NCBI RefSeq assembly: GCF_003722315.1
Contig: NZ_CP033580.1
Span: forward strand, 391,001 to 455,000
Direction: 5' to 3'
DNA from: Thermoanaerobacter ethanolicus JW 200
GTDB taxonomy: Bacteria > Bacillota > Thermoanaerobacteria > Thermoanaerobacterales > Thermoanaerobacteraceae
Length of the DNA: 64,000 nucleotides
The notes under the pieces are model-generated. The model saw nothing but the letters and a program-made list of their open reading frames with translations. It did no database searches and was not told the origin of the DNA. This document shows, one piece after another, positions 1 through 64,000 of the stretch; the first letter of the stretch is position 1, and every line of letters begins with the position of its first letter. The translations under genes and the position numbers were made by a program.

Positions 1-1892
1 TGTTCTTCATCGTCTTTATTTCTCCTTAACTGCTGCATGTAAATTAAAAGCACAGAAATATCAGCAGGTGAAACTCCCGAAATACGAGAAGCCTGTCCAA
101 TTGAAGTAGGCCTTATTTTTGTCAATTTTTCTTTTGCTTCATTACTCAAACCATGAATTTGATAATAATCAATATCTTCTGGAATTTTTTTGTTTTCCAA
201 TGCTTTAAAGTGTTCAACTTGTCTCAGTTGTTTTATTATATATCCTTCATATTTAATATTTATGTCTATTTGCTCAGCCACACTATCTAAAATATCATGC
301 GGTCTATCTTTATCCAAAAATTTAGTAGACTTATAATCAATTTCAGGTCGCTTTAACAAAGTATAAAGGTCAATTCCTGTAACTAAAGGAGTACTTCCTT
401 TAGATATGAGAAAATTGTTGACTTCCTCAGAAGGTCTTACCATGACGCCAGGAAGTCTTTGCATCTCTTTTTCTAACTGAATCTTCTTCTTTAAAAATTT
501 TTGATATCTTTCTTCTGTTACAAGACCAATTTTATACCCTAGCTCTGTCAATCTAAAATCTGCGTTATCTTGTCTTAATAGAAGTCTATATTCCGCTCTC
601 GAAGTAAGCATCCTATAAGGCTCATTTGTACCTTTTGTCACTAAATCATCAATTAGCACTCCTATATAAGCTTGAGACCTATCCAAAATTACAGGAGGTT
701 CGTTTAAAAGCTTCATAGCAGCATTTATTCCCGCCATCAAACCTTGAGCAGCCGCTTCTTCATATCCAGATGTGCCATTGACTTGTCCTGCAAAGTACAA
801 CCCTTCAATTTTTTTAGATTCTAAAGTAGCTTTTAATTGTGTTGGGTCTATACAGTCATATTCAATAGCGTAAGCTGGCCTCATCACTCTTACATTTTCA
901 AGACCGGGAACAGTCCTCAAAAATTCCAGTTGTACATCTTCAGGTAAACTAGAAGACATGCCTTGTACATACATCTCATAAGTATTTAATCCTTCTGGTT
1001 CAATAAAAATTTGATGCCTTTCTTTGTGGGGAAATTTTACAACTTTATCTTCAATAGAGGGACAGTATCTTACTCCTACCCCTGTTATTTCACCACTAAA
1101 AAGAGGAGAACGGTCAATATTTGCCATTATTATTTCATGAGTTCTTTTATTCGTATAAGTGAGCCAACAGGGTAACTGTTCTATTTCGATTTTATCATGC
1201 ATATAGGAAAAAGGAGTAATAACTTCATCCCCCGGCTGTATTTCCATTTTGGAAAAATCAATGCTTCTTTTATCAACTCTCGCAGGAGTACCTGTTTTAA
1301 ATCTCATCAATTTAAAACCTAATCTTTTCAAAGTCTCAGAAAGCTCATTAGCTGGAAAAAGCCCGCTAGGTCCACTGTTAAAACTTACATCACCAATTAT
1401 AACCCTTCCTTTTAAGAAGGTCCCTGTAGTAATAATGCAAGCCTTACATTTATATATCGCACCTAATTTTGTCACAACCCCCGTGACTTTGTTGTCTTCT
1501 ACCAAAATGTCTACAATTTCCGCCTGTTTTATATCAAGGTTTTCTTGTCTTTCTAAAGTGTACTTCATGTTCATCTGGTAAAGTTTTTTGTCAACTTGTG
1601 CTCTCAAAGACCTTACAGCAGGGCCTTTACTGGTATTTAAAGTGCGAATTTGTAGTAGCGATTTGTCAGTATTTATAGCCATTTCCCCACCTAAAGCGTC
1701 AATCTCTCTCACCAACTGAGCCTTGGCAGGGCCACCAATAGAAGGATTGCAAGCCATCAAAGCAATAGAATCTAAGTTTACAGCAAAACCTACTGTTTTA
1801 AGTCCCAACCTTGCACAAGCGAGAGCAGCCTCACTGCCCGCATGTCCCAACCCAACAACTACCACATCATATTCTCCAGCAATAAATCTCAT
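1..1892 (-). CDS. mnmG: MnmG (GidA) tRNA uridine-5-carboxymethylaminomethyl modification enzyme, C-terminus cut by window edge
   Basis: FAD-dependent partner of MnmE that installs the cmnm5 group on U34 of certain tRNAs. The reading frame is open from ATG at 1892 to the window edge, about 630 codons, close to the usual full length of about 630 residues, so only a few codons should be missing. The N-terminus reads [19 protein letters not shown], which carries the FAD-binding GxGxxG. The visible C-terminal part reads [19 protein letters not shown], typical of the family's helical tail. The Shine-Dalgarno-like GGTGA overlaps the end of mnmE, 9 nt upstream, so the two are co-transcribed. Confidence 0.95.
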
Positions 1893-1901
1893 ACTTTTCA
1901 C

Positions 1902-3284
1902 CTACTTTCCAACACAAAATCTTTCAAAAATTTGATTTATTAAATCTTCAGTTGCTGTTTCACCAGTAATTTTCCCTATTTGCTCAAGAGCTGCATTTAA
2001 ATCAATTGTAATTAAATCCTCACTATACTCCCTCTCAATGGCTTCTACAACACTTTCCATATATTTTTTTGCATTGATAAGGGCTTCCTTGTGCCTTGAA
2101 TTTGTAATTATTTCGTCTTCCTTAACATTTATATTTCCCTTAAAAACCAAATTGTATATTGTGTCTTCCAATTCTTGTAGCCCAATTTTTTCAACAGTAG
2201 AAACCTCTATTATTATACCATCTTTGGTAAGATTTTTTAATTCTTTTTCATCAATTTTTTTAGGTAAATCGATTTTATTCAACACAAATACAATATTTTT
2301 ACCTACCAAAATGTCGAAAATTTCGTAGTCTTCTTTAGTTAACTCTCTTGAGGCATCCAGCACAAACAATATTAAATCTGCTTCCGCCAGAACTTCTTTG
2401 CTTTTAGCAACTCCTATTTTTTCCACCAATTCGTCTGTATCTCTAATTCCTGCCGTATCAATAAGTTTTATTGGAATACCTTTTACATTAACATATTCTT
2501 CAATAATATCCCTGGTAGTTCCTGGTATGTCTGTGACAATAGCTCTATTTTCTTTCAATAAGGCGTTTAAAAGAGAGGATTTACCAACATTTGGTTTACC
2601 AATTATAGCAGTTTTAAGTCCTTCTCTTATAATCATTCCACTTTCAGAAGATGCAATAAGTTTATCGATATCTTCCACTATTTCCTTGGCAGTTTCTAAC
2701 ATTTCTTTTCTCTCAAGTTCCTCCACATCATCTTCAGGAAAATCTATTAAAGCTAAAAGATGGACTAATAGACCCATGATTTTGTCTTTTAATTCTTTCA
2801 TCTTTTGCCCTATATGACCTGATAACTGCTTTTGAGCGTATTTATTAGCAAGCATAGTCTTAGCGGTAATTATATCTATAACTGCTTCGGCTTGAGATAA
2901 ATCAATTCGCCCATTTAAAAAAGCTCTTTTTGTAAATTCCCCTGGTTCAGCTAAACGAGCACCTTGTTTTAATACTAATTCCAAAATTTTAGAAGTAACT
3001 ACTATACCTCCATGACAATTTATTTCAACTATATCTTCTCTGGTATAGGTATTAGGTTTTTTCATAATAGATACTAAAACCTCGTCATATACTTCTTCTG
3101 TTTCTGGGTCTACTATGTGTCCATAGTGCAAAGTATGACTTTTCACCTTTTTTATATTTTTAGGCTTATAGGGTTTAAAAATTTTTGAAATTATCTCTAA
3201 AGCATCATCTCCACTTATTCTAACTATTCCAATTCCTGCTTCTCCCGGAAAAGTGGAAATAGCTGCAATTGTATCAAAAACCAT
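1902..3284 (-). CDS. mnmE: MnmE (TrmE) tRNA modification GTPase
   Basis: GTPase that works with MnmG on wobble uridine 34 of tRNA. An N-terminal folate-binding domain ([22 protein letters not shown]) is followed by a helical domain with an inserted G domain: G1 [17 protein letters not shown] and NKID are all visible. The protein ends in FCVGK, the family's catalytic C-terminal cysteine motif. The frame can start at TTG 3296, GTG 3293, ATG 3290 or ATG 3284. I chose 3284 because GGTGAT sits just upstream and the product then starts [10 protein letters not shown], as is usual. It lies between jag and mnmG in the standard origin-proximal order. Confidence 0.96.
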
Positions 3285-3355
3285 TTTCATCACCAACCAA
3301 AAAATTGTCTTATAAAATAATATACCAATGTTTTTGGCTTTTCAATCACAAATAT

Positions 3356-3378
3356 AAAAAAACCCCCTTGACAGGGTA
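3356..3378 (-). terminator. possible intrinsic terminator after jag
   Basis: Read on the minus strand, an ACCC...GGGGGT hairpin of about 4-5 bp is followed by seven T residues just past the jag stop codon. The stem is short, so this may be only a weak terminator before mnmE. Confidence 0.4.
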
Positions 3379-3999
3379 TTATTTTAAAGCTATTATGACT
3401 CTTCTGTTAGGCTCCTCTCCTTCACTATAAGTCTCTACATATGGATGGTCCTGCAAAGCCATGTGAATTATTCGCCTTTCATTAGGACTCATCGGCTCTA
3501 ACTCAACGCTTTCTTTTGTCTCCATTACTTGTTTGGCTAATTTTTTTGCAAGCCTAATTAGAGTCTCTTCCCTTCTTTTTCTATAATTTTCTGCATCTAA
3601 TATAATCCTTCTATATCTATCATATTCTCTATACTTGCTAGCAACGACATTTACAAGATATTGCAATGAATCTAATGTCTCTCCCCTATGACCTATCAGC
3701 AACCCTACATTTTTTCCATATAAATTAAACTTTATAGTATCCTCATCTTCTTCTATATCAAATTTAACATCTAATTTCATCGCTTCAATTACTTGCTGTA
3801 AAAAATTTCTAGCACTCTCCTTTACTACATCTTTTAAAATCACTTTAACTATTGCCTGCTTGCTTATAAGACCTAGAAAACCTTTACCCCCTTCATCCAA
3901 CACTTCTACTTCTACCATTTCCCTCGGTACGCCAAATTCTTGCAACGCAAGATTTACAGCTTCTTCCACCGTCTTACCTGTCCTTATAAGCTCTTTCAA
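3379..3999 (-). CDS. jag: Jag/KhpB RNA-binding protein (SpoIIIJ-associated)
   Basis: RNA-binding protein encoded beside yidC in most Firmicutes and linked to cell elongation and sporulation control. Three parts are visible: an N-terminal Jag_N domain (about 1-50, with GKTVEEAVNLALQEFGV and the GGKGFLG turn), a KH domain (about 80-150, containing GLLIGHRGETLDSLQYL) and a C-terminal R3H domain (about 150-206, with SPNERRIIHMAL). The length of 206 residues is normal. The start is TTG at 3999 with AGGGGGA upstream, inside the last codons of yidC. It is part of the rpmH-rnpA-yidD-yidC-jag run. Confidence 0.95.
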   Translation of the reverse strand: MKELIRTGKTVEEAVNLALQEFGVPREMVEVEVLDEGGKGFLGLISKQAIVKVILKDVVKESARNFLQQVIEAMKLDVKFDIEEDEDTIKFNLYGKNVGLLIGHRGETLDSLQYLVNVVASKYREYDRYRRIILDAENYRKRREETLIRLAKKLAKQVMETKESVELEPMSPNERRIIHMALQDHPYVETYSEGEEPNRRVIIALK

Positions 4000-4000
4000 C

Positions 4001-4621
4001 TTATGATTCCCCCTTAGCAGTATTGGTCTCTCTCATAAAAATATACTGCTGCACTATCTGGAATATATTGCTTGTAACCCAATATATTCCTACCCCTGCC
4101 GGCAAAGAAACAGTTACCCATCCCATAAAAATTGACATCATTATATTCATAGAATTTTGACTCTTGTCTGTTGCTACCATTGCAGAAGATATATAAGTAG
4201 TCACAGTAGCTAAAATAGGAATTATATAATAAGGGTCCTTTTGTGCAAGGCTATGCATCCATAAAAAAGAAGCAGTTGAAAAAGCTGGATAGGTTCTAAG
4301 CATCGTAAAAAGCGGCCACAATATTATCAAAGGCAAAAGCATAGGTAAACATCCACCGAAAGGATTTACTTTTTTCTCTTGATACAATTTCATTGTTTCC
4401 ATGTTTAATTTTTGAGGGTCTTTAGCATACTTCTTTTGAAGTTCTTCTACAAGAGGCTGTATTTCTTTCATCTTTTTCATTGTGCTCATTTGCTGTATAT
4501 AAAAAGGCAAAAGAAGTATCCTTATTAAAATAGTAAAAATAATTATAGCGATACCATAATTTCCCACATAATGATGTATAAATTCTAACAATTGTCCTAA
4601 ATACATAGCAATTGTTGCCAT
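4001..4621 (-). CDS. yidC: YidC/SpoIIIJ membrane protein insertase
   Basis: Insertase that places membrane proteins into the bilayer, alone or with Sec. The 206-residue product is the short Gram-positive form with several transmembrane segments. The first core segment carries the conserved positive residue (TILIRILLLPFY), followed by a charged coiled hairpin (KKMKEIQPLVEELQKKY) and a last segment GIYWVTSNIFQIVQQ. No lipoprotein signal peptide is evident at the N-terminus, unlike Bacillus SpoIIIJ. The start ATG at 4621 has GGAGG upstream. Only 1 nt separates its stop from the jag start, so the two are probably translationally coupled. Confidence 0.95.
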   Translation of the reverse strand: MATIAMYLGQLLEFIHHYVGNYGIAIIIFTILIRILLLPFYIQQMSTMKKMKEIQPLVEELQKKYAKDPQKLNMETMKLYQEKKVNPFGGCLPMLLPLIILWPLFTMLRTYPAFSTASFLWMHSLAQKDPYYIIPILATVTTYISSAMVATDKSQNSMNIMMSIFMGWVTVSLPAGVGIYWVTSNIFQIVQQYIFMRETNTAKGES

Positions 4622-4638
4622 AATATACCTCCAAAAAT

Positions 4639-4848
4639 TTATTTTACAGGGTCATATCCCCCGGGATTAAAGGGATTGCACCTTAAAATCCGCCAAATTG
4701 ACATAATTCCGCCCTTTAAAAGTCCATGCTTTGATATTGCTTCTATAGAATATTGAGAACAAGTTGGGTAAAATCTACAGGTCCTTGGCTTCATAGGCGA
4801 AATATATCTTTGATACAACTTAATTAAAAAAATAACAACATTTTTCAT
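4639..4848 (-). CDS. yidD: YidD membrane protein insertion efficiency factor
   Basis: Small 69-residue protein thought to aid YidC-dependent insertion. It shows the family signature [24 protein letters not shown] with its conserved cysteines, an N-terminal amphipathic/hydrophobic stretch, and the [13 protein letters not shown] ending. The start overlaps the rnpA stop by 4 nt (ATGA type), and yidC follows after 17 nt. Its place between rnpA and yidC is the standard one. Confidence 0.95.
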
Positions 4849-5195
4849 CTTTCATTCCCCGCATAAAGAGGTGTTTTCATAATCAATTTTCTCATGGAAT
4901 TTTTTAAAGTGTGAAAATCAGCCTCTACAATTTTCCCCCTTGCGACAAAAATTATATCAAAACCTGTTTTTATCTCAATATCTAAAAGTCTAAAACTTTC
5001 ATGTAAAAGCCTTCTAACTCTATTTCTTACCACACTTTTACCTATTTTTTTACTCACTGAATAGCCAACTCTATTAAAACCTAAATTATTTTCCATATAA
5101 TACATTACAACAAACTGATTAGCAACAGATTTTCCATTTGAATAAACCTTTTTAAATTCATAACTTTTTTTAATTTTTATAATCTTGTTACTCAT
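4845..5195 (-). CDS. rnpA: Ribonuclease P protein component
   Basis: Protein cofactor of RNase P, which removes tRNA 5' leaders. The 116-residue basic protein carries the RNR motif region ([16 protein letters not shown]) typical of the family and has the usual length. The ATG at 5195 is preceded by CCGGAGGT. It follows rpmH on the minus strand with a short hairpin between them, the universal rpmH-rnpA arrangement. Read-through of that hairpin would set the ratio of RnpA to L34. Confidence 0.96.
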
Positions 5196-5211
5196 TTATA
5201 CCTCCGGATTG

Positions 5212-5232
5212 TAAAAAAGGCCCTAAAGGCCT
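5212..5232 (-). terminator. rpmH-rnpA intercistronic terminator/attenuator
   Basis: On the minus strand AGGCC-TTTA-G-GGCCT is followed by a T-run directly after the rpmH stop codon. The stem is 5 bp and GC-rich. It probably gives partial termination so that L34 is made in excess of RnpA (inference). Confidence 0.65.
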
Positions 5233-5366
5233 CACGCTGTCAATCTATGTCTACCTTTTTGTCTTCTTCTTTTTAAAACATTGCGACCACTTTTGGTAGA
5301 CATCCTCTTTCTAAAACCGTGCACTTTTTTTCTATGTCTTTTTTTGGGTTGATAAGTGCGAAGCAT
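5232..5366 (-). CDS. rpmH: 50S ribosomal protein L34
   Basis: A 44-residue, extremely basic ribosomal protein. It starts [19 protein letters not shown], continues with [19 protein letters not shown] and ends HRLTA. This is the canonical L34 sequence and length. The ATG at 5366 has GGAGGTGT upstream. It is the first gene of the leftward operon that runs to mnmG and borders the replication origin. Confidence 0.97.
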
Positions 5367-5875
5367 TGCCACACCTCCTAAAACCTAAAAAATGCTATAA
5401 AAATTATAACGTTAATTAAGGAGGATGTCAACAAGACTTTTTAAAATAAGAAAATTATCAACAACTTAAGAATTATCTACACACAGCTGTAGACAAAATT
5501 ATTTTTCTTATTGATAATCTGTTGATAATTTGCTATTATAAAATTAAACTGTTGATAACTTAAATAAATTGTAGCCACAAAAATAACAACTTATTCACAG
5601 GTTGTTGATAAATTTGTGAATAAGTTGTTATTTAAATGTTAGTTTTCTTATTCATTATATTTATAATCAATGTATTTTAATTTTTTTATCAGTTTTTTTA
5701 TCAAAATATCTTTTATCAACAATATCTGCACATGTGTTTTTGTAAAAGTTATCAAATTAAAAAATTCACAAAACTAAATTTAACTTACTAACAACTAACT
5801 TATACCGATAATATATTATGCCACCCTTTTAAATAAGTTATCCACATTTTATTGATGGGCTTAGGAGGTCATACA
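5367..5875. other. Replication origin region (oriC) between rpmH and dnaA
   Basis: About 500 bp of very AT-rich DNA without a gene, holding many 9-mers like the DnaA box TTATNCACA. TTATCAACA lies at 5455-5463, TTATCTACA at 5473-5481 and TTATTCACA at 5591-5599. TGTGAATAA (inverted) lies at 5615-5623 and the perfect TTATCCACA at 5838-5846. Several further TGTTGATAA-type sites lie between. The 5591/5615 pair is an inverted repeat. The 5838 box sits 17 nt before the dnaA Shine-Dalgarno, a place where it could also repress dnaA. The rpmH-oriC-dnaA context is standard for Firmicutes. Confidence 0.88.
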
Positions 5876-7207
5876 ATGTATGGAGATCATCGTCAAATAT
5901 GGGAGAGGATAGTGGAGGTCATAAAGAGTGAGCTTACCCCCACCAGCTATAACACCTGGTTAGTTCACATAAAACCCTTAGCAATCATTGATGATGTATT
6001 ATTTTTAAGCACTCCTAATACTTTTACAAAAAATATAATAAATGGAAGATATATAAATATTATCTACGACGCTGCTTCAAAAGCTACAAATAAACTATAC
6101 GAGATAAAAATATTATCAGAAGACGAAGAAGAATATAGAGAAATTAAAGAATCTATCGAAAAAGAAAACTTAACTGAATCCACTACTCTTTCCACCCTAA
6201 ATCCAAAATATACTTTTGATACTTTTGTAGTTGGAAACAGCAATAAACTTGCTCACGCTGCATGTCTTGCAGTAGCTCAAGCTCCTGCAAAAGCGTATAA
6301 CCCTTTATTTATTTATGGAGGAGTGGGTTTAGGTAAAACCCATTTAATGCATGCAATAGGGCACTTTATCAATAAACATCAAAGTGGTTACAAAATAATG
6401 TACGTTACGTCAGAAACGTTTACAAATGAGCTGGTTAACTCCATAAAAGACGACAAAAACGAAGAATTTAGAAACAAGTACAGAAACATTGATGTCCTTC
6501 TAATAGATGATATTCAATTCATAGCAAAAAAAGAACGAACTCAAGAAGAATTTTTTCATACTTTTAACACTCTTTACGAAGCCAATAAGCAAATAGTTAT
6601 ATCCAGTGATAGACCACCAAAAGAAATTCCAACTTTAGAAGAGAGACTAAGGTCAAGGTTTGAATGGGGTTTAATTGCGGATATACAGCCACCAGATTAT
6701 GAAACAAGAATTGCAATACTTAAGAAAAAAGCTCAATCAGAAAATCTAAATATACCCGACGAAGTTTTAGCTTATGTGGCAGAAAAAATCCAATCAAACA
6801 TAAGAGAGTTAGAAGGAGCGTTAATAAGAATCGTAGCTTTTTCAAATCTTACAAAATCTAATATAGATTTAGAATTAGCTAAGCATGCTTTAAAAGAAAT
6901 TGTATCCAATAAAACGAGAGAAATAACTGTAAAACTCATACAAGAAGAAGTTTGCAAGTACTATAACATAAAACTAGAAGATTTCAGGTCCCGCAAAAGG
7001 ACAAAAAACATAGCTTATCCGCGGCAAATTGCAATGTACTTAGCGAGAGAACTGACAGATTTATCTCTTCCAAAGATAGGAGAAGAATTTGGAAAAGACC
7101 ATACTACTGTAATCCATGCCTATGAAAAAATCTCTAGTGAAATAAAACAAGATGAACTTCTCTCAAGGCAGATTGAAGAACTTAAAAAGAGAATAAAAGG
7201 TTTTTAA
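5876..7207 (+). CDS. dnaA: Chromosomal replication initiator DnaA
   Basis: AAA+ initiator that binds DnaA boxes and opens the origin. Domain I ([20 protein letters not shown]) is at the N-terminus. The AAA+ core has Walker [11 protein letters not shown], Walker [11 protein letters not shown] and the arginine-finger region [10 protein letters not shown]. The C-terminal helix-turn-helix ends in the signature [14 protein letters not shown]. The frame is open from TTG 5852. AGGAGGT at 5863-5869 clearly selects ATG 5876, giving 443 residues, a normal length. A strong terminator follows the stop codon. Confidence 0.98.
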
Positions 7208-7245
7208 CATATAAACAGGGATAACCCTGTTTATATGTTTTAAAA
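7207..7245 (+). terminator. dnaA terminator
   Basis: A perfect 14-bp inverted repeat (ACATATAAACAGGG, loop ATAA, then its complement) begins at the last base of the dnaA stop codon and runs into TTTAAAATTTTTT. It would separate dnaA from dnaN transcription. Confidence 0.85.
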
Positions 7246-7254
7246 TTTTTTGTC

Positions 7255-7302
7255 TGTGAATATTGTTAATAATTTTAAATAATTATCCAAAAGTTATTCA
7301 CA
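7255..7302. promoter_or_regulatory. DnaA-box cluster downstream of dnaA
   Basis: In the dnaA-dnaN gap there is an inverted TGTGAATAT at 7255-7263, TTATCCAAA at 7283-7291 and a good TTATTCACA at 7294-7302. Boxes on both sides of dnaA are the layout of a bipartite origin, as in Bacillus. These sites could also regulate dnaN. Confidence 0.65.
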
Positions 7303-7442
7303 GACAATTATCGACTTTTTCTCTGCTTTACAAACTCTTACTAACAAAATAACACTTTCTATTACTACGACTACTAAATGTTTATCTTATCTATTATATG
7401 ATTTGATTCAAAAAAATATTCTCAAAAACAGGAGTGAAAAAA

Positions 7443-8555
7443 ATGAAATTTGTGTGTGACAAAAATTCATTATTTGAAGGAGTAAATATTGCAATAAGGG
7501 GGGTATCCTCCCGTACTACTCTTCCTATTCTTCAAGGTATAAAAATCTCGGCTTTAAAAAGTCAGGTCAAATTTTCAGGAACTGATTTGGACATAGGAAT
7601 AGAATGTCAAATTCCTGCGGTGGTAGAAGAAGAGGGTGAAATAGTAGTACCTGCAAAAATTTTTTCAGAATTAGTTCGGAAATTGCCTGAGGGAGATGTA
7701 AAAATAGAAAGTGATTCTCAAAACACAGTAAATGTAGTTTGCGATAGTATAAATTTCACTATTGCAGGAAGTGATGCTTTAGAGTTTCCTGAAATTCCTA
7801 AAGTATCTAAAGAAAATTCTTTTAAATTGACGCAAAATATTCTAAAAGACTTAATAAGAAAAACGGTCTTTTGTATTGCCCAGGAGCAAACAAGACCTAT
7901 TTTGACAGGTGTTCTATTCGAAGTGTTTCAAAATGAAGTTAAAGCAGTAGCTTTAGATGGATTTAGAATGGCTATATATTCTTATCAGAGTGAGGAAAAA
8001 TTCTTTGACGAGGATATAGAAAAATATTCTATAGTAATTCCAGGTAAAACTTTAGAAGAGATATACAGAATCTTAAAAGATGAGGAAACAGAGATAGAGA
8101 TATACCACACTGCTAATCAAGTGTTATTCCAAATTGAAAATACAAAGGTAATATCGAGGCTTTTAGAAGGAAGCTTTATAAACTACAATGCTGTTTTACC
8201 AAAGGATTATAAGACTGAAGTGGTAGTCAAAAGAGAAGTTTTAACTGAAAGTATTGAAAGAGCTTCACTAATTGCAGAAAGCAAAAATAATTTGATTAAG
8301 TTTGAGATTGGTGATAAATTTATTACTGTTTCTTCTAATTCTGAAAAGGGTAAAATGGTAGAAAAGATAGAAGTCGATGTAAAAGGAATGTTTCTTGAGA
8401 TCGCTTTTAACTCAAGATATTTATTAGATTCTTTAAGAGCCATCGATGAAGAGGAAATAACGCTTTATTTCATAAATAGTATAAATCCGTTAATAATAAA
8501 ACCTATAGGAAGTAAAGATTATCTTTATATGATACTTCCTGTAAAACTCAATTAA
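7443..8555 (+). CDS. dnaN: DNA polymerase III beta sliding clamp
   Basis: Ring-shaped clamp that tethers the replicative polymerase to DNA. Three repeated beta-clamp domains are evident, beginning MKFVCDKNSLFEGVNIAIRG and ending IKPIGSKDYLYMILPVKL, the family's closing strand. The frame extends upstream to GTG 7434, but that codon lies inside AGGAG (7430-7434). ATG 7443, at 8-nt spacing, is the better start and gives 370 residues. It is followed after 20 nt by yaaA. Confidence 0.97.
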   Translation: MKFVCDKNSLFEGVNIAIRGVSSRTTLPILQGIKISALKSQVKFSGTDLDIGIECQIPAVVEEEGEIVVPAKIFSELVRKLPEGDVKIESDSQNTVNVVCDSINFTIAGSDALEFPEIPKVSKENSFKLTQNILKDLIRKTVFCIAQEQTRPILTGVLFEVFQNEVKAVALDGFRMAIYSYQSEEKFFDEDIEKYSIVIPGKTLEEIYRILKDEETEIEIYHTANQVLFQIENTKVISRLLEGSFINYNAVLPKDYKTEVVVKREVLTESIERASLIAESKNNLIKFEIGDKFITVSSNSEKGKMVEKIEVDVKGMFLEIAFNSRYLLDSLRAIDEEEITLYFINSINPLIIKPIGSKDYLYMILPVKLN

Positions 8556-8575
8556 AAATAAGAGGTGTTTTTTAA

Positions 8576-8782
8576 ATGATAGAAGTGCCTATAGAGACGG
8601 AATATATTACCTTAGGGCAATTTTTAAAGTATATGAAAATATGTCAAACTGGAGGACAAGCAAAGCAATTTATTTTAGAAGGAAAAGTTAAAGTAAATGG
8701 CGCAATAGAATTAAAAAGAGGTAAAAAACTTCGCAAAAATGATATAATTGAGGTAGAGGGTAAAACTTATATCATAAAGTGA
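8576..8782 (+). CDS. yaaA: S4-domain RNA-binding protein YaaA
   Basis: A 68-residue protein consisting of one S4 RNA-binding domain: TLGQFLKYMKICQTGGQAKQ, then LEGKVKVNG and LRKNDIIEVEG. It is the usual small gene between dnaN and recF in Firmicutes. It starts at ATG 8576 with AGAGGTG upstream. The S4 family binds structured RNA, often ribosomal, but the exact target of this branch cannot be read from sequence. Confidence 0.9.
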   Translation: MIEVPIETEYITLGQFLKYMKICQTGGQAKQFILEGKVKVNGAIELKRGKKLRKNDIIEVEGKTYIIK

Positions 8783-8792
8783 GGAATTTAAC

Positions 8793-9881
8793 TTGTATGT
8801 GAAGGAGCTATTTGTCGACAATTTTAGAAATTTACAAAAGCAAAAAATAGAATTTTGCGAAGGAATAAATATATTTTATGGTTTAAATGCACAAGGAAAG
8901 AGCAATTTATTAGAAAGTATTAGGCTTTTAAGTATGGGAAGGTCTTTTAGAGGGAGCAAAACTACAGAACTAATAAAATTTGGAGAAGATTATTTTTATG
9001 TAAAAGCAATAATTTGTCAAGAAAATAACGATAAAAAAATAGAATTTGGATACAAGAAAAATGAAAATAAAGTCATTAAAGTAAATGGCAATAAAATAAA
9101 GTCAACTTCCGAACTTTTAGGTCAACTTTTGACAGTCATTTTTTCTCCTGAAGATTTAAACATAATAAAAGAAGGACCTTCCTATCGCAGGAAATATTTA
9201 GATTCTTGTATCTCTGTGGTTGAAAAGAATTATCTTTATAATCTCATGCAATATAACAAAATACTAATAAATAGAAATAAACTATTAAAGACTATAAAAG
9301 AAGGAAAAAGTAGAAGTATACTAGAAGTTTTCGATGACCAATTAGTAGAATACGGTGCAAAAATAATTGTGGTGAGACAAAGTTACTTAAAAAATGTAGA
9401 AATTAATATAAAAAAATTTTTACTTGAAATTTCCAATGAGACAGCAGAAATTGTCTACCTAAATAGTGTTGGACTTAAAGATGCTTCAGATGAAGAAATA
9501 GTTAAAAAAAGATTAAAAGAAAAACTATTAAAGAATATAGATTTAGATTTAAAGTATCTTACAACACAAGTAGGACCTCATAGGGAAGATTTTAAGATTA
9601 TTATAAACGGCTATGATTCAAGAGTATATTCTTCTCAAGGCCAACAGCGAACAGTGGCTTTATGCCTTAAATTATCAGAGTTTGAAATTTTAAAAAAGGA
9701 GACTGGTGAAAAACCCATACTGCTTCTGGATGATGTAATGTCAGAGTTAGATGAAAATAGAAAGAAATATATCTTAGAAAGATTGCAAGGTTTTCAGACT
9801 TTTATAACCCATACTACAAAAAGAGATTTAAAAGGAGATTGTTATTTTAAGATATCTAATGGGGTTGTCATTAAGGAATAG
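8793..9881 (+). CDS. recF: DNA replication and repair protein RecF
   Basis: SMC-like ATPase that loads RecA at gaps together with RecO and RecR (recR is at 60927). The N-terminus has LFVDNFRNLQ and Walker A GLNAQGKSNLLE. The C-terminal part carries the ABC signature SQGQQRTVAL and Walker B KPILLLDDVMSELDENR. The 362-residue length is normal. The start is TTG 8793 with GAGGAA 6 nt upstream; no ATG fits the conserved N-terminus. Confidence 0.97.
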   Translation: MYVKELFVDNFRNLQKQKIEFCEGINIFYGLNAQGKSNLLESIRLLSMGRSFRGSKTTELIKFGEDYFYVKAIICQENNDKKIEFGYKKNENKVIKVNGNKIKSTSELLGQLLTVIFSPEDLNIIKEGPSYRRKYLDSCISVVEKNYLYNLMQYNKILINRNKLLKTIKEGKSRSILEVFDDQLVEYGAKIIVVRQSYLKNVEINIKKFLLEISNETAEIVYLNSVGLKDASDEEIVKKRLKEKLLKNIDLDLKYLTTQVGPHREDFKIIINGYDSRVYSSQGQQRTVALCLKLSEFEILKKETGEKPILLLDDVMSELDENRKKYILERLQGFQTFITHTTKRDLKGDCYFKISNGVVIKE

Positions 9882-9892
9882 GGGGTCAAAAA

Positions 9893-10150
9893 ATGTATGT
9901 CCATTTAGGCGGCAACGTGGTAGTACCCGATAAAGAAATTATAGGCATTTTTGATATGAATATTGTAACCACTTCTGAAGCTACTATTCAGTTTCTGAGA
10001 GTAGCGGAAGAAGAAGGATTTGTGGTCAGAATTTCTGACGAAAAGCCAAAGTCTTTTATAATCACAGAAAGGGATAAGAGGAGTATTATTTATTTATCAC
10101 CAATTTCTGCCTTTACTCTTATAAGAAGGACACAAAAAATAGAGGAATAG
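9893..10150 (+). CDS. remB: RemB/YaaB-type extracellular matrix regulator
   Basis: An 85-residue protein of the DUF370-related RemB family. The sequence runs from MYVHLGGNVVVPDKEIIGIF to SIIYLSPISAFTLIRR. In Bacillus the gene sits between recF and gyrB and affects biofilm matrix gene expression. Here it follows recF by 11 nt, with a GGGGGT ribosome site in the gap, but gyrB is displaced about 5 kb downstream. The function in this organism is unknown beyond family membership. Confidence 0.88.
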   Translation: MYVHLGGNVVVPDKEIIGIFDMNIVTTSEATIQFLRVAEEEGFVVRISDEKPKSFIITERDKRSIIYLSPISAFTLIRRTQKIEE

Positions 10151-10162
10151 GGAGGTATTGAA

Positions 10163-12421
10163 TTGTATCAAAAAACATCGGAAAAAATTGTTGTGAGAAA
10201 TGAAGGAAAGAAGTTAGAGCTTAGAGTATTAGGTGATAAAATTATTAACGTTTTTGTAAGTAATAAAGAGGAAAAAAGAAAGGATACAATTGCGATAGAA
10301 AGGAAAGAATACGATACTCCTGAGTTTAGTATAAGTGATGAATTAGAAAGCATATTAATTGAGACTAATTCATTGAAAGTAAAAATAAATAAAAATGACC
10401 TTTCTGTGAGTTTCCTAGATAAAAATGGAAATATAATTAATGAGGATTACAATGGAGGAGCAAAGTTCAATGAAACAGATGTAAGGTGCTATAAAAAGTT
10501 AAGAGAAGACCATTTTTACGGTTTTGGAGAAAAAGCAGGATATCTCGACAAAAAAGGCGAAAGGCTGGAGATGTGGAATACAGATGAATTTATGACTCAC
10601 AACCAGACTACAAAACTTTTATATGAGTCTTACCCTTTTTTCATAGGAATGAACGATTATCACACTTATGGAATATTTTTGGACAACAGTTTTAGGTCTT
10701 TTTTTGATATGGGTCAAGAAAGTCAAGAATATTATTTTTTTGGAGCATATGGCGGCCAAATGAACTACTATTTTATATACGGAGAAGACATAAAAGAGGT
10801 TGTGGAAAATTATACATATCTTACAGGAAGGATAAGTCTTCCGCCATTATGGGTATTAGGTAATCAACAAAGCAGATATAGTTACACCCCACAAGAGAGA
10901 GTACTGGAGGTTGCAAAAACTTTTAGAGAAAAAGATATTCCTTGTGATGTGATATATCTCGATATAGATTACATGGAAGGGTATAGAGTTTTTACATGGA
11001 ATAAAGAAACGTTTAAAAACCACAAAGAAATGTTAAAACAGCTTAAAGAAATGGGATTTAAAGTAGTGACAATTGTAGATCCAGGAGTTAAGAGAGATTA
11101 CGACTACCATGTTTACAGAGAAGGAATTGAAAAGGGTTATTTTGTAAAGGATAAGTACGGTATAACCTACGTTGGAAAAGTATGGCCAGGGGAAGCTTGT
11201 TTTCCTGACTTTTTACAAGAAGAAGTGAGATATTGGTGGGGTGAAAAGCACAGAGAATTTATAAATGATGGCATTGATGGTATATGGAATGATATGAATG
11301 AACCAGCTGTTTTTGAAACACCTACAAAAACAATGCCAGAGGATAATATTCATATTTTAGATGGAGAAAAGGTACTTCACAAAGAGGCTCACAATGTCTA
11401 TGCAAATTACATGGCAATGGCCACAAGAGATGGTTTTCTAAGGATAAGACCTAATGAAAGGCCTTTTGTTTTGACAAGAGCCGCTTTTTCAGGGATACAA
11501 AGGTATGCTGCAATGTGGACAGGAGACAACAGAAGCTTGTATGAGCATCTTCTTATGATGATGCCAATGTTAATGAACATAGGTCTATCTGGACAACCGT
11601 TTGTAGGAGCAGATGTTGGAGGATTTGAAGGAGATTGCCATGAAGAACTTTTTATAAGGTGGATAGAGGCTGCGGTATTTACTCCGTTTTTAAGAGTTCA
11701 TTCTGCAATAGGAACAAAAGACCAAGAGCCATGGTCTTTTGGTAAAAGAGCAGAAGATATTTCTCGAAAATATATAAAAATGAGATATGAACTTTTGCCT
11801 TACTTATATGATTTGTTTTACATTGCATCTCAAAAAGGCTATCCTATTATGAGGCCTTTGGTTTTTGAATATCAAAAAGATGAAAATACTCATAAGATAT
11901 ATGATGAATTTATGTTTGGAGAAGGTCTCTTAGTTGCTCCTGTATATCTTCCTTCAAAAGAAAGAAGAGAAGTTTATTTGCCTGAAGGAATCTGGTATGA
12001 TTACTGGACGGGAAAAGGATTCAAAGGAAAAAACTATTACCTTGTGGATGCTCCTATAGAAGTAATACCTCTTTTTGTAAAAGAAGGAGGAATACTGTTA
12101 AAACAGCAGCCTCAGTCTTTTATAGGGGAAAAGAAGCTGGAAGAATTAACAGTGGAGATATACAAAGGGAAAGAGGGACATTATCTCCATTATGAAGATG
12201 ATGGAAAATCTTTCGATTATACTAAAGGGGTTTATAACCTCTTCGATATAAGTTTTTGTTATAAAGAAGGAAGAATGGATATAAAATTTGATAAAATTCA
12301 CTTTGGCTATGACAAAGGAGTTAAAAAGTATAAATTTATATTTAAAAATTTTGACGACATCAAAGAGATTAAGATAAATGGTGAAAAAGTTGAGAAGGAA
12401 AGTTGTGAAATTGAATTGTAA
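10163..12421 (+). CDS. Glycoside hydrolase family 31 alpha-glucosidase
   Basis: A 752-residue cytoplasmic (no signal peptide) alpha-glucosidase of family GH31, acting on short alpha-glucosides. An N-terminal beta domain leads into the barrel. The nucleophile motif GIWNDMNEP puts the catalytic Asp at about 377. The acid/base motif WTGDN puts the second Asp at about 455. Supporting GH31 blocks include DVIYLDIDYMEGYRVFTW and FVGADVGGFEGD. The start is TTG 10163 with GGGAGGT upstream. It lies only 12 nt after remB, so it is co-transcribed with replication genes, an unusual place for a sugar enzyme. Exact substrate (maltose, isomaltose or xyloside) cannot be told. Confidence 0.93.
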   Translation: MYQKTSEKIVVRNEGKKLELRVLGDKIINVFVSNKEEKRKDTIAIERKEYDTPEFSISDELESILIETNSLKVKINKNDLSVSFLDKNGNIINEDYNGGAKFNETDVRCYKKLREDHFYGFGEKAGYLDKKGERLEMWNTDEFMTHNQTTKLLYESYPFFIGMNDYHTYGIFLDNSFRSFFDMGQESQEYYFFGAYGGQMNYYFIYGEDIKEVVENYTYLTGRISLPPLWVLGNQQSRYSYTPQERVLEVAKTFREKDIPCDVIYLDIDYMEGYRVFTWNKETFKNHKEMLKQLKEMGFKVVTIVDPGVKRDYDYHVYREGIEKGYFVKDKYGITYVGKVWPGEACFPDFLQEEVRYWWGEKHREFINDGIDGIWNDMNEPAVFETPTKTMPEDNIHILDGEKVLHKEAHNVYANYMAMATRDGFLRIRPNERPFVLTRAAFSGIQRYAAMWTGDNRSLYEHLLMMMPMLMNIGLSGQPFVGADVGGFEGDCHEELFIRWIEAAVFTPFLRVHSAIGTKDQEPWSFGKRAEDISRKYIKMRYELLPYLYDLFYIASQKGYPIMRPLVFEYQKDENTHKIYDEFMFGEGLLVAPVYLPSKERREVYLPEGIWYDYWTGKGFKGKNYYLVDAPIEVIPLFVKEGGILLKQQPQSFIGEKKLEELTVEIYKGKEGHYLHYEDDGKSFDYTKGVYNLFDISFCYKEGRMDIKFDKIHFGYDKGVKKYKFIFKNFDDIKEIKINGEKVEKESCEIEL

Positions 12422-12448
12422 AATAGAGGCAAAAGCCTCTATTTTTTT
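12421..12448. terminator. bidirectional terminator between the GH31 gene and gatD
   Basis: AAATAGAGGC-AAAA-GCCTCTATTT followed by T residues, with A residues on the other side, between convergent genes. It overlaps the last codons of gatD. Confidence 0.85.
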
Positions 12449-13170
12449 ACAAATCTTTCTATCAAAGATTGTTTAGCTTGTTGTTCTAAAGAGTCATCCA
12501 AAGGAGTTAATTCTACTTTTCCATATTTTCTCTTTAAAGCAGTTTCAATTAAAATATCTGCAAATTCAGGATTTTTGGGTAGTACTGGACCGTGGAGATA
12601 TGTTCCATACACATTTTTATAGATACATCCTTCTGTTTTATCTTCTCCATTATTTCCATTTCCAATTATTACTTTACCTAAAGGCTCCATTTTTTCCAAA
12701 AAAGTTTTTCCTGAGTGATTCTCAAAACCTACCATTTTAAAATTTTTATCGGCTATATTTGTCTCTATAACTATATTTCCTATCAATCTCCTATTACCAG
12801 CTATTGTCCAGGCTTTTAAAATTCCTAAACCTTCTAATTTGCTACCAGCCAGAGTTTGATAGTATTCTCCAAGTAATTGATATCCTCCACATATAGCTAA
12901 TACTGTCAAACCATCTTCAATAGCTGTTTTCAAATTTTTACCTTTTTTATTTTTTAAATCATCACTTACAATTTTTTGCTCTCTATCTGACCCTCCTCCT
13001 AAGAATAGAAGGTCTATGTCAGTAAATTCTTCAGTGTAATCTAAAGTTATTGGCTTTATCTCTATTTCAATTTTTCTCCATTCACATCTTTTTTTTAAAG
13101 CTACAATATTTCCTATGTCTCCATATAAGTTTAATAAATCAGGATACATGTGGCCAACGACTAATTTCAT
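12439..13170 (-). CDS. gatD: Lipid II isoglutaminyl synthase, glutaminase subunit GatD
   Basis: Glutamine amidotransferase that supplies ammonia to MurT for amidation of D-Glu in peptidoglycan lipid II. The class I CobB/CobQ-type GATase fold is visible: LLFLGGGSDREQ, the nucleophile Cys94 in AICGGYQLLG, and a C-terminal His in TYLHGPVL. The length of 243 is typical of GatD. Its start overlaps the murT stop in an ATGA junction, so the two-subunit enzyme is translationally coupled. Confidence 0.93.
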   Translation of the reverse strand: MKLVVGHMYPDLLNLYGDIGNIVALKKRCEWRKIEIEIKPITLDYTEEFTDIDLLFLGGGSDREQKIVSDDLKNKKGKNLKTAIEDGLTVLAICGGYQLLGEYYQTLAGSKLEGLGILKAWTIAGNRRLIGNIVIETNIADKNFKMVGFENHSGKTFLEKMEPLGKVIIGNGNNGEDKTEGCIYKNVYGTYLHGPVLPKNPEFADILIETALKRKYGKVELTPLDDSLEQQAKQSLIERFVKK

Positions 13171-14522
13171 TTTTTTGCCTCCTGTAATTTTAAATATTTG
13201 CTTACATCATACAAAGAAGTATAGTTGGGAAGTACAGCTATTAATTCTTCTTCTGTTAAATCAGCTATAGTGTCAAGAGCTTTTTCTATAGAATTTATTA
13301 TTTTTATTTTTTTAATATCAAAGCCGGCATATTTTAATCTTACTGCCATGTCTTCTGCCCTTAAACCTGAAGTTACTATATAGTTTACTTTTGTCTTTGA
13401 TAAAAAGCTTTCTAAGTTTACATCCCACAGCCAAGACACATCCCTTCCATCAGCGTAATTATCATTTATAGAAATTAAAAGGTTTAAGGGTTTATTAAAT
13501 TGAGATAGCATATTTAAAGTGCTTTCAAAACCGATGGGGTTTTTGATTAAATTTATTATTGTCCTTTTGCTTTTTATTTTAGTTTTTTGTAATCTTCCTT
13601 CTATTGGCCAATAGCTTTCTATTGCTTTTAATATAGTGCTAAAGTCTATGTTCAACAAAATGCCAGCAGATATAGCTGCTAATAAATTATACACATTGTA
13701 TAAGCCTATTAATCTACTTTTAACTGTAAAAATTTTATCTTTATAGTATAGATTAAAATTTATTCCATCTTCATTTAAAAATATATTAGTGGCTTTAAAA
13801 TGAGGATTTGGCCGCTTTTTGCCACAATTGGGGCAGTAATAGTCTCCCAGTTGCCCGTAATATATTTTTTTATATTCGTATTTGTGGGCACAAATTGGAC
13901 AGTATTTTTGTTCAAAAGAAGAGGAGTTAATTCCTTCAATGTTGTCTTCAACTCCATAGTAAAAAACTTTCGATTTTATTTCATCTCCTATTGAAGCTGT
14001 AAAAGGTTCATCAGCGTTTAGTAATACTATAGAATCTTGTGGCAGGTTTAAAAGGGCTTTTTTTACTTTTTCTACTGTTGTATCTAGTTCTCCATATCTG
14101 TCTAATTGGTCTCTAAAAAAGTTGGTTATTACTACTATATTGGGTTTTACATCTTCTATCACAATGGGCATGTTTGCTTCATCTACTTCAAAAACGGTCG
14201 CATCTTTTTGTAAATTTCCCAAAAAATTGCTGCTTTTTATTAAAGCAGTTGCAATTCCCGTTTTCATATTTGCTCCTTCTTTGTTGTGTACAACACTTTT
14301 CCCAGCAGTGGTCAAAATAGAGGCTATTAATCCGGAAGTTGTAGTTTTGCCATTTGTACCTGTTATTATTACTTTGTTGTTTTTTATGGGCCCTATTAGT
14401 TTTTCAATTAATTTAGAATCGTACTTTAGTGCGATTTTTCCGGGAAGAGATGTTCCACCTTTTCCTGTGATTTTGCAGGATATGTTGATGAGTTTACCTA
14501 TGTTGACACCTAAAAATTTCAC
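13167..14522 (-). CDS. murT: Lipid II isoglutaminyl synthase, ligase subunit MurT
   Basis: Mur-ligase-like subunit that amidates the glutamate of lipid II using ATP and ammonia from GatD. The P-loop GTNGKTTT is at about 55-62. The Mur central domain follows (EVDEANMP, TNFFRDQLDRYGE). An inserted Cys4 zinc ribbon lies at about 208-233 (CPIC...CPNC), typical of MurT. The C-terminal MurT domain contains NDNYADGRDVSWLWDV. The start is GTG 14522 with GGAAGGTGG upstream. Amidated lipid II is expected to aid cross-linking of the wall in this group. Confidence 0.94.
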   Translation of the reverse strand: MKFLGVNIGKLINISCKITGKGGTSLPGKIALKYDSKLIEKLIGPIKNNKVIITGTNGKTTTSGLIASILTTAGKSVVHNKEGANMKTGIATALIKSSNFLGNLQKDATVFEVDEANMPIVIEDVKPNIVVITNFFRDQLDRYGELDTTVEKVKKALLNLPQDSIVLLNADEPFTASIGDEIKSKVFYYGVEDNIEGINSSSFEQKYCPICAHKYEYKKIYYGQLGDYYCPNCGKKRPNPHFKATNIFLNEDGINFNLYYKDKIFTVKSRLIGLYNVYNLLAAISAGILLNIDFSTILKAIESYWPIEGRLQKTKIKSKRTIINLIKNPIGFESTLNMLSQFNKPLNLLISINDNYADGRDVSWLWDVNLESFLSKTKVNYIVTSGLRAEDMAVRLKYAGFDIKKIKIINSIEKALDTIADLTEEELIAVLPNYTSLYDVSKYLKLQEAKK

Positions 14523-14553
14523 TATTTACCACCTTCCATAAAAAATAAAACCA

Positions 14554-14883
14554 TTAATAGATTTTATTGCCTATTTTTACTTCTCTTTCTGGTTGAAGCA
14601 AGACGACATTCCCATCTTCGTCATCAACTCCAAGCAACAATACTTCAGATATAAAATCTACTACTTGCTTTGGAGGAAAATTAACTACGCAGACCACCAA
14701 TTTATTATACAACTCTTCTTTTTTGTACAATTTTGTTATTTGAGCGCTGGACTTTTTGATTCCTAATTCGCCAAAGTCAATTTTTAACTTATAAGCAGGT
14801 TTTTTTGCTTTTGGAAAGTCTTCTACCTCAATTATTCTTCCTACACGTATGTCAAGTTTTAAAAAATCTTCATAAGTAGCCAT
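14554..14883 (-). CDS. csaA: CsaA-like tRNA-binding domain protein
   Basis: A small protein made of one tRNA-binding (EMAP II/Trbp111) OB-fold: LDIRVGRIIEVEDFPKAKKP, then LGIKKSSAQIT and VVNFPPKQV. In Bacillus CsaA is a chaperone-like partner of secretion, and the fold binds tRNA in other proteins. GTG 14892 is also in frame, but GAGGTG lies 6 nt before ATG 14883, so I use 14883 (109 residues). It is divergent from gyrB and upstream of murT-gatD, possibly in one leftward transcript. Confidence 0.88.
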   Translation of the reverse strand: MATYEDFLKLDIRVGRIIEVEDFPKAKKPAYKLKIDFGELGIKKSSAQITKLYKKEELYNKLVVCVVNFPPKQVVDFISEVLLLGVDDEDGNVVLLQPEREVKIGNKIY

Positions 14884-14898
14884 TGAATTCACCTCAAT

Positions 14899-14948
14899 TT
14901 AAGTATATTATATTATAGGTATATTTGTTAAGTATATTATATTATAGG
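14899..14948. repeat. two-copy 21-bp direct repeat in the csaA-gyrB gap
   Basis: TTAAGTATATTATATTATAG, plus one more G, occurs at 14899-14919 and identically at 14928-14948 (29-bp period). On the minus strand each copy holds a TATAAT-like -10 element. They may be duplicated promoters for csaA or a binding site for a regulator of the divergent genes. Confidence 0.8.
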
Positions 14949-15027
14949 CAATAATAAAAATAAAATTATTTCCTCTTCATTTCCCGGGAAATTTTTCGGG
15001 AAATGTTTTGAATTGAGCAATTCTTAA

Positions 15028-16977
<1,950 letters not shown>

Positions 16978-16991
16978 AAGAGGTGAAATAG

Positions 16992-19415
16992 ATGAGTGAA
17001 GAAAAAGAGAAAGTAATCCCAGTAGACATTGAAGATGAAATGAAAAAATCTTATATAGATTATGCGATGAGTGTAATTGTTGGAAGGGCATTGCCAGATG
17101 TGAGAGATGGTTTAAAACCAGTTCATAGAAGGATTCTCTATGCTATGAATGAGTTGGGATTAACCCCTGACAAGCCATATAAAAAGAGCGTTGCAGTTGT
17201 TGGTGAAGTTTTAGGAAAATACCATCCTCACGGTGATGCAGCTGTTTACGATACTTTAGTGAGACTAGCACAGGATTTTTCAATGAGAGAAACTTTGATA
17301 GATGGGCACGGAAACTTTGGAAGCATAGATGGAGACCCTCCGGCTGCCATGAGGTACACAGAGGCGAGGCTTTCAAAAATTGCCCTTGAGATGCTTACAG
17401 ATATCAACAAAGAGACAGTAGATTTTGTGCCAAACTTTGATGAGACTTTAAAGGAACCAGTTGTACTTCCCTCTCGATTTCCTAATCTTTTAGTCAACGG
17501 CTCTCAAGGAATTGCTGTAGGTATGGCTACGAATATTCCTCCTCACAATTTAGGAGAAGTCATAGATGGAATTGTCGCTTATATAGACAATCCTTATATT
17601 TCAGTAGATGAACTGATGAAATATATAAAAGGACCTGACTTTCCTACAGGAGGAATAATTCTAGGAAGAGACGGTATAAAAGAGACTTATGAGACAGGAA
17701 GAGGTAAAATTGTCGTTAGGGCAAAGGCAGAAATTGAAGAACACCACGGTAAGACGAGAATTGTAATTACTGAGATTCCTTATATGGTTTTAAAAGCTAA
17801 GTTAATTGAAAAAATAGCTGAGTTAGTCCGTGACAAGCACATAGAAGGGATTTCTGATTTGAGAGATGAATCTGATAGGAATGGAATGAAAATTGTAATA
17901 GAGCTAAAAAGAGATGTCAATCCAAAGGTGATACTTAATAAACTTTATATGCACACACAAATGCAGCAGACCTTTGGAGCTATAATGTTAGCTCTTGTAG
18001 ATGGAGAGCCAAAAATACTAAATTTAAAGCAGATTATAGAAAAGTATGTAGATCATCAAGCGGATGTTGTAACGAGAAGGACCAAGTTTGACTTAAGAAA
18101 AGCAGAAGAAAGAGCCCATATTTTAGAAGGGTTAAAAATCGCCCTTGACCACATTGATGAAGTGATAAACATAATAAGAAGTTCAAGGACAGAAGCAATT
18201 GCTAAACAAAATTTAATGGACAAGTTTGGGTTAAGCGAAAAACAAGCACAAGCGATAGTTGACATGAGATTAGGAAGGTTGACTGGGCTTGAAAGGCAAA
18301 AAGTAGAAGATGAGCTTAAAGAGTTAATTGAAAAGATAAAAGAATTAAAGGAAATTTTGGCAGATGAAAGAAAAGTGCTGGAAATAATCAAAAAAGAACT
18401 TTTGGAAATAAAAGATAAATATGCTACTCCGAGAAAGACAAGCATTGTGGCAAAAGAAGAAGAGTTAGATTTAGAGGATTTGGTTCAATTGGAAGATGTT
18501 GTAGTGACAATGACACACTATGGATATATAAAGAGAATGCCTCTTGATACTTATAAGGCTCAAAAACGTGGAGGGAAAGGCATATTAGGTATATCTACAA
18601 GAGAAGATGACTTTGTAGAGGATATATTTATCACTACAACTCATGACAGACTGTTGTTCTTTACAAACAAAGGTAAAGTATATAGTTTAAGGACAATAGA
18701 CATTCCTGAGACAGGAAGACAAGCAAAAGGCACGGCTATTGTCAATCTCATACAGATAGCTCAAGGAGAGAAAGTCACAGCGGTTATTCCTCTTAAAAAG
18801 TCAGAAGATATTAAGTATATTGTGATGTGCACTAAAAAAGGCATAATTAAAAAGACTTCTATAGAAGAGTTCAGGTCAATTAAGAGAAATGGTATAATTG
18901 CTATCACGTTGGAAGAAAGTGATGAGCTTATAAATGTAAAATTAACAAATGGAGAAAGAGAAATAATAATAGGGACTGCCAGAGGCTATGCTATAAGATT
19001 TGATGAAAAAGACATAAGACCTATGGGAAGAGTGGCAAAAGGTGTAATAGCTATTTCCTTGAGAGAAGATGATGAAGTGGTAGAAATGGACCTTGTTCAT
19101 CCCAACAGCGAAATTTTAGTAGTAACAGAAAATGGATTTGGGAAGAGAACGGACTTAGAGGAATACAGGCTTCAAACAAGAGCAGGAAAGGGAATAATTG
19201 CAATAAGGCTTAGCGAAAAGACTGGTAAATTGGTGTCTATACGGTCAGTAAATCCAGAAGATGAATTTATGATAATTTCTGCAAATGGGATTCTTATAAG
19301 AATGAAGGTGTCAGATATTTCTAAGATGCACAGAGATACAAGAGGAGTAACCCTTATGAAGCTTGATGATGGTGACAGGGTTGTTTCTACTGCAAGAATA
19401 GAAAATGAAGAATAA
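16992..19415 (+). CDS. gyrA: DNA gyrase subunit A
   Basis: Breakage-reunion subunit of gyrase. The catalytic Tyr is in AMRYTEARL. The quinolone region [14 protein letters not shown] carries Asp and Ala where Gram-negative enzymes often have Ser, so intrinsic quinolone response may differ (inference). The C-terminal pinwheel repeats include the GyrA-box QAKGTAI / KRGGKGI-type blades. The 807-residue length is normal. It starts 14 nt after gyrB with GAGGTG upstream. An intrinsic terminator follows. Confidence 0.98.
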
Positions 19416-19416
19416 A

Positions 19417-19449
19417 AATAAGCCCTCAATTTTTGGGGGCTTATTTTTT
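19417..19449. terminator. bidirectional terminator between gyrA and namA
   Basis: AATAAGCCC ... GGGCTTATT with a T-run after it, 1 nt past the gyrA stop codon and overlapping the 3' end of the convergent gene. Confidence 0.85.
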
Positions 19450-20454
19450 AAAAGCTCTTTCATATTGTTTTGGCCAGTCTTCCTTTGAAGTGTAGGTATG
19501 CAGAACCCAATAGGGATTTCTTAAAAGTTCTCTTCCAAGTGCAACTAAGTCTGCCCTTTCATTTGAAAGAATTTCTTCTGCAAGCTCTTGTGTCGTTATT
19601 AATCCTACCGCAGAAGTTTTTATATTACAGCGCTTTTTAATTGTTTCAGCGTATTTAACTTGATATCCAGGATATAGATTTATATCAACATTTAAAAGTC
19701 CTCCACTGCTTACATCAATTAAATCAACTTTGTCTTTTATCATGTTGATATATTCTACCATCATATCTATGTTTATTCCGCCTTCCATGTAATCATCTGC
19801 AGATACCCGCACGAAAATAGGTTTATTTTCAGGCCAATTTTTTCTAACTTCATCTATCACTTCAATTAAAAATCTTGCTCTATTTTCAATGCTACCACCG
19901 TATTCATCTTTTCGCTTATTTGAAAGAGGAGAAAGAAATTCGTGGATTAAATAGCCGTGAGCTGCATGTATTTCAACTACATCATAACCTGCTAAGTTAG
20001 CCCTTTTAGCAGCTTCCCCAAAAGCTTTTACTATAGATTTTATTTCGTCAATGGTTAATTCTCTTGGAAGTTTGTAGTGGTTTCCTGCTTTAATAGGGGA
20101 AGGTCCTACAACATCTTCATAAAGTATATCACATTTTCTTCCTGCATGAGCAAGCTGTATTCCCATTACAGCGCCATTTGCTTTACAGATGTCTACAATT
20201 TTTTTTAATTCTTTAACTTGCTCATCATTCCATATCCCAAGGTCACGGTCAGTTATTCTTCCTCTGCTCTCAACAGCTGTGGCTTCTTGCATAATGAGTC
20301 CTACTCCACCAATAGCCCTTGTGGCGTAATGAACTATATGCCAGTCATTTGGCATCCCATCTGTAGAAGCTGAGTACATACACATAGGAGACATCATGAT
20401 TCTATTTTTTATTGTAATATCCTTTATCTTTAAAGGCATATGTAAAATACTCAT
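19441..20454 (-). CDS. namA: Old yellow enzyme family NAD(P)H:flavin oxidoreductase (YqjM/NamA type)
   Basis: FMN-dependent ene-reductase that reduces activated C=C bonds of enones and similar electrophiles. The barrel begins PLKIKDITIKNRIMMSPMCMYS, with the Cys that tunes FMN in YqjM-class enzymes. It has HAGRKC, the FMN/substrate motif EIHAAHGYLIHEFLSPLSN and DLVALGRELLRNPYW. The frame opens at GTG 20460, but AGGGAGA at 20461-20467 fits ATG 20454 (6-nt spacing). The length of 337 is usual. It stands alone between gyrA and the ilv leader. The physiological substrate is unknown. Confidence 0.9.
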   Translation of the reverse strand: MSILHMPLKIKDITIKNRIMMSPMCMYSASTDGMPNDWHIVHYATRAIGGVGLIMQEATAVESRGRITDRDLGIWNDEQVKELKKIVDICKANGAVMGIQLAHAGRKCDILYEDVVGPSPIKAGNHYKLPRELTIDEIKSIVKAFGEAAKRANLAGYDVVEIHAAHGYLIHEFLSPLSNKRKDEYGGSIENRARFLIEVIDEVRKNWPENKPIFVRVSADDYMEGGINIDMMVEYINMIKDKVDLIDVSSGGLLNVDINLYPGYQVKYAETIKKRCNIKTSAVGLITTQELAEEILSNERADLVALGRELLRNPYWVLHTYTSKEDWPKQYERAFKK

Positions 20455-20656
20455 AAACACTCTCCCTTCTTGAACTTTCTAATTTTAATCATAATACATA
20501 TCTTTTTAAAAACCAAATTTGACAAAAATGTTTAAGCTGCATGCGATTTAAGCAATTTTTAATGATAGTTAAAAAAAGAGTAATTTTTTTGGGAGATATT
20601 TAAAATTTTTTAGTAAATGTAAACGATAGATTATTGAAAATTTACAAATAATTTAG

Positions 20657-20685
20657 TTGACTAAAGTAAAAGATGCTGCTAAAAT
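20657..20685 (+). promoter_or_regulatory. promoter of the ilv-leu operon
   Basis: TTGACT at 20657-20662 and TAAAAT at 20680-20685 with exactly 17 bp between, just upstream of the T-box leader. A sigma-A type promoter. Confidence 0.75.
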
Positions 20686-20729
20686 AACAAGTAACTTTAT
20701 TTGGATTTGTATTTTTAAAATGATAAAGG

Positions 20730-20990
20730 ATAAAAGCGATGAAGGTGAGGGGTATGCGTTGAGGCTCAAGAGAGCCGGTGGATGGTGCAAACCGGTGCCG
20801 AGGCGCATATTAGATCGCTCTGGAGCTGTATAGCTGAACGGCGGTAAGCTTATTAGGCTATACCGGGATTACCCGTTACAGGTCAAGTTGTATAACTTGG
20901 TGAGGCTATTGCCGTGAGGTAATAGCGAAAACAGGTGGTACCGCGTGGAGGAAATCCCCGCCCTGTAATTTAGGGCGGGGAATGATTTTT
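20730..20990 (+). ncRNA. T-box leader of the ilv-leu operon
   Basis: A tRNA-sensing antitermination leader. Stem I closes with AGCGAT (20735-20740) and ATCGCT (20814-20819). The inner loop side ATTAG (20809-20813) holds the specifier: UUA (Leu) or AUU (Ile), and I cannot separate the two by eye. The conserved T-box core ACAGGTGGTACCGCG starts at 20931. Its UGGU would pair with the ACCA end of a tRNA with A73, as Leu and Ile tRNAs have. A terminator (20956-20990) follows. Uncharged tRNA should allow read-through into ilvN. Confidence 0.92.
20956..20990 (+). terminator. T-box regulated terminator of the ilv-leu leader
   Basis: CCCCGCCCT at 20956-20964 pairs with AGGGCGGGG at 20972-20980, followed by AATGATTTTT. 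The left arm and upstream T-box bases would form the competing antiterminator. Confidence 0.88.
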
Positions 20991-21007
20991 ATATAGGGGG
21001 TGATAAT

Positions 21008-22506
<1,499 letters not shown>

Positions 22507-22525
22507 ATAAGGAGGTAGATAGGCA

Positions 22526-23722
22526 ATGGGGGTCAAAAGAGTCATTGTTTTTGACACTACGTTACGAGATGGTGAGCAGACTCCTGGCGTCAACTTTGAC
22601 ATTAACGATAAATTTGAAATAGCAAAACAGTTGGTATCCTTAGGAGTTGATGTCATAGAAGCAGGATTTCCAGCAGCTTCTAATGGAGATTTTGAAGCAG
22701 TTAAAAATATTGCTGATAAATTGAAAGGTGTTACTATTGCTGCAATGGCAAGGTCTGTAAAAGAGGATATAGACAGAGCTAGCAGCGCTTTGAAAAATGC
22801 TGAAAGGTCGAGATTACACGTTTTTATCGCAACTTCTGATATACATCTTAAATACAAACTTAAGATGTCAAGAGAAGAAATGCTTGAAAAAGCCGTTGAA
22901 ATGGTAAAATACGCAAAAGGAAAATTTGATGAGATTCAATTTTCAGCAGAAGACGCTTCAAGGACTGATTGGGATTTCTTAGTAAAAGTTTTTAGTGAGG
23001 TAATTGATGCAGGAGCAAATGTAATAAATGTGCCCGATACTGTGGGATATGCGATGCCAAGAGAATTTGGAGAACTCATAAAATACATCAGAAATAATGT
23101 TCCCAACATCGATGGAGTAATGATAAGTGCTCATTGTCACAATGATTTAGGAATGGCTGTAGCGAATTCTTTGTCTGCCATAGAAAACGGAGCAACTCAG
23201 GTAGAAGTGACTGTAAACGGAATAGGAGAAAGGGCAGGAAATGCAGCTATGGAAGAAGTAGTGATGGCATTAAATACGAGAAAAGATTATTTTGGCCTTG
23301 TTCACGGAATAAACACTAAAGAGATATACAATACAAGCAAATTGGTAAGCGAACTTGCAGGAATTAAACTCCAACCTAATAAAGCAATTGTAGGTGCTAA
23401 TGCTTTTAGACATCAAGCGGGAATTCACCAACATGGAGTTATAAACAACAGAGCTACTTATGAAATAATGAAACCAGAGGACATTGGAATAATTCCAGAT
23501 ACTTTTGCATTAGGTAAGCTTTCAGGAAGAAATGCTTTTGAATTGAAAGTCAAACAATTGGGGTACAATAATCTTTCACCAGGAGAATTAAGTGATGCTT
23601 TTAGAAGGTTTAAAGATTTGGCAGACAGAAAAAAGGTCATTGTGGATGAGGATATAAGATTTGTTGTTGAAGAGACTTTGGAAGAGTTTAGGAGTTTTAA
23701 GGAGGGAGAAGCTTGGGCTTAA
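22526..23722 (+). CDS. leuA: 2-isopropylmalate synthase, short form lacking the regulatory domain
   Basis: Condenses acetyl-CoA with 2-ketoisovalerate, the first committed step to leucine. The catalytic barrel has [15 protein letters not shown], the metal-binding [14 protein letters not shown] and [15 protein letters not shown]. The subdomain has [10 protein letters not shown] and [18 protein letters not shown]. It ends at 398 residues, about where the C-terminal LeuA allosteric domain normally begins (usual length about 510). The leuC start overlaps the stop codon region, leaving no room for a decayed remnant. Leucine feedback inhibition would then be absent or work otherwise. The neighbours support leucine synthesis rather than homocitrate or citramalate synthesis. 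Confidence 0.9.
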
Positions 23723-24969
23723 CATTGACACAAAAGATATTGTCAGCAAAAGTTGGTAGAGAAGTAAAACCAGGGGAGTTAATTGAAGTTGATGTGGATA
23801 TGGTGTTAGGCAATGACGTCACTGCTCCTGTTGCTATAAAGGAGTTTGAAAAGATAGGCATTGATAGAGTTTTTGACAATACAAAAATTGCCCTTGTTCC
23901 TGATCATTTTGTTCCTAATAAAGATATAAAATCGGCGGAGCAAGTGAATATAATGAGAAAATTTGCAAAAAAACATGGAATAGTAAATTTCTTTGAAGTA
24001 GGGCAAATGGGAATAGAGCACGCACTTTTACCCGAAAAAGGACTTGTACTTCCTGGGGATGTTGTCATAGGTGCCGATTCTCATACTTGTACCTATGGCG
24101 CTCTTACTTGTTTTTCTACAGGAGTTGGAAGCACTGACATGGCGGCAGCGATGGCGACAGGCAAGGCTTGGTTTAAAGTGCCAGAAGCTATAAAATTTGT
24201 GTTAAAAGGCAATTTGCAAAAATGGGTAAGCGGAAAAGATGTTATCTTGTATATAATCGGAAAAATAGGAGTTGACGGAGCTTTATACAAATCTATGGAA
24301 TTTACAGGAAACATAAAAGCTTTGTCAATCGACGATAGATTCACAATTGCCAATATGGCAATTGAAGCAGGGGCTAAAAACGGTATTTTCGATTTTGACG
24401 AAATTACCGACGCATATGTTAAAGGGAGAGCAAAAAGAGAATATAAAGTATTTGAAAGGGATGAAGATGCTGAGTACAGTGAGGTTTATGAGATAAATTT
24501 GGATGAGATAAGGCCTCAAGTAGCATTTCCTCATTTGCCTGAAAACACCAGAAATATTGATGAGGTTGGAAAAGTGAAAATAGACCAAGTGGTTATTGGT
24601 TCTTGCACCAATGGACGCATATCAGACATGGAGATAGCTTATAAGATATTGAAAGGCAAAAAGGTTCATCCTGATGTAAGACTTTTAATTTTTCCTGCAA
24701 CACAGGAAATATACTTAGAATGTGTTAAAAGAGGTTACATCGAAGAGTTTATAAAAGCAGGTGCGGCAGTATCTACTCCTACGTGTGGACCTTGCCTTGG
24801 CGGACATATGGGAATTCTGGCTAAAGGAGAAAGGGCACTGGCTACTACTAATAGAAATTTTGTAGGAAGAATGGGACATCCTGAGAGTGAAGTGTATCTT
24901 TCAAGTCCAGCTGTTGCGGCGGCTTCAGCTATTGCAGGATATATCGTAAGTCCAGAGGAGGTAGAATGA
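23713..24969 (+). CDS. leuC: 3-isopropylmalate dehydratase large subunit
   Basis: Aconitase-family [4Fe-4S] isomerase of 2- to 3-isopropylmalate, acting with LeuD. Cluster ligands are visible at Cys298 (VIGSCTNGR), Cys358 and Cys361 ([10 protein letters not shown]). The substrate region has [10 protein letters not shown]. The 418-residue length fits the LeuC/HacA type of archaea and clostridia. The start is TTG 23713, inside the end of leuA, with AAGGAGGGAG upstream. It overlaps the leuD start. Confidence 0.96.
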
Positions 24970-25451
24970 TGCAGGGGAAAGCCATAAAATATGGGGACAA
25001 TATAGATACAGATGTTATAATACCAGCAAGGTATTTAAACACATCAGACCCACAAGAATTGGCACAGCATTGCATGGAAGATTTAGACAAAGAGTTTAAA
25101 AACAAAGTTCAAGAAGGAGATATACTGGTTGTAGGTGAAAATTTTGGTAGTGGATCCTCCAGAGAGCATGCGCCAATTGCTATTAAAGCATCTGGTATAT
25201 CCTGTATAATTGCTAAGTCGTTTGCAAGAATTTTTTTCAGAAATGCGATAAATATAGGGCTTCCGATATTAGAATGCAAAGAGGCAGTAGATGGGATTGA
25301 AGAAGGTGATATTGTTTTGGTTGATACAGATAATGGAATCATAAAAAATTTGACTAAGGGAACAGAATTTAAAGCTCAACCCTTTCCTGACTTCATAAAA
25401 GAAATAATGAAATATGGTGGACTTATAAATTATGTCAGAGAGAAGGTGTGA
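24969..25451 (+). CDS. leuD: 3-isopropylmalate dehydratase small subunit
   Basis: Swivel-domain subunit that completes the LeuCD isomerase. It shows [15 protein letters not shown], the characteristic [14 protein letters not shown] and [19 protein letters not shown]. Length is about 160. Two ATG codons are adjacent at 24966 and 24969. AGGAGG at 24956-24961 has 4-nt spacing to the first and 7-nt to the second, so I prefer 24969. Confidence 0.95.
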
Positions 25452-25453
25452 CA

Positions 25454-26521
25454 TTGTTTAAAATTGCTGTTTTGCCTGGAGATGGAATTGGACCTGAAGT
25501 CATAGAAGAAGGGTTAAAAGTTTTGTCTGCTATAGAAGACAAGTACAAACTTAAATTTGATGTAAAAAAGTATCCCTTTGGAGGAGAAGCTATAGATAAA
25601 TATGGTGTTCCCTATCCGGAAGAGACAAAAAATGCATGTCTTTCCAGCGATGCTGTTCTTTTGGGAGCAGTAGGTGGACATAAATGGGATGACCTTGAGG
25701 GGGATAAAAGGCCAGAAGCGGGTCTTCTGGCTTTAAGAAAAAGCCTAGGGGTTTATGCAAATCTAAGGCCTGCTGTTCTTTATCCTCCTTTAAAAGAAGC
25801 TTCTCCTTTAAAAAACGAGTTATTACAAGAGGGTTTAGATATTCTTGTGGTAAGAGAACTTACTGGTGGCATTTATTTTGGACCGAGAGGAACAGTTGCT
25901 ATAGATTATGGTTTTAAGGCTTATGATACAGAAGTGTACCAGACTTCAGAGATAGAAAGGATAGCGGTTATTGCTTTTGAAGCGGCTTTAAAGAGGAAAA
26001 AGAAAGTCACTTCTGTAGACAAGGCAAACATTTTGGATTCTTCAAGATTGTGGAGAAAAACGGTAGAAGAAATAAGTAAGAGATATCCTGATGTTGAGTT
26101 AAACCATATGTATGTAGATAATTGTGCTATGCAACTAATTAAAAATCCTTCTCAATTTGATGTAATTCTCACTTCCAATATGTTTGGCGATATATTAAGT
26201 GACGAGGCTTCCCAACTTACAGGTTCTATAGGTATGCTTCCTTCTGCTAGCTTAAGAGAAGATAAAGTGGGGCTTTATGAACCTATACACGGTTCTGCTC
26301 CAGATATTGCTGGAACAAAAAAAGCAAATCCTTTAGCTACAATACTGTCAGTTGCTATGATGCTGGAATATTCTTTTGACCTTATAGATGCTGCTAATGA
26401 CATAAAGGATGCAGTAAATAAAGTTTTAGAGGCAGGTTATAGGACTTTTGATTTAGGAAAAGGAATAATTTTAAATACTCAGGAGATGGGAGATAAAGTG
26501 GTAGAGTATGTAAAGGGGTGA
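25454..26521 (+). CDS. leuB: 3-isopropylmalate dehydrogenase
   Basis: NAD-dependent oxidative decarboxylase giving 2-ketoisocaproate, the last specific leucine step before transamination. It opens [20 protein letters not shown], has the IPMDH feature [14 protein letters not shown] and [14 protein letters not shown], and ends with the metal/NAD part [15 protein letters not shown] and [13 protein letters not shown] 25448 is in frame, but AAGGTG lies just before TTG 25454, which gives 355 residues. The start is therefore a judgement. The stop overlaps the ilvD start region. Confidence 0.95.
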
Positions 26522-26526
26522 GGAGA

Positions 26527-28197
26527 TTGATAAGCGATAGCATAAAAAAAGGAGTTGAAAAGGCGCCGCATAGGTCACTTTTATATGCTTTAGGCTTGAC
26601 TTATGAAGAGATAAAAAGGCCTATTATAGGAGTTGCAAACTCAAAAAATGAAATTATACCAGGTCATATGCATTTAGACAAAATAGCTGAAGCTGTAAAA
26701 GCAGGCATCAGAATGGCAGGAGGAACCCCTATAGAGTTTTCCACTATTGGTGTTTGTGATGGCATTGCCATGAACCATAAAGGTATGAAATACTCTTTAG
26801 GGAGTAGAGAACTTATTGCAGATAGCATTGAAATCATGGCAATGGCCCACGGTTTTGACGGGCTTGTGCTTATACCTAATTGCGACAAAATAGTACCGGG
26901 AATGCTTATGGCAGCAGCACGCCTAAATATTCCTGCAATAGTTGTAAGCGGAGGTCCAATGCTTGCAGGAAAGTGTAATGGAGATACCTGTGATTTGAGC
27001 AGTGTTTTTGAGGCGGTAGGGGCTCACAAGGTTGGTAAAATCACTGAGGAAGACCTCTACAGGATAGAGCTTAACGCTTGCCCTACCTGTGGTTCCTGCT
27101 CTGGTATGTTTACCGCAAATACTATGAATTGCTTGACAGAAGCTTTAGGAATGGGACTTCCAGGAAATGGCACAATTCCAGCTGTTTATTCTGAAAGGAT
27201 AAGACTTGCAAAACAAGCTGGAATGAAAATCATGGAGCTTGTAGAGAGAGGAATTAAACCTTCCGATATACTTACAAAAGAGGCATTTATAAACGCCTTT
27301 AGTTTAGACATGGCTTTAGGTGGTTCTACAAATACAGTATTGCACTTAAAAGCTATAGCTCATGAGGCAGGCGTAGATATACCTTTAAATGAGATTAATG
27401 AGATTAGTACAAGAGTACCTAATTTATGTAAATTAAGTCCTGCAGGGAAATACCACATAGAGGACCTTTATTTTGCAGGCGGAATTTCAGCTGTTTTAAA
27501 AGAGCTGACGAAAGCTGATCTCATAAATACTGAAGTGTTAACAGTTACAGGAAAGACATTGGGAAAGAATATAAAAGACGCGAAAATTTTAAATCATGAT
27601 GTGATAAGGCCAATAGACAACCCTTACAGCAGTACTGGAGGTCTTGCGATACTGTACGGGAACATTGCAAGAGAAGGAGCTGTTGTAAAAGCATCTGCTG
27701 TAGCAAAAGAGATGTTAAGACATGAAGGACCAGCAAAGGTATTTAATTCTGAAGAAGAGGCTATTGAAGCAATATATGGTGGGAAAATACAGAAAGGCGA
27801 TGTGGTAGTAATAAGATACGAAGGTCCAAAAGGTGGGCCGGGAATGAGAGAAATGTTAAGTCCTACTTCAGCCCTTGCAGGTATGGGACTTGACAAAGAT
27901 GTCGCTCTTATAACAGACGGTAGATTTTCAGGTGCAACAAGAGGAGCTTCCATAGGACACGTCTCTCCGGAAGCTATGGAAGGAGGAGAAATAGCGATTA
28001 TTGAAGATGGGGATATTATTGAAATTGATATTCCCGCAAGAAAAATTAATGTGAAATTAACTGATGAGGAGATTAAAGAAAGAATGAAAAGATGGGTAAG
28101 ACCTGAACCAAAGATAAAAACTGGTTATATGGCAAGATATGCAGAACAGGTGACTTCTGCAAATACAGGTGCAGTTTTTAAGGGGGGAGGTATATGA
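26527..28197 (+). CDS. ilvD: Dihydroxy-acid dehydratase
   Basis: Fe-S dehydratase making the 2-keto acids for Ile, Val and Leu. Cluster ligands are visible in [10 protein letters not shown] (about residue 119) and [18 protein letters not shown] (about 185-191). The C-terminus has [14 protein letters not shown] and [21 protein letters not shown]. The length is about 556. The frame begins with GTG 26518, overlapping leuB. I prefer TTG 26527, where GGGGTG is 6 nt upstream and the product begins MISDSIKKG; this is uncertain. The stop overlaps the ilvB ATG. Confidence 0.95.
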
Positions 28198-29858
28198 AGT
28201 TAAAAGGAGCGCAAGTAGTTATAGAAGTTTTAAAAGAGATGGGCGTTGATACTATATTTGGCATACCAGGAGGAGCAGTTATTCCCATTTATGATGCTCT
28301 TTATGACTCTGATATAAGGCATATTTTAGCTACTCACGAGCAAATGGCAGCCCATATGGCAGATGGTTATGCAAGAGTTACGGGAAGGGTAGGGGTTTGC
28401 TTTGCTACCTCTGGCCCCGGTTCTACCAATCTTGTAACGGGTATAGCTAATGCTTATATGGATTCAGTACCTGTTGTGGCGATAACAGGACAGGTTCCTA
28501 CAAATCTCATAGGGAAAGACGCTTTTCAAGAGGTTGACATAACAGGAATTACAATGCCTATAACTAAACACAACTTTATTGTAAAGTCTCCTGATAAACT
28601 GGCAGATACAATAAGGCAGGCATTTGCAATAGCCAAAAGTGGAAGGCCTGGTCCTGTGTTAGTTGATATTCCAAAAGATATGCAAAATGCCGATATAGAA
28701 TATGTTAAAGGAAAGGAAGATAGTATTAATATAAAAAACAATGTCAAGGGAATAGTTTCACAAAAAGAGTTAGACAAAGCTATAGAGCTTATTTTACAAA
28801 GTAAAAAACCTGTAATCTTTGCAGGAGGAGGAGTGATTTGGGGAGAAGCATCAGCCGAACTCATAGAATTTGCAGAGAAGACCAATATACCTGTTGCTAC
28901 TTCTTTAATGGGGTTAGGATGCTTTCCAGAAGACCATCCTTTGTCATTAGGTCTTATTGGCATGCATGGAAGTAGATTTGCAAATTTGGCTGTATATAGG
29001 TCAGACCTTGTGATAGCAATAGGGACAAGATTTAGCGACAGAGTCGCTGGCAAAGCAGGAGGACTTGCTCCAAATGCTAAAATAATCCATATTGATATTG
29101 ACCCTGCAGAATTAGGGAAAAATGTAGAAGTAGAGGTAGCAGTTATAGGCAAAGTAAAAGAAGTATTGAAACTTTTAACGAATAAACTTCCATTCATTGA
29201 GAGAAAAGAATGGTTAGAGGAAATTTCTTTCTTGAGAGAAAAGCACGGATTAAAGTATAAAAACGATGAAGTTTTGAGGCCTCAGTGGATAGTAGAAAAA
29301 ATTCAAGAAATTTCGAACGATGACCTTATAATAGCCACTGAAGTGGGACAAAATCAAATGTGGGCTGCCCAGTTTTATAAATTTAAACACCCCAGAACCT
29401 TTGTTACATCAGGGGGATTAGGGACAATGGGCTTTGGGCTTCCTGCTGCAATAGGAGCGCAAGTAGGAAGGCCAGATAAAAGAGTTGTAAACATTGCAGG
29501 TGATGGAAGTTTAAGAATGAATATACATGCCTTAGAAACAGCTGCTGTATATAATATTCCGGTTATAACGGTACTACTCAACAACCAAACTTTAGGCATG
29601 GTAAGACAGTGGCAAAATCTTTTGTATGACAAGAGATTTTCCCACACAGATTTGAACGCAAATTTGAATTTTGCTAAGCTTGCAAACGACTTTGGAGTAG
29701 AAGGAATAAGAGTTACAACAAAAGAAGAATTTGAAAAAGCGTTTAAAAAAGCCTATAGCGAAAAAAGACCTTTTATGATAGAATGTATTATAGACAAAGA
29801 TGAGATGGTGCTTCCATTTATCCCCGCGGGGGGAACTGTTGAAAATACAATTGGATAA
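28194..29858 (+). CDS. ilvB: Acetolactate synthase large (catalytic) subunit
   Basis: ThDP- and FAD-dependent synthase forming acetolactate and acetohydroxybutyrate. The N-terminal ThDP domain has [14 protein letters not shown] and the catalytic Glu in [17 protein letters not shown]. The middle domain binds FAD. The C-terminal ThDP motif is [15 protein letters not shown] with [12 protein letters not shown]. Length 554 is normal. The ATG overlaps the ilvD stop (ATGA type). It closes the ilv-leu operon. The FMN riboswitch of the rib operon starts 3 nt after its stop codon. Confidence 0.96.
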
Positions 29859-29860
29859 AA

Positions 29861-30005
29861 CCTTCAGGGATCGGTGAAATTCCGTACCGGCGGTATAGCC
29901 CGCGAGCCTTTTGGCAGACTCGGTGAAATTCCGAGGCCGACAGTTAAAGTCTGGATGGGAGAAGGAGAAATATTCCCCAGGGAATATATTCTCTGGGGTT
30001 TTTTT
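29861..30005 (+). ncRNA. FMN riboswitch (RFN element) with terminator
   Basis: FMN-sensing leader of the riboflavin operon. Conserved RFN blocks are visible: GGTGAAATTCCGTACCGGCGG, AGCCCGCGAGC, a second GGTGAAATTCCGAGGCCGAC, and AGTCTGGATGGGAGAAGG. P1 forms from CCTTC (29861-29865) and GAAGG (29961-29965). The terminator CCCCAG...CTGGGG (29975-29998) is followed by seven T. GAGAAATATTCC could pair with GGAATATATTCTC as the antiterminator, so the two folds exclude each other. No room for a separate promoter exists after ilvB. Confidence 0.95.
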
Positions 30006-30008
30006 AAC

Positions 30009-30036
30009 CCTGAAGGTTTAACCTTCAGGATTTTTT
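30009..30036 (+). terminator. second terminator-like hairpin before ribD
   Basis: CCTGAAGGTT (30009-30018) pairs with AACCTTCAGG (30020-30029), then ATTTTTT. Its left arm is also complementary to CCTTCAGG at the very 5' end of the riboswitch (29861-29868). Confidence 0.65.
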
Positions 30037-30054
30037 AGTATAGGAGGGATTAAA

Positions 30055-31137
30055 TTGGAAGAATATATGAAAAGGGCTTTAAAACTGGCTGAAAAAGGAT
30101 GGGGATACACAAACCCTAATCCACTTGTGGGTGCTGTAATAGTTAAAAATGGAAAAATAATAGGTGAGGGTTATCATGAATATTTTGGAGGTCCCCATGC
30201 TGAAGTAAATGCATTAAAAAATGCAGTTGAAGATGTTAAAGGTTCTACTATGTTTGTAACACTTGAACCTTGCAGCCATTATGGCAAAACACCACCTTGT
30301 GTTGAAGAAATAATTAAATCTGGCATTAAGAGAGTGTATATAGCGATGGAAGACCCAAATCCTAAAGTTAGCGGAAATAGTATAAAAAGGTTAAAAGAGG
30401 CGGGAATAGAAGTACAGGTTGGGATGATGGAGAAAGAAGCGAGGAAACTCAACGAAATATTTGTTAAATATATTACGACAAAAATTCCATTTGTAATATT
30501 AAAATCTGCTATGAGCATTGATGGGAAGATTGCTTGTTATAATGGAAATTCTAAATGGATTACAAATGAGAAATCAAGAAAATTTGCTCATAAAATAAGA
30601 GGACGTGTATCCGCGATTATGGTTGGGGTAAATACAGTAATTAAGGATAACCCAATGCTTACAACAAGGTTAGAGGGGTACAAAAGTCCTGTAAGGATTA
30701 TTGTGGATAGTAGAGGTAGAACGCCACTTGCCTCAAATGTAATAAGAGACAAAGCGGCAAAAACGATAATTGCTACAACAGAACTTATGCCAAACAGTGT
30801 AAGAAAGAAACTTGAAGATATGGATATTGAAGTTATTATATTAAAAAACGACAATGGAAAAGTACCTTTAAAAGAGCTAATGATAAAACTTGGAGAGAGG
30901 GGGATTGATAGTGTATTGATTGAAGGCGGTGGGACATTAAATTGGTCTGCACTTAAAGAGGGAATTGTTGATAAAGTTATGTTTTTTATATCACCTAGAA
31001 TAATAGGGGGGAAAAATGCTTTAACACCTGTAGAAGGTATAGGTTTTTCGGATATAGGAAATTCAATAGAATTAAAAGATGTGGAGATTGATAGAATAGA
31101 TGATGATATACTAATAACAGCATATGTAAGAAAGTAG
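30055..31137 (+). CDS. ribD: Bifunctional riboflavin biosynthesis deaminase/reductase RibD
   Basis: Carries out the second and third steps of riboflavin synthesis. The N-terminal cytidine-deaminase-like domain has NPNPLVGAVIVKNG, the zinc-site HAEVNAL and EPCSHYGKTPPC. The C-terminal NADPH reductase domain has KSAMSIDGKIA, VGVNTVIKDNPMLTTR and VLIEGGGTLNW. Length 360 is normal. The start is TTG 30055 after AGGAGGG. First gene of the rib operon under FMN riboswitch control. Confidence 0.97.
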   Translation: MEEYMKRALKLAEKGWGYTNPNPLVGAVIVKNGKIIGEGYHEYFGGPHAEVNALKNAVEDVKGSTMFVTLEPCSHYGKTPPCVEEIIKSGIKRVYIAMEDPNPKVSGNSIKRLKEAGIEVQVGMMEKEARKLNEIFVKYITTKIPFVILKSAMSIDGKIACYNGNSKWITNEKSRKFAHKIRGRVSAIMVGVNTVIKDNPMLTTRLEGYKSPVRIIVDSRGRTPLASNVIRDKAAKTIIATTELMPNSVRKKLEDMDIEVIILKNDNGKVPLKELMIKLGERGIDSVLIEGGGTLNWSALKEGIVDKVMFFISPRIIGGKNALTPVEGIGFSDIGNSIELKDVEIDRIDDDILITAYVRK

Positions 31138-31147
31138 GTTATGGCGT

Positions 31148-31771
31148 ATGTTTACTGGAATTATAGAAGAAACAGGAACTGTTAAAAATATTATACATGG
31201 TACTTTTACAAAAATTGTTATAAAATGTAGCAAAGTCCTTGAGGGAACAAAAATAGGTGATAGTATAGCAGTTAACGGTGTATGCTTAACTGTTACTAAT
31301 ATGTCAAACGAAAGTTTTGTAGCTGACGTTATGCCTGAAACCATGAGAGCAAGCAATTTAAAAGATTTAAAAATTGGAAACATTGTCAATCTTGAAAGAG
31401 CACTTCAAGTTGGAAGGAGAATGGGTGGGCATATCGTAACTGGTCATATAGATTGCGCTGGAAAAATCATAGACAAAAGGCAGGAAAAAAATGCTTTTAT
31501 ATTTAAGATAGCTATCAATAAAGAATTTACAAAATACATTGTGCGTAAGGGAAGCATTGCGGTAGATGGTATAAGTTTAACGGTTGTTGAAGATGGAGAT
31601 GATTATTTTACTGTTTCAATTATTCCACATACAATGCTTAAGACGACATTGGGTTATAAAAGGGTAGGAGATAGTGTGAATATCGAAGTTGATATACTTT
31701 CTAAGTATGTAGAAAAACTAATAGCGCAAAAGGATATAAAAGATTTATTGAAAGAAAATGGATTTATATAG
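31148..31771 (+). CDS. ribE: Riboflavin synthase alpha chain
   Basis: Dismutates two 6,7-dimethyl-8-ribityllumazines to riboflavin. Two lumazine-binding repeats are visible. The first is MFTGIIEETGTV ... IAVNGVCLTV. The second is GGHIVTGHIDCAGKI ... IAVDGISLTVVE. The length of 207 fits. It starts 10 nt after ribD. The Bacillus name of the same gene is also written ribE (ribC in E. coli). Confidence 0.95.
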   Translation: MFTGIIEETGTVKNIIHGTFTKIVIKCSKVLEGTKIGDSIAVNGVCLTVTNMSNESFVADVMPETMRASNLKDLKIGNIVNLERALQVGRRMGGHIVTGHIDCAGKIIDKRQEKNAFIFKIAINKEFTKYIVRKGSIAVDGISLTVVEDGDDYFTVSIIPHTMLKTTLGYKRVGDSVNIEVDILSKYVEKLIAQKDIKDLLKENGFI

Positions 31772-31807
31772 ATTTAGATGACTTTTCTAAGTTAAGGAGG
31801 AAAGACT

Positions 31808-32998
31808 ATGTTTGATAGGATAGAAGATGCAATAGAAGATATAAAGCAAGGAAAAATGATTATTGTTGTTGATAATGAAAACAGGGAAAATGAAGGCGAC
31901 TTAGTCATGGCAGCAGAAAAAGTTACCGGAGAACATATCAACTTTATGATAAAGTATGGACGGGGTCTTGTATGTGTTCCAATGACAGAAAAGAGACTTG
32001 ATGACCTTGGCATTTACCAGATGGTTGAGAATAACACTGACCATAAAGAAACTGCTTTTACTGTATCTGTAGACTATAAAGAATGTACCACTGGTATTTC
32101 TGCCTTCGAAAGAGCACTAACGGTGAATAAATTAGTAGATGATAATTCAAAGCCAGAAGATTTTACAAAGCCAGGACATATCTTTCCTTTAAGAGCAAAA
32201 GATGGTGGTGTCTTAGTAAGAGCAGGACATACAGAAGCAGCTGTAGACCTTGCAGTTCTTGCGGGACTCAAACCTGCTGGAGTAATATGCGAAATCATAA
32301 AAGATGATGGAAATATGGCAAGGCTGCCTGACCTTTTGGAGTTTGCAAAAAAATTTGGGTTGAGGATTATATCTATTGAAGATTTAATAGAGTACAGAAT
32401 GAAAAATGAAATACTTGTGAGAAGGGTAGCACAGGCGAAACTTCCAACAAAATATGGGAATTTTGAAATTGTCGGGTATGAAGAAATATTAACAGGAAAA
32501 CAGCATGTAGCTCTGATTAAAGGAGACATAAATAGGGATCCTGTACTTGTGAGGATACATTCAGAGTGCCTGACGGGGGATATATTGGGGTCATTAAGAT
32601 GTGACTGTGGTGACCAGCTTCATGCGGCAATGGAAAGAATAGGACAGGAAGGAGGAGTACTAGTCTATCTGAGACAGGAAGGAAGGGGTATAGGACTTTT
32701 AAACAAGATTAAGGCGTATCATTTGCAGGATCAAGGGTTTGATACTGTTGAAGCGAATATTAAGCTTGGCTTTCCACCCGATTTAAGAGAATACAGCATA
32801 GCTGCCCAGATTTTGAAAGATATAGGAGTTAAAAAGATAAGGATTATGACAAATAATCCGCAAAAAATTATGGAATTATTAGACTATGGTCTTGAGGTTG
32901 TAGAAAGGATTCCTATAGAAATTTGTCCAAATTATTATAATGAAAAATATCTCAAAACAAAAAAAGAAAAAATGGGACATCTAATTTTGGAAGTGTGA
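31808..32998 (+). CDS. ribBA: Bifunctional RibBA: DHBP synthase / GTP cyclohydrolase II
   Basis: Makes both early precursors of riboflavin. The N-terminal DHBP synthase part (about 1-200) has [18 protein letters not shown] and [12 protein letters not shown]. The C-terminal GTP cyclohydrolase II part has [20 protein letters not shown], with the three zinc-binding cysteines, and [20 protein letters not shown]. The 396-residue length is right for the fusion. AAGGAGG precedes ATG 31808. Confidence 0.97.
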
Positions 32999-33071
32999 AA
33001 TGCTATGCAAAAAGTGAATTGAATGTAATTATAAGCACAGTGAAGAACACTAGTAAGGGGAGTGCATAGTT

Positions 33072-33536
33072 ATGAAAATATACGAAGGAAAACTTACGGT
33101 AGAAGGAAAGAAATTTGGAATTGTGGTAAGCAGATTCAATGAATTTATAACTAACAAACTTCTCGAAGGAGCACTTGATGCCCTAAAAAGGCATGGTGCT
33201 TTAAATGAAGATATTGAAATTGCATGGGTACCTGGAGCATTTGAAATACCACTTATAGCTAAAAAGATGGCTGAATCTAAAAGATATAATGCAGTAATTG
33301 CACTTGGAGCAGTAATAAGAGGAGAGACACCCCATTTTGATTACGTTGCAAATGAGGTATCAAAAGGTATTGCAAAAATATCTCTTGATACAGAAGTTCC
33401 AGTTATATTCGGCGTTCTTACCACAGATACAATTGAGCAAGCTATTGTAAGGGCGGGAACAAAAGGTGGGAATAAAGGTTTTGAGGCAGCCGTTACAGCA
33501 ATAGAGATGGCAAATCTAATAGATGAAATAAAATAA
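33072..33536 (+). CDS. ribH: 6,7-dimethyl-8-ribityllumazine synthase
   Basis: Forms the lumazine from the RibA/RibD product and DHBP, normally in icosahedral shells. The fold markers [35 protein letters not shown] and [23 protein letters not shown] are present, including the catalytic His. Length 154 is standard. AGGGGAG precedes the start. Last gene of the rib operon, ended by a bidirectional terminator. Confidence 0.97.
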
Positions 33537-33562
33537 GGGCAAAATGCCCTTATTTTATTTCC
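33534..33562. terminator. bidirectional terminator between ribH and ytvI
   Basis: AATAAGGGCA-AAA-TGCCCTTATT followed by TTATTT at the ribH stop codon, overlapping the end of the convergent gene. Confidence 0.85.
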
Positions 33563-34619
33563 AAGGAGGAATAATTTCTGCTTTTTGAAGAGCTTTAAAT
33601 ACTACTACAAATACAGGCCCTATTACAAGCCCTAAAGCACCGAAAAGTTTTGCACCTATAAACATAGATAAAAGCGTAACAAGAGGATGAAGTCCGATAC
33701 TCTGACCTACAATCTTAGGCTCTATCATTTGTCTTACAACTACCACCAAGCCGTACAGTATTAAAAGATATATCCCTACCATGTAGTTTTTCATTATGAT
33801 GTTATAAAGCGCCCATGGTACCATGACAGCACCAGAACCAAGTACGGGCAATGCATCTACAATGGTTACAAGAAGACCCAATAGAAATGGATAGTCAAAA
33901 CCTATCATTGCAAGGCCTATGGAGACTTCCAAAAAGGTTATAAGCATTATTGTTGCTACTGCTCGCAGATAACCGAAAAATGTCTTTAAAAGGTCTACCT
34001 GAATATTTTTTGCATGCTGTGCCCAATGAGATGGAATCTGCCTTTTTATAAAATCTAGTATAAGCTGTTTATCTTTGCTTATAAAAAAAGTAGCAACGAG
34101 TGTTATCAAAGTCATAAAGAAAAAATTAGGCAATTTTGTTGCAAAATTCAAAAGCCATGTAGCAAGATTTTTTGCAAATAATGATATATAGTTTAAAATC
34201 GATTGCATGTTGTTTTCAATAAGGGATGTAATATTTGGGGGTAATGTTACGTAATACATTCTTATTCTATCAACGAGATTTAAAATTATGTCATTAATAG
34301 TATTTGCATAATTTGTACTTATTTCCGCAAGAGAACTTAGTTCATATATAAGTTGTGTTATTGATATTGCAATAAGTGATCCTATCACGCCTATTAATAT
34401 CAAAAGTAAAATAAAGGATGCTAATCCTCTCGGCACCTTTAATTTTTTCTCTAAGAAATTTACACCAGGATCGATTATCACAGCGAAAAGCAAAGCCACT
34501 ACAAATGGCATCAAGAAAGGAATAATTTTAAATATGATTAAGTAAAATATAATAAAGACAGCAACAATGAGCAGTGTTTTTTTTATTATATCACCGTATC
34601 TCAATAGAAAATTATTCAC
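33555..34619 (-). CDS. ytvI: AI-2E/PerM-family membrane protein, YtvI-like
   Basis: A 354-residue polytopic membrane protein of the PerM/AI-2E transporter superfamily. About eight hydrophobic segments are visible. A soluble, amphipathic central stretch lies at about 85-150. The family C-terminal blocks are VDALPVLGSGAVMVPWALY and PKIVGQSIGLHPLVTLLSMFIGAKLFGALGLVIGP. In spore formers the closest named relative is the sporulation protein YtvI, but this superfamily also includes Na+/H+ antiporter-like and exporter-like members, so transport activity is not assigned. It is monocistronic and faces the rib operon. Confidence 0.75.
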   Translation of the reverse strand: MNNFLLRYGDIIKKTLLIVAVFIIFYLIIFKIIPFLMPFVVALLFAVIIDPGVNFLEKKLKVPRGLASFILLLILIGVIGSLIAISITQLIYELSSLAEISTNYANTINDIILNLVDRIRMYYVTLPPNITSLIENNMQSILNYISLFAKNLATWLLNFATKLPNFFFMTLITLVATFFISKDKQLILDFIKRQIPSHWAQHAKNIQVDLLKTFFGYLRAVATIMLITFLEVSIGLAMIGFDYPFLLGLLVTIVDALPVLGSGAVMVPWALYNIIMKNYMVGIYLLILYGLVVVVRQMIEPKIVGQSIGLHPLVTLLSMFIGAKLFGALGLVIGPVFVVVFKALQKAEIIPPWK

Positions 34620-34697
34620 CGTTTTGACCTCCTTTTTCTTTATTATAATATGAGAATTGATGAAAGTCTATCATTAAGAGTAATTATTGACTATAAT

Positions 34698-34724
34698 AAA
34701 AAAATCCGCCGAAACGGATTTTTT
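34698..34724. terminator. terminator-like hairpin after the 56-codon gene
   Basis: A run of A residues plus ATCCG, then CCGAAA, then CGGAT plus a run of T gives a hairpin that works on either strand. It lies just downstream of the small minus-strand gene that ends at 34723. Confidence 0.6.
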
Positions 34725-34893
34725 AAAGGGCGGTTTTTATTTTTGCTATTTCTTTTGATTTTTGGGCAAGTTCGCTTCGCGTTATAATTCCTTTTTCTAC
34801 TAGTAAATCTATGAGGGAAAGTAAAGCCAATAAATTTTTGTACTCTGTGTCTTTTATTTCGGCTAAATCTAGAAGATATTCTATTTCTCTCAT
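34723..34893 (-). CDS. small hypothetical protein (56 residues)
   Basis: Not recognised. The product begins MREIEYLLDLAEIKDTEYK, continues through NLLALLSLIDLLVEKGIITR and ends EIAKIKTAL. It is helical, charged and without a membrane segment. Support as a real gene is good: ATG 34893 has GGGAGAG at 34901-34907 with 7-nt spacing, and a terminator-like hairpin follows the stop. The middle resembles the short helix-turn seen in small anti-terminator-like or regulatory adaptor proteins, but that is only an impression. It lies between ytvI and lepB on the minus strand. Confidence 0.7.
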   Translation of the reverse strand: MREIEYLLDLAEIKDTEYKNLLALLSLIDLLVEKGIITRSELAQKSKEIAKIKTAL

Positions 34894-35030
34894 TTTACAT
34901 CTCTCCCAAATAATTCTTTAATTTTATTATTGACATATATTAGAAAAATATGCATACAAAATAAAAAAATTAGAATTTGTTTGAAGTTTATGCTATAATA
35001 TCACTGTACTTTTAAGTGAGGAGAGAAAAT

Positions 35031-35561
35031 ATGGGCAAAAATGTACAAAAAGAAATATTAAGCTGGATATTTACTATAGCTCTTGCTTTTTTAATTGCAA
35101 TGTTTATAAGAACTTATGTTTTTGAATTGGTAGATGTACCCACAGGTTCAATGTTAAATACTATTCAAATAAATGATAAATTTATTGTAAACAAGTTTAT
35201 ATACAGGTTTGAACCTGTAAAACGAGGAGATATTGTAGTATTTCGTTTTCCTGACGACCCAAAAGTTAATTTTGTAAAAAGAGTTATTGGCATTGGTGGA
35301 GATGTAATTGAAATAAAAAATGGTCAGTTAATAAGAAATGGAAAAGTAGTTAAGGAGCCCTATATAAAAGAACCTATGAAAGGCAATTTTGGACCATATG
35401 TCGTCCCACCTGGTCATTATTTTATGTTAGGTGATAATAGAAATGAGTCTATGGATAGTAGATTTTGGCAGCACAAGTATGTATCAAAAGACCAAATTTT
35501 GGGTAAAATAGTTTTTAGAATTTGGCCTCCTGATCGAATTGGTTCTATGTCTGGAAAATAG
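35031..35561 (+). CDS. lepB: Type I signal peptidase
   Basis: Membrane-bound peptidase that removes signal peptides from exported proteins. One N-terminal membrane anchor (about 11-30) is followed by the nucleophile Ser40 in VPTGSMLNTI. The catalytic Lys83 is in NFVKRVIGIGGD. Box E is GDNRNESMDSRFW. The length of 176 is usual for Gram-positive SipS-type enzymes. GTG 35016 is in frame, but AGGAG upstream of ATG 35031 selects the latter. Confidence 0.96.
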   Translation: MGKNVQKEILSWIFTIALAFLIAMFIRTYVFELVDVPTGSMLNTIQINDKFIVNKFIYRFEPVKRGDIVVFRFPDDPKVNFVKRVIGIGGDVIEIKNGQLIRNGKVVKEPYIKEPMKGNFGPYVVPPGHYFMLGDNRNESMDSRFWQHKYVSKDQILGKIVFRIWPPDRIGSMSGK

Positions 35562-35564
35562 TTA

Positions 35565-35593
35565 TTGAAAGTAGTGTTATAAAGTAGTATAAT
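35565..35593 (+). promoter_or_regulatory. promoter of the serS T-box leader
   Basis: TTGAAA at 35565-35570 and a perfect TATAAT at 35588-35593 with 17-bp spacing, immediately after lepB. Confidence 0.8.
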
Positions 35594-35611
35594 ATTAAAA
35601 AACATAATATT

Positions 35612-35820
35612 GTCGGCAATGAAGGGACGAGTAGTAAGTATAAACTTTTAAGAGAGCTGGTGGTGGGTGCGAACCAGTAAGTTTTACTTATGAATTCCAT
35701 CCCGGAGCTAAGGTGTAATGACCTTCGGGCGACCGTTAAATCATGTGGAGGGCTTATTTAAGCCAAAAGAGGGTGGCAACACGGCATTCCCGTCCCTTTA
35801 TGGGACGGGAATTATTTTTA
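35612..35820 (+). ncRNA. T-box leader (serine) of serS
   Basis: tRNA-Ser-sensing antitermination leader. Stem I closes with GGGA (5' side, 35624) and TCCC. The specifier codon TCC (Ser) is at 35696-35698, followed by A. The T-box core GGGTGGCAACACGG starts at 35771. Its UGGC matches the GCCA 3' end of tRNA-Ser (G73), as in all four tRNA-Ser genes in this window. Terminator arms are ATTCCCGTCCC (35786-35796) and GGGACGGGAAT (35802-35812), then TATTTTT. The cognate reader of UCC is the GGA tRNA at 56485. Confidence 0.93.
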
Positions 35821-35821
35821 A

Positions 35822-37108
<1,287 letters not shown>

Positions 37109-37144
37109 ATATATTGTTTTCCAATATTATACTATATAAGCATA

Positions 37145-37173
37145 TTGACAATAAAGCTGGGGTATGATATACT
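37145..37173 (+). promoter_or_regulatory. promoter of the tRNA-Ser pair
   Basis: Consensus TTGACA (37145-37150) and TATACT (37168-37173) with 17-bp spacing. A 7-bp inverted repeat, AGCTGGG (37155-37161) and CCCAGCT (37183-37189), flanks the -10 element. Confidence 0.8.
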
Positions 37174-37190
37174 TTATATCGTCCCAGCTG

Positions 37191-37282
<92 letters not shown>

Positions 37283-37313
37283 AAGTTAATATTTTTTTAT
37301 GAGCAACTAACGT

Positions 37314-37407
37314 GGAGAAGTACCCAAGATGGTGAAGGGGCGGTCCTGCTAAGACTGTAGGTCGGGGATAACCCGGCGCGAGGGTTCGAGTCCCTCCTTC
37401 TCCGCCA
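37314..37407 (+). tRNA. tRNA-Ser (anticodon GCT)
   Basis: Acceptor GGAGAAG pairs with CTTCTCC, then GCCA. Anticodon arm CGGTC-CTGCTAA-GACTG gives GCT for AGC/AGU codons. The long variable arm contains TCGGGGATAACCCGG. It follows the TGA tRNA by 33 nt and is probably co-transcribed. Confidence 0.97.
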
Positions 37408-37447
37408 TTTTATTATAGTGTTGCTCTATTTTTCATAGAAAAAATAC

Positions 37448-37472
37448 AAAGTAGGCTTTTGCCTACTTTTAT
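37448..37472. terminator. bidirectional terminator between tRNA-Ser and the LCP gene
   Basis: AAAGTAGGC-TTTT-GCCTACTTT with A residues upstream and T residues downstream, at the 3' end of the convergent minus-strand gene. Confidence 0.8.
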
Positions 37473-38686
37473 TCTTTGTCTTTGCCTAATATAACTGTCA
37501 CATCTACATTTGCATCAGGAGAGATATCTTTTTCTACATTGGTTATAAAAAGAGTTTTTGCGACTTTTTCAGCCCTTTCTTCATCTGTTCTTGCATATAC
37601 ATGGGAAGAAGTAAAAGTCATGCCAATGACGTTTCCGATTTTCACAACGTCAAAACCCTCATTTTTTAAAACTTCAGCGTACTTTGTGGCAAGCCCTGGT
37701 ATTCCTGCACCGTTTAACACTTCTACTTTTATGTTTTTGTTTTCTGCAAAAGATGTTGTTGAAGTATTTGAGGTTGAAACCTCATCGCTAAAAAGTTCTT
37801 TTACTATTTCTTGAACTTTTATATTGTCTACAAAGAAATAGCTGGTATTTCCTTCATATCGGCCTTCTCCGGGAAGAGCCATTGCATTTATAGTCGAAGG
37901 CTTGTCTTTTATAAATTGATAAGCGTATTGAGTTATCTCAGAGGCGGTTAAGTCTGTTTTCAAATATTGACTGACTGCTATTGCTAAAGAAGGTACTTTT
38001 GGTAATATTGAGGGTTGCAGCATTTTTTTTAAGAAAGCTTCGAGAAATTGATGCTGTGCCTTTATTCTTCCAAGGTCACCGTCTACATAACCATGTCTAT
38101 ATCTTACAAACTGAATTGCCTTTTCTCCATCTAATACTTGCCTACCTTTTTTTAAATCTATATGAAGAGGGGGATTTGCACTGTTGTCATCGTATTTCAT
38201 GTTAAAGGGTACATCGACTTCTACTCCCCCGATTGTATCTATTATTTTTTTGAAACCTTCATAATTTAAAATTACATAATTATCGATTTTGATACCTAAT
38301 AAATCTTCTACTGCTTTTTCTAACCCTTCAATTTTTCCTTCAGAAAAGGCAGCATTTATTTTTTTCTCTTCTGGAGCGTTAAATCCTGGCCTTGGATAGT
38401 ATGTATCTCTTGGAATTGATAATATATTTATTTTTTTGTTTACAGCGTCATAGTTTATTACAAAAATAGTATCTGATAAATTGTTTTCATCACTGCCTAC
38501 AAAAAGAATGTTTTTCCTTTCTATAGCTTGCTCTTTATTTTGAGACTCATTTCTACTAACGGTAGAAGTATTTTTTTCATTTGAAGCAGGGACATGAATA
38601 TTTTTATAAAATATATAAGTTCCCACACCAAGGGAAAGGACAATACCTATTATAATAAGAATTATTATTTTTAATATTCTTTTCAT
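37469..38686 (-). CDS. LytR-CpsA-Psr (LCP) family cell-wall glycopolymer ligase
   Basis: LCP proteins move teichoic acids or other glycopolymers from lipid carriers to peptidoglycan, outside the cell. One N-terminal membrane anchor (about 5-27) is followed by a polar linker. The LCP domain (about 60-215) has LFVGSDENNLSDT, LSIPRDTYYPRPG, NYVILNYEGFKKIIDTIGGV and AIQFVRYRHGYVDGDLGRIKAQH, with the conserved Arg and Asp residues. A C-terminal LytR_C domain (about 310-395) has IKVEVLNGAGIPGLA. It is monocistronic; an IS element sits just upstream. Confidence 0.92.
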   Translation of the reverse strand: MKRILKIIILIIIGIVLSLGVGTYIFYKNIHVPASNEKNTSTVSRNESQNKEQAIERKNILFVGSDENNLSDTIFVINYDAVNKKINILSIPRDTYYPRPGFNAPEEKKINAAFSEGKIEGLEKAVEDLLGIKIDNYVILNYEGFKKIIDTIGGVEVDVPFNMKYDDNSANPPLHIDLKKGRQVLDGEKAIQFVRYRHGYVDGDLGRIKAQHQFLEAFLKKMLQPSILPKVPSLAIAVSQYLKTDLTASEITQYAYQFIKDKPSTINAMALPGEGRYEGNTSYFFVDNIKVQEIVKELFSDEVSTSNTSTTSFAENKNIKVEVLNGAGIPGLATKYAEVLKNEGFDVVKIGNVIGMTFTSSHVYARTDEERAEKVAKTLFITNVEKDISPDANVDVTVILGKDKE

Positions 38687-38782
38687 GGTTTTTCCTCCTA
38701 TAACTACCGTACCATTATTTTGTTTATATAATGAATATATAGCATTTTAAAAATTAAAAGTCAATTAATAGAATGTTACAAG

Positions 38783-38810
38783 TTATTAAATATTGATTCT
38801 AGTGTAAAAA
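38783..38810. repeat. left terminal inverted repeat of the IS1182-type element
   Basis: Outer end of the element, matching the complement of 40717-40744 except at two positions. Confidence 0.85.
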
Positions 38811-38945
38811 GCCTCTTTTCTTTATGAAGAAGTATAAATATAAAATAGATTGAATAAATAAACATAAAAATATAGGTAGTACAAATTTTCATAGAATTAT
38901 GTTAGAATCAAAGAAGCAAAAATTACAACAAATGGGGTGTTGCAC

Positions 38946-40574
38946 TTGTTTAGAGAAAACAGCGACCATTTTCAACAATCTTTATTTGAAAGTGTTAACT
39001 TCATGGATTCAAGGATAAAGGCTAAACTAGAAAAATCATGGGCACCCATATTCTATAAATACGTGTTCTGCAACATCGATGAAAAACCCTTTTCAGTCTT
39101 ATACAGTGATACAGGAAGGCCTAACTTCCCGGTTAACATACTCCTTTCCCTGGAATACATAAAACACCTTAAAAACTACTCTGATGATGAACTTATTGAA
39201 AACTTTAACTTCAATTACCTGATAAATTACGCTGTAGGAATAAGGACATTAGGAGGCATGAACCTTTCAGAGAAAACCTTGTATGACTTTAGATCAAGGA
39301 TATACCAATACCTCATAAAACATCCTGAACAAGAGGACTTGATATTCGGGCAATTTCTAAATCTTACCAGTATTTTTGCCAAAGAAGCAGGCATATCCAT
39401 GAAAGAACAGCGCATGGACTCCACCATGTTCATGTCAAACATCAAAAAAGCAGGAAGAATCGCCCTTGCCTTTGATGTACTTTACAGGGCAGTAAAATCC
39501 ATCCCTGAAGATAGACTTTCAGAGAACCTGAAAGAAGTCCTCAACCCTAAATTCAAGACAGAAGTGATACATAAAACCAAGCCTTCAGAAAGCGAAAGCA
39601 GGCTCGAAATACTCTTGAATCTGTGCCAAGAAGCAAAGGAAACAATCGAAAACATTCCCGGACTTGAAAAATCCGATGCATATAAAATCCTCGCAAGATT
39701 CCTGTCAGAACAGGCGTACTACGACGAAAAAACCAAGAGGCTCAAGGCCAAAGACAGCAAAAGCATACCCAGCGATTCCCTTCAGTCAGCATACGATGAG
39801 GATGCTACTTATCGCAAGAAGGGGAACAAAGCTGAAAGCGGATACGTTTTAAACCTCAGCGAAACCTGTTCAAAAGAAAATCCCTTCCAGCTCATAACAG
39901 ACTATACGGTAGAAAAGAACATAAAAAGCGATGTAGAACTTTTAAAAGAAAGACTACCTATTGTAAAACAAAATACTGAATGCCAAGAAGTCTATGTAGA
40001 CGGTGGTTATTACTCCGAAGAAGTAGTGCAAATTGCAAAAGAAAACGGTGTGGAACTCCACTTTACCGACTTAAGCGGCAGGAAGCCTATTTCTAGGATA
40101 TCAGTGACCGAATATGAAATAGATGAAGAAACGAAAGTGATAACGAAGTGCCCAAGGGGAATAATACCCATCCATGCCGGTGTTAAGAAGGGGCAGACGG
40201 TGGCCCATTTTCCAAAAGAAGCCTGTGCAATGTGTGAATTGAAAAATCAATGTTACTGCAAAGAACAGAAAAAAGATTACGTGGTGAGGATAAATCTAAA
40301 ATCGATAGAAGCAGCCAAACAACGGGAAAAGATAGAATGTAGGTGTGAGGAAGACAAGAGCAAAAGAGCTGCAATAGAAGGTACCAATTCAGCCTTGAAG
40401 AGGGGTCATGGTCTTTCGAAGCTTCGAGTAAGGGGACTTGTAAAATGTAGAGTAAACGTAGGCTTAAAGGTATTGGCCCAGAACTTTAAGCGTTTTGCAA
40501 GATACATGTTGGAGCGAGCTAAAAAAGCTATTCCAAAGGTCCGAGGGGGAAGTGTGCCCATATTGGCCCAATAA
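38946..40574 (+). CDS. IS1182-family transposase
   Basis: DDE transposase of about 542 residues. The N-terminal DUF772-type region has GRPNFPVNILLSLEYIKHL and LSEKTLYDFRSR. Catalytic acidic residues are likely in EQRMDSTMFMSN, EVYVDGGYYSEE and AAIEGTNSALKRGHG. A cysteine cluster CAMCELKNQCYCKEQ lies between. The frame is open with no internal stop. GTG 38937, TTG 38940 and TTG 38946 are possible starts; GGGGTG fits TTG 38946 best. Codon use (more C-ending codons) differs from the surrounding genes, consistent with transfer. Confidence 0.92.
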   Translation: MFRENSDHFQQSLFESVNFMDSRIKAKLEKSWAPIFYKYVFCNIDEKPFSVLYSDTGRPNFPVNILLSLEYIKHLKNYSDDELIENFNFNYLINYAVGIRTLGGMNLSEKTLYDFRSRIYQYLIKHPEQEDLIFGQFLNLTSIFAKEAGISMKEQRMDSTMFMSNIKKAGRIALAFDVLYRAVKSIPEDRLSENLKEVLNPKFKTEVIHKTKPSESESRLEILLNLCQEAKETIENIPGLEKSDAYKILARFLSEQAYYDEKTKRLKAKDSKSIPSDSLQSAYDEDATYRKKGNKAESGYVLNLSETCSKENPFQLITDYTVEKNIKSDVELLKERLPIVKQNTECQEVYVDGGYYSEEVVQIAKENGVELHFTDLSGRKPISRISVTEYEIDEETKVITKCPRGIIPIHAGVKKGQTVAHFPKEACAMCELKNQCYCKEQKKDYVVRINLKSIEAAKQREKIECRCEEDKSKRAAIEGTNSALKRGHGLSKLRVRGLVKCRVNVGLKVLAQNFKRFARYMLERAKKAIPKVRGGSVPILAQ

Positions 40575-40716
40575 ATGGTAATAACGTATTATAAAGGTAA
40601 AATATAAGCTTTTCTTGGCGGACTTTAAACTGGATTTTTGTTATCATAGGTGCAAATTACCACAATTTACCTAAATAAATTTGTCAAAGTACAGAAAAGC
40701 AGATTCTAAAATTGAG

Positions 40717-40744
40717 TTTCTACACTAGAATCAATATTTATTAA
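40717..40744. repeat. right terminal inverted repeat of the IS1182-type element
   Basis: Complement of the left end, carrying TACACTAGAATC inside TTTC...TTATTAA. Confidence 0.85.
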
Positions 40745-40836
40745 GTTTATTCTCCTTCTTTCTCTATTTAAAGACTACATATCAAGATTATGATATAATT
40801 AATAAAAAGAAAAGCTATGAAAAAGGGGTGCTGAGT

Positions 40837-43566
40837 TTGAAAAGACCTAATATTTTTTTAATTTCTTTTATCATTTTAATTTTTGTGATTTTGGGAATTA
40901 TTGTAAATTTTATAAACATCCTCGTGGATTTTCAATGGTTTTCTGATTTGCATTATCTTAATGTATTTTTTAAAAAATTTTTGACTCAGCTTACAATGGG
41001 TGTGCCGATTTTCATTCTTGTATTTATGGTGTTGTATTTTTATACAAACAAGATAATAAGAGATTATGTTAACTTTGCACAGGATATAATCGTTAAAAAG
41101 AATATTAACATATATAGAAGATTAGGTATTGCTATTTCTCTATTAATTGCACTATTTATAACGCTATATGCAGCGACAAATTGGTGGAATGATTTATTGT
41201 TTTTTGTAAATTCTGTAGATTTTAATGAAACTGACCCCATATTTCATAAAGACATTAGCTTCTATATGTTTAAGTTACCGCTTTTTTATGATATTTATAA
41301 TCTTTTAATTGTGTTTATACCTGTGATGATAGTTGTCGTAATAATCGCGTATGGACTAATGTACTTGTCTGATAAAACAAGGTTTTATGAGATTTCAGAC
41401 AGAGACGGAAATTTATTTAAAGCCATTTATAACAAAGACATTTTAATAAAAGCATTTAAAGAAGTTGTCCTCTTAGGATTTATCTTTTTTGTACTCATGG
41501 GCATAGGGTATTATTTAAAAGCTTTTAAACTTTTGTATTCTACCAAAGGTATAGTTTTTGGAGCGACTTATACTGATATTCACGTTTCACTGCAGTTTTA
41601 CAGGGCACTTGCAATAATTTCTTTTGTAGCAGCTATTTTACTTTTGATAGGATTTTATAAGAAAAATATAAAATATATAGTTGCTGCTCCGGCTATTATA
41701 ATAATTTTAGCAGCCATAATGGTGATCACTGAAACAGCCGTTCAGAATTTAATTGTTTCTCCTAATGAGTTAGACAAAGAAAAAAAATATATAAGCTATA
41801 ACATAGAATACACAAAAAAGGCTTTTGGGTTAGATAGAGTAACAGAAAAAAATTATGATATGAAAAAAGAGTTAACTCCTAAAGTTTTGGAAGAAAATAA
41901 GGCTACTATTGATAATATAATGATTAACGACTATAGACCAGTTAAACAGGCGTATAATCAATTACAAGCGATAAGGCTTTATTACAAGTTTAATGACATT
42001 GACATGGATAGGTATACAATAAGTGGAAAGTACAGGCAAGTATTTTTAGCAGCAAGAGAGATGGACCATGAGAGTTTATCTCCTCAAGCAAAAACATGGA
42101 TAAATTTGCATTTAAAATATACCCATGGCTACGGTGTAGTAATGTCTCTAGTCAATGATGTTACACCAACAGGCCAACCGGCTATGATAATAAAAAACAT
42201 ACCACCTTCTACTAATACTGATATAAAAATTGATAGGCCTGAAATTTACTTTGGAGAACTTACTAACGATTATGCTATTGTAAATACAAAAACTGGAGAA
42301 TTTGATTATCCTTCTGGAGACAAAAATGTCCAGACAAATTATAAAGGAACTACAGGTATACCTATGACATTTATAAACAGGATACTTTTTAGCATATATA
42401 CAGGGGATGCAAGAATTTTATTGTCTACTGATATAACAAAAGACAGTAAGATACTCATATATCGCAATATAGAGCAAAGGGTTTCTAAAATAGCTCCTTT
42501 TTTGCTCTATGACGATGACCCTTACATTGTAATAGATAATGGTAAATTATATTGGATAATAGACGCTTACACTTATTCTGCCAATTATCCATATTCTCAG
42601 CCTTATGGGAGTATGGGAATCAATTATATAAGAAATTCTGTGAAAGTAGTAGTAGATGCTTATAATGGAGATGTTAAGTACTATATTTCAGACAATAATG
42701 ATCCTTTAATAAAAGTATATAGCAAAATCTTCCCTACATTATTTAGAGATATAAAAGAAATGCCTCCTGGTTTGAGACAGCATATAAGGTATCCTCAATT
42801 TCTATTTGACATTCAAGCAGAGGTTTATAAAAATTATCACATGACTGACCCACAAGTGTTTTACAATAAAGAAGACGCATGGGATATTGCAAAAGAAAAA
42901 TTTGAAGATAAAATAGAGTACCAAGAATCTCAATATATGATAATGAAACTGCCAGGAGAAACTAAAGAAGAATACATTTTAATGATACCTTATACTCCTG
43001 CTACAAAAGCTAACATGGTGGCTTGGATGGCAGCGAGAATGGACGGAGAAAATTATGGCAAACTTATTGTATATAAATTTCCCAAAAATACCATTATTTA
43101 TGGACCTTTGCAAATAGAAAACATGATTGATCAAGACCCTAATATTTCTAAAGAATTAAGTTTGTGGAACCAACAGGGCTCAACAGTCAGCAGAGGAAAT
43201 CTCCTTTCGATTCCGATTGATGATTCTATGCTTTATGTAGAGCCTTTGTATATACAGTCGCAAAATCAGAATGCATTGCCAGAAGTAAAGAGAGTTATTG
43301 TAGCTTATAAAGACCAGATTGTAATGGAAGATACTTTAAAAAATGCTTTAAATAAATTGTTTAACCTGAATACTCAGCAAATATCTCAGCAAAATGTACC
43401 TTCAAATACAGCAAATGATACACAAAAGCAGCTTATAGAGAAGGCTCATGAAACATATCAAAACGCTATGGAAGCAGTTCAGAAAGGAAATTGGTCTGAT
43501 TTTGGAAAATATATGGAGGAATTAAGGAAGATATTAGATGAATTAAATAAAAGTGTGAAAAAATAA
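40837..43566 (+). CDS. UPF0182 family large membrane protein
   Basis: About 909 residues. Seven or so hydrophobic segments fill the first 300 residues (for example PNIFLISFIILIFVILGIIV and YIVAAPAIIIILAAIMVI). A large extracellular-type domain follows, with TPTGQPAMIIKNIPP, EIYFGELTNDYAIVNTKTGEFDYPSG, WIIDAYTYSANYPYSQP and VVVDAYNGDVKYYISDNNDP, which are UPF0182 hallmarks. A charged coiled tail ends the protein. The function of the family is unknown. TTG 40837 has GGGGTG 6 nt upstream; GTG 40828 is the alternative. Confidence 0.88.
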   Translation: MKRPNIFLISFIILIFVILGIIVNFINILVDFQWFSDLHYLNVFFKKFLTQLTMGVPIFILVFMVLYFYTNKIIRDYVNFAQDIIVKKNINIYRRLGIAISLLIALFITLYAATNWWNDLLFFVNSVDFNETDPIFHKDISFYMFKLPLFYDIYNLLIVFIPVMIVVVIIAYGLMYLSDKTRFYEISDRDGNLFKAIYNKDILIKAFKEVVLLGFIFFVLMGIGYYLKAFKLLYSTKGIVFGATYTDIHVSLQFYRALAIISFVAAILLLIGFYKKNIKYIVAAPAIIIILAAIMVITETAVQNLIVSPNELDKEKKYISYNIEYTKKAFGLDRVTEKNYDMKKELTPKVLEENKATIDNIMINDYRPVKQAYNQLQAIRLYYKFNDIDMDRYTISGKYRQVFLAAREMDHESLSPQAKTWINLHLKYTHGYGVVMSLVNDVTPTGQPAMIIKNIPPSTNTDIKIDRPEIYFGELTNDYAIVNTKTGEFDYPSGDKNVQTNYKGTTGIPMTFINRILFSIYTGDARILLSTDITKDSKILIYRNIEQRVSKIAPFLLYDDDPYIVIDNGKLYWIIDAYTYSANYPYSQPYGSMGINYIRNSVKVVVDAYNGDVKYYISDNNDPLIKVYSKIFPTLFRDIKEMPPGLRQHIRYPQFLFDIQAEVYKNYHMTDPQVFYNKEDAWDIAKEKFEDKIEYQESQYMIMKLPGETKEEYILMIPYTPATKANMVAWMAARMDGENYGKLIVYKFPKNTIIYGPLQIENMIDQDPNISKELSLWNQQGSTVSRGNLLSIPIDDSMLYVEPLYIQSQNQNALPEVKRVIVAYKDQIVMEDTLKNALNKLFNLNTQQISQQNVPSNTANDTQKQLIEKAHETYQNAMEAVQKGNWSDFGKYMEELRKILDELNKSVKK

Positions 43567-43636
43567 TATAAGGGAAATAAAGCAAAGTTACAATTGCAAT
43601 TGAAATTAAAATGTGTTATTATATATTATAGCTTAA

Positions 43637-43713
43637 GCGCCCGTAGCTCAATTGGATAGAGCGTTTGACTACGGATCAAAAGGCTGGGGGTTCGACTCCC
43701 TCCGGGCGCACCA
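43637..43713 (+). tRNA. tRNA-Arg (anticodon ACG)
   Basis: Acceptor GCGCCCG pairs with CGGGCGC, then A73 and CCA. Anticodon arm TTTGA-CTACGGA-TCAAA gives ACG, which would be edited to ICG by TadA (55888). D arm GCTCAATTGGATAGAGC and T arm GGGGGTTCGACTCCC are canonical. Confidence 0.98.
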
Positions 43714-43726
43714 TTTTGAGAGATTG

Positions 43727-43758
43727 AAGGTATCGGAATTGCGCCGATACCTTTTTTG
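43727..43758 (+). terminator. terminator of tRNA-Arg
   Basis: AAGGTATCGG (43727-43736) pairs with CCGATACCTT (43744-43753), then TTTTTG. Confidence 0.85.
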
Positions 43759-43771
43759 ATTTTTATATTTT

Positions 43772-43960
43772 TCATGCATTCCCAGCAAAAGCTCCAAATA
43801 TTATTGAAGGCATAACATCATAATAGATAGAAATGACATGTCTACAGGTGACTTATTAATATTGTATACTAACATTAAAACAGCAATTCTATCTACCAAT
43901 TTCCTATATCCGAAATTATCTGCAATGATATAAAAAACCAGTATTTCTATTTTTATTCAT
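43772..43960 (-). pseudogene. remnant of the N-terminus of an MFS transporter
   Basis: Reading the minus strand from ATG 43960 (AAGGTG upstream) gives MNKNRNTGFLY. A shift then gives IIADNFGYRKLVDRIAVLML followed by VYNINKSPVDMSFLSIMMLC. A second shift gives PSIIFGAFAGNA and a stop. Joined, this matches the first two helices of major facilitator proteins, including the P-S-I-I-F-G-x-F-A-G loop. At least two frameshifts and loss of everything after the first loop show it is dead. It ends at the tRNA-Arg terminator. Confidence 0.65.
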
Positions 43961-44033
43961 ATTTTTCACCTTTTTACGAAGCAAGTAAGTAGGCACTTTT
44001 GCAATATTAACATCCAATATTTTCTTTTTATAT

Positions 44034-44123
44034 TTAGGTATCTATACAAACCTGTAATTCTCTTTGCTTCATTTTTAGCATTTTTCTAATTTTCTTAACT
44101 ATTTCACCTGGTGTTAGAAATTC
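44034..44123 (-). pseudogene. remnant of an XRE-family helix-turn-helix regulator
   Basis: The minus strand reads EFLTPGEIVKKIRKMLKMKQ, then RELQ, then a stop a few codons later. This resembles the opening of XRE/Rgg-type regulators (helix 1 and start of helix 2). There is no start codon in place and the rest of the gene is missing. It lies upstream of the MFS remnant on the same strand, perhaps once its regulator. Confidence 0.5.
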
Positions 44124-44303
44124 CGATTATTTGGACTTAAGCGACATTATTTTGTACAAAAGTGCCAAATTTCCTCCATTGGTGTAAGTGGTTATTAGTG
44201 GTATAATGATAATGGAAATTGCTAAAAAGTTAACTTTTGTTACAAAATGGTTGATGTCAGTTGATGTTTTGGCAAATAAAAATTTTATGGTGGGGTGGTA
44301 AAA

Positions 44304-45029
44304 ATGGCCAGTGTGACATTGCAGAATTATTATGACATTGTTATAGCAGGGGACTCTATTTCAAGGGGTGTAGTATACAGCGAAGAAAAAAATAAATATG
44401 TTATATCAGATGTAAATTATGTAAATTTACTAAAGAATAACATAAAAGGAACAGTAAAAAATATTGCTAAGTTTGGGAACACTCTTTTAAAAGGTATTGA
44501 CACTTTGAAGAGGTACTTGTCAAAAGATAAACCTGATATAGTTGTAATAGAATTTGGAGGAAATGACTGTGATTTCGACTGGGAAGAAATTGCAAAGAAT
44601 CCTTATGATGAGCATAGACCCAAAACAGATTTTTATATTTTTAAAGAAAAGCTTAAAGAATTGATAAAATCCTTAGATGATGCAAACATAATTCCTGTGT
44701 TAATGACATTACCTCCTTTGGATGCTGACAGATATTTTAAATGGATAAGTAAAAACAGTGAAGAGATGGGCAAAAACATTTTAAAGTGGTTAGGCAGTGT
44801 GACTAAAATATATTGGTGGCAGGAAAAGTATAACTCAGCTATATTGAGTATAGCTGAAGAAACAAAAACAAGGCTTATTGATATAAGGAGCGCTTTTTTG
44901 AATTACCCAGATTTTAGGCAATTTATTTGTGCAGATGGTATTCATCCTAATGAAAAAGGCCATAAAATAATAGCACATAAGATATATGAGTATCTGCAGA
45001 GAAATTATACATATCTTTTGAAAGAGTAA
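44304..45029 (+). CDS. SGNH/GDSL-type hydrolase
   Basis: Serine esterase-like fold of about 241 residues. Block I IAGDSISRGV has the nucleophile Ser, block III EFGGNDCD has the oxyanion Asn, and block V DGIHPNEKGHKI has the Asp-His pair. No signal peptide is present, so it acts in the cytoplasm. The substrate (acyl, acetyl or lipid ester) is unknown. The frame begins at GTG 44295. GGGGTGG at 44292-44298 better fits ATG 44304. It stands alone between a decayed region and the MBX operon; a link with the operon is not evident. Confidence 0.85.
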   Translation: MASVTLQNYYDIVIAGDSISRGVVYSEEKNKYVISDVNYVNLLKNNIKGTVKNIAKFGNTLLKGIDTLKRYLSKDKPDIVVIEFGGNDCDFDWEEIAKNPYDEHRPKTDFYIFKEKLKELIKSLDDANIIPVLMTLPPLDADRYFKWISKNSEEMGKNILKWLGSVTKIYWWQEKYNSAILSIAEETKTRLIDIRSAFLNYPDFRQFICADGIHPNEKGHKIIAHKIYEYLQRNYTYLLKE

Positions 45030-45209
45030 ACATATAAAGATTAATCCAAAATTTAAAAAAAAGATAGCAAAGACTTATGTTGTAACGATATCCTTTTATT
45101 TTTATCAAGGAAGTAAGGAATCTGTGACAATCTATTTTTGTATTAAATAATAATTTTGCTACAACTATTATAAAAGTTGAACAAAATTAAAAAAATTTTG
45201 TTGAGAATG

Positions 45210-45238
45210 TTTACTATGAATGTTTTGTGTGATATAAT
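45210..45238 (+). promoter_or_regulatory. promoter of the MBX operon
   Basis: TTTACT (45210-45215) and TATAAT (45233-45238) with 17-bp spacing; transcription would start near 45245, leaving a leader of about 95 nt. Confidence 0.7.
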
Positions 45239-45244
45239 TTCAAG

Positions 45245-45340
45245 TGGAAATAATATATACCTCCCTAGAGTAAGGCGGTAATAAACGACGATACAGCGGA
45301 GCTTTATACGTGATACTAATGAAAATGGAGGTGTGACTAA
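45245..45340 (+). ncRNA. structured 5' leader of the MBX operon, candidate cation (Na+) riboswitch
   Basis: The leader holds a GC-richer block (CTAGAGTAAGGCGGTA, ACGACGATACAGCGGAGC) inside AT-rich DNA. Its ends can pair: ATACCTCC at 45257-45264 with GGAGGTGT at 45327-45334 (one G-U). The second arm is the Shine-Dalgarno of the first gene, so folding would hide it. The downstream genes are Mrp-type antiporter modules and a DUF1646-type cation transporter. RNA classes sensing Na+ (the DUF1646 motif) are known from such genes. I cannot confirm the consensus from memory, so the class is inferred. Confidence 0.55.
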
Positions 45341-45814
45341 TTGAGCAATTTGTTATTTATTTGGGTAGCGATGTTTTTGGTATGGACTGCATTGAATGCG
45401 CCACTATCAGCCCAAAAAACTATTTTTGGAATTATTTTATCATTTTTGATTGCAGTAATTGCTAATGTATATGATAAAGAGCAAAAAAAATTTAAATTAA
45501 AAACTTTTTTTTGTTTGATTAAATATTTCGTCGTGTTTTTAAAAGAACTTGTCAAAGCTAATTTGAATATGGCAAGAATAGTTTTGACTCCTTCTTTACC
45601 TATTTCGCCTAAGATTTTCAAGGTTACAACAAGCCTTAAGTCTCCAATAGCAAGAACATTACTTGCAAATTCTATAACTTTAACTCCAGGAACAATATCT
45701 GTAGAACTTGATGGGGATACATTATACATTCATGTGGTTGAGGGTGATAAAGTAGAAAACGTTGAAGATTTAAAAGGACCCTTTGAAAAGATTTTAAGGG
45801 AGGCTTTTGAATGA
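45341..45814 (+). CDS. mbxA: MBX complex subunit A (MrpE/MnhE-like)
   Basis: A 157-residue protein of the MnhE family. Two N-terminal membrane helices (NLLFIWVAMFLVWTALNAPLS and TIFGIILSFLIAVIA) are followed by VFLKELVKANLNMARIVL, a cytoplasmic MnhE domain with TLTPGTISVELDGDTLYIHVV and a conserved ending. First gene of a 13-gene operon. It starts at TTG 45341 with GGAGGTG at 7-nt spacing, the site that the leader can sequester. The part in Na+/H+ antiport is structural. Symbol assigned from operon order. Confidence 0.88.
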   Translation: MSNLLFIWVAMFLVWTALNAPLSAQKTIFGIILSFLIAVIANVYDKEQKKFKLKTFFCLIKYFVVFLKELVKANLNMARIVLTPSLPISPKIFKVTTSLKSPIARTLLANSITLTPGTISVELDGDTLYIHVVEGDKVENVEDLKGPFEKILREAFE

Positions 45815-46062
45815 TAATAAATGTTATTTTAGGATTAGTGATTTTCGGTCTTTTATTAAGCTTTATAAGGTTGGTAAGGAGCAGTTCAATTGAAAGCAAA
45901 GTGGTTGCTATTGACATTATGACAACTATTTCTTCGGGACTAATAGTGATTTTTGCTTTTATAAGCGATAACGGGTTATTTTTAGATGTGGCGCTGGTAT
46001 ATGGTATTTTGTCTTTTATTGGGGTTGTAGCAATAGCTCGTTATTTAGAAGGAGGAATTTAG
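45811..46062 (+). CDS. mbxB: MBX complex subunit B (MrpF/MnhF-like)
   Basis: An 83-residue protein with three membrane helices. It shows the MnhF pattern SFIRLVRSSSIESKVVAIDIMT and ends YGILSFIGVVAIARYLEGG. ATG 45811 overlaps the previous stop (ATGA). MrpF-type subunits belong to the ion-translocating module. It sits between the MrpE- and MrpG-like genes, as in Mrp and MBX operons. Confidence 0.88.
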   Translation: MIINVILGLVIFGLLLSFIRLVRSSSIESKVVAIDIMTTISSGLIVIFAFISDNGLFLDVALVYGILSFIGVVAIARYLEGGI

Positions 46063-46063
46063 T

Positions 46064-46378
46064 ATGCAGTATATTGGATACTTTTTCTTGCTTATTGGAG
46101 CTGTTTTTTTAGCGCTAGCAGGTCTCGGAATATATAGGATGCCGGATGTATTAAATCAATCTCAAGCGGGGACTAAAGCATCAACTATGGGGATTGTTGG
46201 ACTATTTATTGGTTTTGCTTTTCTTAAACCATTGTGGGCCCCCAAGTTAATTCTTATGGCATTGTTTTTTCTTTTTACTTCGCCGATTGCTTCACATGCA
46301 ATATGTAAGGCAGCGATAAAGAGAAATAAAGCAAAACTTATATTAAAAGAAAATGCTTTTTCAAAAGAAGGTGAGTAA
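46064..46378 (+). CDS. mbxC: MBX complex subunit C (MrpG/MnhG-like)
   Basis: A 104-residue protein with three membrane helices. It carries the MnhG motif GLGIYRMPDVLNQSQAGTKA, with FTSPIASHAICKAA near the end. It follows mbxB by 1 nt. With A and B it forms the small-subunit module of Mrp-type antiporters. Confidence 0.88.
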   Translation: MQYIGYFFLLIGAVFLALAGLGIYRMPDVLNQSQAGTKASTMGIVGLFIGFAFLKPLWAPKLILMALFFLFTSPIASHAICKAAIKRNKAKLILKENAFSKEGE

Positions 46379-46379
46379 T

Positions 46380-46622
46380 ATGTTTTTATCAGTAATTATT
46401 GCGGTTATTATGATATTTGGTGCTATGTGGACAATTGTAACTGAAGATTTATTTAAAGCTATTGTTATATTTGCAATAGTATCCCTTTCTTCTTCTATAA
46501 TGTTTTTACTTATGCAGGCGCCAGATGTTGCTATAACGGAAGCGGCTATAGGCTCGGGCATAACTACTGCTTTATTTATTTTCACATACAAAAAAGTGGA
46601 GGAGGAAAAAGATGAAAGATGA
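46380..46622 (+). CDS. mbxD: MBX complex subunit D (MbhD / DUF4040)
   Basis: An 80-residue, three-helix protein like MbhD and the C-terminal part of MrpA. The signature is LMQAPDVAITEAAIGSGITTALF. The frame extends upstream to 46353, but GAAGGTGAG upstream of ATG 46380 supports that start. The Asp and Glu in the signature lie in the proposed ion path of related complexes. It overlaps the next gene by 11 nt. Confidence 0.85.
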   Translation: MFLSVIIAVIMIFGAMWTIVTEDLFKAIVIFAIVSLSSSIMFLLMQAPDVAITEAAIGSGITTALFIFTYKKVEEEKDER

Positions 46623-47352
46623 AACATCTGTATTAGTAAATATTATTGCTTTTTTAATTCTCTTTGTGATAGGAATTTATATATATATTGTAGCTATTGA
46701 TACAGGAGCAGGAATAAAAATAACGGATAATATAACTCCTACCATGAGGGTGGCCGATAAATATCTAAACAAGAACGTGTTAGATGATAATAGCACATAT
46801 CAATGGGGAGGTACAGCTGAAGATACAGCTGCTAATATTGTAACTTCGGTTGTTGTTGATTATAGATTATTTGATACAACTCTTGAGGTAATAGTTTTAT
46901 TTATTACAATATTAGGTTTTGGCTTTGTTATTCCTAAAGACAAGAGAAAGATAATTAAACCTACCACTATACTTAACAGGTGGGCGCCAATTCTGATGCT
47001 GCTTATGCTTATGATAGGGGGATACACATTTATTAATGGACACTTATCTCCTGGAGGGGGTTTCCCGGCAGGTGCTATTATATCGACGGCTATTTTGACG
47101 GGTGTTTTGACTGGAAGGAGAACAATAAGTCAAAAATCCCTTAAAATAATAGAGGCAATAACAGGTATATCAATATTTTCCATCGGAATCATAAGCTATT
47201 TTCTAACTGGTAGCTTCTTTCAGAATTTTATATTAAATGACAAGATAGGAGATCTATTTTCAGGTGGCTTGATACCTATATTTTATGGTTTAATAGCCTT
47301 TAAAGTTGCTGCTGAGCTTTCAAATATCTATTTTGAATTTTATGAGGAGTGA
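46612..47352 (+). CDS. mbxF: MBX complex subunit F (MbhE-like segment fused to MrpB/MnhB)
   Basis: A 246-residue membrane protein in two parts. The first 110 residues resemble MbhE (one helix, then NIVTSVVVDYRLFDTTLEVIV). The rest is an MnhB domain with the hallmark FINGHLSPGGGFPAGAI and further helices. Separate E and F genes occur in some Mbh operons; here they appear as one protein, as the MBX order without a separate E gene would need. It overlaps mbxD. Confidence 0.82.
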   Translation: MKDETSVLVNIIAFLILFVIGIYIYIVAIDTGAGIKITDNITPTMRVADKYLNKNVLDDNSTYQWGGTAEDTAANIVTSVVVDYRLFDTTLEVIVLFITILGFGFVIPKDKRKIIKPTTILNRWAPILMLLMLMIGGYTFINGHLSPGGGFPAGAIISTAILTGVLTGRRTISQKSLKIIEAITGISIFSIGIISYFLTGSFFQNFILNDKIGDLFSGGLIPIFYGLIAFKVAAELSNIYFEFYEE

Positions 47353-47356
47353 TGTT

Positions 47357-47719
47357 ATGACGCAAGTTTTTATACTGTCCTCCCTTTCTCTTATGTTTAT
47401 AGGTCTATATGGAGTTTTGACGAGAAAAAATTTACTAAAAATAATTATAGCGCTAAATATTATAGAAACAGGTATCAACTTACTTTTGGTTTCCTTTGGA
47501 TACATTGATCATGGAATAACACCTATTTTAACTTCACAGGAGAGTATACTTAACCTAAATAAAATGGTAGATCCAGTTCCACAGGCGCTTGTTCTTACAT
47601 CAATAGTTATAGGCTTGGGAACAACTGCATTTGCTTTAGCATTGGCAATACGATACAAAATTACTCATAATTCTATTTTAATAAATGCATCTGAAGAGGA
47701 AGAGGGAAGAGGTATATGA
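47357..47719 (+). CDS. mbxG: MBX complex subunit G (MrpC/NuoK-like)
   Basis: A 120-residue, three-helix protein of the MnhC/NuoK family. It shows FIGLYGVLTRKNLLKIIIALNIIETGINLLL, split by me into its two blocks: GLYGVLTRKN and LNIIETGINLLL with the conserved membrane Glu, and DPVPQALVLTSIVIGLG. The frame opens at 47306, but GAGGAG at 47344-47349 selects ATG 47357. It overlaps mbxH by 4 nt. Confidence 0.88.
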   Translation: MTQVFILSSLSLMFIGLYGVLTRKNLLKIIIALNIIETGINLLLVSFGYIDHGITPILTSQESILNLNKMVDPVPQALVLTSIVIGLGTTAFALALAIRYKITHNSILINASEEEEGRGI

Positions 47720-49179
47720 ATAGCATAGTTTTTCTAGTTGTAATACCAATTATTGCGGCGTTTTTATCTTTATTTTTAGGCAAGGTGAATAAATTAATTG
47801 CATATATAGTTACAATTTTTAACTTATCTTTTTCTGTAGTTGTCCTTGTAAGTGGGAAAATACCCTTTAATGTTGCAATTGGAGGTTGGAGGGCTCCATA
47901 TGGAATAAACTTTGTTGTTACTGATATCACAATTTTCTTTTTACTACTTATTAATGTAGCAGCAGTTCTTTCACTGACAACAATAAAGGAACATATGGAG
48001 TACCAATTCTATGCTTTCTATTTTATACTACTTGCTGCGACTAATGGTATGGTTTTGACAGGTGATATATTTAACTTTTATCTTTTTACAGAGCTTACTA
48101 CCTTTGCAATTGGAGGACTTGTGGCGTACAAAAGAGATAGATTAGCTACAGGTGCATCACTAAAATATTTAATATTATCATCAACTGCATCTATTTTTAG
48201 CTTAGCAGCAATAGGCCTCATATACAAGACTTTGGGGACCCTTAATTTTGCAGACATAGCCAGCAAAATTTCTAATTTAAACAAGGCATCATTATCTTTA
48301 ATTTTAATACTTTTTATTTCTAGTATGTTGGTTGAACTGAAGATTTTTCCTTTTAACCTTTGGGTTGTAAAGGCTTATGATGCTTCTATTCCAGCAGTAA
48401 ATCTTTTTCTTCATGGGATGGTTAGCACTGCCGGTGTATATGGGGCAATAAGAATACTTCTTATGGTATTTTCAAAAAATGGTGTAATGTCAGATCAAAG
48501 TAGCAACATAGCAAATATTTTAATATTGTTAGCTTTTATAACAGTAATGATTGGCGAAATTGGAGCTTTGACAGAAAAAAATTTAATTAAAGTTTTGGCG
48601 TTTTCCTCTATGGCACAACTTGGTATATTCCTGTTTGGAATAAGTTTAGGCAATTATGAAGCACTAAAAGGAGCATTTTATATAGTTATATCAAACTATT
48701 TTGCGAAACTTATAATGTTTATTGTTGCAAAAAATTATTCTGTTGTTGCAGGAAGCAGAAATTACAACGCGATGAAAGGATTAGGGAGAAAATATCCTGG
48801 ACTCGCGATAGCTTTTACAATATCAGCTTTAAGTCTTATGGGAATGCCTTTTTTCGCAGGATTTTGGGGTAAACTTTCCATAGTTGGAAATGCACTTTTA
48901 ATGGACAAAATTGCCATTACAGGTGTAATAATAATACTGATTTCCTCTGTAATTGAAGGTGTTTATTATCTTAGAATATCTCATACATTTTTTAGTGATG
49001 GAAATATTCAAGACACTAAATTATCAAGGATTAATTGCGTGCTACCAATAATTTTAGCGGCGGTTATTTTGATTATAGGGATATATCCAAATTCAATTGA
49101 AAATATAATATGGACGATGATAAATGAAATACAGAATACACCAGAAAAATATATACAAGTAATTTTGCCTTTAAAGTGA
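47716..49179 (+). CDS. mbxH: MBX complex subunit H (MrpD/NuoN-like antiporter subunit)
   Basis: A 487-residue protein with about 14 membrane helices of the complex I/Mrp antiporter family. The conserved Glu is in FNFYLFTELTTFAIGGLVAY. The conserved Lys lies in the broken helix ELKIFPFNLWVVKAYDASI, and a second ion-path stretch is IGEIGALTEKNLIKVLAFSSMAQ. It pumps H+ or Na+ when coupled to the redox arm. One of two such subunits in this operon. Confidence 0.9.
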   Translation: MNSIVFLVVIPIIAAFLSLFLGKVNKLIAYIVTIFNLSFSVVVLVSGKIPFNVAIGGWRAPYGINFVVTDITIFFLLLINVAAVLSLTTIKEHMEYQFYAFYFILLAATNGMVLTGDIFNFYLFTELTTFAIGGLVAYKRDRLATGASLKYLILSSTASIFSLAAIGLIYKTLGTLNFADIASKISNLNKASLSLILILFISSMLVELKIFPFNLWVVKAYDASIPAVNLFLHGMVSTAGVYGAIRILLMVFSKNGVMSDQSSNIANILILLAFITVMIGEIGALTEKNLIKVLAFSSMAQLGIFLFGISLGNYEALKGAFYIVISNYFAKLIMFIVAKNYSVVAGSRNYNAMKGLGRKYPGLAIAFTISALSLMGMPFFAGFWGKLSIVGNALLMDKIAITGVIIILISSVIEGVYYLRISHTFFSDGNIQDTKLSRINCVLPIILAAVILIIGIYPNSIENIIWTMINEIQNTPEKYIQVILPLK

Positions 49180-49189
49180 GGGTGAGACT

Positions 49190-51064
49190 ATGGTAGAAAT
49201 TTTACTGGTTCCTCTTATAACAGCAGTTATATCGGCTATTTTTATAAAAAACAAGCGGCTCGTATGGTTTCTTTTTCTGATTTCTAATGGCTATATATTA
49301 TATAAACTTTACTCATTGTATGGAAAGTGGGATTTAACTTATATATTAAACACTGATTACCAAATATTTGGTGCAAAACTAAGTTTAGGACTTTCAAATA
49401 ATCCTTTAGGATGGTATTTTGCCTTTTTCTCGGCTGTTGTTACCTTAGTAATTGCTATATTTTCTATAGGATTTAATACAAACTCTAAAGGAAATGTAGC
49501 TCCTATATGGATGCTAATTATATTTGCTAATCTTGGAATATTCTATGCAGCAGATTGGATAACATTTTTTATGATGTGGGAACTAATGGGATGGACATCT
49601 TTTTTCGCAATAACCAATGGAAATACTAAAGCATTAGATGGTGCAAAATATTACTTGGCTCTTTCTCTTCTTGGTGGGTCTTCCATGTTAATTGCAATAT
49701 TACTGCTTGGTGCATATACTAAAACTTTTATTATTATTACTTCTGCTTATAGATTGATCCAGCTGTTTAATTTGGCAGAAGGTGTTTTTACAACAATATT
49801 ACTTTTGTTTATTATGGCATTCTTCATAAAATCGGCAATATTTCCATTTTACATGTGGCCTTCAAAAGTATATGCTGTAGGTCCTGAAGATTACATTGCG
49901 TTTATGTCTTCAGTAATGATAAAATATGGCATTTATCCTATGGCAATATTCATAGTTCCTGTAATTGGGAATTTACAACTTCCTAAGATATTTAATGCAG
50001 GTAATTGGATGCAATATTTTATTGGTTATCTTGGAGCGCTTAGTGCTGTTGTAGGGACTTTACTTGCTATGTTTCAGACTGATATGAAAAAATTATTTGC
50101 GTATTCCTCTGTGGCAAACATGGGATATATACTTTTAGGTTTCGCATCTATGAGTATAGTAGGTTTTGAAGGTTCGCTTTTCCATGTTGTTAATCATATT
50201 GTTTTAAAAGCTGCGATATTTTTATCTCTTGCTGCTGTAGTGTATAGGACGGGTGAGAGTGAGATGCACAAATTAGGTGGACTTGTATATAAAATGCCTA
50301 TTACTTTTTTGACATTTCTTTTTGGAATAATAGCAGCAGCAGGAATACCACCGCTTAATGGCTTTGGCTCAAAGTGGATGATAATACAAGCGCTTATGGA
50401 GAAGAAGATGGTTGTTCTTGTAATATCCATGGTATTTGCATCAACCGGAGCGTTTATGTATTTATTTAGGGCACTTGTTTCTATATTTTTAGGACAACTT
50501 CCCGAAAGATATAAGGATGTAAAAGAGGTACCATATACAATGTCAATACCCATGATTATAATGATGGGCTTGATGCTTCTAATTGGTGTGGTACCAGGGG
50601 TTGTGATGAAACCATTAACTATTGCACTGGATGCATTAGGGTATAAAGTTGATATCGCTACTTGGACTACTCTTAGTTCGTCTTTTAAAAATGCGACGAT
50701 AGATTTAAAAATAGTATTTTACATGTTTGCTATGGGTATTGTAGTTGCAGCTTTGATGTATTTGTTTGGAAACAAATCCGAAACTGTACCACAGCATGAT
50801 AATTACACAGCAGGAGAGAACCCAATAGAATGGGGAGTTGATGCAGACAAGTTTAACTATTCTTATTCATTTTACCAACCATTTAAGGAGATGTTTGACC
50901 CGCTTTTTGAAAGAATTTCAATAGATAGATTTTTTTCAAGTATAGGTAAAAATTTTGAATATATAAGCCCAACCATTCAAGGGTTGTATAAAAGAGGAGA
51001 AGGAGCAGTGTTGCTTTTTAGCATTGGTGTTCTCTTATTGATATTAGGAGGTTGGATTTTATGA
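49190..51064 (+). CDS. MBX complex subunit H' (second NuoL/MrpA-like antiporter subunit)
   Basis: A 624-residue protein of the same antiporter family with about 15-16 helices. The key Glu is in TFFMMWELMGWTSFFA, the Lys-bearing helix is FFIKSAIFPFYMWPSKVYAV, and MKKLFAYSSVANMGYI and HIVLKAAIFLSLA follow. The C-terminal part has an extra loop and a final helix, like the anchoring helix of NuoL-type proteins. Having a second H gene (H') is the mark of MBX over Mbh operons. AGGGTGAG precedes ATG 49190. Confidence 0.88.
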   Translation: MVEILLVPLITAVISAIFIKNKRLVWFLFLISNGYILYKLYSLYGKWDLTYILNTDYQIFGAKLSLGLSNNPLGWYFAFFSAVVTLVIAIFSIGFNTNSKGNVAPIWMLIIFANLGIFYAADWITFFMMWELMGWTSFFAITNGNTKALDGAKYYLALSLLGGSSMLIAILLLGAYTKTFIIITSAYRLIQLFNLAEGVFTTILLLFIMAFFIKSAIFPFYMWPSKVYAVGPEDYIAFMSSVMIKYGIYPMAIFIVPVIGNLQLPKIFNAGNWMQYFIGYLGALSAVVGTLLAMFQTDMKKLFAYSSVANMGYILLGFASMSIVGFEGSLFHVVNHIVLKAAIFLSLAAVVYRTGESEMHKLGGLVYKMPITFLTFLFGIIAAAGIPPLNGFGSKWMIIQALMEKKMVVLVISMVFASTGAFMYLFRALVSIFLGQLPERYKDVKEVPYTMSIPMIIMMGLMLLIGVVPGVVMKPLTIALDALGYKVDIATWTTLSSSFKNATIDLKIVFYMFAMGIVVAALMYLFGNKSETVPQHDNYTAGENPIEWGVDADKFNYSYSFYQPFKEMFDPLFERISIDRFFSSIGKNFEYISPTIQGLYKRGEGAVLLFSIGVLLLILGGWIL

Positions 51065-51945
51065 TAGCAGCTATAAGAGTTTTTGGTTACAGTTTGTTTG
51101 CAATATTTATTGGACTTTTATTTATGGGAATAGGAAGGAAGATTATTGCAAGAATTCAGTTGAGATTAGGCCCACCATTTTATCAGGCATTTTTAGATGT
51201 AGGAAAACTCTTTGCCAGAAAGTCCATAACACACAATTTTGTGATGGACCTTGGTATGATAATGTCGCTTGCGGGACTACTGTCAACTATGCTATTTGTT
51301 CCAGTAGCTGGACATATGGCTATAAAGAGTAGTTCTAATCTAATTCTAATAATTTACCTTATGGCCATTGGACATCTTGGAATGGCGATGGCAGCTTCTG
51401 CTAGTGGAAATCCCAATGCAACAATTGGTGTATCTCGTGCACTTACAATGATGCTGGGATATGAAATTCCGTTTTTTACAGTAATGTTAGGATTAATAAT
51501 TTTTAATGGGACTTCTTCTCTTGAGCTTATTGCGCAAAGTCAGGCAGGTGGATTATTGAATTGGAATATGGTTAAATTTCCGCTTGGATTTTTAGCAGCT
51601 GAAATTGCATTACAAGCGATAATGGGAGAAAAACCATTTGATGCAATGGTAGCACCTGCTGAGATAGCTTCAGGACCTATGGTGGAGCTTGGTGGTAAGT
51701 ACCTGGGACTTGCATTTTTGACACATGCAGTTTCAATTTTTGTTGAAACGGGGATAATGGTAAATTTATTTATGGGCGGTGCTTCAAATGTATTTACTTT
51801 TGTATTAAAACAATTTGAAATATATTTAATTACTGTACTTATTGAGGCCGTATTCCCGAGATTTAGAATAGAGCAGGCAGTTAAATTTCTCTGGACTGTT
51901 CCCATGAGCATTGCAGTTGTCCAGCTTGCGATAATATTATTGTAA
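51061..51945 (+). CDS. mbxM: MBX complex subunit M (NuoH/EchB-like membrane anchor)
   Basis: A 294-residue, eight-helix protein that joins the peripheral redox arm to the membrane arm. It shows QLRLGPPFYQAFLDVGKLF and the quinone-cavity-like loop EKPFDAMVAPAEIASGPMVE plus LGGKYLGL. The frame extends to TTG 51052, but AGGAGG precedes ATG 51061, which also overlaps the previous stop. In Mbh/MBX the cavity does not bind quinone (family knowledge). Confidence 0.88.
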   Translation: MIAAIRVFGYSLFAIFIGLLFMGIGRKIIARIQLRLGPPFYQAFLDVGKLFARKSITHNFVMDLGMIMSLAGLLSTMLFVPVAGHMAIKSSSNLILIIYLMAIGHLGMAMAASASGNPNATIGVSRALTMMLGYEIPFFTVMLGLIIFNGTSSLELIAQSQAGGLLNWNMVKFPLGFLAAEIALQAIMGEKPFDAMVAPAEIASGPMVELGGKYLGLAFLTHAVSIFVETGIMVNLFMGGASNVFTFVLKQFEIYLITVLIEAVFPRFRIEQAVKFLWTVPMSIAVVQLAIILL

Positions 51946-51968
51946 GATAATAGAAGGGGGCAATTTGA

Positions 51969-52565
51969 ATGGAAGATTTAAAGGCTAATGATAAAAGAAG
52001 CTATATTGATAATTTGATAGATTTTTTTAGAAAAAGATCTATATGGATGCTTCATTACTGTACAGGTTGCGGAGCAGTGGAACTGCCGCCTTCAATGACA
52101 TCCAGGTGGGATATTGAAAGATTTGGCATAGTGCCAATGGCGACGCCAAGACAGGCAGATGTCCTTTTAGTAACAGGATATGTTTCGTTGAAGACATTAA
52201 AGAGGATTATAAAGATTTATGAACAAATGCCAGAACCCAAATGGGTTTTAGCATTTGGTTCGTGTACAGTAAATGGAGGAATTTACTGGGATTCTTATAA
52301 CACCATAACAAATCTTGCGGAATATATTCCTGTTGATATTACTGTATCGGGCTGTATGCCTAGGCCAGAAGCAGTTATAGATGCATTGCAAACGCTAATG
52401 GAGATGATACAGTCTGGCGAGGGAGGAGCGTACAAAAAATACAAAGAAAACTATGAATACTATAAAAAGAACCAGGATAGAGTTTTAAGGAAAACAGCCC
52501 CAATATTAGGAAGCAGCGAAACAGAGTCAATTTATCAAGAAAAGGAGGGGAATTATGAAACTTGA
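51969..52565 (+). CDS. mbxJ: MBX complex subunit J (NuoB / NiFe-hydrogenase small-subunit-like)
   Basis: A 198-residue Fe-S protein that carries the proximal [4Fe-4S] cluster next to the large subunit. Four ligands are visible: Cys31 and Cys34 (HYCTGCGAVELPPS), Cys99 (FGSCTVNGG) and Cys129 (SGCMPRPEAVIDAL). The CxxC spacing matches energy-converting hydrogenases and MBX rather than the adjacent CC of complex I. The C-terminal 40 residues are a charged tail. It overlaps mbxK by 11 nt. Confidence 0.92.
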   Translation: MEDLKANDKRSYIDNLIDFFRKRSIWMLHYCTGCGAVELPPSMTSRWDIERFGIVPMATPRQADVLLVTGYVSLKTLKRIIKIYEQMPEPKWVLAFGSCTVNGGIYWDSYNTITNLAEYIPVDITVSGCMPRPEAVIDALQTLMEMIQSGEGGAYKKYKENYEYYKKNQDRVLRKTAPILGSSETESIYQEKEGNYET

Positions 52566-53031
52566 TAAGGAAAGCATAATAGAACTTTTAAATCAAAAAG
52601 GAGTAGAGGTTTTAGACCTTTATCCAAATCAAATAAGTGTAAATATTAAAAAAGATAACCTCTTAAACCATTTGGTATTTTTAAGGTCAATAGGTTTTGA
52701 TCATCTATCATTTATAAATGCAGTTGATTTTATAGATGAAGGTGAATTTGAACTTGTTTATCATGTTTGGTCTTACACCCATAAAATTCATGTTTTAAAC
52801 AAAGTAAGAATAAGCAGAAATAATCCTGTTATACCAACGATAGTAAATCTTTGGGAACAAGCGCAGTTTTATGAGCAAGAAATACACGAGTTTTTTGGGA
52901 TAATTTTTGAGGGAAACAAAGATTTATCTCCTTTGTTCTTGGAAAATTGGGTAGATATACCGCCGCTTAGAAAAGATTTTGATACAAAAGAGTTTTCTGT
53001 AAGATTGTTTGGTGCCGAGATAAGGAGGTGA
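52555..53031 (+). CDS. mbxK: MBX complex subunit K (NuoC-like)
   Basis: A 158-residue soluble subunit of the 30-kDa NuoC/EchD family. It shows FLRSIGFDHLSFINAVDFID, then VPTI-like PVIPTIVNLWEQAQFYEQEIHEFFG, quoted here in part as WEQAQFYEQEIHEFFGI, and PPLRKDFDTKEF. It has no cofactor and supports the L subunit. It ends 3 nt before mbxL. Confidence 0.88.
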   Translation: MKLDKESIIELLNQKGVEVLDLYPNQISVNIKKDNLLNHLVFLRSIGFDHLSFINAVDFIDEGEFELVYHVWSYTHKIHVLNKVRISRNNPVIPTIVNLWEQAQFYEQEIHEFFGIIFEGNKDLSPLFLENWVDIPPLRKDFDTKEFSVRLFGAEIRR

Positions 53032-53034
53032 TAT

Positions 53035-54183
53035 ATGATGGATTCACCATCATATATGTTGAGCAAAATAGCTGAAAAAGACAATTTAACTGTATACGAG
53101 CTTTTTTTTGGTCCTAATCATCCAGGAATGCATGGTAATTTTGGCTATGTACTTGAAATGATAGGGACAGAAATAGTTAAAGTTAGACCCAATGCAGGAC
53201 ATTTGCATAGAGGATTTGAAAAATTAATGGAACAGAAGCTGTGGGTTCAAAATATAGCACTTGTTCCTAGAATATGTGTTGCTGATCCAGATCCCAATGA
53301 AGTAGCCTATTGTACAGCCATTGAAAAGATACTAAGGGTTGACATCCCAGATAGAGCAAAATTTTTAAGAACAATCACTCTTGAAATGAGCAGGCTGTCT
53401 TCTTTCTTAATGGGAATGGGTGCCCTTGCTGCAGCTGTAGGTCTATATACGGCTATGAACATTATGACCGCCGATAGGGACTTAATACTTGATTTATTCG
53501 AATGGTTAACAGGAGCAAGAGTATACCACATGTTTAGCATACCAGGAGGCGTTAGAAATGATTTGCCTGATGGTTTTGTAGAAAGACTATATAAAGTATT
53601 GGACCATTTAGAAAAAAGGCTAATTGAATATGATAAATTACTGTTTGAAAATCCTATAATCCACAAAAGATTAAAAGGATTAGGTTATGTCTCTAAAGAA
53701 GATGCAGTAAAATATGGGCTTACTGGCCCGAATCTTAGAGCATCAGGTAACCCCTATGATGTAAGAGTTGATGATCCATATGCAGCTTACCCCTACCTTG
53801 ACGTTAGAGTAATAACACAAGAAGGTGGAGATGCATTAACTAGGGCTATTCAAATAAGATTGGAGTTTGAAGAAACGATTAATCTTATAAGGCGGGCACT
53901 TAAGACTATGCCAGAAGGAGAGATTAGACTAAATCTTGGAAATCTTTCGGCACTTAAAGTGCCAAAAGGAGAAGCATATGCAAAAGTTGAATCGTCAAAG
54001 GGAGAGTTTGGATATTATGTAGTGTCAGACGGCGGAATGAAGCCATACAGAGTTGCGGTTAGAGGTCCTTCTCTTCCTGCAGGATTACTGCTTGCGCAAA
54101 AACATCTTCCCAAAATGAAAATAGATGATGTAGCTGCGTGGATGGCATCACTTGCAATTTGTCCGCCTGATATAGATAAATAG
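53035..54183 (+). CDS. mbxL: MBX complex subunit L (NuoD / NiFe-hydrogenase large-subunit-like, NiFe ligands incomplete)
   Basis: A 382-residue catalytic-arm subunit. GPNHPGMHGNFG and RPNAGHLHRGFEKLME match the 49-kDa/large-subunit family. The NiFe motif RxCGxC reads RICVADPD, so Cys81 stays and the second Cys is Asp84. At the C-terminus, the usual DPCxxC reads AICPPDIDK, so Cys376 stays and Asp379 replaces its partner. It therefore should not bind NiFe. This is how archaeal MBX/MBS large subunits differ from Mbh. The protein ends right after that motif without a processed tail. Start ATG 53035 or 53038 after GGAGGTGAT. Confidence 0.92.
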   Translation: MMDSPSYMLSKIAEKDNLTVYELFFGPNHPGMHGNFGYVLEMIGTEIVKVRPNAGHLHRGFEKLMEQKLWVQNIALVPRICVADPDPNEVAYCTAIEKILRVDIPDRAKFLRTITLEMSRLSSFLMGMGALAAAVGLYTAMNIMTADRDLILDLFEWLTGARVYHMFSIPGGVRNDLPDGFVERLYKVLDHLEKRLIEYDKLLFENPIIHKRLKGLGYVSKEDAVKYGLTGPNLRASGNPYDVRVDDPYAAYPYLDVRVITQEGGDALTRAIQIRLEFEETINLIRRALKTMPEGEIRLNLGNLSALKVPKGEAYAKVESSKGEFGYYVVSDGGMKPYRVAVRGPSLPAGLLLAQKHLPKMKIDDVAAWMASLAICPPDIDK

Positions 54184-54198
54184 GAGGGAAGTAATGAT

Positions 54199-54687
54199 AT
54201 GTCACTGGGAGATAAGAGTGTATATTCCCCGCTTACTAATCTTAAAAATTTATTTAAAAAACCTATGACAGTAAAATATCCCAAAGAAATTTTGAAAGTG
54301 TTTCCAAAAGATGGCGTATCGCCTATTTATAGAGGGCTTCATACCAATGATTTAAACAAATGTATTGGATGTGGAATGTGCCAGAGAATATGTCCTTTCG
54401 ATGCTATAGAAATGAAAGTTATTGGCGAAAATGAGCAAGGCAGAGCTATTAAAAAACCAGTTGTTGATTATGGAAGGTGTAGTTTTTGTGGATTTTGCGT
54501 AGATGTTTGTCCAACTAACTCATTAAAGATGTCAAGACATTATATATACAAAGTAAAGACAGTAAAATCGATGAGTGCAAAGGAAGAGGTAGAGCATATA
54601 AAGCAAAAATTTAAGCTTCTGCCGGATGAATCTTTGGGAGATGATATAGGGTATAATACTGGGAAAACCAAGAAAATATTAGGATAA
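54199..54687 (+). CDS. mbxN: MBX complex subunit N (NuoI-like two-cluster ferredoxin)
   Basis: A 162-residue electron-entry subunit with two [4Fe-4S] motifs: Cys55, 58, 61, 65 (CIGCGMCQRICPFDAI) and Cys94, 97, 100, 104 (CSFCGFCVDVCPTNSL). It probably takes electrons from reduced ferredoxin. An N-terminal stretch FKKPMTVKYP resembles the NuoI membrane-facing region. The last MBX gene. The next gene follows after 56 nt. Confidence 0.92.
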   Translation: MSLGDKSVYSPLTNLKNLFKKPMTVKYPKEILKVFPKDGVSPIYRGLHTNDLNKCIGCGMCQRICPFDAIEMKVIGENEQGRAIKKPVVDYGRCSFCGFCVDVCPTNSLKMSRHYIYKVKTVKSMSAKEEVEHIKQKFKLLPDESLGDDIGYNTGKTKKILG

Positions 54688-54743
54688 AAATTACTCATTG
54701 TGATTATATTGATAAACATATGCAAAAGTAGGAGGTATAATAT

Positions 54744-55766
54744 ATGGTAACAGCATTAGTTGTAATTTTGGTGCTTATTCTGTTATTGCCATTTGTGGTA
54801 AAACAAGTAGAACACAATTTGGAATATTTTTTATTTACAATGGGAATTATATCTGTAATTGTGTCAAAACAATTTAGTGCAGAATTGTTTTTCCATATTT
54901 TCAAAAATCCACTCATTTACTATATTACTTTAGCAGTTTTGATTGCAGGGTTAATTTTTACATTGTTAAAAGAAAAATTGAAAATAGGTGTTGAAAAAGT
55001 TGCAGATAAAATATCTTTGAGGCTTTTTGCATTCATTATAATCGTGGTACTTGGGCTTATGTCAAGCATTATTACAGCAATAATTGCCTCTTTGGTTTTG
55101 GTTGAAGTCGTAAACTACTTGCCTCTTACTAGAAAAAACAAAATAAATTTAATTGTCATTGCTTGTTTCTCCATAGGCCTTGGTGCTGTTTTAACGCCTG
55201 TAGGGGAGCCACTGGCTACTATTGTTGTATCCAAGTTACATGCCGACTTCTTTTATCTTGCACGATTAATAGGTATTGATATAATAATTGCAATTTTAGC
55301 TCTTGGATTAATAGGAACATTTTTTGCAAAAAGAGAAAGTGGGATAGGTGAGCCTACAGAAGATGTTGAGGCAGATGAGAATATAAAAGAAGTATTCATT
55401 AGAGCTTTTAAAGTATTCGTCTTTATTTTTGCATTAGAGCTACTTGGAACAGGTTTTAAGCCTATAATTGATTTATATATTGTTAAAATGAAAAGTGAGC
55501 TTTTATACTGGGTAAATACAATTTCCGCAATTGTTGATAATGCTACGCTAGCAGCAGCAGAAATTTCTCCATCAATGACGCCGGAACAGATAAGAGCTAT
55601 TTTAATGGGAATGCTTATTAGTGGAGGGATGTTAATTCCAGGTAATATTCCAAACATCATTTCAGCGGGAAAATTAAAAATAAAAAGTACAGAATGGGCA
55701 CGAACTGCTGTTCCTCTAGGTGCAATACTTTTGATAGTGTATTATATTGTATTGTTTGTGATCTAA
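54744..55766 (+). CDS. DUF1646-type predicted cation transporter
   Basis: A 340-residue membrane protein with about ten hydrophobic helices. It has an internal acidic loop (GIGEPTEDVEADENIKE). Two ion-transporter-like re-entrant motifs are seen, GAVLTPVGEPLATIVVSKL and AIVDNATLAAAEISPSM plus MLIPGNIPNIISAGKLK, like those of NhaD/ArsB and related ion transporters. I assign it to DUF1646 (predicted cation transporter) by overall look, not by search. AGGAGGT precedes ATG 54744. Its place after a Na+/H+-antiporter-type operon and the leader RNA supports a role in Na+ balance. Confidence 0.65.
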   Translation: MVTALVVILVLILLLPFVVKQVEHNLEYFLFTMGIISVIVSKQFSAELFFHIFKNPLIYYITLAVLIAGLIFTLLKEKLKIGVEKVADKISLRLFAFIIIVVLGLMSSIITAIIASLVLVEVVNYLPLTRKNKINLIVIACFSIGLGAVLTPVGEPLATIVVSKLHADFFYLARLIGIDIIIAILALGLIGTFFAKRESGIGEPTEDVEADENIKEVFIRAFKVFVFIFALELLGTGFKPIIDLYIVKMKSELLYWVNTISAIVDNATLAAAEISPSMTPEQIRAILMGMLISGGMLIPGNIPNIISAGKLKIKSTEWARTAVPLGAILLIVYYIVLFVI

Positions 55767-55788
55767 ATAAATTCAAGTAGGAGTATAC

Positions 55789-55817
55789 TTGACACTTAAA
55801 TAATTCTCTGATAAAAT
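55789..55817 (+). promoter_or_regulatory. promoter of tadA
   Basis: TTGACA (55789-55794) and TAAAAT (55812-55817) with 17-bp spacing, 70 nt before the tadA start. Confidence 0.8.
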
Positions 55818-55887
55818 ACCTTTATGCAGAGTACAAATAAAAAGCCACAGGTTTATTTTGTGGGCATGCATATTTACGGTGGACTGT

Positions 55888-56334
55888 ATGATTAATAGAT
55901 TCATGGAAGCTGCTATTTTAGAGGCGAAGAAAAGTTACCAACTTGGAGAAGTACCTGTTGGAGCTGTTATTGTAAAAGATGGACAAATAATTGGGAAAGG
56001 ATTCAATCAAAAAGAATCATCAAATGATGCAACAACTCATGCGGAAATATTAGCGATAAAAGAAGCTTGTAAAACTCTTGGCAGTTGGAGACTTGATGAC
56101 TGTAGCATGTATGTGACTTTAGAGCCTTGCCCTATGTGCGCTGGAGCTATTTTAGAATCCCGCATAAAGAGGGTATATATAGGAGCGGAAAGTGAAAGAA
56201 CAGGTGCTGCAGGTACAGTAGTTGATATTTTAAATAACAGCTATTTAGGAAGTAAAACAGAAGTGTATTTTGGAATAATGGAAGAGGAATGCAAAACTCT
56301 TTTAAAAGATTTCTTTGAAAATTTAAGGGGATAA
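55888..56334 (+). CDS. tadA: tRNA-specific adenosine deaminase
   Basis: Converts A34 to inosine in tRNA-Arg(ACG), whose gene is at 43637. It has the zinc-site motifs THAEILAI with the proton-shuttle Glu and EPCPMCAGAI, plus GEVPVGAVIVKDG. The frame runs back to TTG 55858. The conserved N-terminus fits ATG 55888 (MINRFMEAAI, 148 residues), with GGTGGA upstream. It ends just before a tRNA-Ser gene and may be read through into it. Confidence 0.95.
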   Translation: MINRFMEAAILEAKKSYQLGEVPVGAVIVKDGQIIGKGFNQKESSNDATTHAEILAIKEACKTLGSWRLDDCSMYVTLEPCPMCAGAILESRIKRVYIGAESERTGAAGTVVDILNNSYLGSKTEVYFGIMEEECKTLLKDFFENLRG

Positions 56335-56338
56335 GTGC

Positions 56339-56429
56339 GGAGAGATGGCTGAGTGGTCGAAAGCGCTCGCCTCGAAAGCGAGTGGGCGAATTTTTCGCCT
56401 CGTGAGTTCGAATCTCACTCTCTCCGCCA
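56339..56429 (+). tRNA. tRNA-Ser (anticodon CGA)
   Basis: Acceptor GGAGAGA pairs with TCTCTCC, then GCCA. Anticodon arm CTCGC-CTCGAAA-GCGAG gives CGA for UCG codons. The long variable arm contains GGGCGAATTTTTCGCCT. It starts 4 nt after tadA. Confidence 0.97.
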
Positions 56430-56484
56430 TGAAAATTGAATAAAAAGGTGGAGTAATTACATGGGTTGAAGTCCAGTAAAACGT

Positions 56485-56578
56485 GGAGAGATGACCGAGT
56501 GGACGAAGGTGCACGACTGGAAATCGTGTGTACCCTTTAAAAGGGGTACCGAGGGTTCGAATCCCTCTCTCTCCGCCA
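56485..56578 (+). tRNA. tRNA-Ser (anticodon GGA)
   Basis: Acceptor GGAGAGA pairs with TCTCTCC, then GCCA. Anticodon arm CACGA-CTGGAAA-TCGTG gives GGA for UCC/UCU. The long variable arm contains ACCCTTTAAAAGGGGT. This is the tRNA expected to read the serS T-box specifier. Confidence 0.97.
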
Positions 56579-56595
56579 TGAAAAAGGTAATTCTT

Positions 56596-56866
56596 GGCCG
56601 TACTAGATGGGGAGGTAGCGGTGCCCTGTAACCTGCAACCCGCTATAGCAGGGTCGAATTCCCAGGCTGAGGCCTGACCATTGTAAGGTCTGGCATAAGT
56701 AAGTGGCGTTGATACTTGAGTCCTGCGCAACGGAAATTTGCGAACCCCGTCAGGTCCGGAAGGAAGCAGCGGTAAGCAAACACTTCCGTGTGCCGCAGGG
56801 GAGCTTGAGTGGAGCTAACTGCTTATGTAACGCTTATGGTGGCAGGTCGAAGCTGGGTGTACGGCC
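56596..56866 (+). ncRNA. ffs: Signal recognition particle RNA, large Bacillus type
   Basis: About 271 nt, closed by GGCCGTAC (56596) and GTACGGCC (56859-56866), then a T-rich terminator. The 5' part resembles an Alu domain (GGGGAGGTAGCGGTGCCCTG). The S domain carries the SRP54-binding motif GTCAGGTCCGGAAGGAAGCAGC, quoted in part here as CAGGTCCGGAAGGAAGCAGC. The large form with an Alu domain is typical of spore-forming Firmicutes. It sits near dnaX, as is usual, though one gene intervenes. Confidence 0.95.
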
Positions 56867-56997
56867 TTTTATTTTTGTTCTTTTACTGGAAAATATTTCT
56901 TATTATTTTTTATAACTCTTACTTAAAATGTGAAGGCTTTTAGCCGAAATAAATATAGGGAACTTATTCTTACAAAAGAAAAGAGATGGAGGATAGT

Positions 56998-58896
56998 ATG
57001 TTTAAAAGATATTATAATACACGGATATTTTTTACTTTATTTGGAATTTCTGTAATTGTTTACTCGTTGTCATTAGCTCATTTTTTGTTAGGGTTTGAAA
57101 ATAGAGTTTTTATAGGGGGAATAATTTTATTAATTTCGCTGGGGTTATCGAGTTTTTTATCTAAAAAATTGTCTGAACCTATTAAAAAATTAAACGAAGC
57201 TGTTAAAAGGATTTCTCGCGGGGATTTTGATTATCAGTTAAATATTACTGATTCAAAAGAGTTTAGGGAACTTTCAGAGAATTTTAATTCCATGGCTAGA
57301 GACTTATCTCAAAGTTATAAAAAATTAAAAGAACAGACGGAAAGTTTAATACAACAAAATGAAGAATTACAGGAGTTTAACGCGGAATTAGAAGCTTCCT
57401 ACGAGCAGTTAGAGACTTTGACTCATGAATTAGAAATTTCTGAAAGAAAGTATCGATTGTTAGTAGAAAATATTCGGGATATTTTGTGGGTGACTGATAA
57501 AAATTTTATTATTGAATTTGTCAATTCACGAGTTATAAGGTATTTAAATTATACTCCTCACGAATTGATAGGAAAAAGCATTTTTGAAATTGTAGATGAA
57601 GACAGCAGAGAAATCTTGAAAAACATGATGGAAGGTAAAATTAATTTTTCAGAAATCAATTTTAAAAACAAAGAAGGCTTATTGGTTATAACAGAAACCC
57701 ATGTTAAAAGGCTAAAAATTGATGAAGAAGTGGTAGGCATTCAAGGCATTTCTCGAGATATTACAGAAATGTATTATGTAAAAAAACAGATAGCTGAAAA
57801 GAATAATGAAATATTGGCTATTAGTGATGTAGGAAGGCTACTTACATCGGGAAGTGACATAAAAGAGGTATTGAATAACATAGTAGAAAAAGTTGCTGAA
57901 TTGTTAAATTCACCTTTGTGCACTATAAGAGAATATAATCCGTATTTTCATAAGTTTGTTTTACTTGTAAAAGGGGGAGAATTAAAAGATTATCCTGTCT
58001 ATGAAGAAATTAAATTATCAGAAGAGGACATAAATGAATTAGTAAATCAAAAAGAAATAAAAATAAAAGATGTAGAAGAGTTTTCTCATAGTGAAAAAAT
58101 AACACCTATTTTTGCAGCTAAAGATGTTTATTCAGTTGTGATAGTGCCTTTAATTTTTAGAAATGAAACTAAGGGAATTTTAACAGTTTGGACTGCAGCA
58201 AATACGGTCAAAAATATGAGTTTATTGAGATCTATTGCCAGCGCAGTGTCTGTGGCAATTGAAAATTCCAAACTGTATGACGAGATTAAAAAAGTCTATA
58301 TAAAGACTATAGAAGCTTTAGCTTATGCAATGGAAGCAAAGGATTTATATACGAAAGGACATTCTATGAGAGTATCTCAATATGCTGTTTTAATAGGGGA
58401 ATATATGGGCTTTTCAAGGGAAAAAATAGAACAATTAAGGATTGCAGGGATATTACATGATATAGGAAAGATAGGTATATCTGATACTATTCTTCTAAAG
58501 AAAGGCAAACTCTCGGAAGAAGAGTATAACGTTATAAAAAGTCATCCAGAGATATCAAGAAAAATTTTAATGCCTATAGATCTGCCGAAAGAAATATTAG
58601 AAGCTATTTCCAAACACCATGAACGATATGATGGGAAAGGTTATCCTTATGGTTTAAAAGGCGAAGAAATCCCTATAGAAGCAGCAATTCTTGGTGTGGC
58701 TGATGCCTTTGATGCAATGACTTCTGATAGAGCTTATAGAAAAGGAATGACTATTGAAGAAGCAGTAAATGAAATTTTAAGACATAAAGGTACTCAATTT
58801 CATCCTGAAATAGTAGATGTATTTATCTCAATTTACATGAATGCGAGGCAAAAGCTAGAGGAAGTAAAAAATCAGATATTTGAAAGTGTTTCTTAA
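56998..58896 (+). CDS. HAMP-PAS-GAF-HD-GYP membrane signalling protein (predicted c-di-GMP phosphodiesterase)
   Basis: About 632 residues. Two N-terminal membrane helices with almost no outer loop precede a HAMP domain (KLSEPIKKLNEAVKRISRGDF) and a coiled coil (about 100-150). A PAS domain (RKYRLLVENIRDILWVTDKN) and a GAF domain (about 280-430) follow. The C-terminal HD-GYP domain shows HSMRVSQYAV, LHDIGKIGI, HPEISRKIL, HHERYDGKGYP and DAFDAMTSDRAYRKG, all intact, so c-di-GMP hydrolysis is likely. ATG 56986 is in frame, but GGAGG precedes ATG 56998. The sensed signal is unknown. Confidence 0.92.
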   Translation: MFKRYYNTRIFFTLFGISVIVYSLSLAHFLLGFENRVFIGGIILLISLGLSSFLSKKLSEPIKKLNEAVKRISRGDFDYQLNITDSKEFRELSENFNSMARDLSQSYKKLKEQTESLIQQNEELQEFNAELEASYEQLETLTHELEISERKYRLLVENIRDILWVTDKNFIIEFVNSRVIRYLNYTPHELIGKSIFEIVDEDSREILKNMMEGKINFSEINFKNKEGLLVITETHVKRLKIDEEVVGIQGISRDITEMYYVKKQIAEKNNEILAISDVGRLLTSGSDIKEVLNNIVEKVAELLNSPLCTIREYNPYFHKFVLLVKGGELKDYPVYEEIKLSEEDINELVNQKEIKIKDVEEFSHSEKITPIFAAKDVYSVVIVPLIFRNETKGILTVWTAANTVKNMSLLRSIASAVSVAIENSKLYDEIKKVYIKTIEALAYAMEAKDLYTKGHSMRVSQYAVLIGEYMGFSREKIEQLRIAGILHDIGKIGISDTILLKKGKLSEEEYNVIKSHPEISRKILMPIDLPKEILEAISKHHERYDGKGYPYGLKGEEIPIEAAILGVADAFDAMTSDRAYRKGMTIEEAVNEILRHKGTQFHPEIVDVFISIYMNARQKLEEVKNQIFESVS

Positions 58897-58958
58897 AATT
58901 TTAGATGTAGAAATATATCTTTTTTTTTGTTACAATTGAAAATAACGAGGTGTTAAAC

Positions 58959-60515
58959 ATGTATCAGTCTTTGTATAGAAAGTATAGGCCAAGAAGTTTT
59001 AAAGAAGTGGTGGGGCAAGAACATATTGTAAGAACTTTAAAAAACCAAATAAAGTTAAAAAAGATAGGACATGCTTATCTCTTTACAGGTACAAGAGGAA
59101 CAGGAAAAACCAGTGTAGCTAAGATTTTTGCAAAAGCAGTTAATTGTTTAAATAATAAAGATGGAGAGCCTTGTAATTCTTGTGAGATTTGTCAAGCTAT
59201 AAATAACAACACTACGATGGATGTTTTAGAGATTGATGCTGCGTCTAATAACAGTGTAAATGATGTAAGAGAATTGAGAGAATCTGTAATTTACTCTCCA
59301 TCCATAGCTAAGTACAAAGTATATATAATTGATGAGGTGCATATGCTTTCTACAGGGGCTTTTAATGCTCTTTTAAAGACATTGGAAGAGCCACCTCCTC
59401 ATGTGATTTTTATTCTTGCGACTACAGAGCCGGACAAATTGCCAGATACTATTTTATCCCGCTGTCAAAGGTTTGACTTTAAAAAAATACCTACTCGATT
59501 AATAGCGCAAAATCTTGAAAAAATTTGCATTGACAGCAACATAAAAATTGAAGAGAAGGGTCTTAAAACTATCGCACTTTATGGCAATGGTTCTATGAGA
59601 GATGCTATTAGTCTTTTAGAACAATGTGCTTCTTATAAAGAAGGCCTTATAACCTATGAAGATGTATGCGAAATGTTAGGTGTAGCTAATGATGAAATGT
59701 TATTTTCTCTTTTAGATTACATGAATGCTAAAGATGTAGCAGCTTCATTGAAACAATTAGATAAAATTTTGTCTTATGGAATAGACGTGGGGAATTTTTT
59801 AAAGTCCTTAACTTATATTTTGAGAGATATGGTGCTTTACAAAACAGGAGGAGAGGAATTAAAAGAAATTTTATACAGCGATGTAGAAACTGTAAAAGAA
59901 AGAGTGCAAAACTTTGGTACAGCTTTTTTGACTAACGCTTTAGAAAAATTTACAAATCTACAAAAAGAAGTTAGATATGCTATATCTCCGTTAACCCTTT
60001 TAGAAGTGACTATTTTGAGGTTGATAAAGCCGGAAATTTCTTACGATATGATGAGTTTGCTAGCAAGAGTAGAACAAATAGAAGACAAATTAGAAAAAGG
60101 ACAATTTTTTCTGAGGGAAGAAAAAGAAGAGAAAAATAAAAAAATAAATTCGCCAGAAGAAGAAAAAGAAGAAAACGTGGCATCGCAAATAGTACAGCAA
60201 GAGGATATAGATCTAGAAAAGGTGTGGGCTGAAGTAAAAGAAATGATAAAAAAAGAAAGAATAGCTTTGTATGCCTTTATAGAAAAAGGGATTCCTTATT
60301 TAAAAAAAGGAACAATTGTGGTAGAATATCCTGAAGAGTATGCTTTATTAAAGGAGGAATTGAGCAAAGCGGAAAACAAAAGTTTTATTGAAGGAATATT
60401 AAAAGAACTAGTTGGGAAGGCAATTCCTTTGAAGTTTGAATTAAGAAAAAATGAAGAGGAATTACTTGTACAGCAAGTTAAGGAGTTTTTTGGTGAAGAT
60501 ATAGAGATAATATAA
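58959..60515 (+). CDS. dnaX: DNA polymerase III gamma/tau subunit
   Basis: Clamp-loader ATPase. It shows MYQSLYRKYRPRSFKEVVGQ, Walker A GTRGTGKTSVAK, a zinc-binding cysteine set (CNSCEICQ), Walker B VYIIDEVHML and sensor motif LATTEPDKLPDTILSRCQRF. A charged linker (about 375-405) leads to a C-terminal tau-like region. The frame begins at 58950, but GAGGTG selects ATG 58959 (518 residues). The linker holds an A7 run at 60138-60144 that might cause slippage (see findings). ebfC and recR follow, the usual order. Confidence 0.96.
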   Translation: MYQSLYRKYRPRSFKEVVGQEHIVRTLKNQIKLKKIGHAYLFTGTRGTGKTSVAKIFAKAVNCLNNKDGEPCNSCEICQAINNNTTMDVLEIDAASNNSVNDVRELRESVIYSPSIAKYKVYIIDEVHMLSTGAFNALLKTLEEPPPHVIFILATTEPDKLPDTILSRCQRFDFKKIPTRLIAQNLEKICIDSNIKIEEKGLKTIALYGNGSMRDAISLLEQCASYKEGLITYEDVCEMLGVANDEMLFSLLDYMNAKDVAASLKQLDKILSYGIDVGNFLKSLTYILRDMVLYKTGGEELKEILYSDVETVKERVQNFGTAFLTNALEKFTNLQKEVRYAISPLTLLEVTILRLIKPEISYDMMSLLARVEQIEDKLEKGQFFLREEKEEKNKKINSPEEEKEENVASQIVQQEDIDLEKVWAEVKEMIKKERIALYAFIEKGIPYLKKGTIVVEYPEEYALLKEELSKAENKSFIEGILKELVGKAIPLKFELRKNEEELLVQQVKEFFGEDIEII

Positions 60516-60581
60516 TTTTCACAAATAATTCAAAAAAGCATATAAATATTTTTAGAATAAAATTTAGGAGGTTATAGTGTT

Positions 60582-60917
60582 ATGGCAAAAGGCGGATTTC
60601 CGGGCGGGTTTAATATAAATAACATGATTAAACAAGCCCAACAGATGCAAGAAGAAATAAAGAAAATGCAAGAAGAGCTAATGCAAAAGACTGTAGAAGC
60701 TACTGTCGGTGGTGGGATGGTAAAAGCAGTTGCTAATGGCAGAAAAGAACTTGTAAGTATTGAAATAAATCCTGATGTTGTAGATAAAGATGATGTAGAA
60801 ACGTTAGAAGACCTTGTATTAGCTGCGGTTAATCAAGCGTTAAGGAATGCAGAAGAAATGATTGCTTCTGAAATGGCAAAGATAACCGGAGGACTAAACA
60901 TTCCTGGACTGTTTTGA
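60582..60917 (+). CDS. ebfC: YbaB/EbfC family nucleoid-associated protein
   Basis: A 111-residue DNA-binding dimer that coats DNA. It starts [20 protein letters not shown], has a long helix of M/Q/E residues, the conserved [20 protein letters not shown] and ends [14 protein letters not shown]. Between dnaX and recR it is in its standard place. AGGAGG precedes the start. Confidence 0.95.
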
Positions 60918-60926
60918 GGTGAAAAA

Positions 60927-61526
60927 ATGAACTATTATTCTACTTCTATAGCGAAGCTTATAGAAGAACTGTCAAAGTTGCCCGGTATAGGTCCTAAAAC
61001 AGCACAAAGGCTTGCTTTTTTCATAATAAATATGCCTTTGGAAGAGGTAAAAAGCTTGTCTCAAGCGATTATTGATGCAAAAGAAAAGATAAAGTATTGT
61101 AGAATTTGTTATAACATAACTGACACAGAGGTTTGTAACATATGTAGTGATAAAGAAAGAGATCATTCTCTTATATGTGTTGTTTCTCATCCTATGGATG
61201 TTGTTGCAATGGAGAAAATACGAGAGTATAAAGGAGTGTATCATGTACTTCATGGTGTTATTTCTCCTATAGAGGGCGTTGGCCCTGAAGATATAAAAAT
61301 TAAAGAACTTTTAGACAGAGTAAAAAATGGAAATGTAAAAGAAGTCATACTTGCTACAAATCCTGACATAGAAGGAGAAGCGACAGCAATGTACATTGCT
61401 AAGCTATTAAAACCGTTAGGAATAAAAGTCACAAGGATTGCTCATGGGGTGCCGGTAGGTGGTGACTTGGAATACACCGATGTTGTAACTCTTTCAAGGG
61501 CTCTTGAAGGTAGAAGAGAATTGTAA
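60927..61526 (+). CDS. recR: Recombination protein RecR
   Basis: Ring-shaped partner of RecF and RecO in loading RecA. It has the helix-hairpin-helix [19 protein letters not shown], the Cys4 zinc finger [16 protein letters not shown], a TOPRIM domain ([31 protein letters not shown]) and the C-terminal [16 protein letters not shown]. Length 199 is normal. It starts 10 nt after ebfC. Confidence 0.97.
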
Positions 61527-61532
61527 AAGGTA

Positions 61533-61561
61533 TTGCATTTTCATTTGTACTTTATTATAAT
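61533..61561 (+). promoter_or_regulatory. promoter of the fluoride riboswitch-crcB unit
   Basis: TTGCAT (61533-61538) and TATAAT (61556-61561) with 17-bp spacing, just after recR. Confidence 0.75.
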
Positions 61562-61574
61562 AAATTTGTAGTAA

Positions 61575-61662
61575 ATAACAGAAGGCGATGGAGCTCGCCA
61601 TAAATGCGGAAACGCTGATGGCTCCTATTAGGATGATATAAGGCCTAATAGGAGCTTTTTAT
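61575..61662 (+). ncRNA. Fluoride riboswitch (crcB motif) with terminator
   Basis: The conserved core GGCGATGGAGCTCGCCATAA (61584 on) is followed by ATGCGGAAACGCTGATGGCTCC, quoted as CGGAAACGCTGATGGCTCC. This is the crcB-motif fold. Terminator arms are GCTCCTATTAGG (61621-61632) and CCTAATAGGAGC (61644-61655), then TTTTTATT. The left arm overlaps the aptamer's CTGATGGCTCC, so fluoride binding should block termination and turn crcB on. Confidence 0.95.
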
Positions 61663-61695
61663 TGCCCAAAAATGTAAACAGAAAGGGAGATTTTC

Positions 61696-62100
61696 ATGGA
61701 ATACATCTATATAGGGATTGGAGGATTTTTTGGAGCAGTACTAAGATATTTAATAACAATTTACTTTACAAAGATGTATCACACTGCATTTCCCTTTGAA
61801 ACTTTTATGATAAATATTTTAGGTTCGTTTTTGTTAAGTTTTATTGCTAATTTTACTATGGATGAGTACAAGGTAAATACTAATTTGAGATTGGCGATAA
61901 CAACAGGATTTATTGGGGCTTTTACAACATTTTCTACTTTTAGTATGGAAACAATAAATTTATTAAAAGCAGGGAAAGATTATATTGCTCTAAGTTATAT
62001 AATTTTATCAATATTTGGAGGCCTTTTGATGTCTTATTTAGGATTTGAATTTGCTGACAAAACTTTTGACTTACTAAAGGAGCGGGAGGAAGAACAGTGA
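61696..62100 (+). CDS. crcB1: Fluoride channel CrcB/Fluc, first copy
   Basis: A 134-residue four-helix fluoride exporter subunit. It has GIGGFFGAVLRYLIT, FETFMINILGSFLLSF, the phenylalanine-box region TTGFIGAFTTFSTFSMET and a last helix. It overlaps crcB2 by 4 nt. Pairs of unequal copies are known to form heterodimers in some bacteria. It is controlled by the fluoride riboswitch. Confidence 0.95.
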   Translation: MEYIYIGIGGFFGAVLRYLITIYFTKMYHTAFPFETFMINILGSFLLSFIANFTMDEYKVNTNLRLAITTGFIGAFTTFSTFSMETINLLKAGKDYIALSYIILSIFGGLLMSYLGFEFADKTFDLLKEREEEQ

Positions 62101-62480
62101 CAAGTATACTATATGTAGGAATTGGAGGAATTTTGGGAGCAATATTGAGATATGAAATATCGCGGCATATAAAGGAAAACCGAGAGATAGTTATTCCTAT
62201 CGAAACTTTTATTATAAATGTATTAGGTGCGTTTTTATTAAACTTTTTATCAAGTCCTAAAATAAATGTAAATTTAAGCTATGATGTTAAACTTTTTCTG
62301 ACAACGGGATTTCTAGGTGCTTTTACAACATACTCAACTTTTTCCCATGAGACAGTAGACTTAATCAAGAATAAAAAATATTTTCATGCATTTATATATA
62401 TGTCCTTAACAATTATATTTGGACTAATAGGAGGAGTATTGGGATATTATCTCGGAAATTATATGGGAAAATTGATTTGA
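62097..62480 (+). CDS. crcB2: Fluoride channel CrcB/Fluc, second copy
   Basis: A 127-residue CrcB with GIGGILGAILRYEISRHI, PIETFIINVLGAFLLNF and TTGFLGAFTTYSTFSHETV. It differs clearly from the first copy, which suits a heterodimeric channel. The start is GTG 62097, overlapping the previous stop codon (GTGA). Confidence 0.95.
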   Translation: MTSILYVGIGGILGAILRYEISRHIKENREIVIPIETFIINVLGAFLLNFLSSPKINVNLSYDVKLFLTTGFLGAFTTYSTFSHETVDLIKNKKYFHAFIYMSLTIIFGLIGGVLGYYLGNYMGKLI

Positions 62481-62534
62481 TTGGTGTATAATATATGTCA
62501 GTAGAAAATAAATATCAGTTAGGAGGAATAAAAT

Positions 62535-63706
62535 GTGAATTTGAATTATAATAATCTGCTGTCTGCTTTATCTTTGGCCCTTGACGTGCAAGAGTATAAG
62601 AACATGGGACATGCAAGAAGGGTGGCTTATATTTCTCTAAGGATTTCTGAGATGCTGAATTTGGATGAAAAAGAAACAAAAAAAGTGTATTATTCTGCTT
62701 TGTTACATGATATAGGACAAGGAGATATATACGAAGATTTTAACAAAGACGAATGGTGGAAACACAGTGAAAGAGGAAGTGAAATTGTAAAGAAGTTGCC
62801 CTTTGGAGAAAATTTTTCGGATATTATAAGATATCATCATGAAAATTACGATGGAAGCGGACATTTTAAACTAAATGGCGATTCTATTCCTTTAGGAGCT
62901 CAGATTGTTTTTATATCTGATCAATTTGATATACGGTACACCTCATCGGTTGGGAAAGAAAGTGAGTATAATATTCGGAATAATATCAAAGAAGGTATAA
63001 AAAGTGGTACTGGCAAGATGTTTAATCCCGTGGTTGCAAATGCATTACTTGACCTTACAAGACAAGAAAAATTTTGGCTTGATTATAAATTTTTTGATAT
63101 AAAAAGTATATTAAAAAGGATTGAACCTAAAGACACGGTTTCAATAGGAATTAATGAATTAGAGGATATAGCAGAGGTTTTTGCACAGATTATCGATAAT
63201 AGAAGCCGTTTTACCTATAACCATTCTAAAGGTATTTCAAAGTTAGCTTATGAAATGGCTAAGGTGATAGGATATGATGAAGAAACTTCTCGAAAAATAA
63301 AAATTGCGGGATTGCTTCATGACCTTGGAAAGCTAGCCATACCTAATTCTATTCTTGACAAACCGGACAAGCTTACTGAAGAGGAGTTTATGGTTATAAA
63401 ATCTCATACCTATTATACTAAAGAAATACTCAAAGAAATAGGAGGAATAGATGATATAGCAGAATGGGCCGCAAATCATCACGAGAAATTAGATGGAAGC
63501 GGGTATCCTGAGGGATTAAAAGGTGACGAAATTGGAGAGATGATAGACATGTGGCGGTTTGTGACATGTATCAAGCATTGACAGAAGACAGGCCTTATAG
63601 AAAGGGACTTGAACCGAAGCAGGCGATAGACATTATTGCAAAATCGGTGAAAGATAATAAAGTAAGCGGAGAGTCTTTAGAAATTTTAAAAGAAGTGGTA
63701 CTTTGA
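62535..63706 (+). pseudogene. tandem HD-GYP domain protein, broken by a frameshift near the 3' end
   Basis: Two HD-type domains in a row. The first (about 5-200) has HARRVAYISLRIS, LLHDIGQGD and HHENYDGSGH, so its GYP is incomplete. The second has HSKGISKLAYEMA, LLHDLGKLAI, KSHTYYTKEIL and NHHEKLDGSGYPEGLKGDE. After GEMID the frame reads MWRFVTCIKH and stops at 63581. The next frame continues VAVCDMYQALTEDRPYRKGL and on to TGA 63706. A single lost base near 63551-63553 explains both. The missing part includes the last HD-GYP metal ligand region. The start is GTG 62535 after AGGAGG. It could be a sequencing error or a real mutation. Confidence 0.82.
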
Positions 63707-63712
63707 TGTATA

Positions 63713-63745
63713 CTCAACCGTATTTTAGGAAATAATACGGTTGAG
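63713..63745 (+). promoter_or_regulatory. hairpin abutting the yaaL-like ribosome-binding site
   Basis: CTCAACCGTATT (63713-63724) pairs perfectly over 12 bp with AATACGGTTGAG (63734-63745). No T-run follows. Its last two bases belong to AGGAGG (63744-63749), the Shine-Dalgarno of the next gene. Confidence 0.6.
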
Positions 63746-63755
63746 GAGGTATATT

Positions 63756-64000
63756 ATGGGAATGCTTTTCGATTATTTAAAAGGGATTGCGGTAACAAAA
63801 AATATATATGACTACAATAGTGAGAACTATCAATTGGTAAATGAAGTGAGACAAACGATAAAAGAATTGAAAGATGCAGAAATTTATTTTCAAAGTGTCA
63901 CAGACCCTGACTTAGTAGATTATGCTATATATCGGTTAGAGAGTTTAAAGAGAAAGTACATATATTTATTGAAAAAAGCAAAAAAAGAGGGAATAAATTT
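63756..64000 (+). CDS. yaaL: YaaL-like DUF2508 family protein, cut by window edge
   Basis: At least 81 residues, open to the window edge. It begins MGMLFDYLKGIAVTKNIYDY and continues as a charged helical protein (NEVRQTIKELKDAEIYFQSV, DPDLVDYAIYRLESLKRKY). The gene is usually the one after recR and before bofA in spore formers; here crcB and HD-GYP genes are in between. Function unknown. Start ATG 63756 after AGGAGG. Confidence 0.8.
   Translation, partial: MGMLFDYLKGIAVTKNIYDYNSENYQLVNEVRQTIKELKDAEIYFQSVTDPDLVDYAIYRLESLKRKYIYLLKKAKKEGIN

Follow-up and report, generated by a model that had tools for sequence, protein, structure and literature searches.

The window analysed here, a stretch of 64,000 nucleotides from Thermoanaerobacter ethanolicus JW 200, carries 13 consecutive open reading frames on the plus strand (positions 45341-54687), in each of which the ORF list and a Pfam search revealed the expected domain (Table 1). 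From 5′ to 3′, these domains are MNHE, MrpF_PhaF, PhaG_MnhG, MbhD, MnhB, Oxidored_q2 and two successive Proton_antipo_M domains, followed by NADHdh, Oxidored_q6, Complex1_30kDa, Complex1_49kDa and Fer4, so that the genes run in the order A-B-C-D-E(F)-G-H-H′-M-J-K-L-N. The identical 13-gene order was found in 49 of the 58 loci from relatives and is therefore not due to chance. In the remaining nine, located on contigs that were short or started inside the operon, 5′ genes were missing (together with N in one case), and one of them (L033) also showed a deviating gene order, as judged by weak matches. The 13-gene operon of the MBX/MBS type described in the earlier note was thus confirmed. As a small correction, the MrpB-like gene occupies the place of MbsE, reported to be an E+F fusion in the available part of PMC8415708. 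For D and G, Table 1 gives the starts proposed by the ORF finder together with the likelier ATG codons.

Table 1. Features of the mbx locus and its neighbours (positions within the window).
Feature	Position	Strand	Evidence
GDSL-type lipase, upstream neighbour	44295..45029	+	PF13472, 75.1 bits
Promoter-like site TTTACT-17-TATAAT, likely start of the operon transcript (weak)	45210..45238	+	Motif; present in all 3 genus genomes that carry the operon
5′ untranslated stretch, previously claimed as "leader RNA"	45245..45340	+	About 95 nt before the first gene
A subunit, MrpE/MNHE-like	45341..45814	+	PF01899, 129.5 bits
B subunit, MrpF-like	45811..46062	+	PF04066, 60.2 bits
C subunit, MrpG-like	46064..46378	+	PF03334, 73.4 bits
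D subunit (likely start ATG 46380)	46353..46622	+	PF13244 MbhD, 74 bits
E/F subunit, MrpB-like, 246 aa, place and size as MbsE	46612..47352	+	PF04039, 65.3 bits, residues 120-236
G subunit, MrpC/NuoK-like (likely start ATG 47357)	47306..47719	+	PF00420, 76.9 bits
H subunit, MrpD-like ion-pump subunit	47716..49179	+	Best solved relative 6u8y_H, 217.6 bits; next 148.8
H′ subunit, second antiporter-like	49190..51064	+	Best solved relative 6u8y_X (MBS), 247.8 bits; next 133.2
M subunit, NuoH-like	51052..51945	+	Best solved relative 6u8y_M, 192.9 bits; next 80.2
J subunit, NuoB-like, predicted proximal 4Fe-4S cluster	51969..52565	+	Best solved relative 6u8y_J, 239.8 bits; next 135.8
J codon 31, TGT (Cys31, equivalent to P. 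furiosus MbsJ Cys25); TGA in five relatives	52059..52061	+	Alignments
K subunit, NuoC-like	52555..53031	+	PF00329, 109.7 bits
L subunit, NuoD-like	53035..54183	+	6u8y_L, 346.2 bits; Nqo4, 250; MbhL, 131.7
N subunit, NuoI-like; 8 Cys, two ferredoxin-type motifs, two predicted 4Fe-4S clusters	54199..54687	+	PF00037/PF12838
DUF1646 membrane protein, downstream neighbour	54744..55766	+	PF07854, 521.7 bits

The region upstream of the operon had been claimed to specify its own leader RNA, which was not borne out. The fold of this stretch was slightly better than that of shuffled sequences (z of −1.66, with 15 of 200 shuffles as good), Rfam scans gave no family match to it, and the whole stretch was present in only three of 10 Thermoanaerobacter genomes, the three with near-identical operons. 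A short second match, detected in five genomes, corresponded to the promoter stretch before another gene, and by eye no leader could be made out before the operons of L009-L013, L016, L017 or L062. On these grounds, a regulatory RNA was rejected. Base pairing with the ribosome site GGAGGT would be possible for ACCTCC at position 45259 within the stretch. Because promoter-like sites occurred in the region about as often as expected by chance (56 against 53.8), the one preceding the operon is weak evidence. In the Caloramator-type loci L009-L012 and L062, as well as in L152, a gene named by eye as an ArsR-like regulator lies directly before the operon, and in L010-L012 and L062 it is accompanied by a divergent transporter gene that by eye has the look of an arsenite/bile-acid exporter.

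The earlier note had also proposed a linked cation transporter and a joint Na+ cycle from the DUF1646 gene next to the operon. This gene does follow the operon in the window, but not as a general property, since it was found downstream in two of the 51 loci with at least 1.2 kb of sequence past N, and among the loci read the linkage was confined to Thermoanaerobacter. Moreover, DUF1646 adjoins tadA in G005 and G006 without the operon. We therefore rejected DUF1646 as a part of the system, and the proposed joint Na+ cycle is not supported by linkage. The one ATP synthase c subunit found in the genome seems, from its motif, to lack the Na+-binding residues and looks like the proton type, which gives no help to a Na+ version of the complex. 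As a DUF1646 gene adjoins the operon, the DUF1646 motif, a Na+ riboswitch according to the available text of PMC9337991, was considered too; none was detected by Rfam in the window.

P. furiosus MBS (6u8y) was the best solved relative of H, H′, M, J and L. In L, Cys81 and Cys376 are present, but the other two cysteine positions of NiFe hydrogenases are occupied by D84 and D379, both CxxC pairs being absent. Among relatives, Cys81 was conserved in 57 of 57 loci and Cys376 in 56 of 57, the exception being a truncated sequence; the CxxC partner positions are occupied by D or E. The same two cysteines (C85 and C385) are retained in MbsL from P. furiosus, where the other two are gone, as described in the available part of PMC7684303. 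The J subunit contains a short CTGC motif with the spacing found in MbsJ, in place of the adjacent CC pair of complex I, and its cysteines at positions 31, 34, 99 and 129 include the equivalents of MbsJ C93 and C123. Acidic and lysine residues of H′ could also be aligned by eye with those of MBS. Phylogenies of L and J, proposed by the earlier note, agreed with these patterns: L clustered with P. furiosus MBS and away from both group-4 hydrogenases and complex I, on a branch with a support of 100 in a tree that left out row L055, and J showed the same grouping on a branch of 88 in a tree of 61 of 63 rows (J rows of at most 120 residues were left out), in which the references comprised a single MBS, two NDH-1 sequences and a single hydrogenase.

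A group-4 NiFe hydrogenase (Mbh/Ech) or complex I shares Mrp and Nuo subunits with this operon, and database entries name its products "NADH-quinone oxidoreductase". Nevertheless, a separate group-4 NiFe hydrogenase is encoded in the genome (L005, with adjoining hyp genes named by eye) which keeps both CxxC pairs and has a longer J motif, and therefore the hydrogenase and the MBX operon can be told apart inside one genome. Against complex I, Tyr87 of Nqo4 is replaced by Val82 in L, and no NuoE, NuoF or NuoG was found in the operon by ORF list and Pfam search of the 13 genes. Together with bit scores and trees, these motifs led us to reject both identities, the probability of which we regard as negligible; judged by sequence, the window operon is of the MBX/MBS type. 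It was filed as the bacterial MBX branch rather than as archaeal MBS proper, because His33 of L aligns with His38 of Nqo4 (and Val82 with Tyr87), whereas L of P. furiosus MBS has no equivalent of either Nqo4 residue. The position of His33 was occupied by His in 41 of 57 loci, and by N (6), P (6), E (3) or S (1) in the others.

The trees placed the Thermoanaerobacter copies in one clade with those of Caloramator. In a 13-subunit tree, which bears on the direction of the Cys/TGA change at J codon 31, Thermoanaerobacter and two Caloramator groups formed an open fork, and a tree with Thermoanaerobacter and five outgroup rows apart from the other six rows was not rejected (p-AU of 0.185). Within the genus, the operon was present in three of 10 genomes as near-identical copies; a 155-bp scar of the N gene persists in G006 and points to a likely loss of the operon from one or more of the close relatives.

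By analogy with P. furiosus MBS, electrons would be transferred from reduced ferredoxin through the two N clusters to the proximal cluster of J, whose ligands would be Cys34, Cys99 and Cys129, leaving one iron accessible to the substrate. Sulfane sulfur (polysulfide) would be reduced at this cluster and the energy would drive the predicted pumping of Na+ or H+, with H, H′ and D/E/G moving protons and with A-B-C and the end of E/F exchanging protons for Na+. A ferredoxin-driven pump is consistent with the subunit set, and we assign a probability of roughly 0.6 to the reading of the window complex as a ferredoxin-driven, sulfane sulfur-reducing and Na+/H+-pumping complex of the MBX/MBS type. Subunit N scored 99.4 bits against 6u8y_N, slightly under the 100 bits obtained with MvhB polyferredoxin; being no nearer to MbsN than to a polyferredoxin, it counts against a reading based on MBS.

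The earlier note had left the acceptor between NAD(P)+ and sulfane sulfur. The first is disfavoured, as no flavin or nucleotide-binding domain was matched by Pfam in any of the 13 genes and the J motif is that of the polysulfide-reducing MBS. Sulfane sulfur is our preferred choice and a reasonably probable one. In P. furiosus, this motif leaves an open, polysulfide-reducing iron, and sulfane reduction has been shown for the complex (PMC7684303, available part). Sulfur also increased expression of mbxA from T. maritima 4.36-fold (PMC9431562) and that of 10 of the 13 MBS genes in strain 3DAC (PMC10356935), as stated in the accessible text of both papers. A search for a sulfur partner enzyme with TIGR03385 was uninformative, with no match above the cut-off in 10 genomes or in 14 controls including T. 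maritima.

Alternatively, the complex might act as a ferredoxin:NAD(P)+ oxidoreductase, with Rnf-like energy conservation, in genomes that do without Rnf. This assignment was made for MBX in PMC3608648 and PMC4596419, the former also reporting the same split of Rnf and MBX by clade, in the portions of both papers that were available. In our set, RnfC was above the cut-off in three of 10 genomes of the genus and MBX L (100% identical) in three of 10, with no overlap. However, two such sets would fail to overlap with a chance of about 0.29, before kinship is counted, and the missing flavin and nucleotide-binding domains as well as the J and L cysteine pattern, which is that of the sulfane-reducing MBS (PMC7684303, as available), make this possibility an unlikely one. 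The exclusion between Rnf and MBX was seen in too few genomes of the genus to be given weight.

Another small oxidised compound, such as an organic disulfide or a selenium or arsenic compound, could be reduced through residue 31 of J and the open iron. L carries His33 where P. furiosus MBS lacks His38, so that substrates other than polysulfide may be accepted in a pocket of possibly different shape; residue 31 is Cys or TGA in 55 of 55 readable loci, though replaceable in P. furiosus (PMC7684303, available part); and the ArsR-like and exporter-like genes described above precede or flank Caloramator-type operons. This support is indirect and none of the operon genes indicates a named substrate, which renders such an acceptor quite unlikely.

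Residue 31 of J is Cys in the window. Where this position could be read in relatives, it was Cys in 50 of 55 loci and an in-frame TGA in five (L009-L012 and L152, from Caloramator, Thermobrachium and one MAG); within the genus Thermoanaerobacter it stays Cys. SelB was detected above the cut-off in four of four TGA genomes tested versus none of three Thermoanaerobacter genomes tested, and ARAGORN found tRNA-SeC in the four TGA genomes tested and a tRNA-Ser at the single Thermoanaerobacter match run. A hairpin (GGTGG-AGTTR-CCACC) follows the TGA in five of five TGA loci and is also present in the Cys-coding L062. If the TGA codons were instead true stops or assembly errors, the J genes of the Caloramator type would be broken. 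Such a reading could appeal to public record P0230, in which the J protein is annotated to start past the TGA, and to the hairpin, which was modestly better than synonymous shuffles in four loci (fractions of 0.027, 0.047, 0.142 and 0.127); L152, for which no shuffles were run, has a weaker fold after the TGA, and a scan of L010 alone gave no Rfam match to a SECIS-type family. Yet the same codon replaces the same invariant Cys in five separate genomes, and among 17 in-frame stops in alignments of the window genes to 57 loci only four, all in J, coincide with a Cys. Past the TGA, dN was far under dS among L009-L012 and L062 (0.01-0.09 and 0.42-1.59, respectively), as expected under purifying selection. 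Given these observations and the SelB and tRNA-SeC genes of the four genomes tested, broken J genes seem very unlikely, and the TGA in the five relatives is very probably read as selenocysteine. A full-text search found no literature report of selenocysteine at this site of J.

A predicted selenocysteine would mark residue 31 as functionally important in the Caloramator-type branch. Most likely it would present a chalcogen to the substrate next to the open iron; if the geometry of MBS holds, its distance from the open proximal cluster would be about 12 Å. In P. furiosus, replacement of J Cys25 by Ala left a comparable activity on a model trisulfide (PMC7684303, available part), an argument against catalysis by this position there; whether the selenocysteine would be catalytic is, in our estimate, an even call. 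We propose, tentatively and at slightly under even odds, that the MBX of Caloramator and Thermobrachium is a selenoenzyme with a substrate-facing catalytic selenocysteine in J, that Cys31 might do the same work in Thermoanaerobacter, and that a bacterial mechanism combining chalcogen and open iron would differ from that of P. furiosus MBS. MBX/MBS complexes are regarded as intermediates on the way from hydrogenases to complex I, and their substrates in bacteria are unsettled. A natural Cys/Sec pair near the proximal cluster singles out one residue for the mechanism of this enzyme class and, if true, would constitute a new site of selenium chemistry within the complex I superfamily. It also bears on annotation, as seen in P0230. 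The window itself is of modest value: the family was checked residue by residue, and the leader RNA and the DUF1646 link were withdrawn.

The window operon alone is already known, and what is new is the predicted selenocysteine form of J in relatives. The mbx cluster of Thermoanaerobacter clade 3 (T. siderophilus, T. thermohydrosulfuricus and T. wiegelii) was published in 2013 (PMC3608648) and that of Caldanaerobacter subterraneus yonseiensis in PMC4596419, as far as the available parts of these sources tell, while the lipase and transporter neighbours were published in 2015. The occurrence of the operon in a bacterium, which the earlier note had presented as a surprise, is thus on record for Thermoanaerobacter, Caldanaerobacter, Thermotoga and others. 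The clade 3 cluster has, in the accessible text, the same 13 genes as the window and is likewise flanked by genes for a GDSL lipase and a cation transporter; neither the Cys/Sec position nor the loss scar appears in that text. L of T. wiegelii is 100% identical to window L, but mbxA is frame-shifted in the T. wiegelii record and whole in the window. The accessible parts of the Thermoanaerobacter and Caldanaerobacter papers describe a ferredoxin:NAD(P)+ oxidoreductase, whereas we prefer sulfane sulfur as the probable acceptor for the window.

Compared to P. furiosus MBS (6u8y), the window operon has the subunit set and order, the two L cysteines and the short CTGC of J in common; it differs in His33 of L and in a loop that is one residue longer where MBS reads MATE-N. 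MBS from P. furiosus tolerates Ala at the residue equivalent to position 31, according to the available part of its description, in contrast to the invariable Cys or TGA in the loci read here. T. maritima MBX and the MBS of strain 3DAC are likewise 13-gene bacterial clusters and are induced by sulfur (PMC9431562, PMC10356935; accessible text). In the L tree, which contained neither T. maritima itself nor 3DAC, the Thermotogota rows branched separately, and the Thermotogota loci read have Cys at position 31 of J. In NiFeSe hydrogenases and other Cys/Sec pairs, a Cys at or near a metal site is replaced by Sec in some relatives; the site in J differs from these in that the neighbouring metal centre would be an iron-sulfur cluster, in a relative of complex I.

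The window's genome is a Thermoanaerobacter genome (2.91 Mb, one contig), and the domain types of its 13 operon genes are MNHE, MrpF, MrpG, MbhD, MnhB, NuoK-type, antiporter-type (twice), NuoH, NuoB, NuoC, NuoD and NuoI. Six of the 13 subunits (L, J, H, H', M and N) were compared with solved structures by phmmer. The P. furiosus membrane-bound sulfane reductase (MBS) was the best solved relative of L (346 bits, against 250 for Thermus Nqo4 and 132 for MbhL), J (240, next 136), H (218, next 149), H' (248, next 133) and M (193, next 80), and N gave a tie between MvhB (100.0 bits) and MbsN (99.4). Cys81 and Cys376 of L correspond to MbsL C85 and C385, whereas Asp84 and Asp379 replace the remaining two cysteines of NiFe hydrogenases; both CxxC pairs are present in the group-4 hydrogenase of the same genome, which lies some 107 kb downstream next to hyp genes (identified by eye). 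The J motif is WMLHYCTGCGAVE, compared to WVLHYNCSSCNGCDIE in that hydrogenase, and a passage of PMC7684303 describes the shortened motif as an MBS trait. In the L tree of 105 rows, whose long outgroup branches drew a long-branch warning from the tree program, all 100 MBX/MBS rows formed one group (support 100), inside which a 15-row branch of P. furiosus MBS and Thermococcus-type kin (95) stood beside the 85 others (83). The J tree agreed, with lower support (88). L and J thus group with MBX/MBS and not with hydrogenase or complex I, as the earlier note had proposed.

Between 44900 and 56300 three terminator-like sites were found, all on the minus strand and none on the plus strand, so co-transcription of the operon with the DUF1646 gene, 56 bp beyond its end, is possible. 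A plausible promoter was all that favoured the operon's own leader RNA claimed previously, and the riboswitches and T-box leaders of the window are ordinary. The L subunit of T. wiegelii Rt8.B1, a genome of the same species group, is 100% identical to that of the window; mbxA is frame-shifted in this strain's record (L008, from 2316), which may reflect either an error in the record or an incomplete complex in the strain.

Coordinates of the operon, RNA elements and TGA codons at J31
Feature	Position	Strand	Organism or genome	Source
MBX operon, 13 genes	45341-54687	+	window	ORFs
Fluoride riboswitch	61575-61634		window	Rfam
FMN riboswitch	29856-29970		window	Rfam
T-box leader	20730-20968		window	Rfam
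T-box leader	35610-35800		window	Rfam
TGA at J31	L009:8992		Caloramator australicus	
TGA at J31	L010:9035		C. proteoclasticus	
TGA at J31	L011:9035		Thermobrachium celere	
TGA at J31	L012:9035		Clostridiales MAG	
TGA at J31	L152:10755		G018	

Codon 31 of subunit J (J31) was read in 57 genome-contig loci, three of which (L015, L023, L047) lie on contigs too short for this position; the 54 readable loci had Cys (50) or TGA (4). A pattern search of 17 genomes of the family of G011, a TGA genome, found the motif in six, with TGA in five and TGT in Caloramator sp. mosi_1 (G014). The fifth TGA genome, G018, has all 13 operon genes, which gives overall TGA in 5/55 loci and Cys in 50 relatives, plus the window. 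In the public record P0230 (C. mitchellensis) the protein start was placed after the TGA. We predict that the in-frame TGA encodes selenocysteine. Two results speak against a true stop codon: alignments of the window's genes to the 57 loci contain 17 in-frame stops, of which only four, all at J31, face Cys (13 face other residues or a gap), and in pairwise comparisons of L009-L012 and L062 (the mosi_1 locus) dN past J31 was 0.01-0.09, far below dS (0.42-1.59).

SelB scored above the cut-off in the TGA genomes G010-G013 and also in two relatives with Cys in J (G015, G016), and in none of the three Thermoanaerobacter genomes tested (G000, G001, G003). It was in pieces in G014, whose assembly is rich in frameshifts; several operon genes are likewise fragmented there, perhaps through sequencing errors. 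All ten genomes passed the Rfam tRNA-Sec cut-off of 47, the three Thermoanaerobacter with 48 bits and the other seven with 65-71. ARAGORN classed the matches of these seven as tRNA-SeC; among the Thermoanaerobacter matches it was applied to the top one of the window's genome (L139), which came out as tRNA-Ser. A hairpin, GGUGG-AGUUR-CCACC, begins 14 nt past the TGA in 5/5 TGA loci and is kept in L062, whose J has Cys. Against synonymous shuffles, run for four of the five TGA loci, its excess was only modest, with fractions of 0.027 (L009), 0.047 (L010), 0.142 (L011) and 0.127 (L012), compared to 0.034 in L062 and 0.36-0.81 in L013, L008, L014, L016, L017 and the window; these rows are close kin and therefore not independent.

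Cys31 of the window corresponds to MbsJ C25, which PMC7684303 places about 12 Å from the open cluster; the same source reports that the C25A variant is still active on dimethyl trisulfide. Since Cys or predicted Sec occupies J31 in 55/55 loci, an idle residue is unlikely in bacteria, and we read it as a putative substrate-facing chalcogen. In the 13-subunit tree Thermoanaerobacter grouped with the Caloramator group (100/100), closer than Clostridium tepidiprofundi, which fits gene transfer between these lineages, as argued in PMC4596419 for a nearby case. Thermoanaerobacter may have acquired a Sec-encoding copy that later switched to Cys, or Sec may have arisen in the Caloramator groups. A small ArsR-like gene directly precedes mbxA in the Caloramator-type loci (L009-L012, L062, L152), in place of the GDSL lipase seen in the window; in L009-L012 and L062 it is preceded at some distance by a desulfoferrodoxin-like gene (both named by eye).

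The linked cation transporter of the earlier note holds for the window, where DUF1646 follows the operon, but hardly beyond it: among loci with at least 1.2 kb beyond N, DUF1646 is directly 3' in 2/51 (L008, L014). Within the genus, full-length DUF1646 occurs in 7/10 genomes and the MBX L subunit in 3/10, and in G005 and G006 DUF1646 precedes tadA with the operon absent. A deletion scar is the best reading of G006, where a 155-bp remnant of the N gene (96.8% identity), adjoining a 93-bp piece that matches another part of the window, stands between lipase and DUF1646. G003 probably carries a scar too, its lipase side (45054) being fused straight to DUF1646 within the final fifth of that gene (55556) (scar sites of both genomes: L116:9516-9762, L108/L094). 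It is therefore likely that the G006 lineage lost the operon, and other lineages perhaps as well. G003 also contains a separate Mrp set, which shares 26-44% identity with genes A-B-C-D-F of the window and may be the "mbx remnants" named for clade 1. DUF1646, together with its ribosome site (window 54730-55782), is duplicated elsewhere with nearly identical ends (L008:11696-12738, L008:20082-21132, L117:8094-9144, L114:10369-11419), three copies being in T. wiegelii and one, at a different place, in G002. RnfC was above the cut-off in G003, G007 and G008, exactly the three genus genomes lacking full-length DUF1646 (10 genomes, kinship ignored).

Genes, family and key residues of the operon are plain from the sequence. 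As to its working, electrons from reduced ferredoxin would travel through N to the J cluster, the predicted site of polysulfide reduction; proton pumping would fall to the membrane arm, whose Mrp part would exchange protons for Na+. We put sulfane sulfur as acceptor with ferredoxin as donor at roughly 0.6, ranked above NAD(P)+, which is an improbable acceptor. The ATP synthase c subunit (gene at G000:C1:1198207) seems to lack the Gln and Ser residues that act as Na+ ligands, so a Na+ cycle cannot simply be assumed for this organism. A statement in PMC3608648 that monensin inhibits T. wiegelii growth points toward one.

Taken alone, the window's MBX operon is already known. According to PMC3608648, clade 3 of Thermoanaerobacter, T. 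wiegelii included, carries a 13-gene mbx cluster, and the remaining clades have Rnf; PMC4596419 describes an mbx cluster of Caldanaerobacter s. yonseiensis 97% identical to that of T. wiegelii and adjoined by the same lipase and cation transporter. Excerpts of PMC9431562 and PMC10356935 report sulfur-induced bacterial MBX/MBS, and one of PMC11636981 a putative Mrp-Mbx in tubeworm symbionts. The novelty lies not in the window but in its relatives, namely in the predicted selenocysteine form of J.
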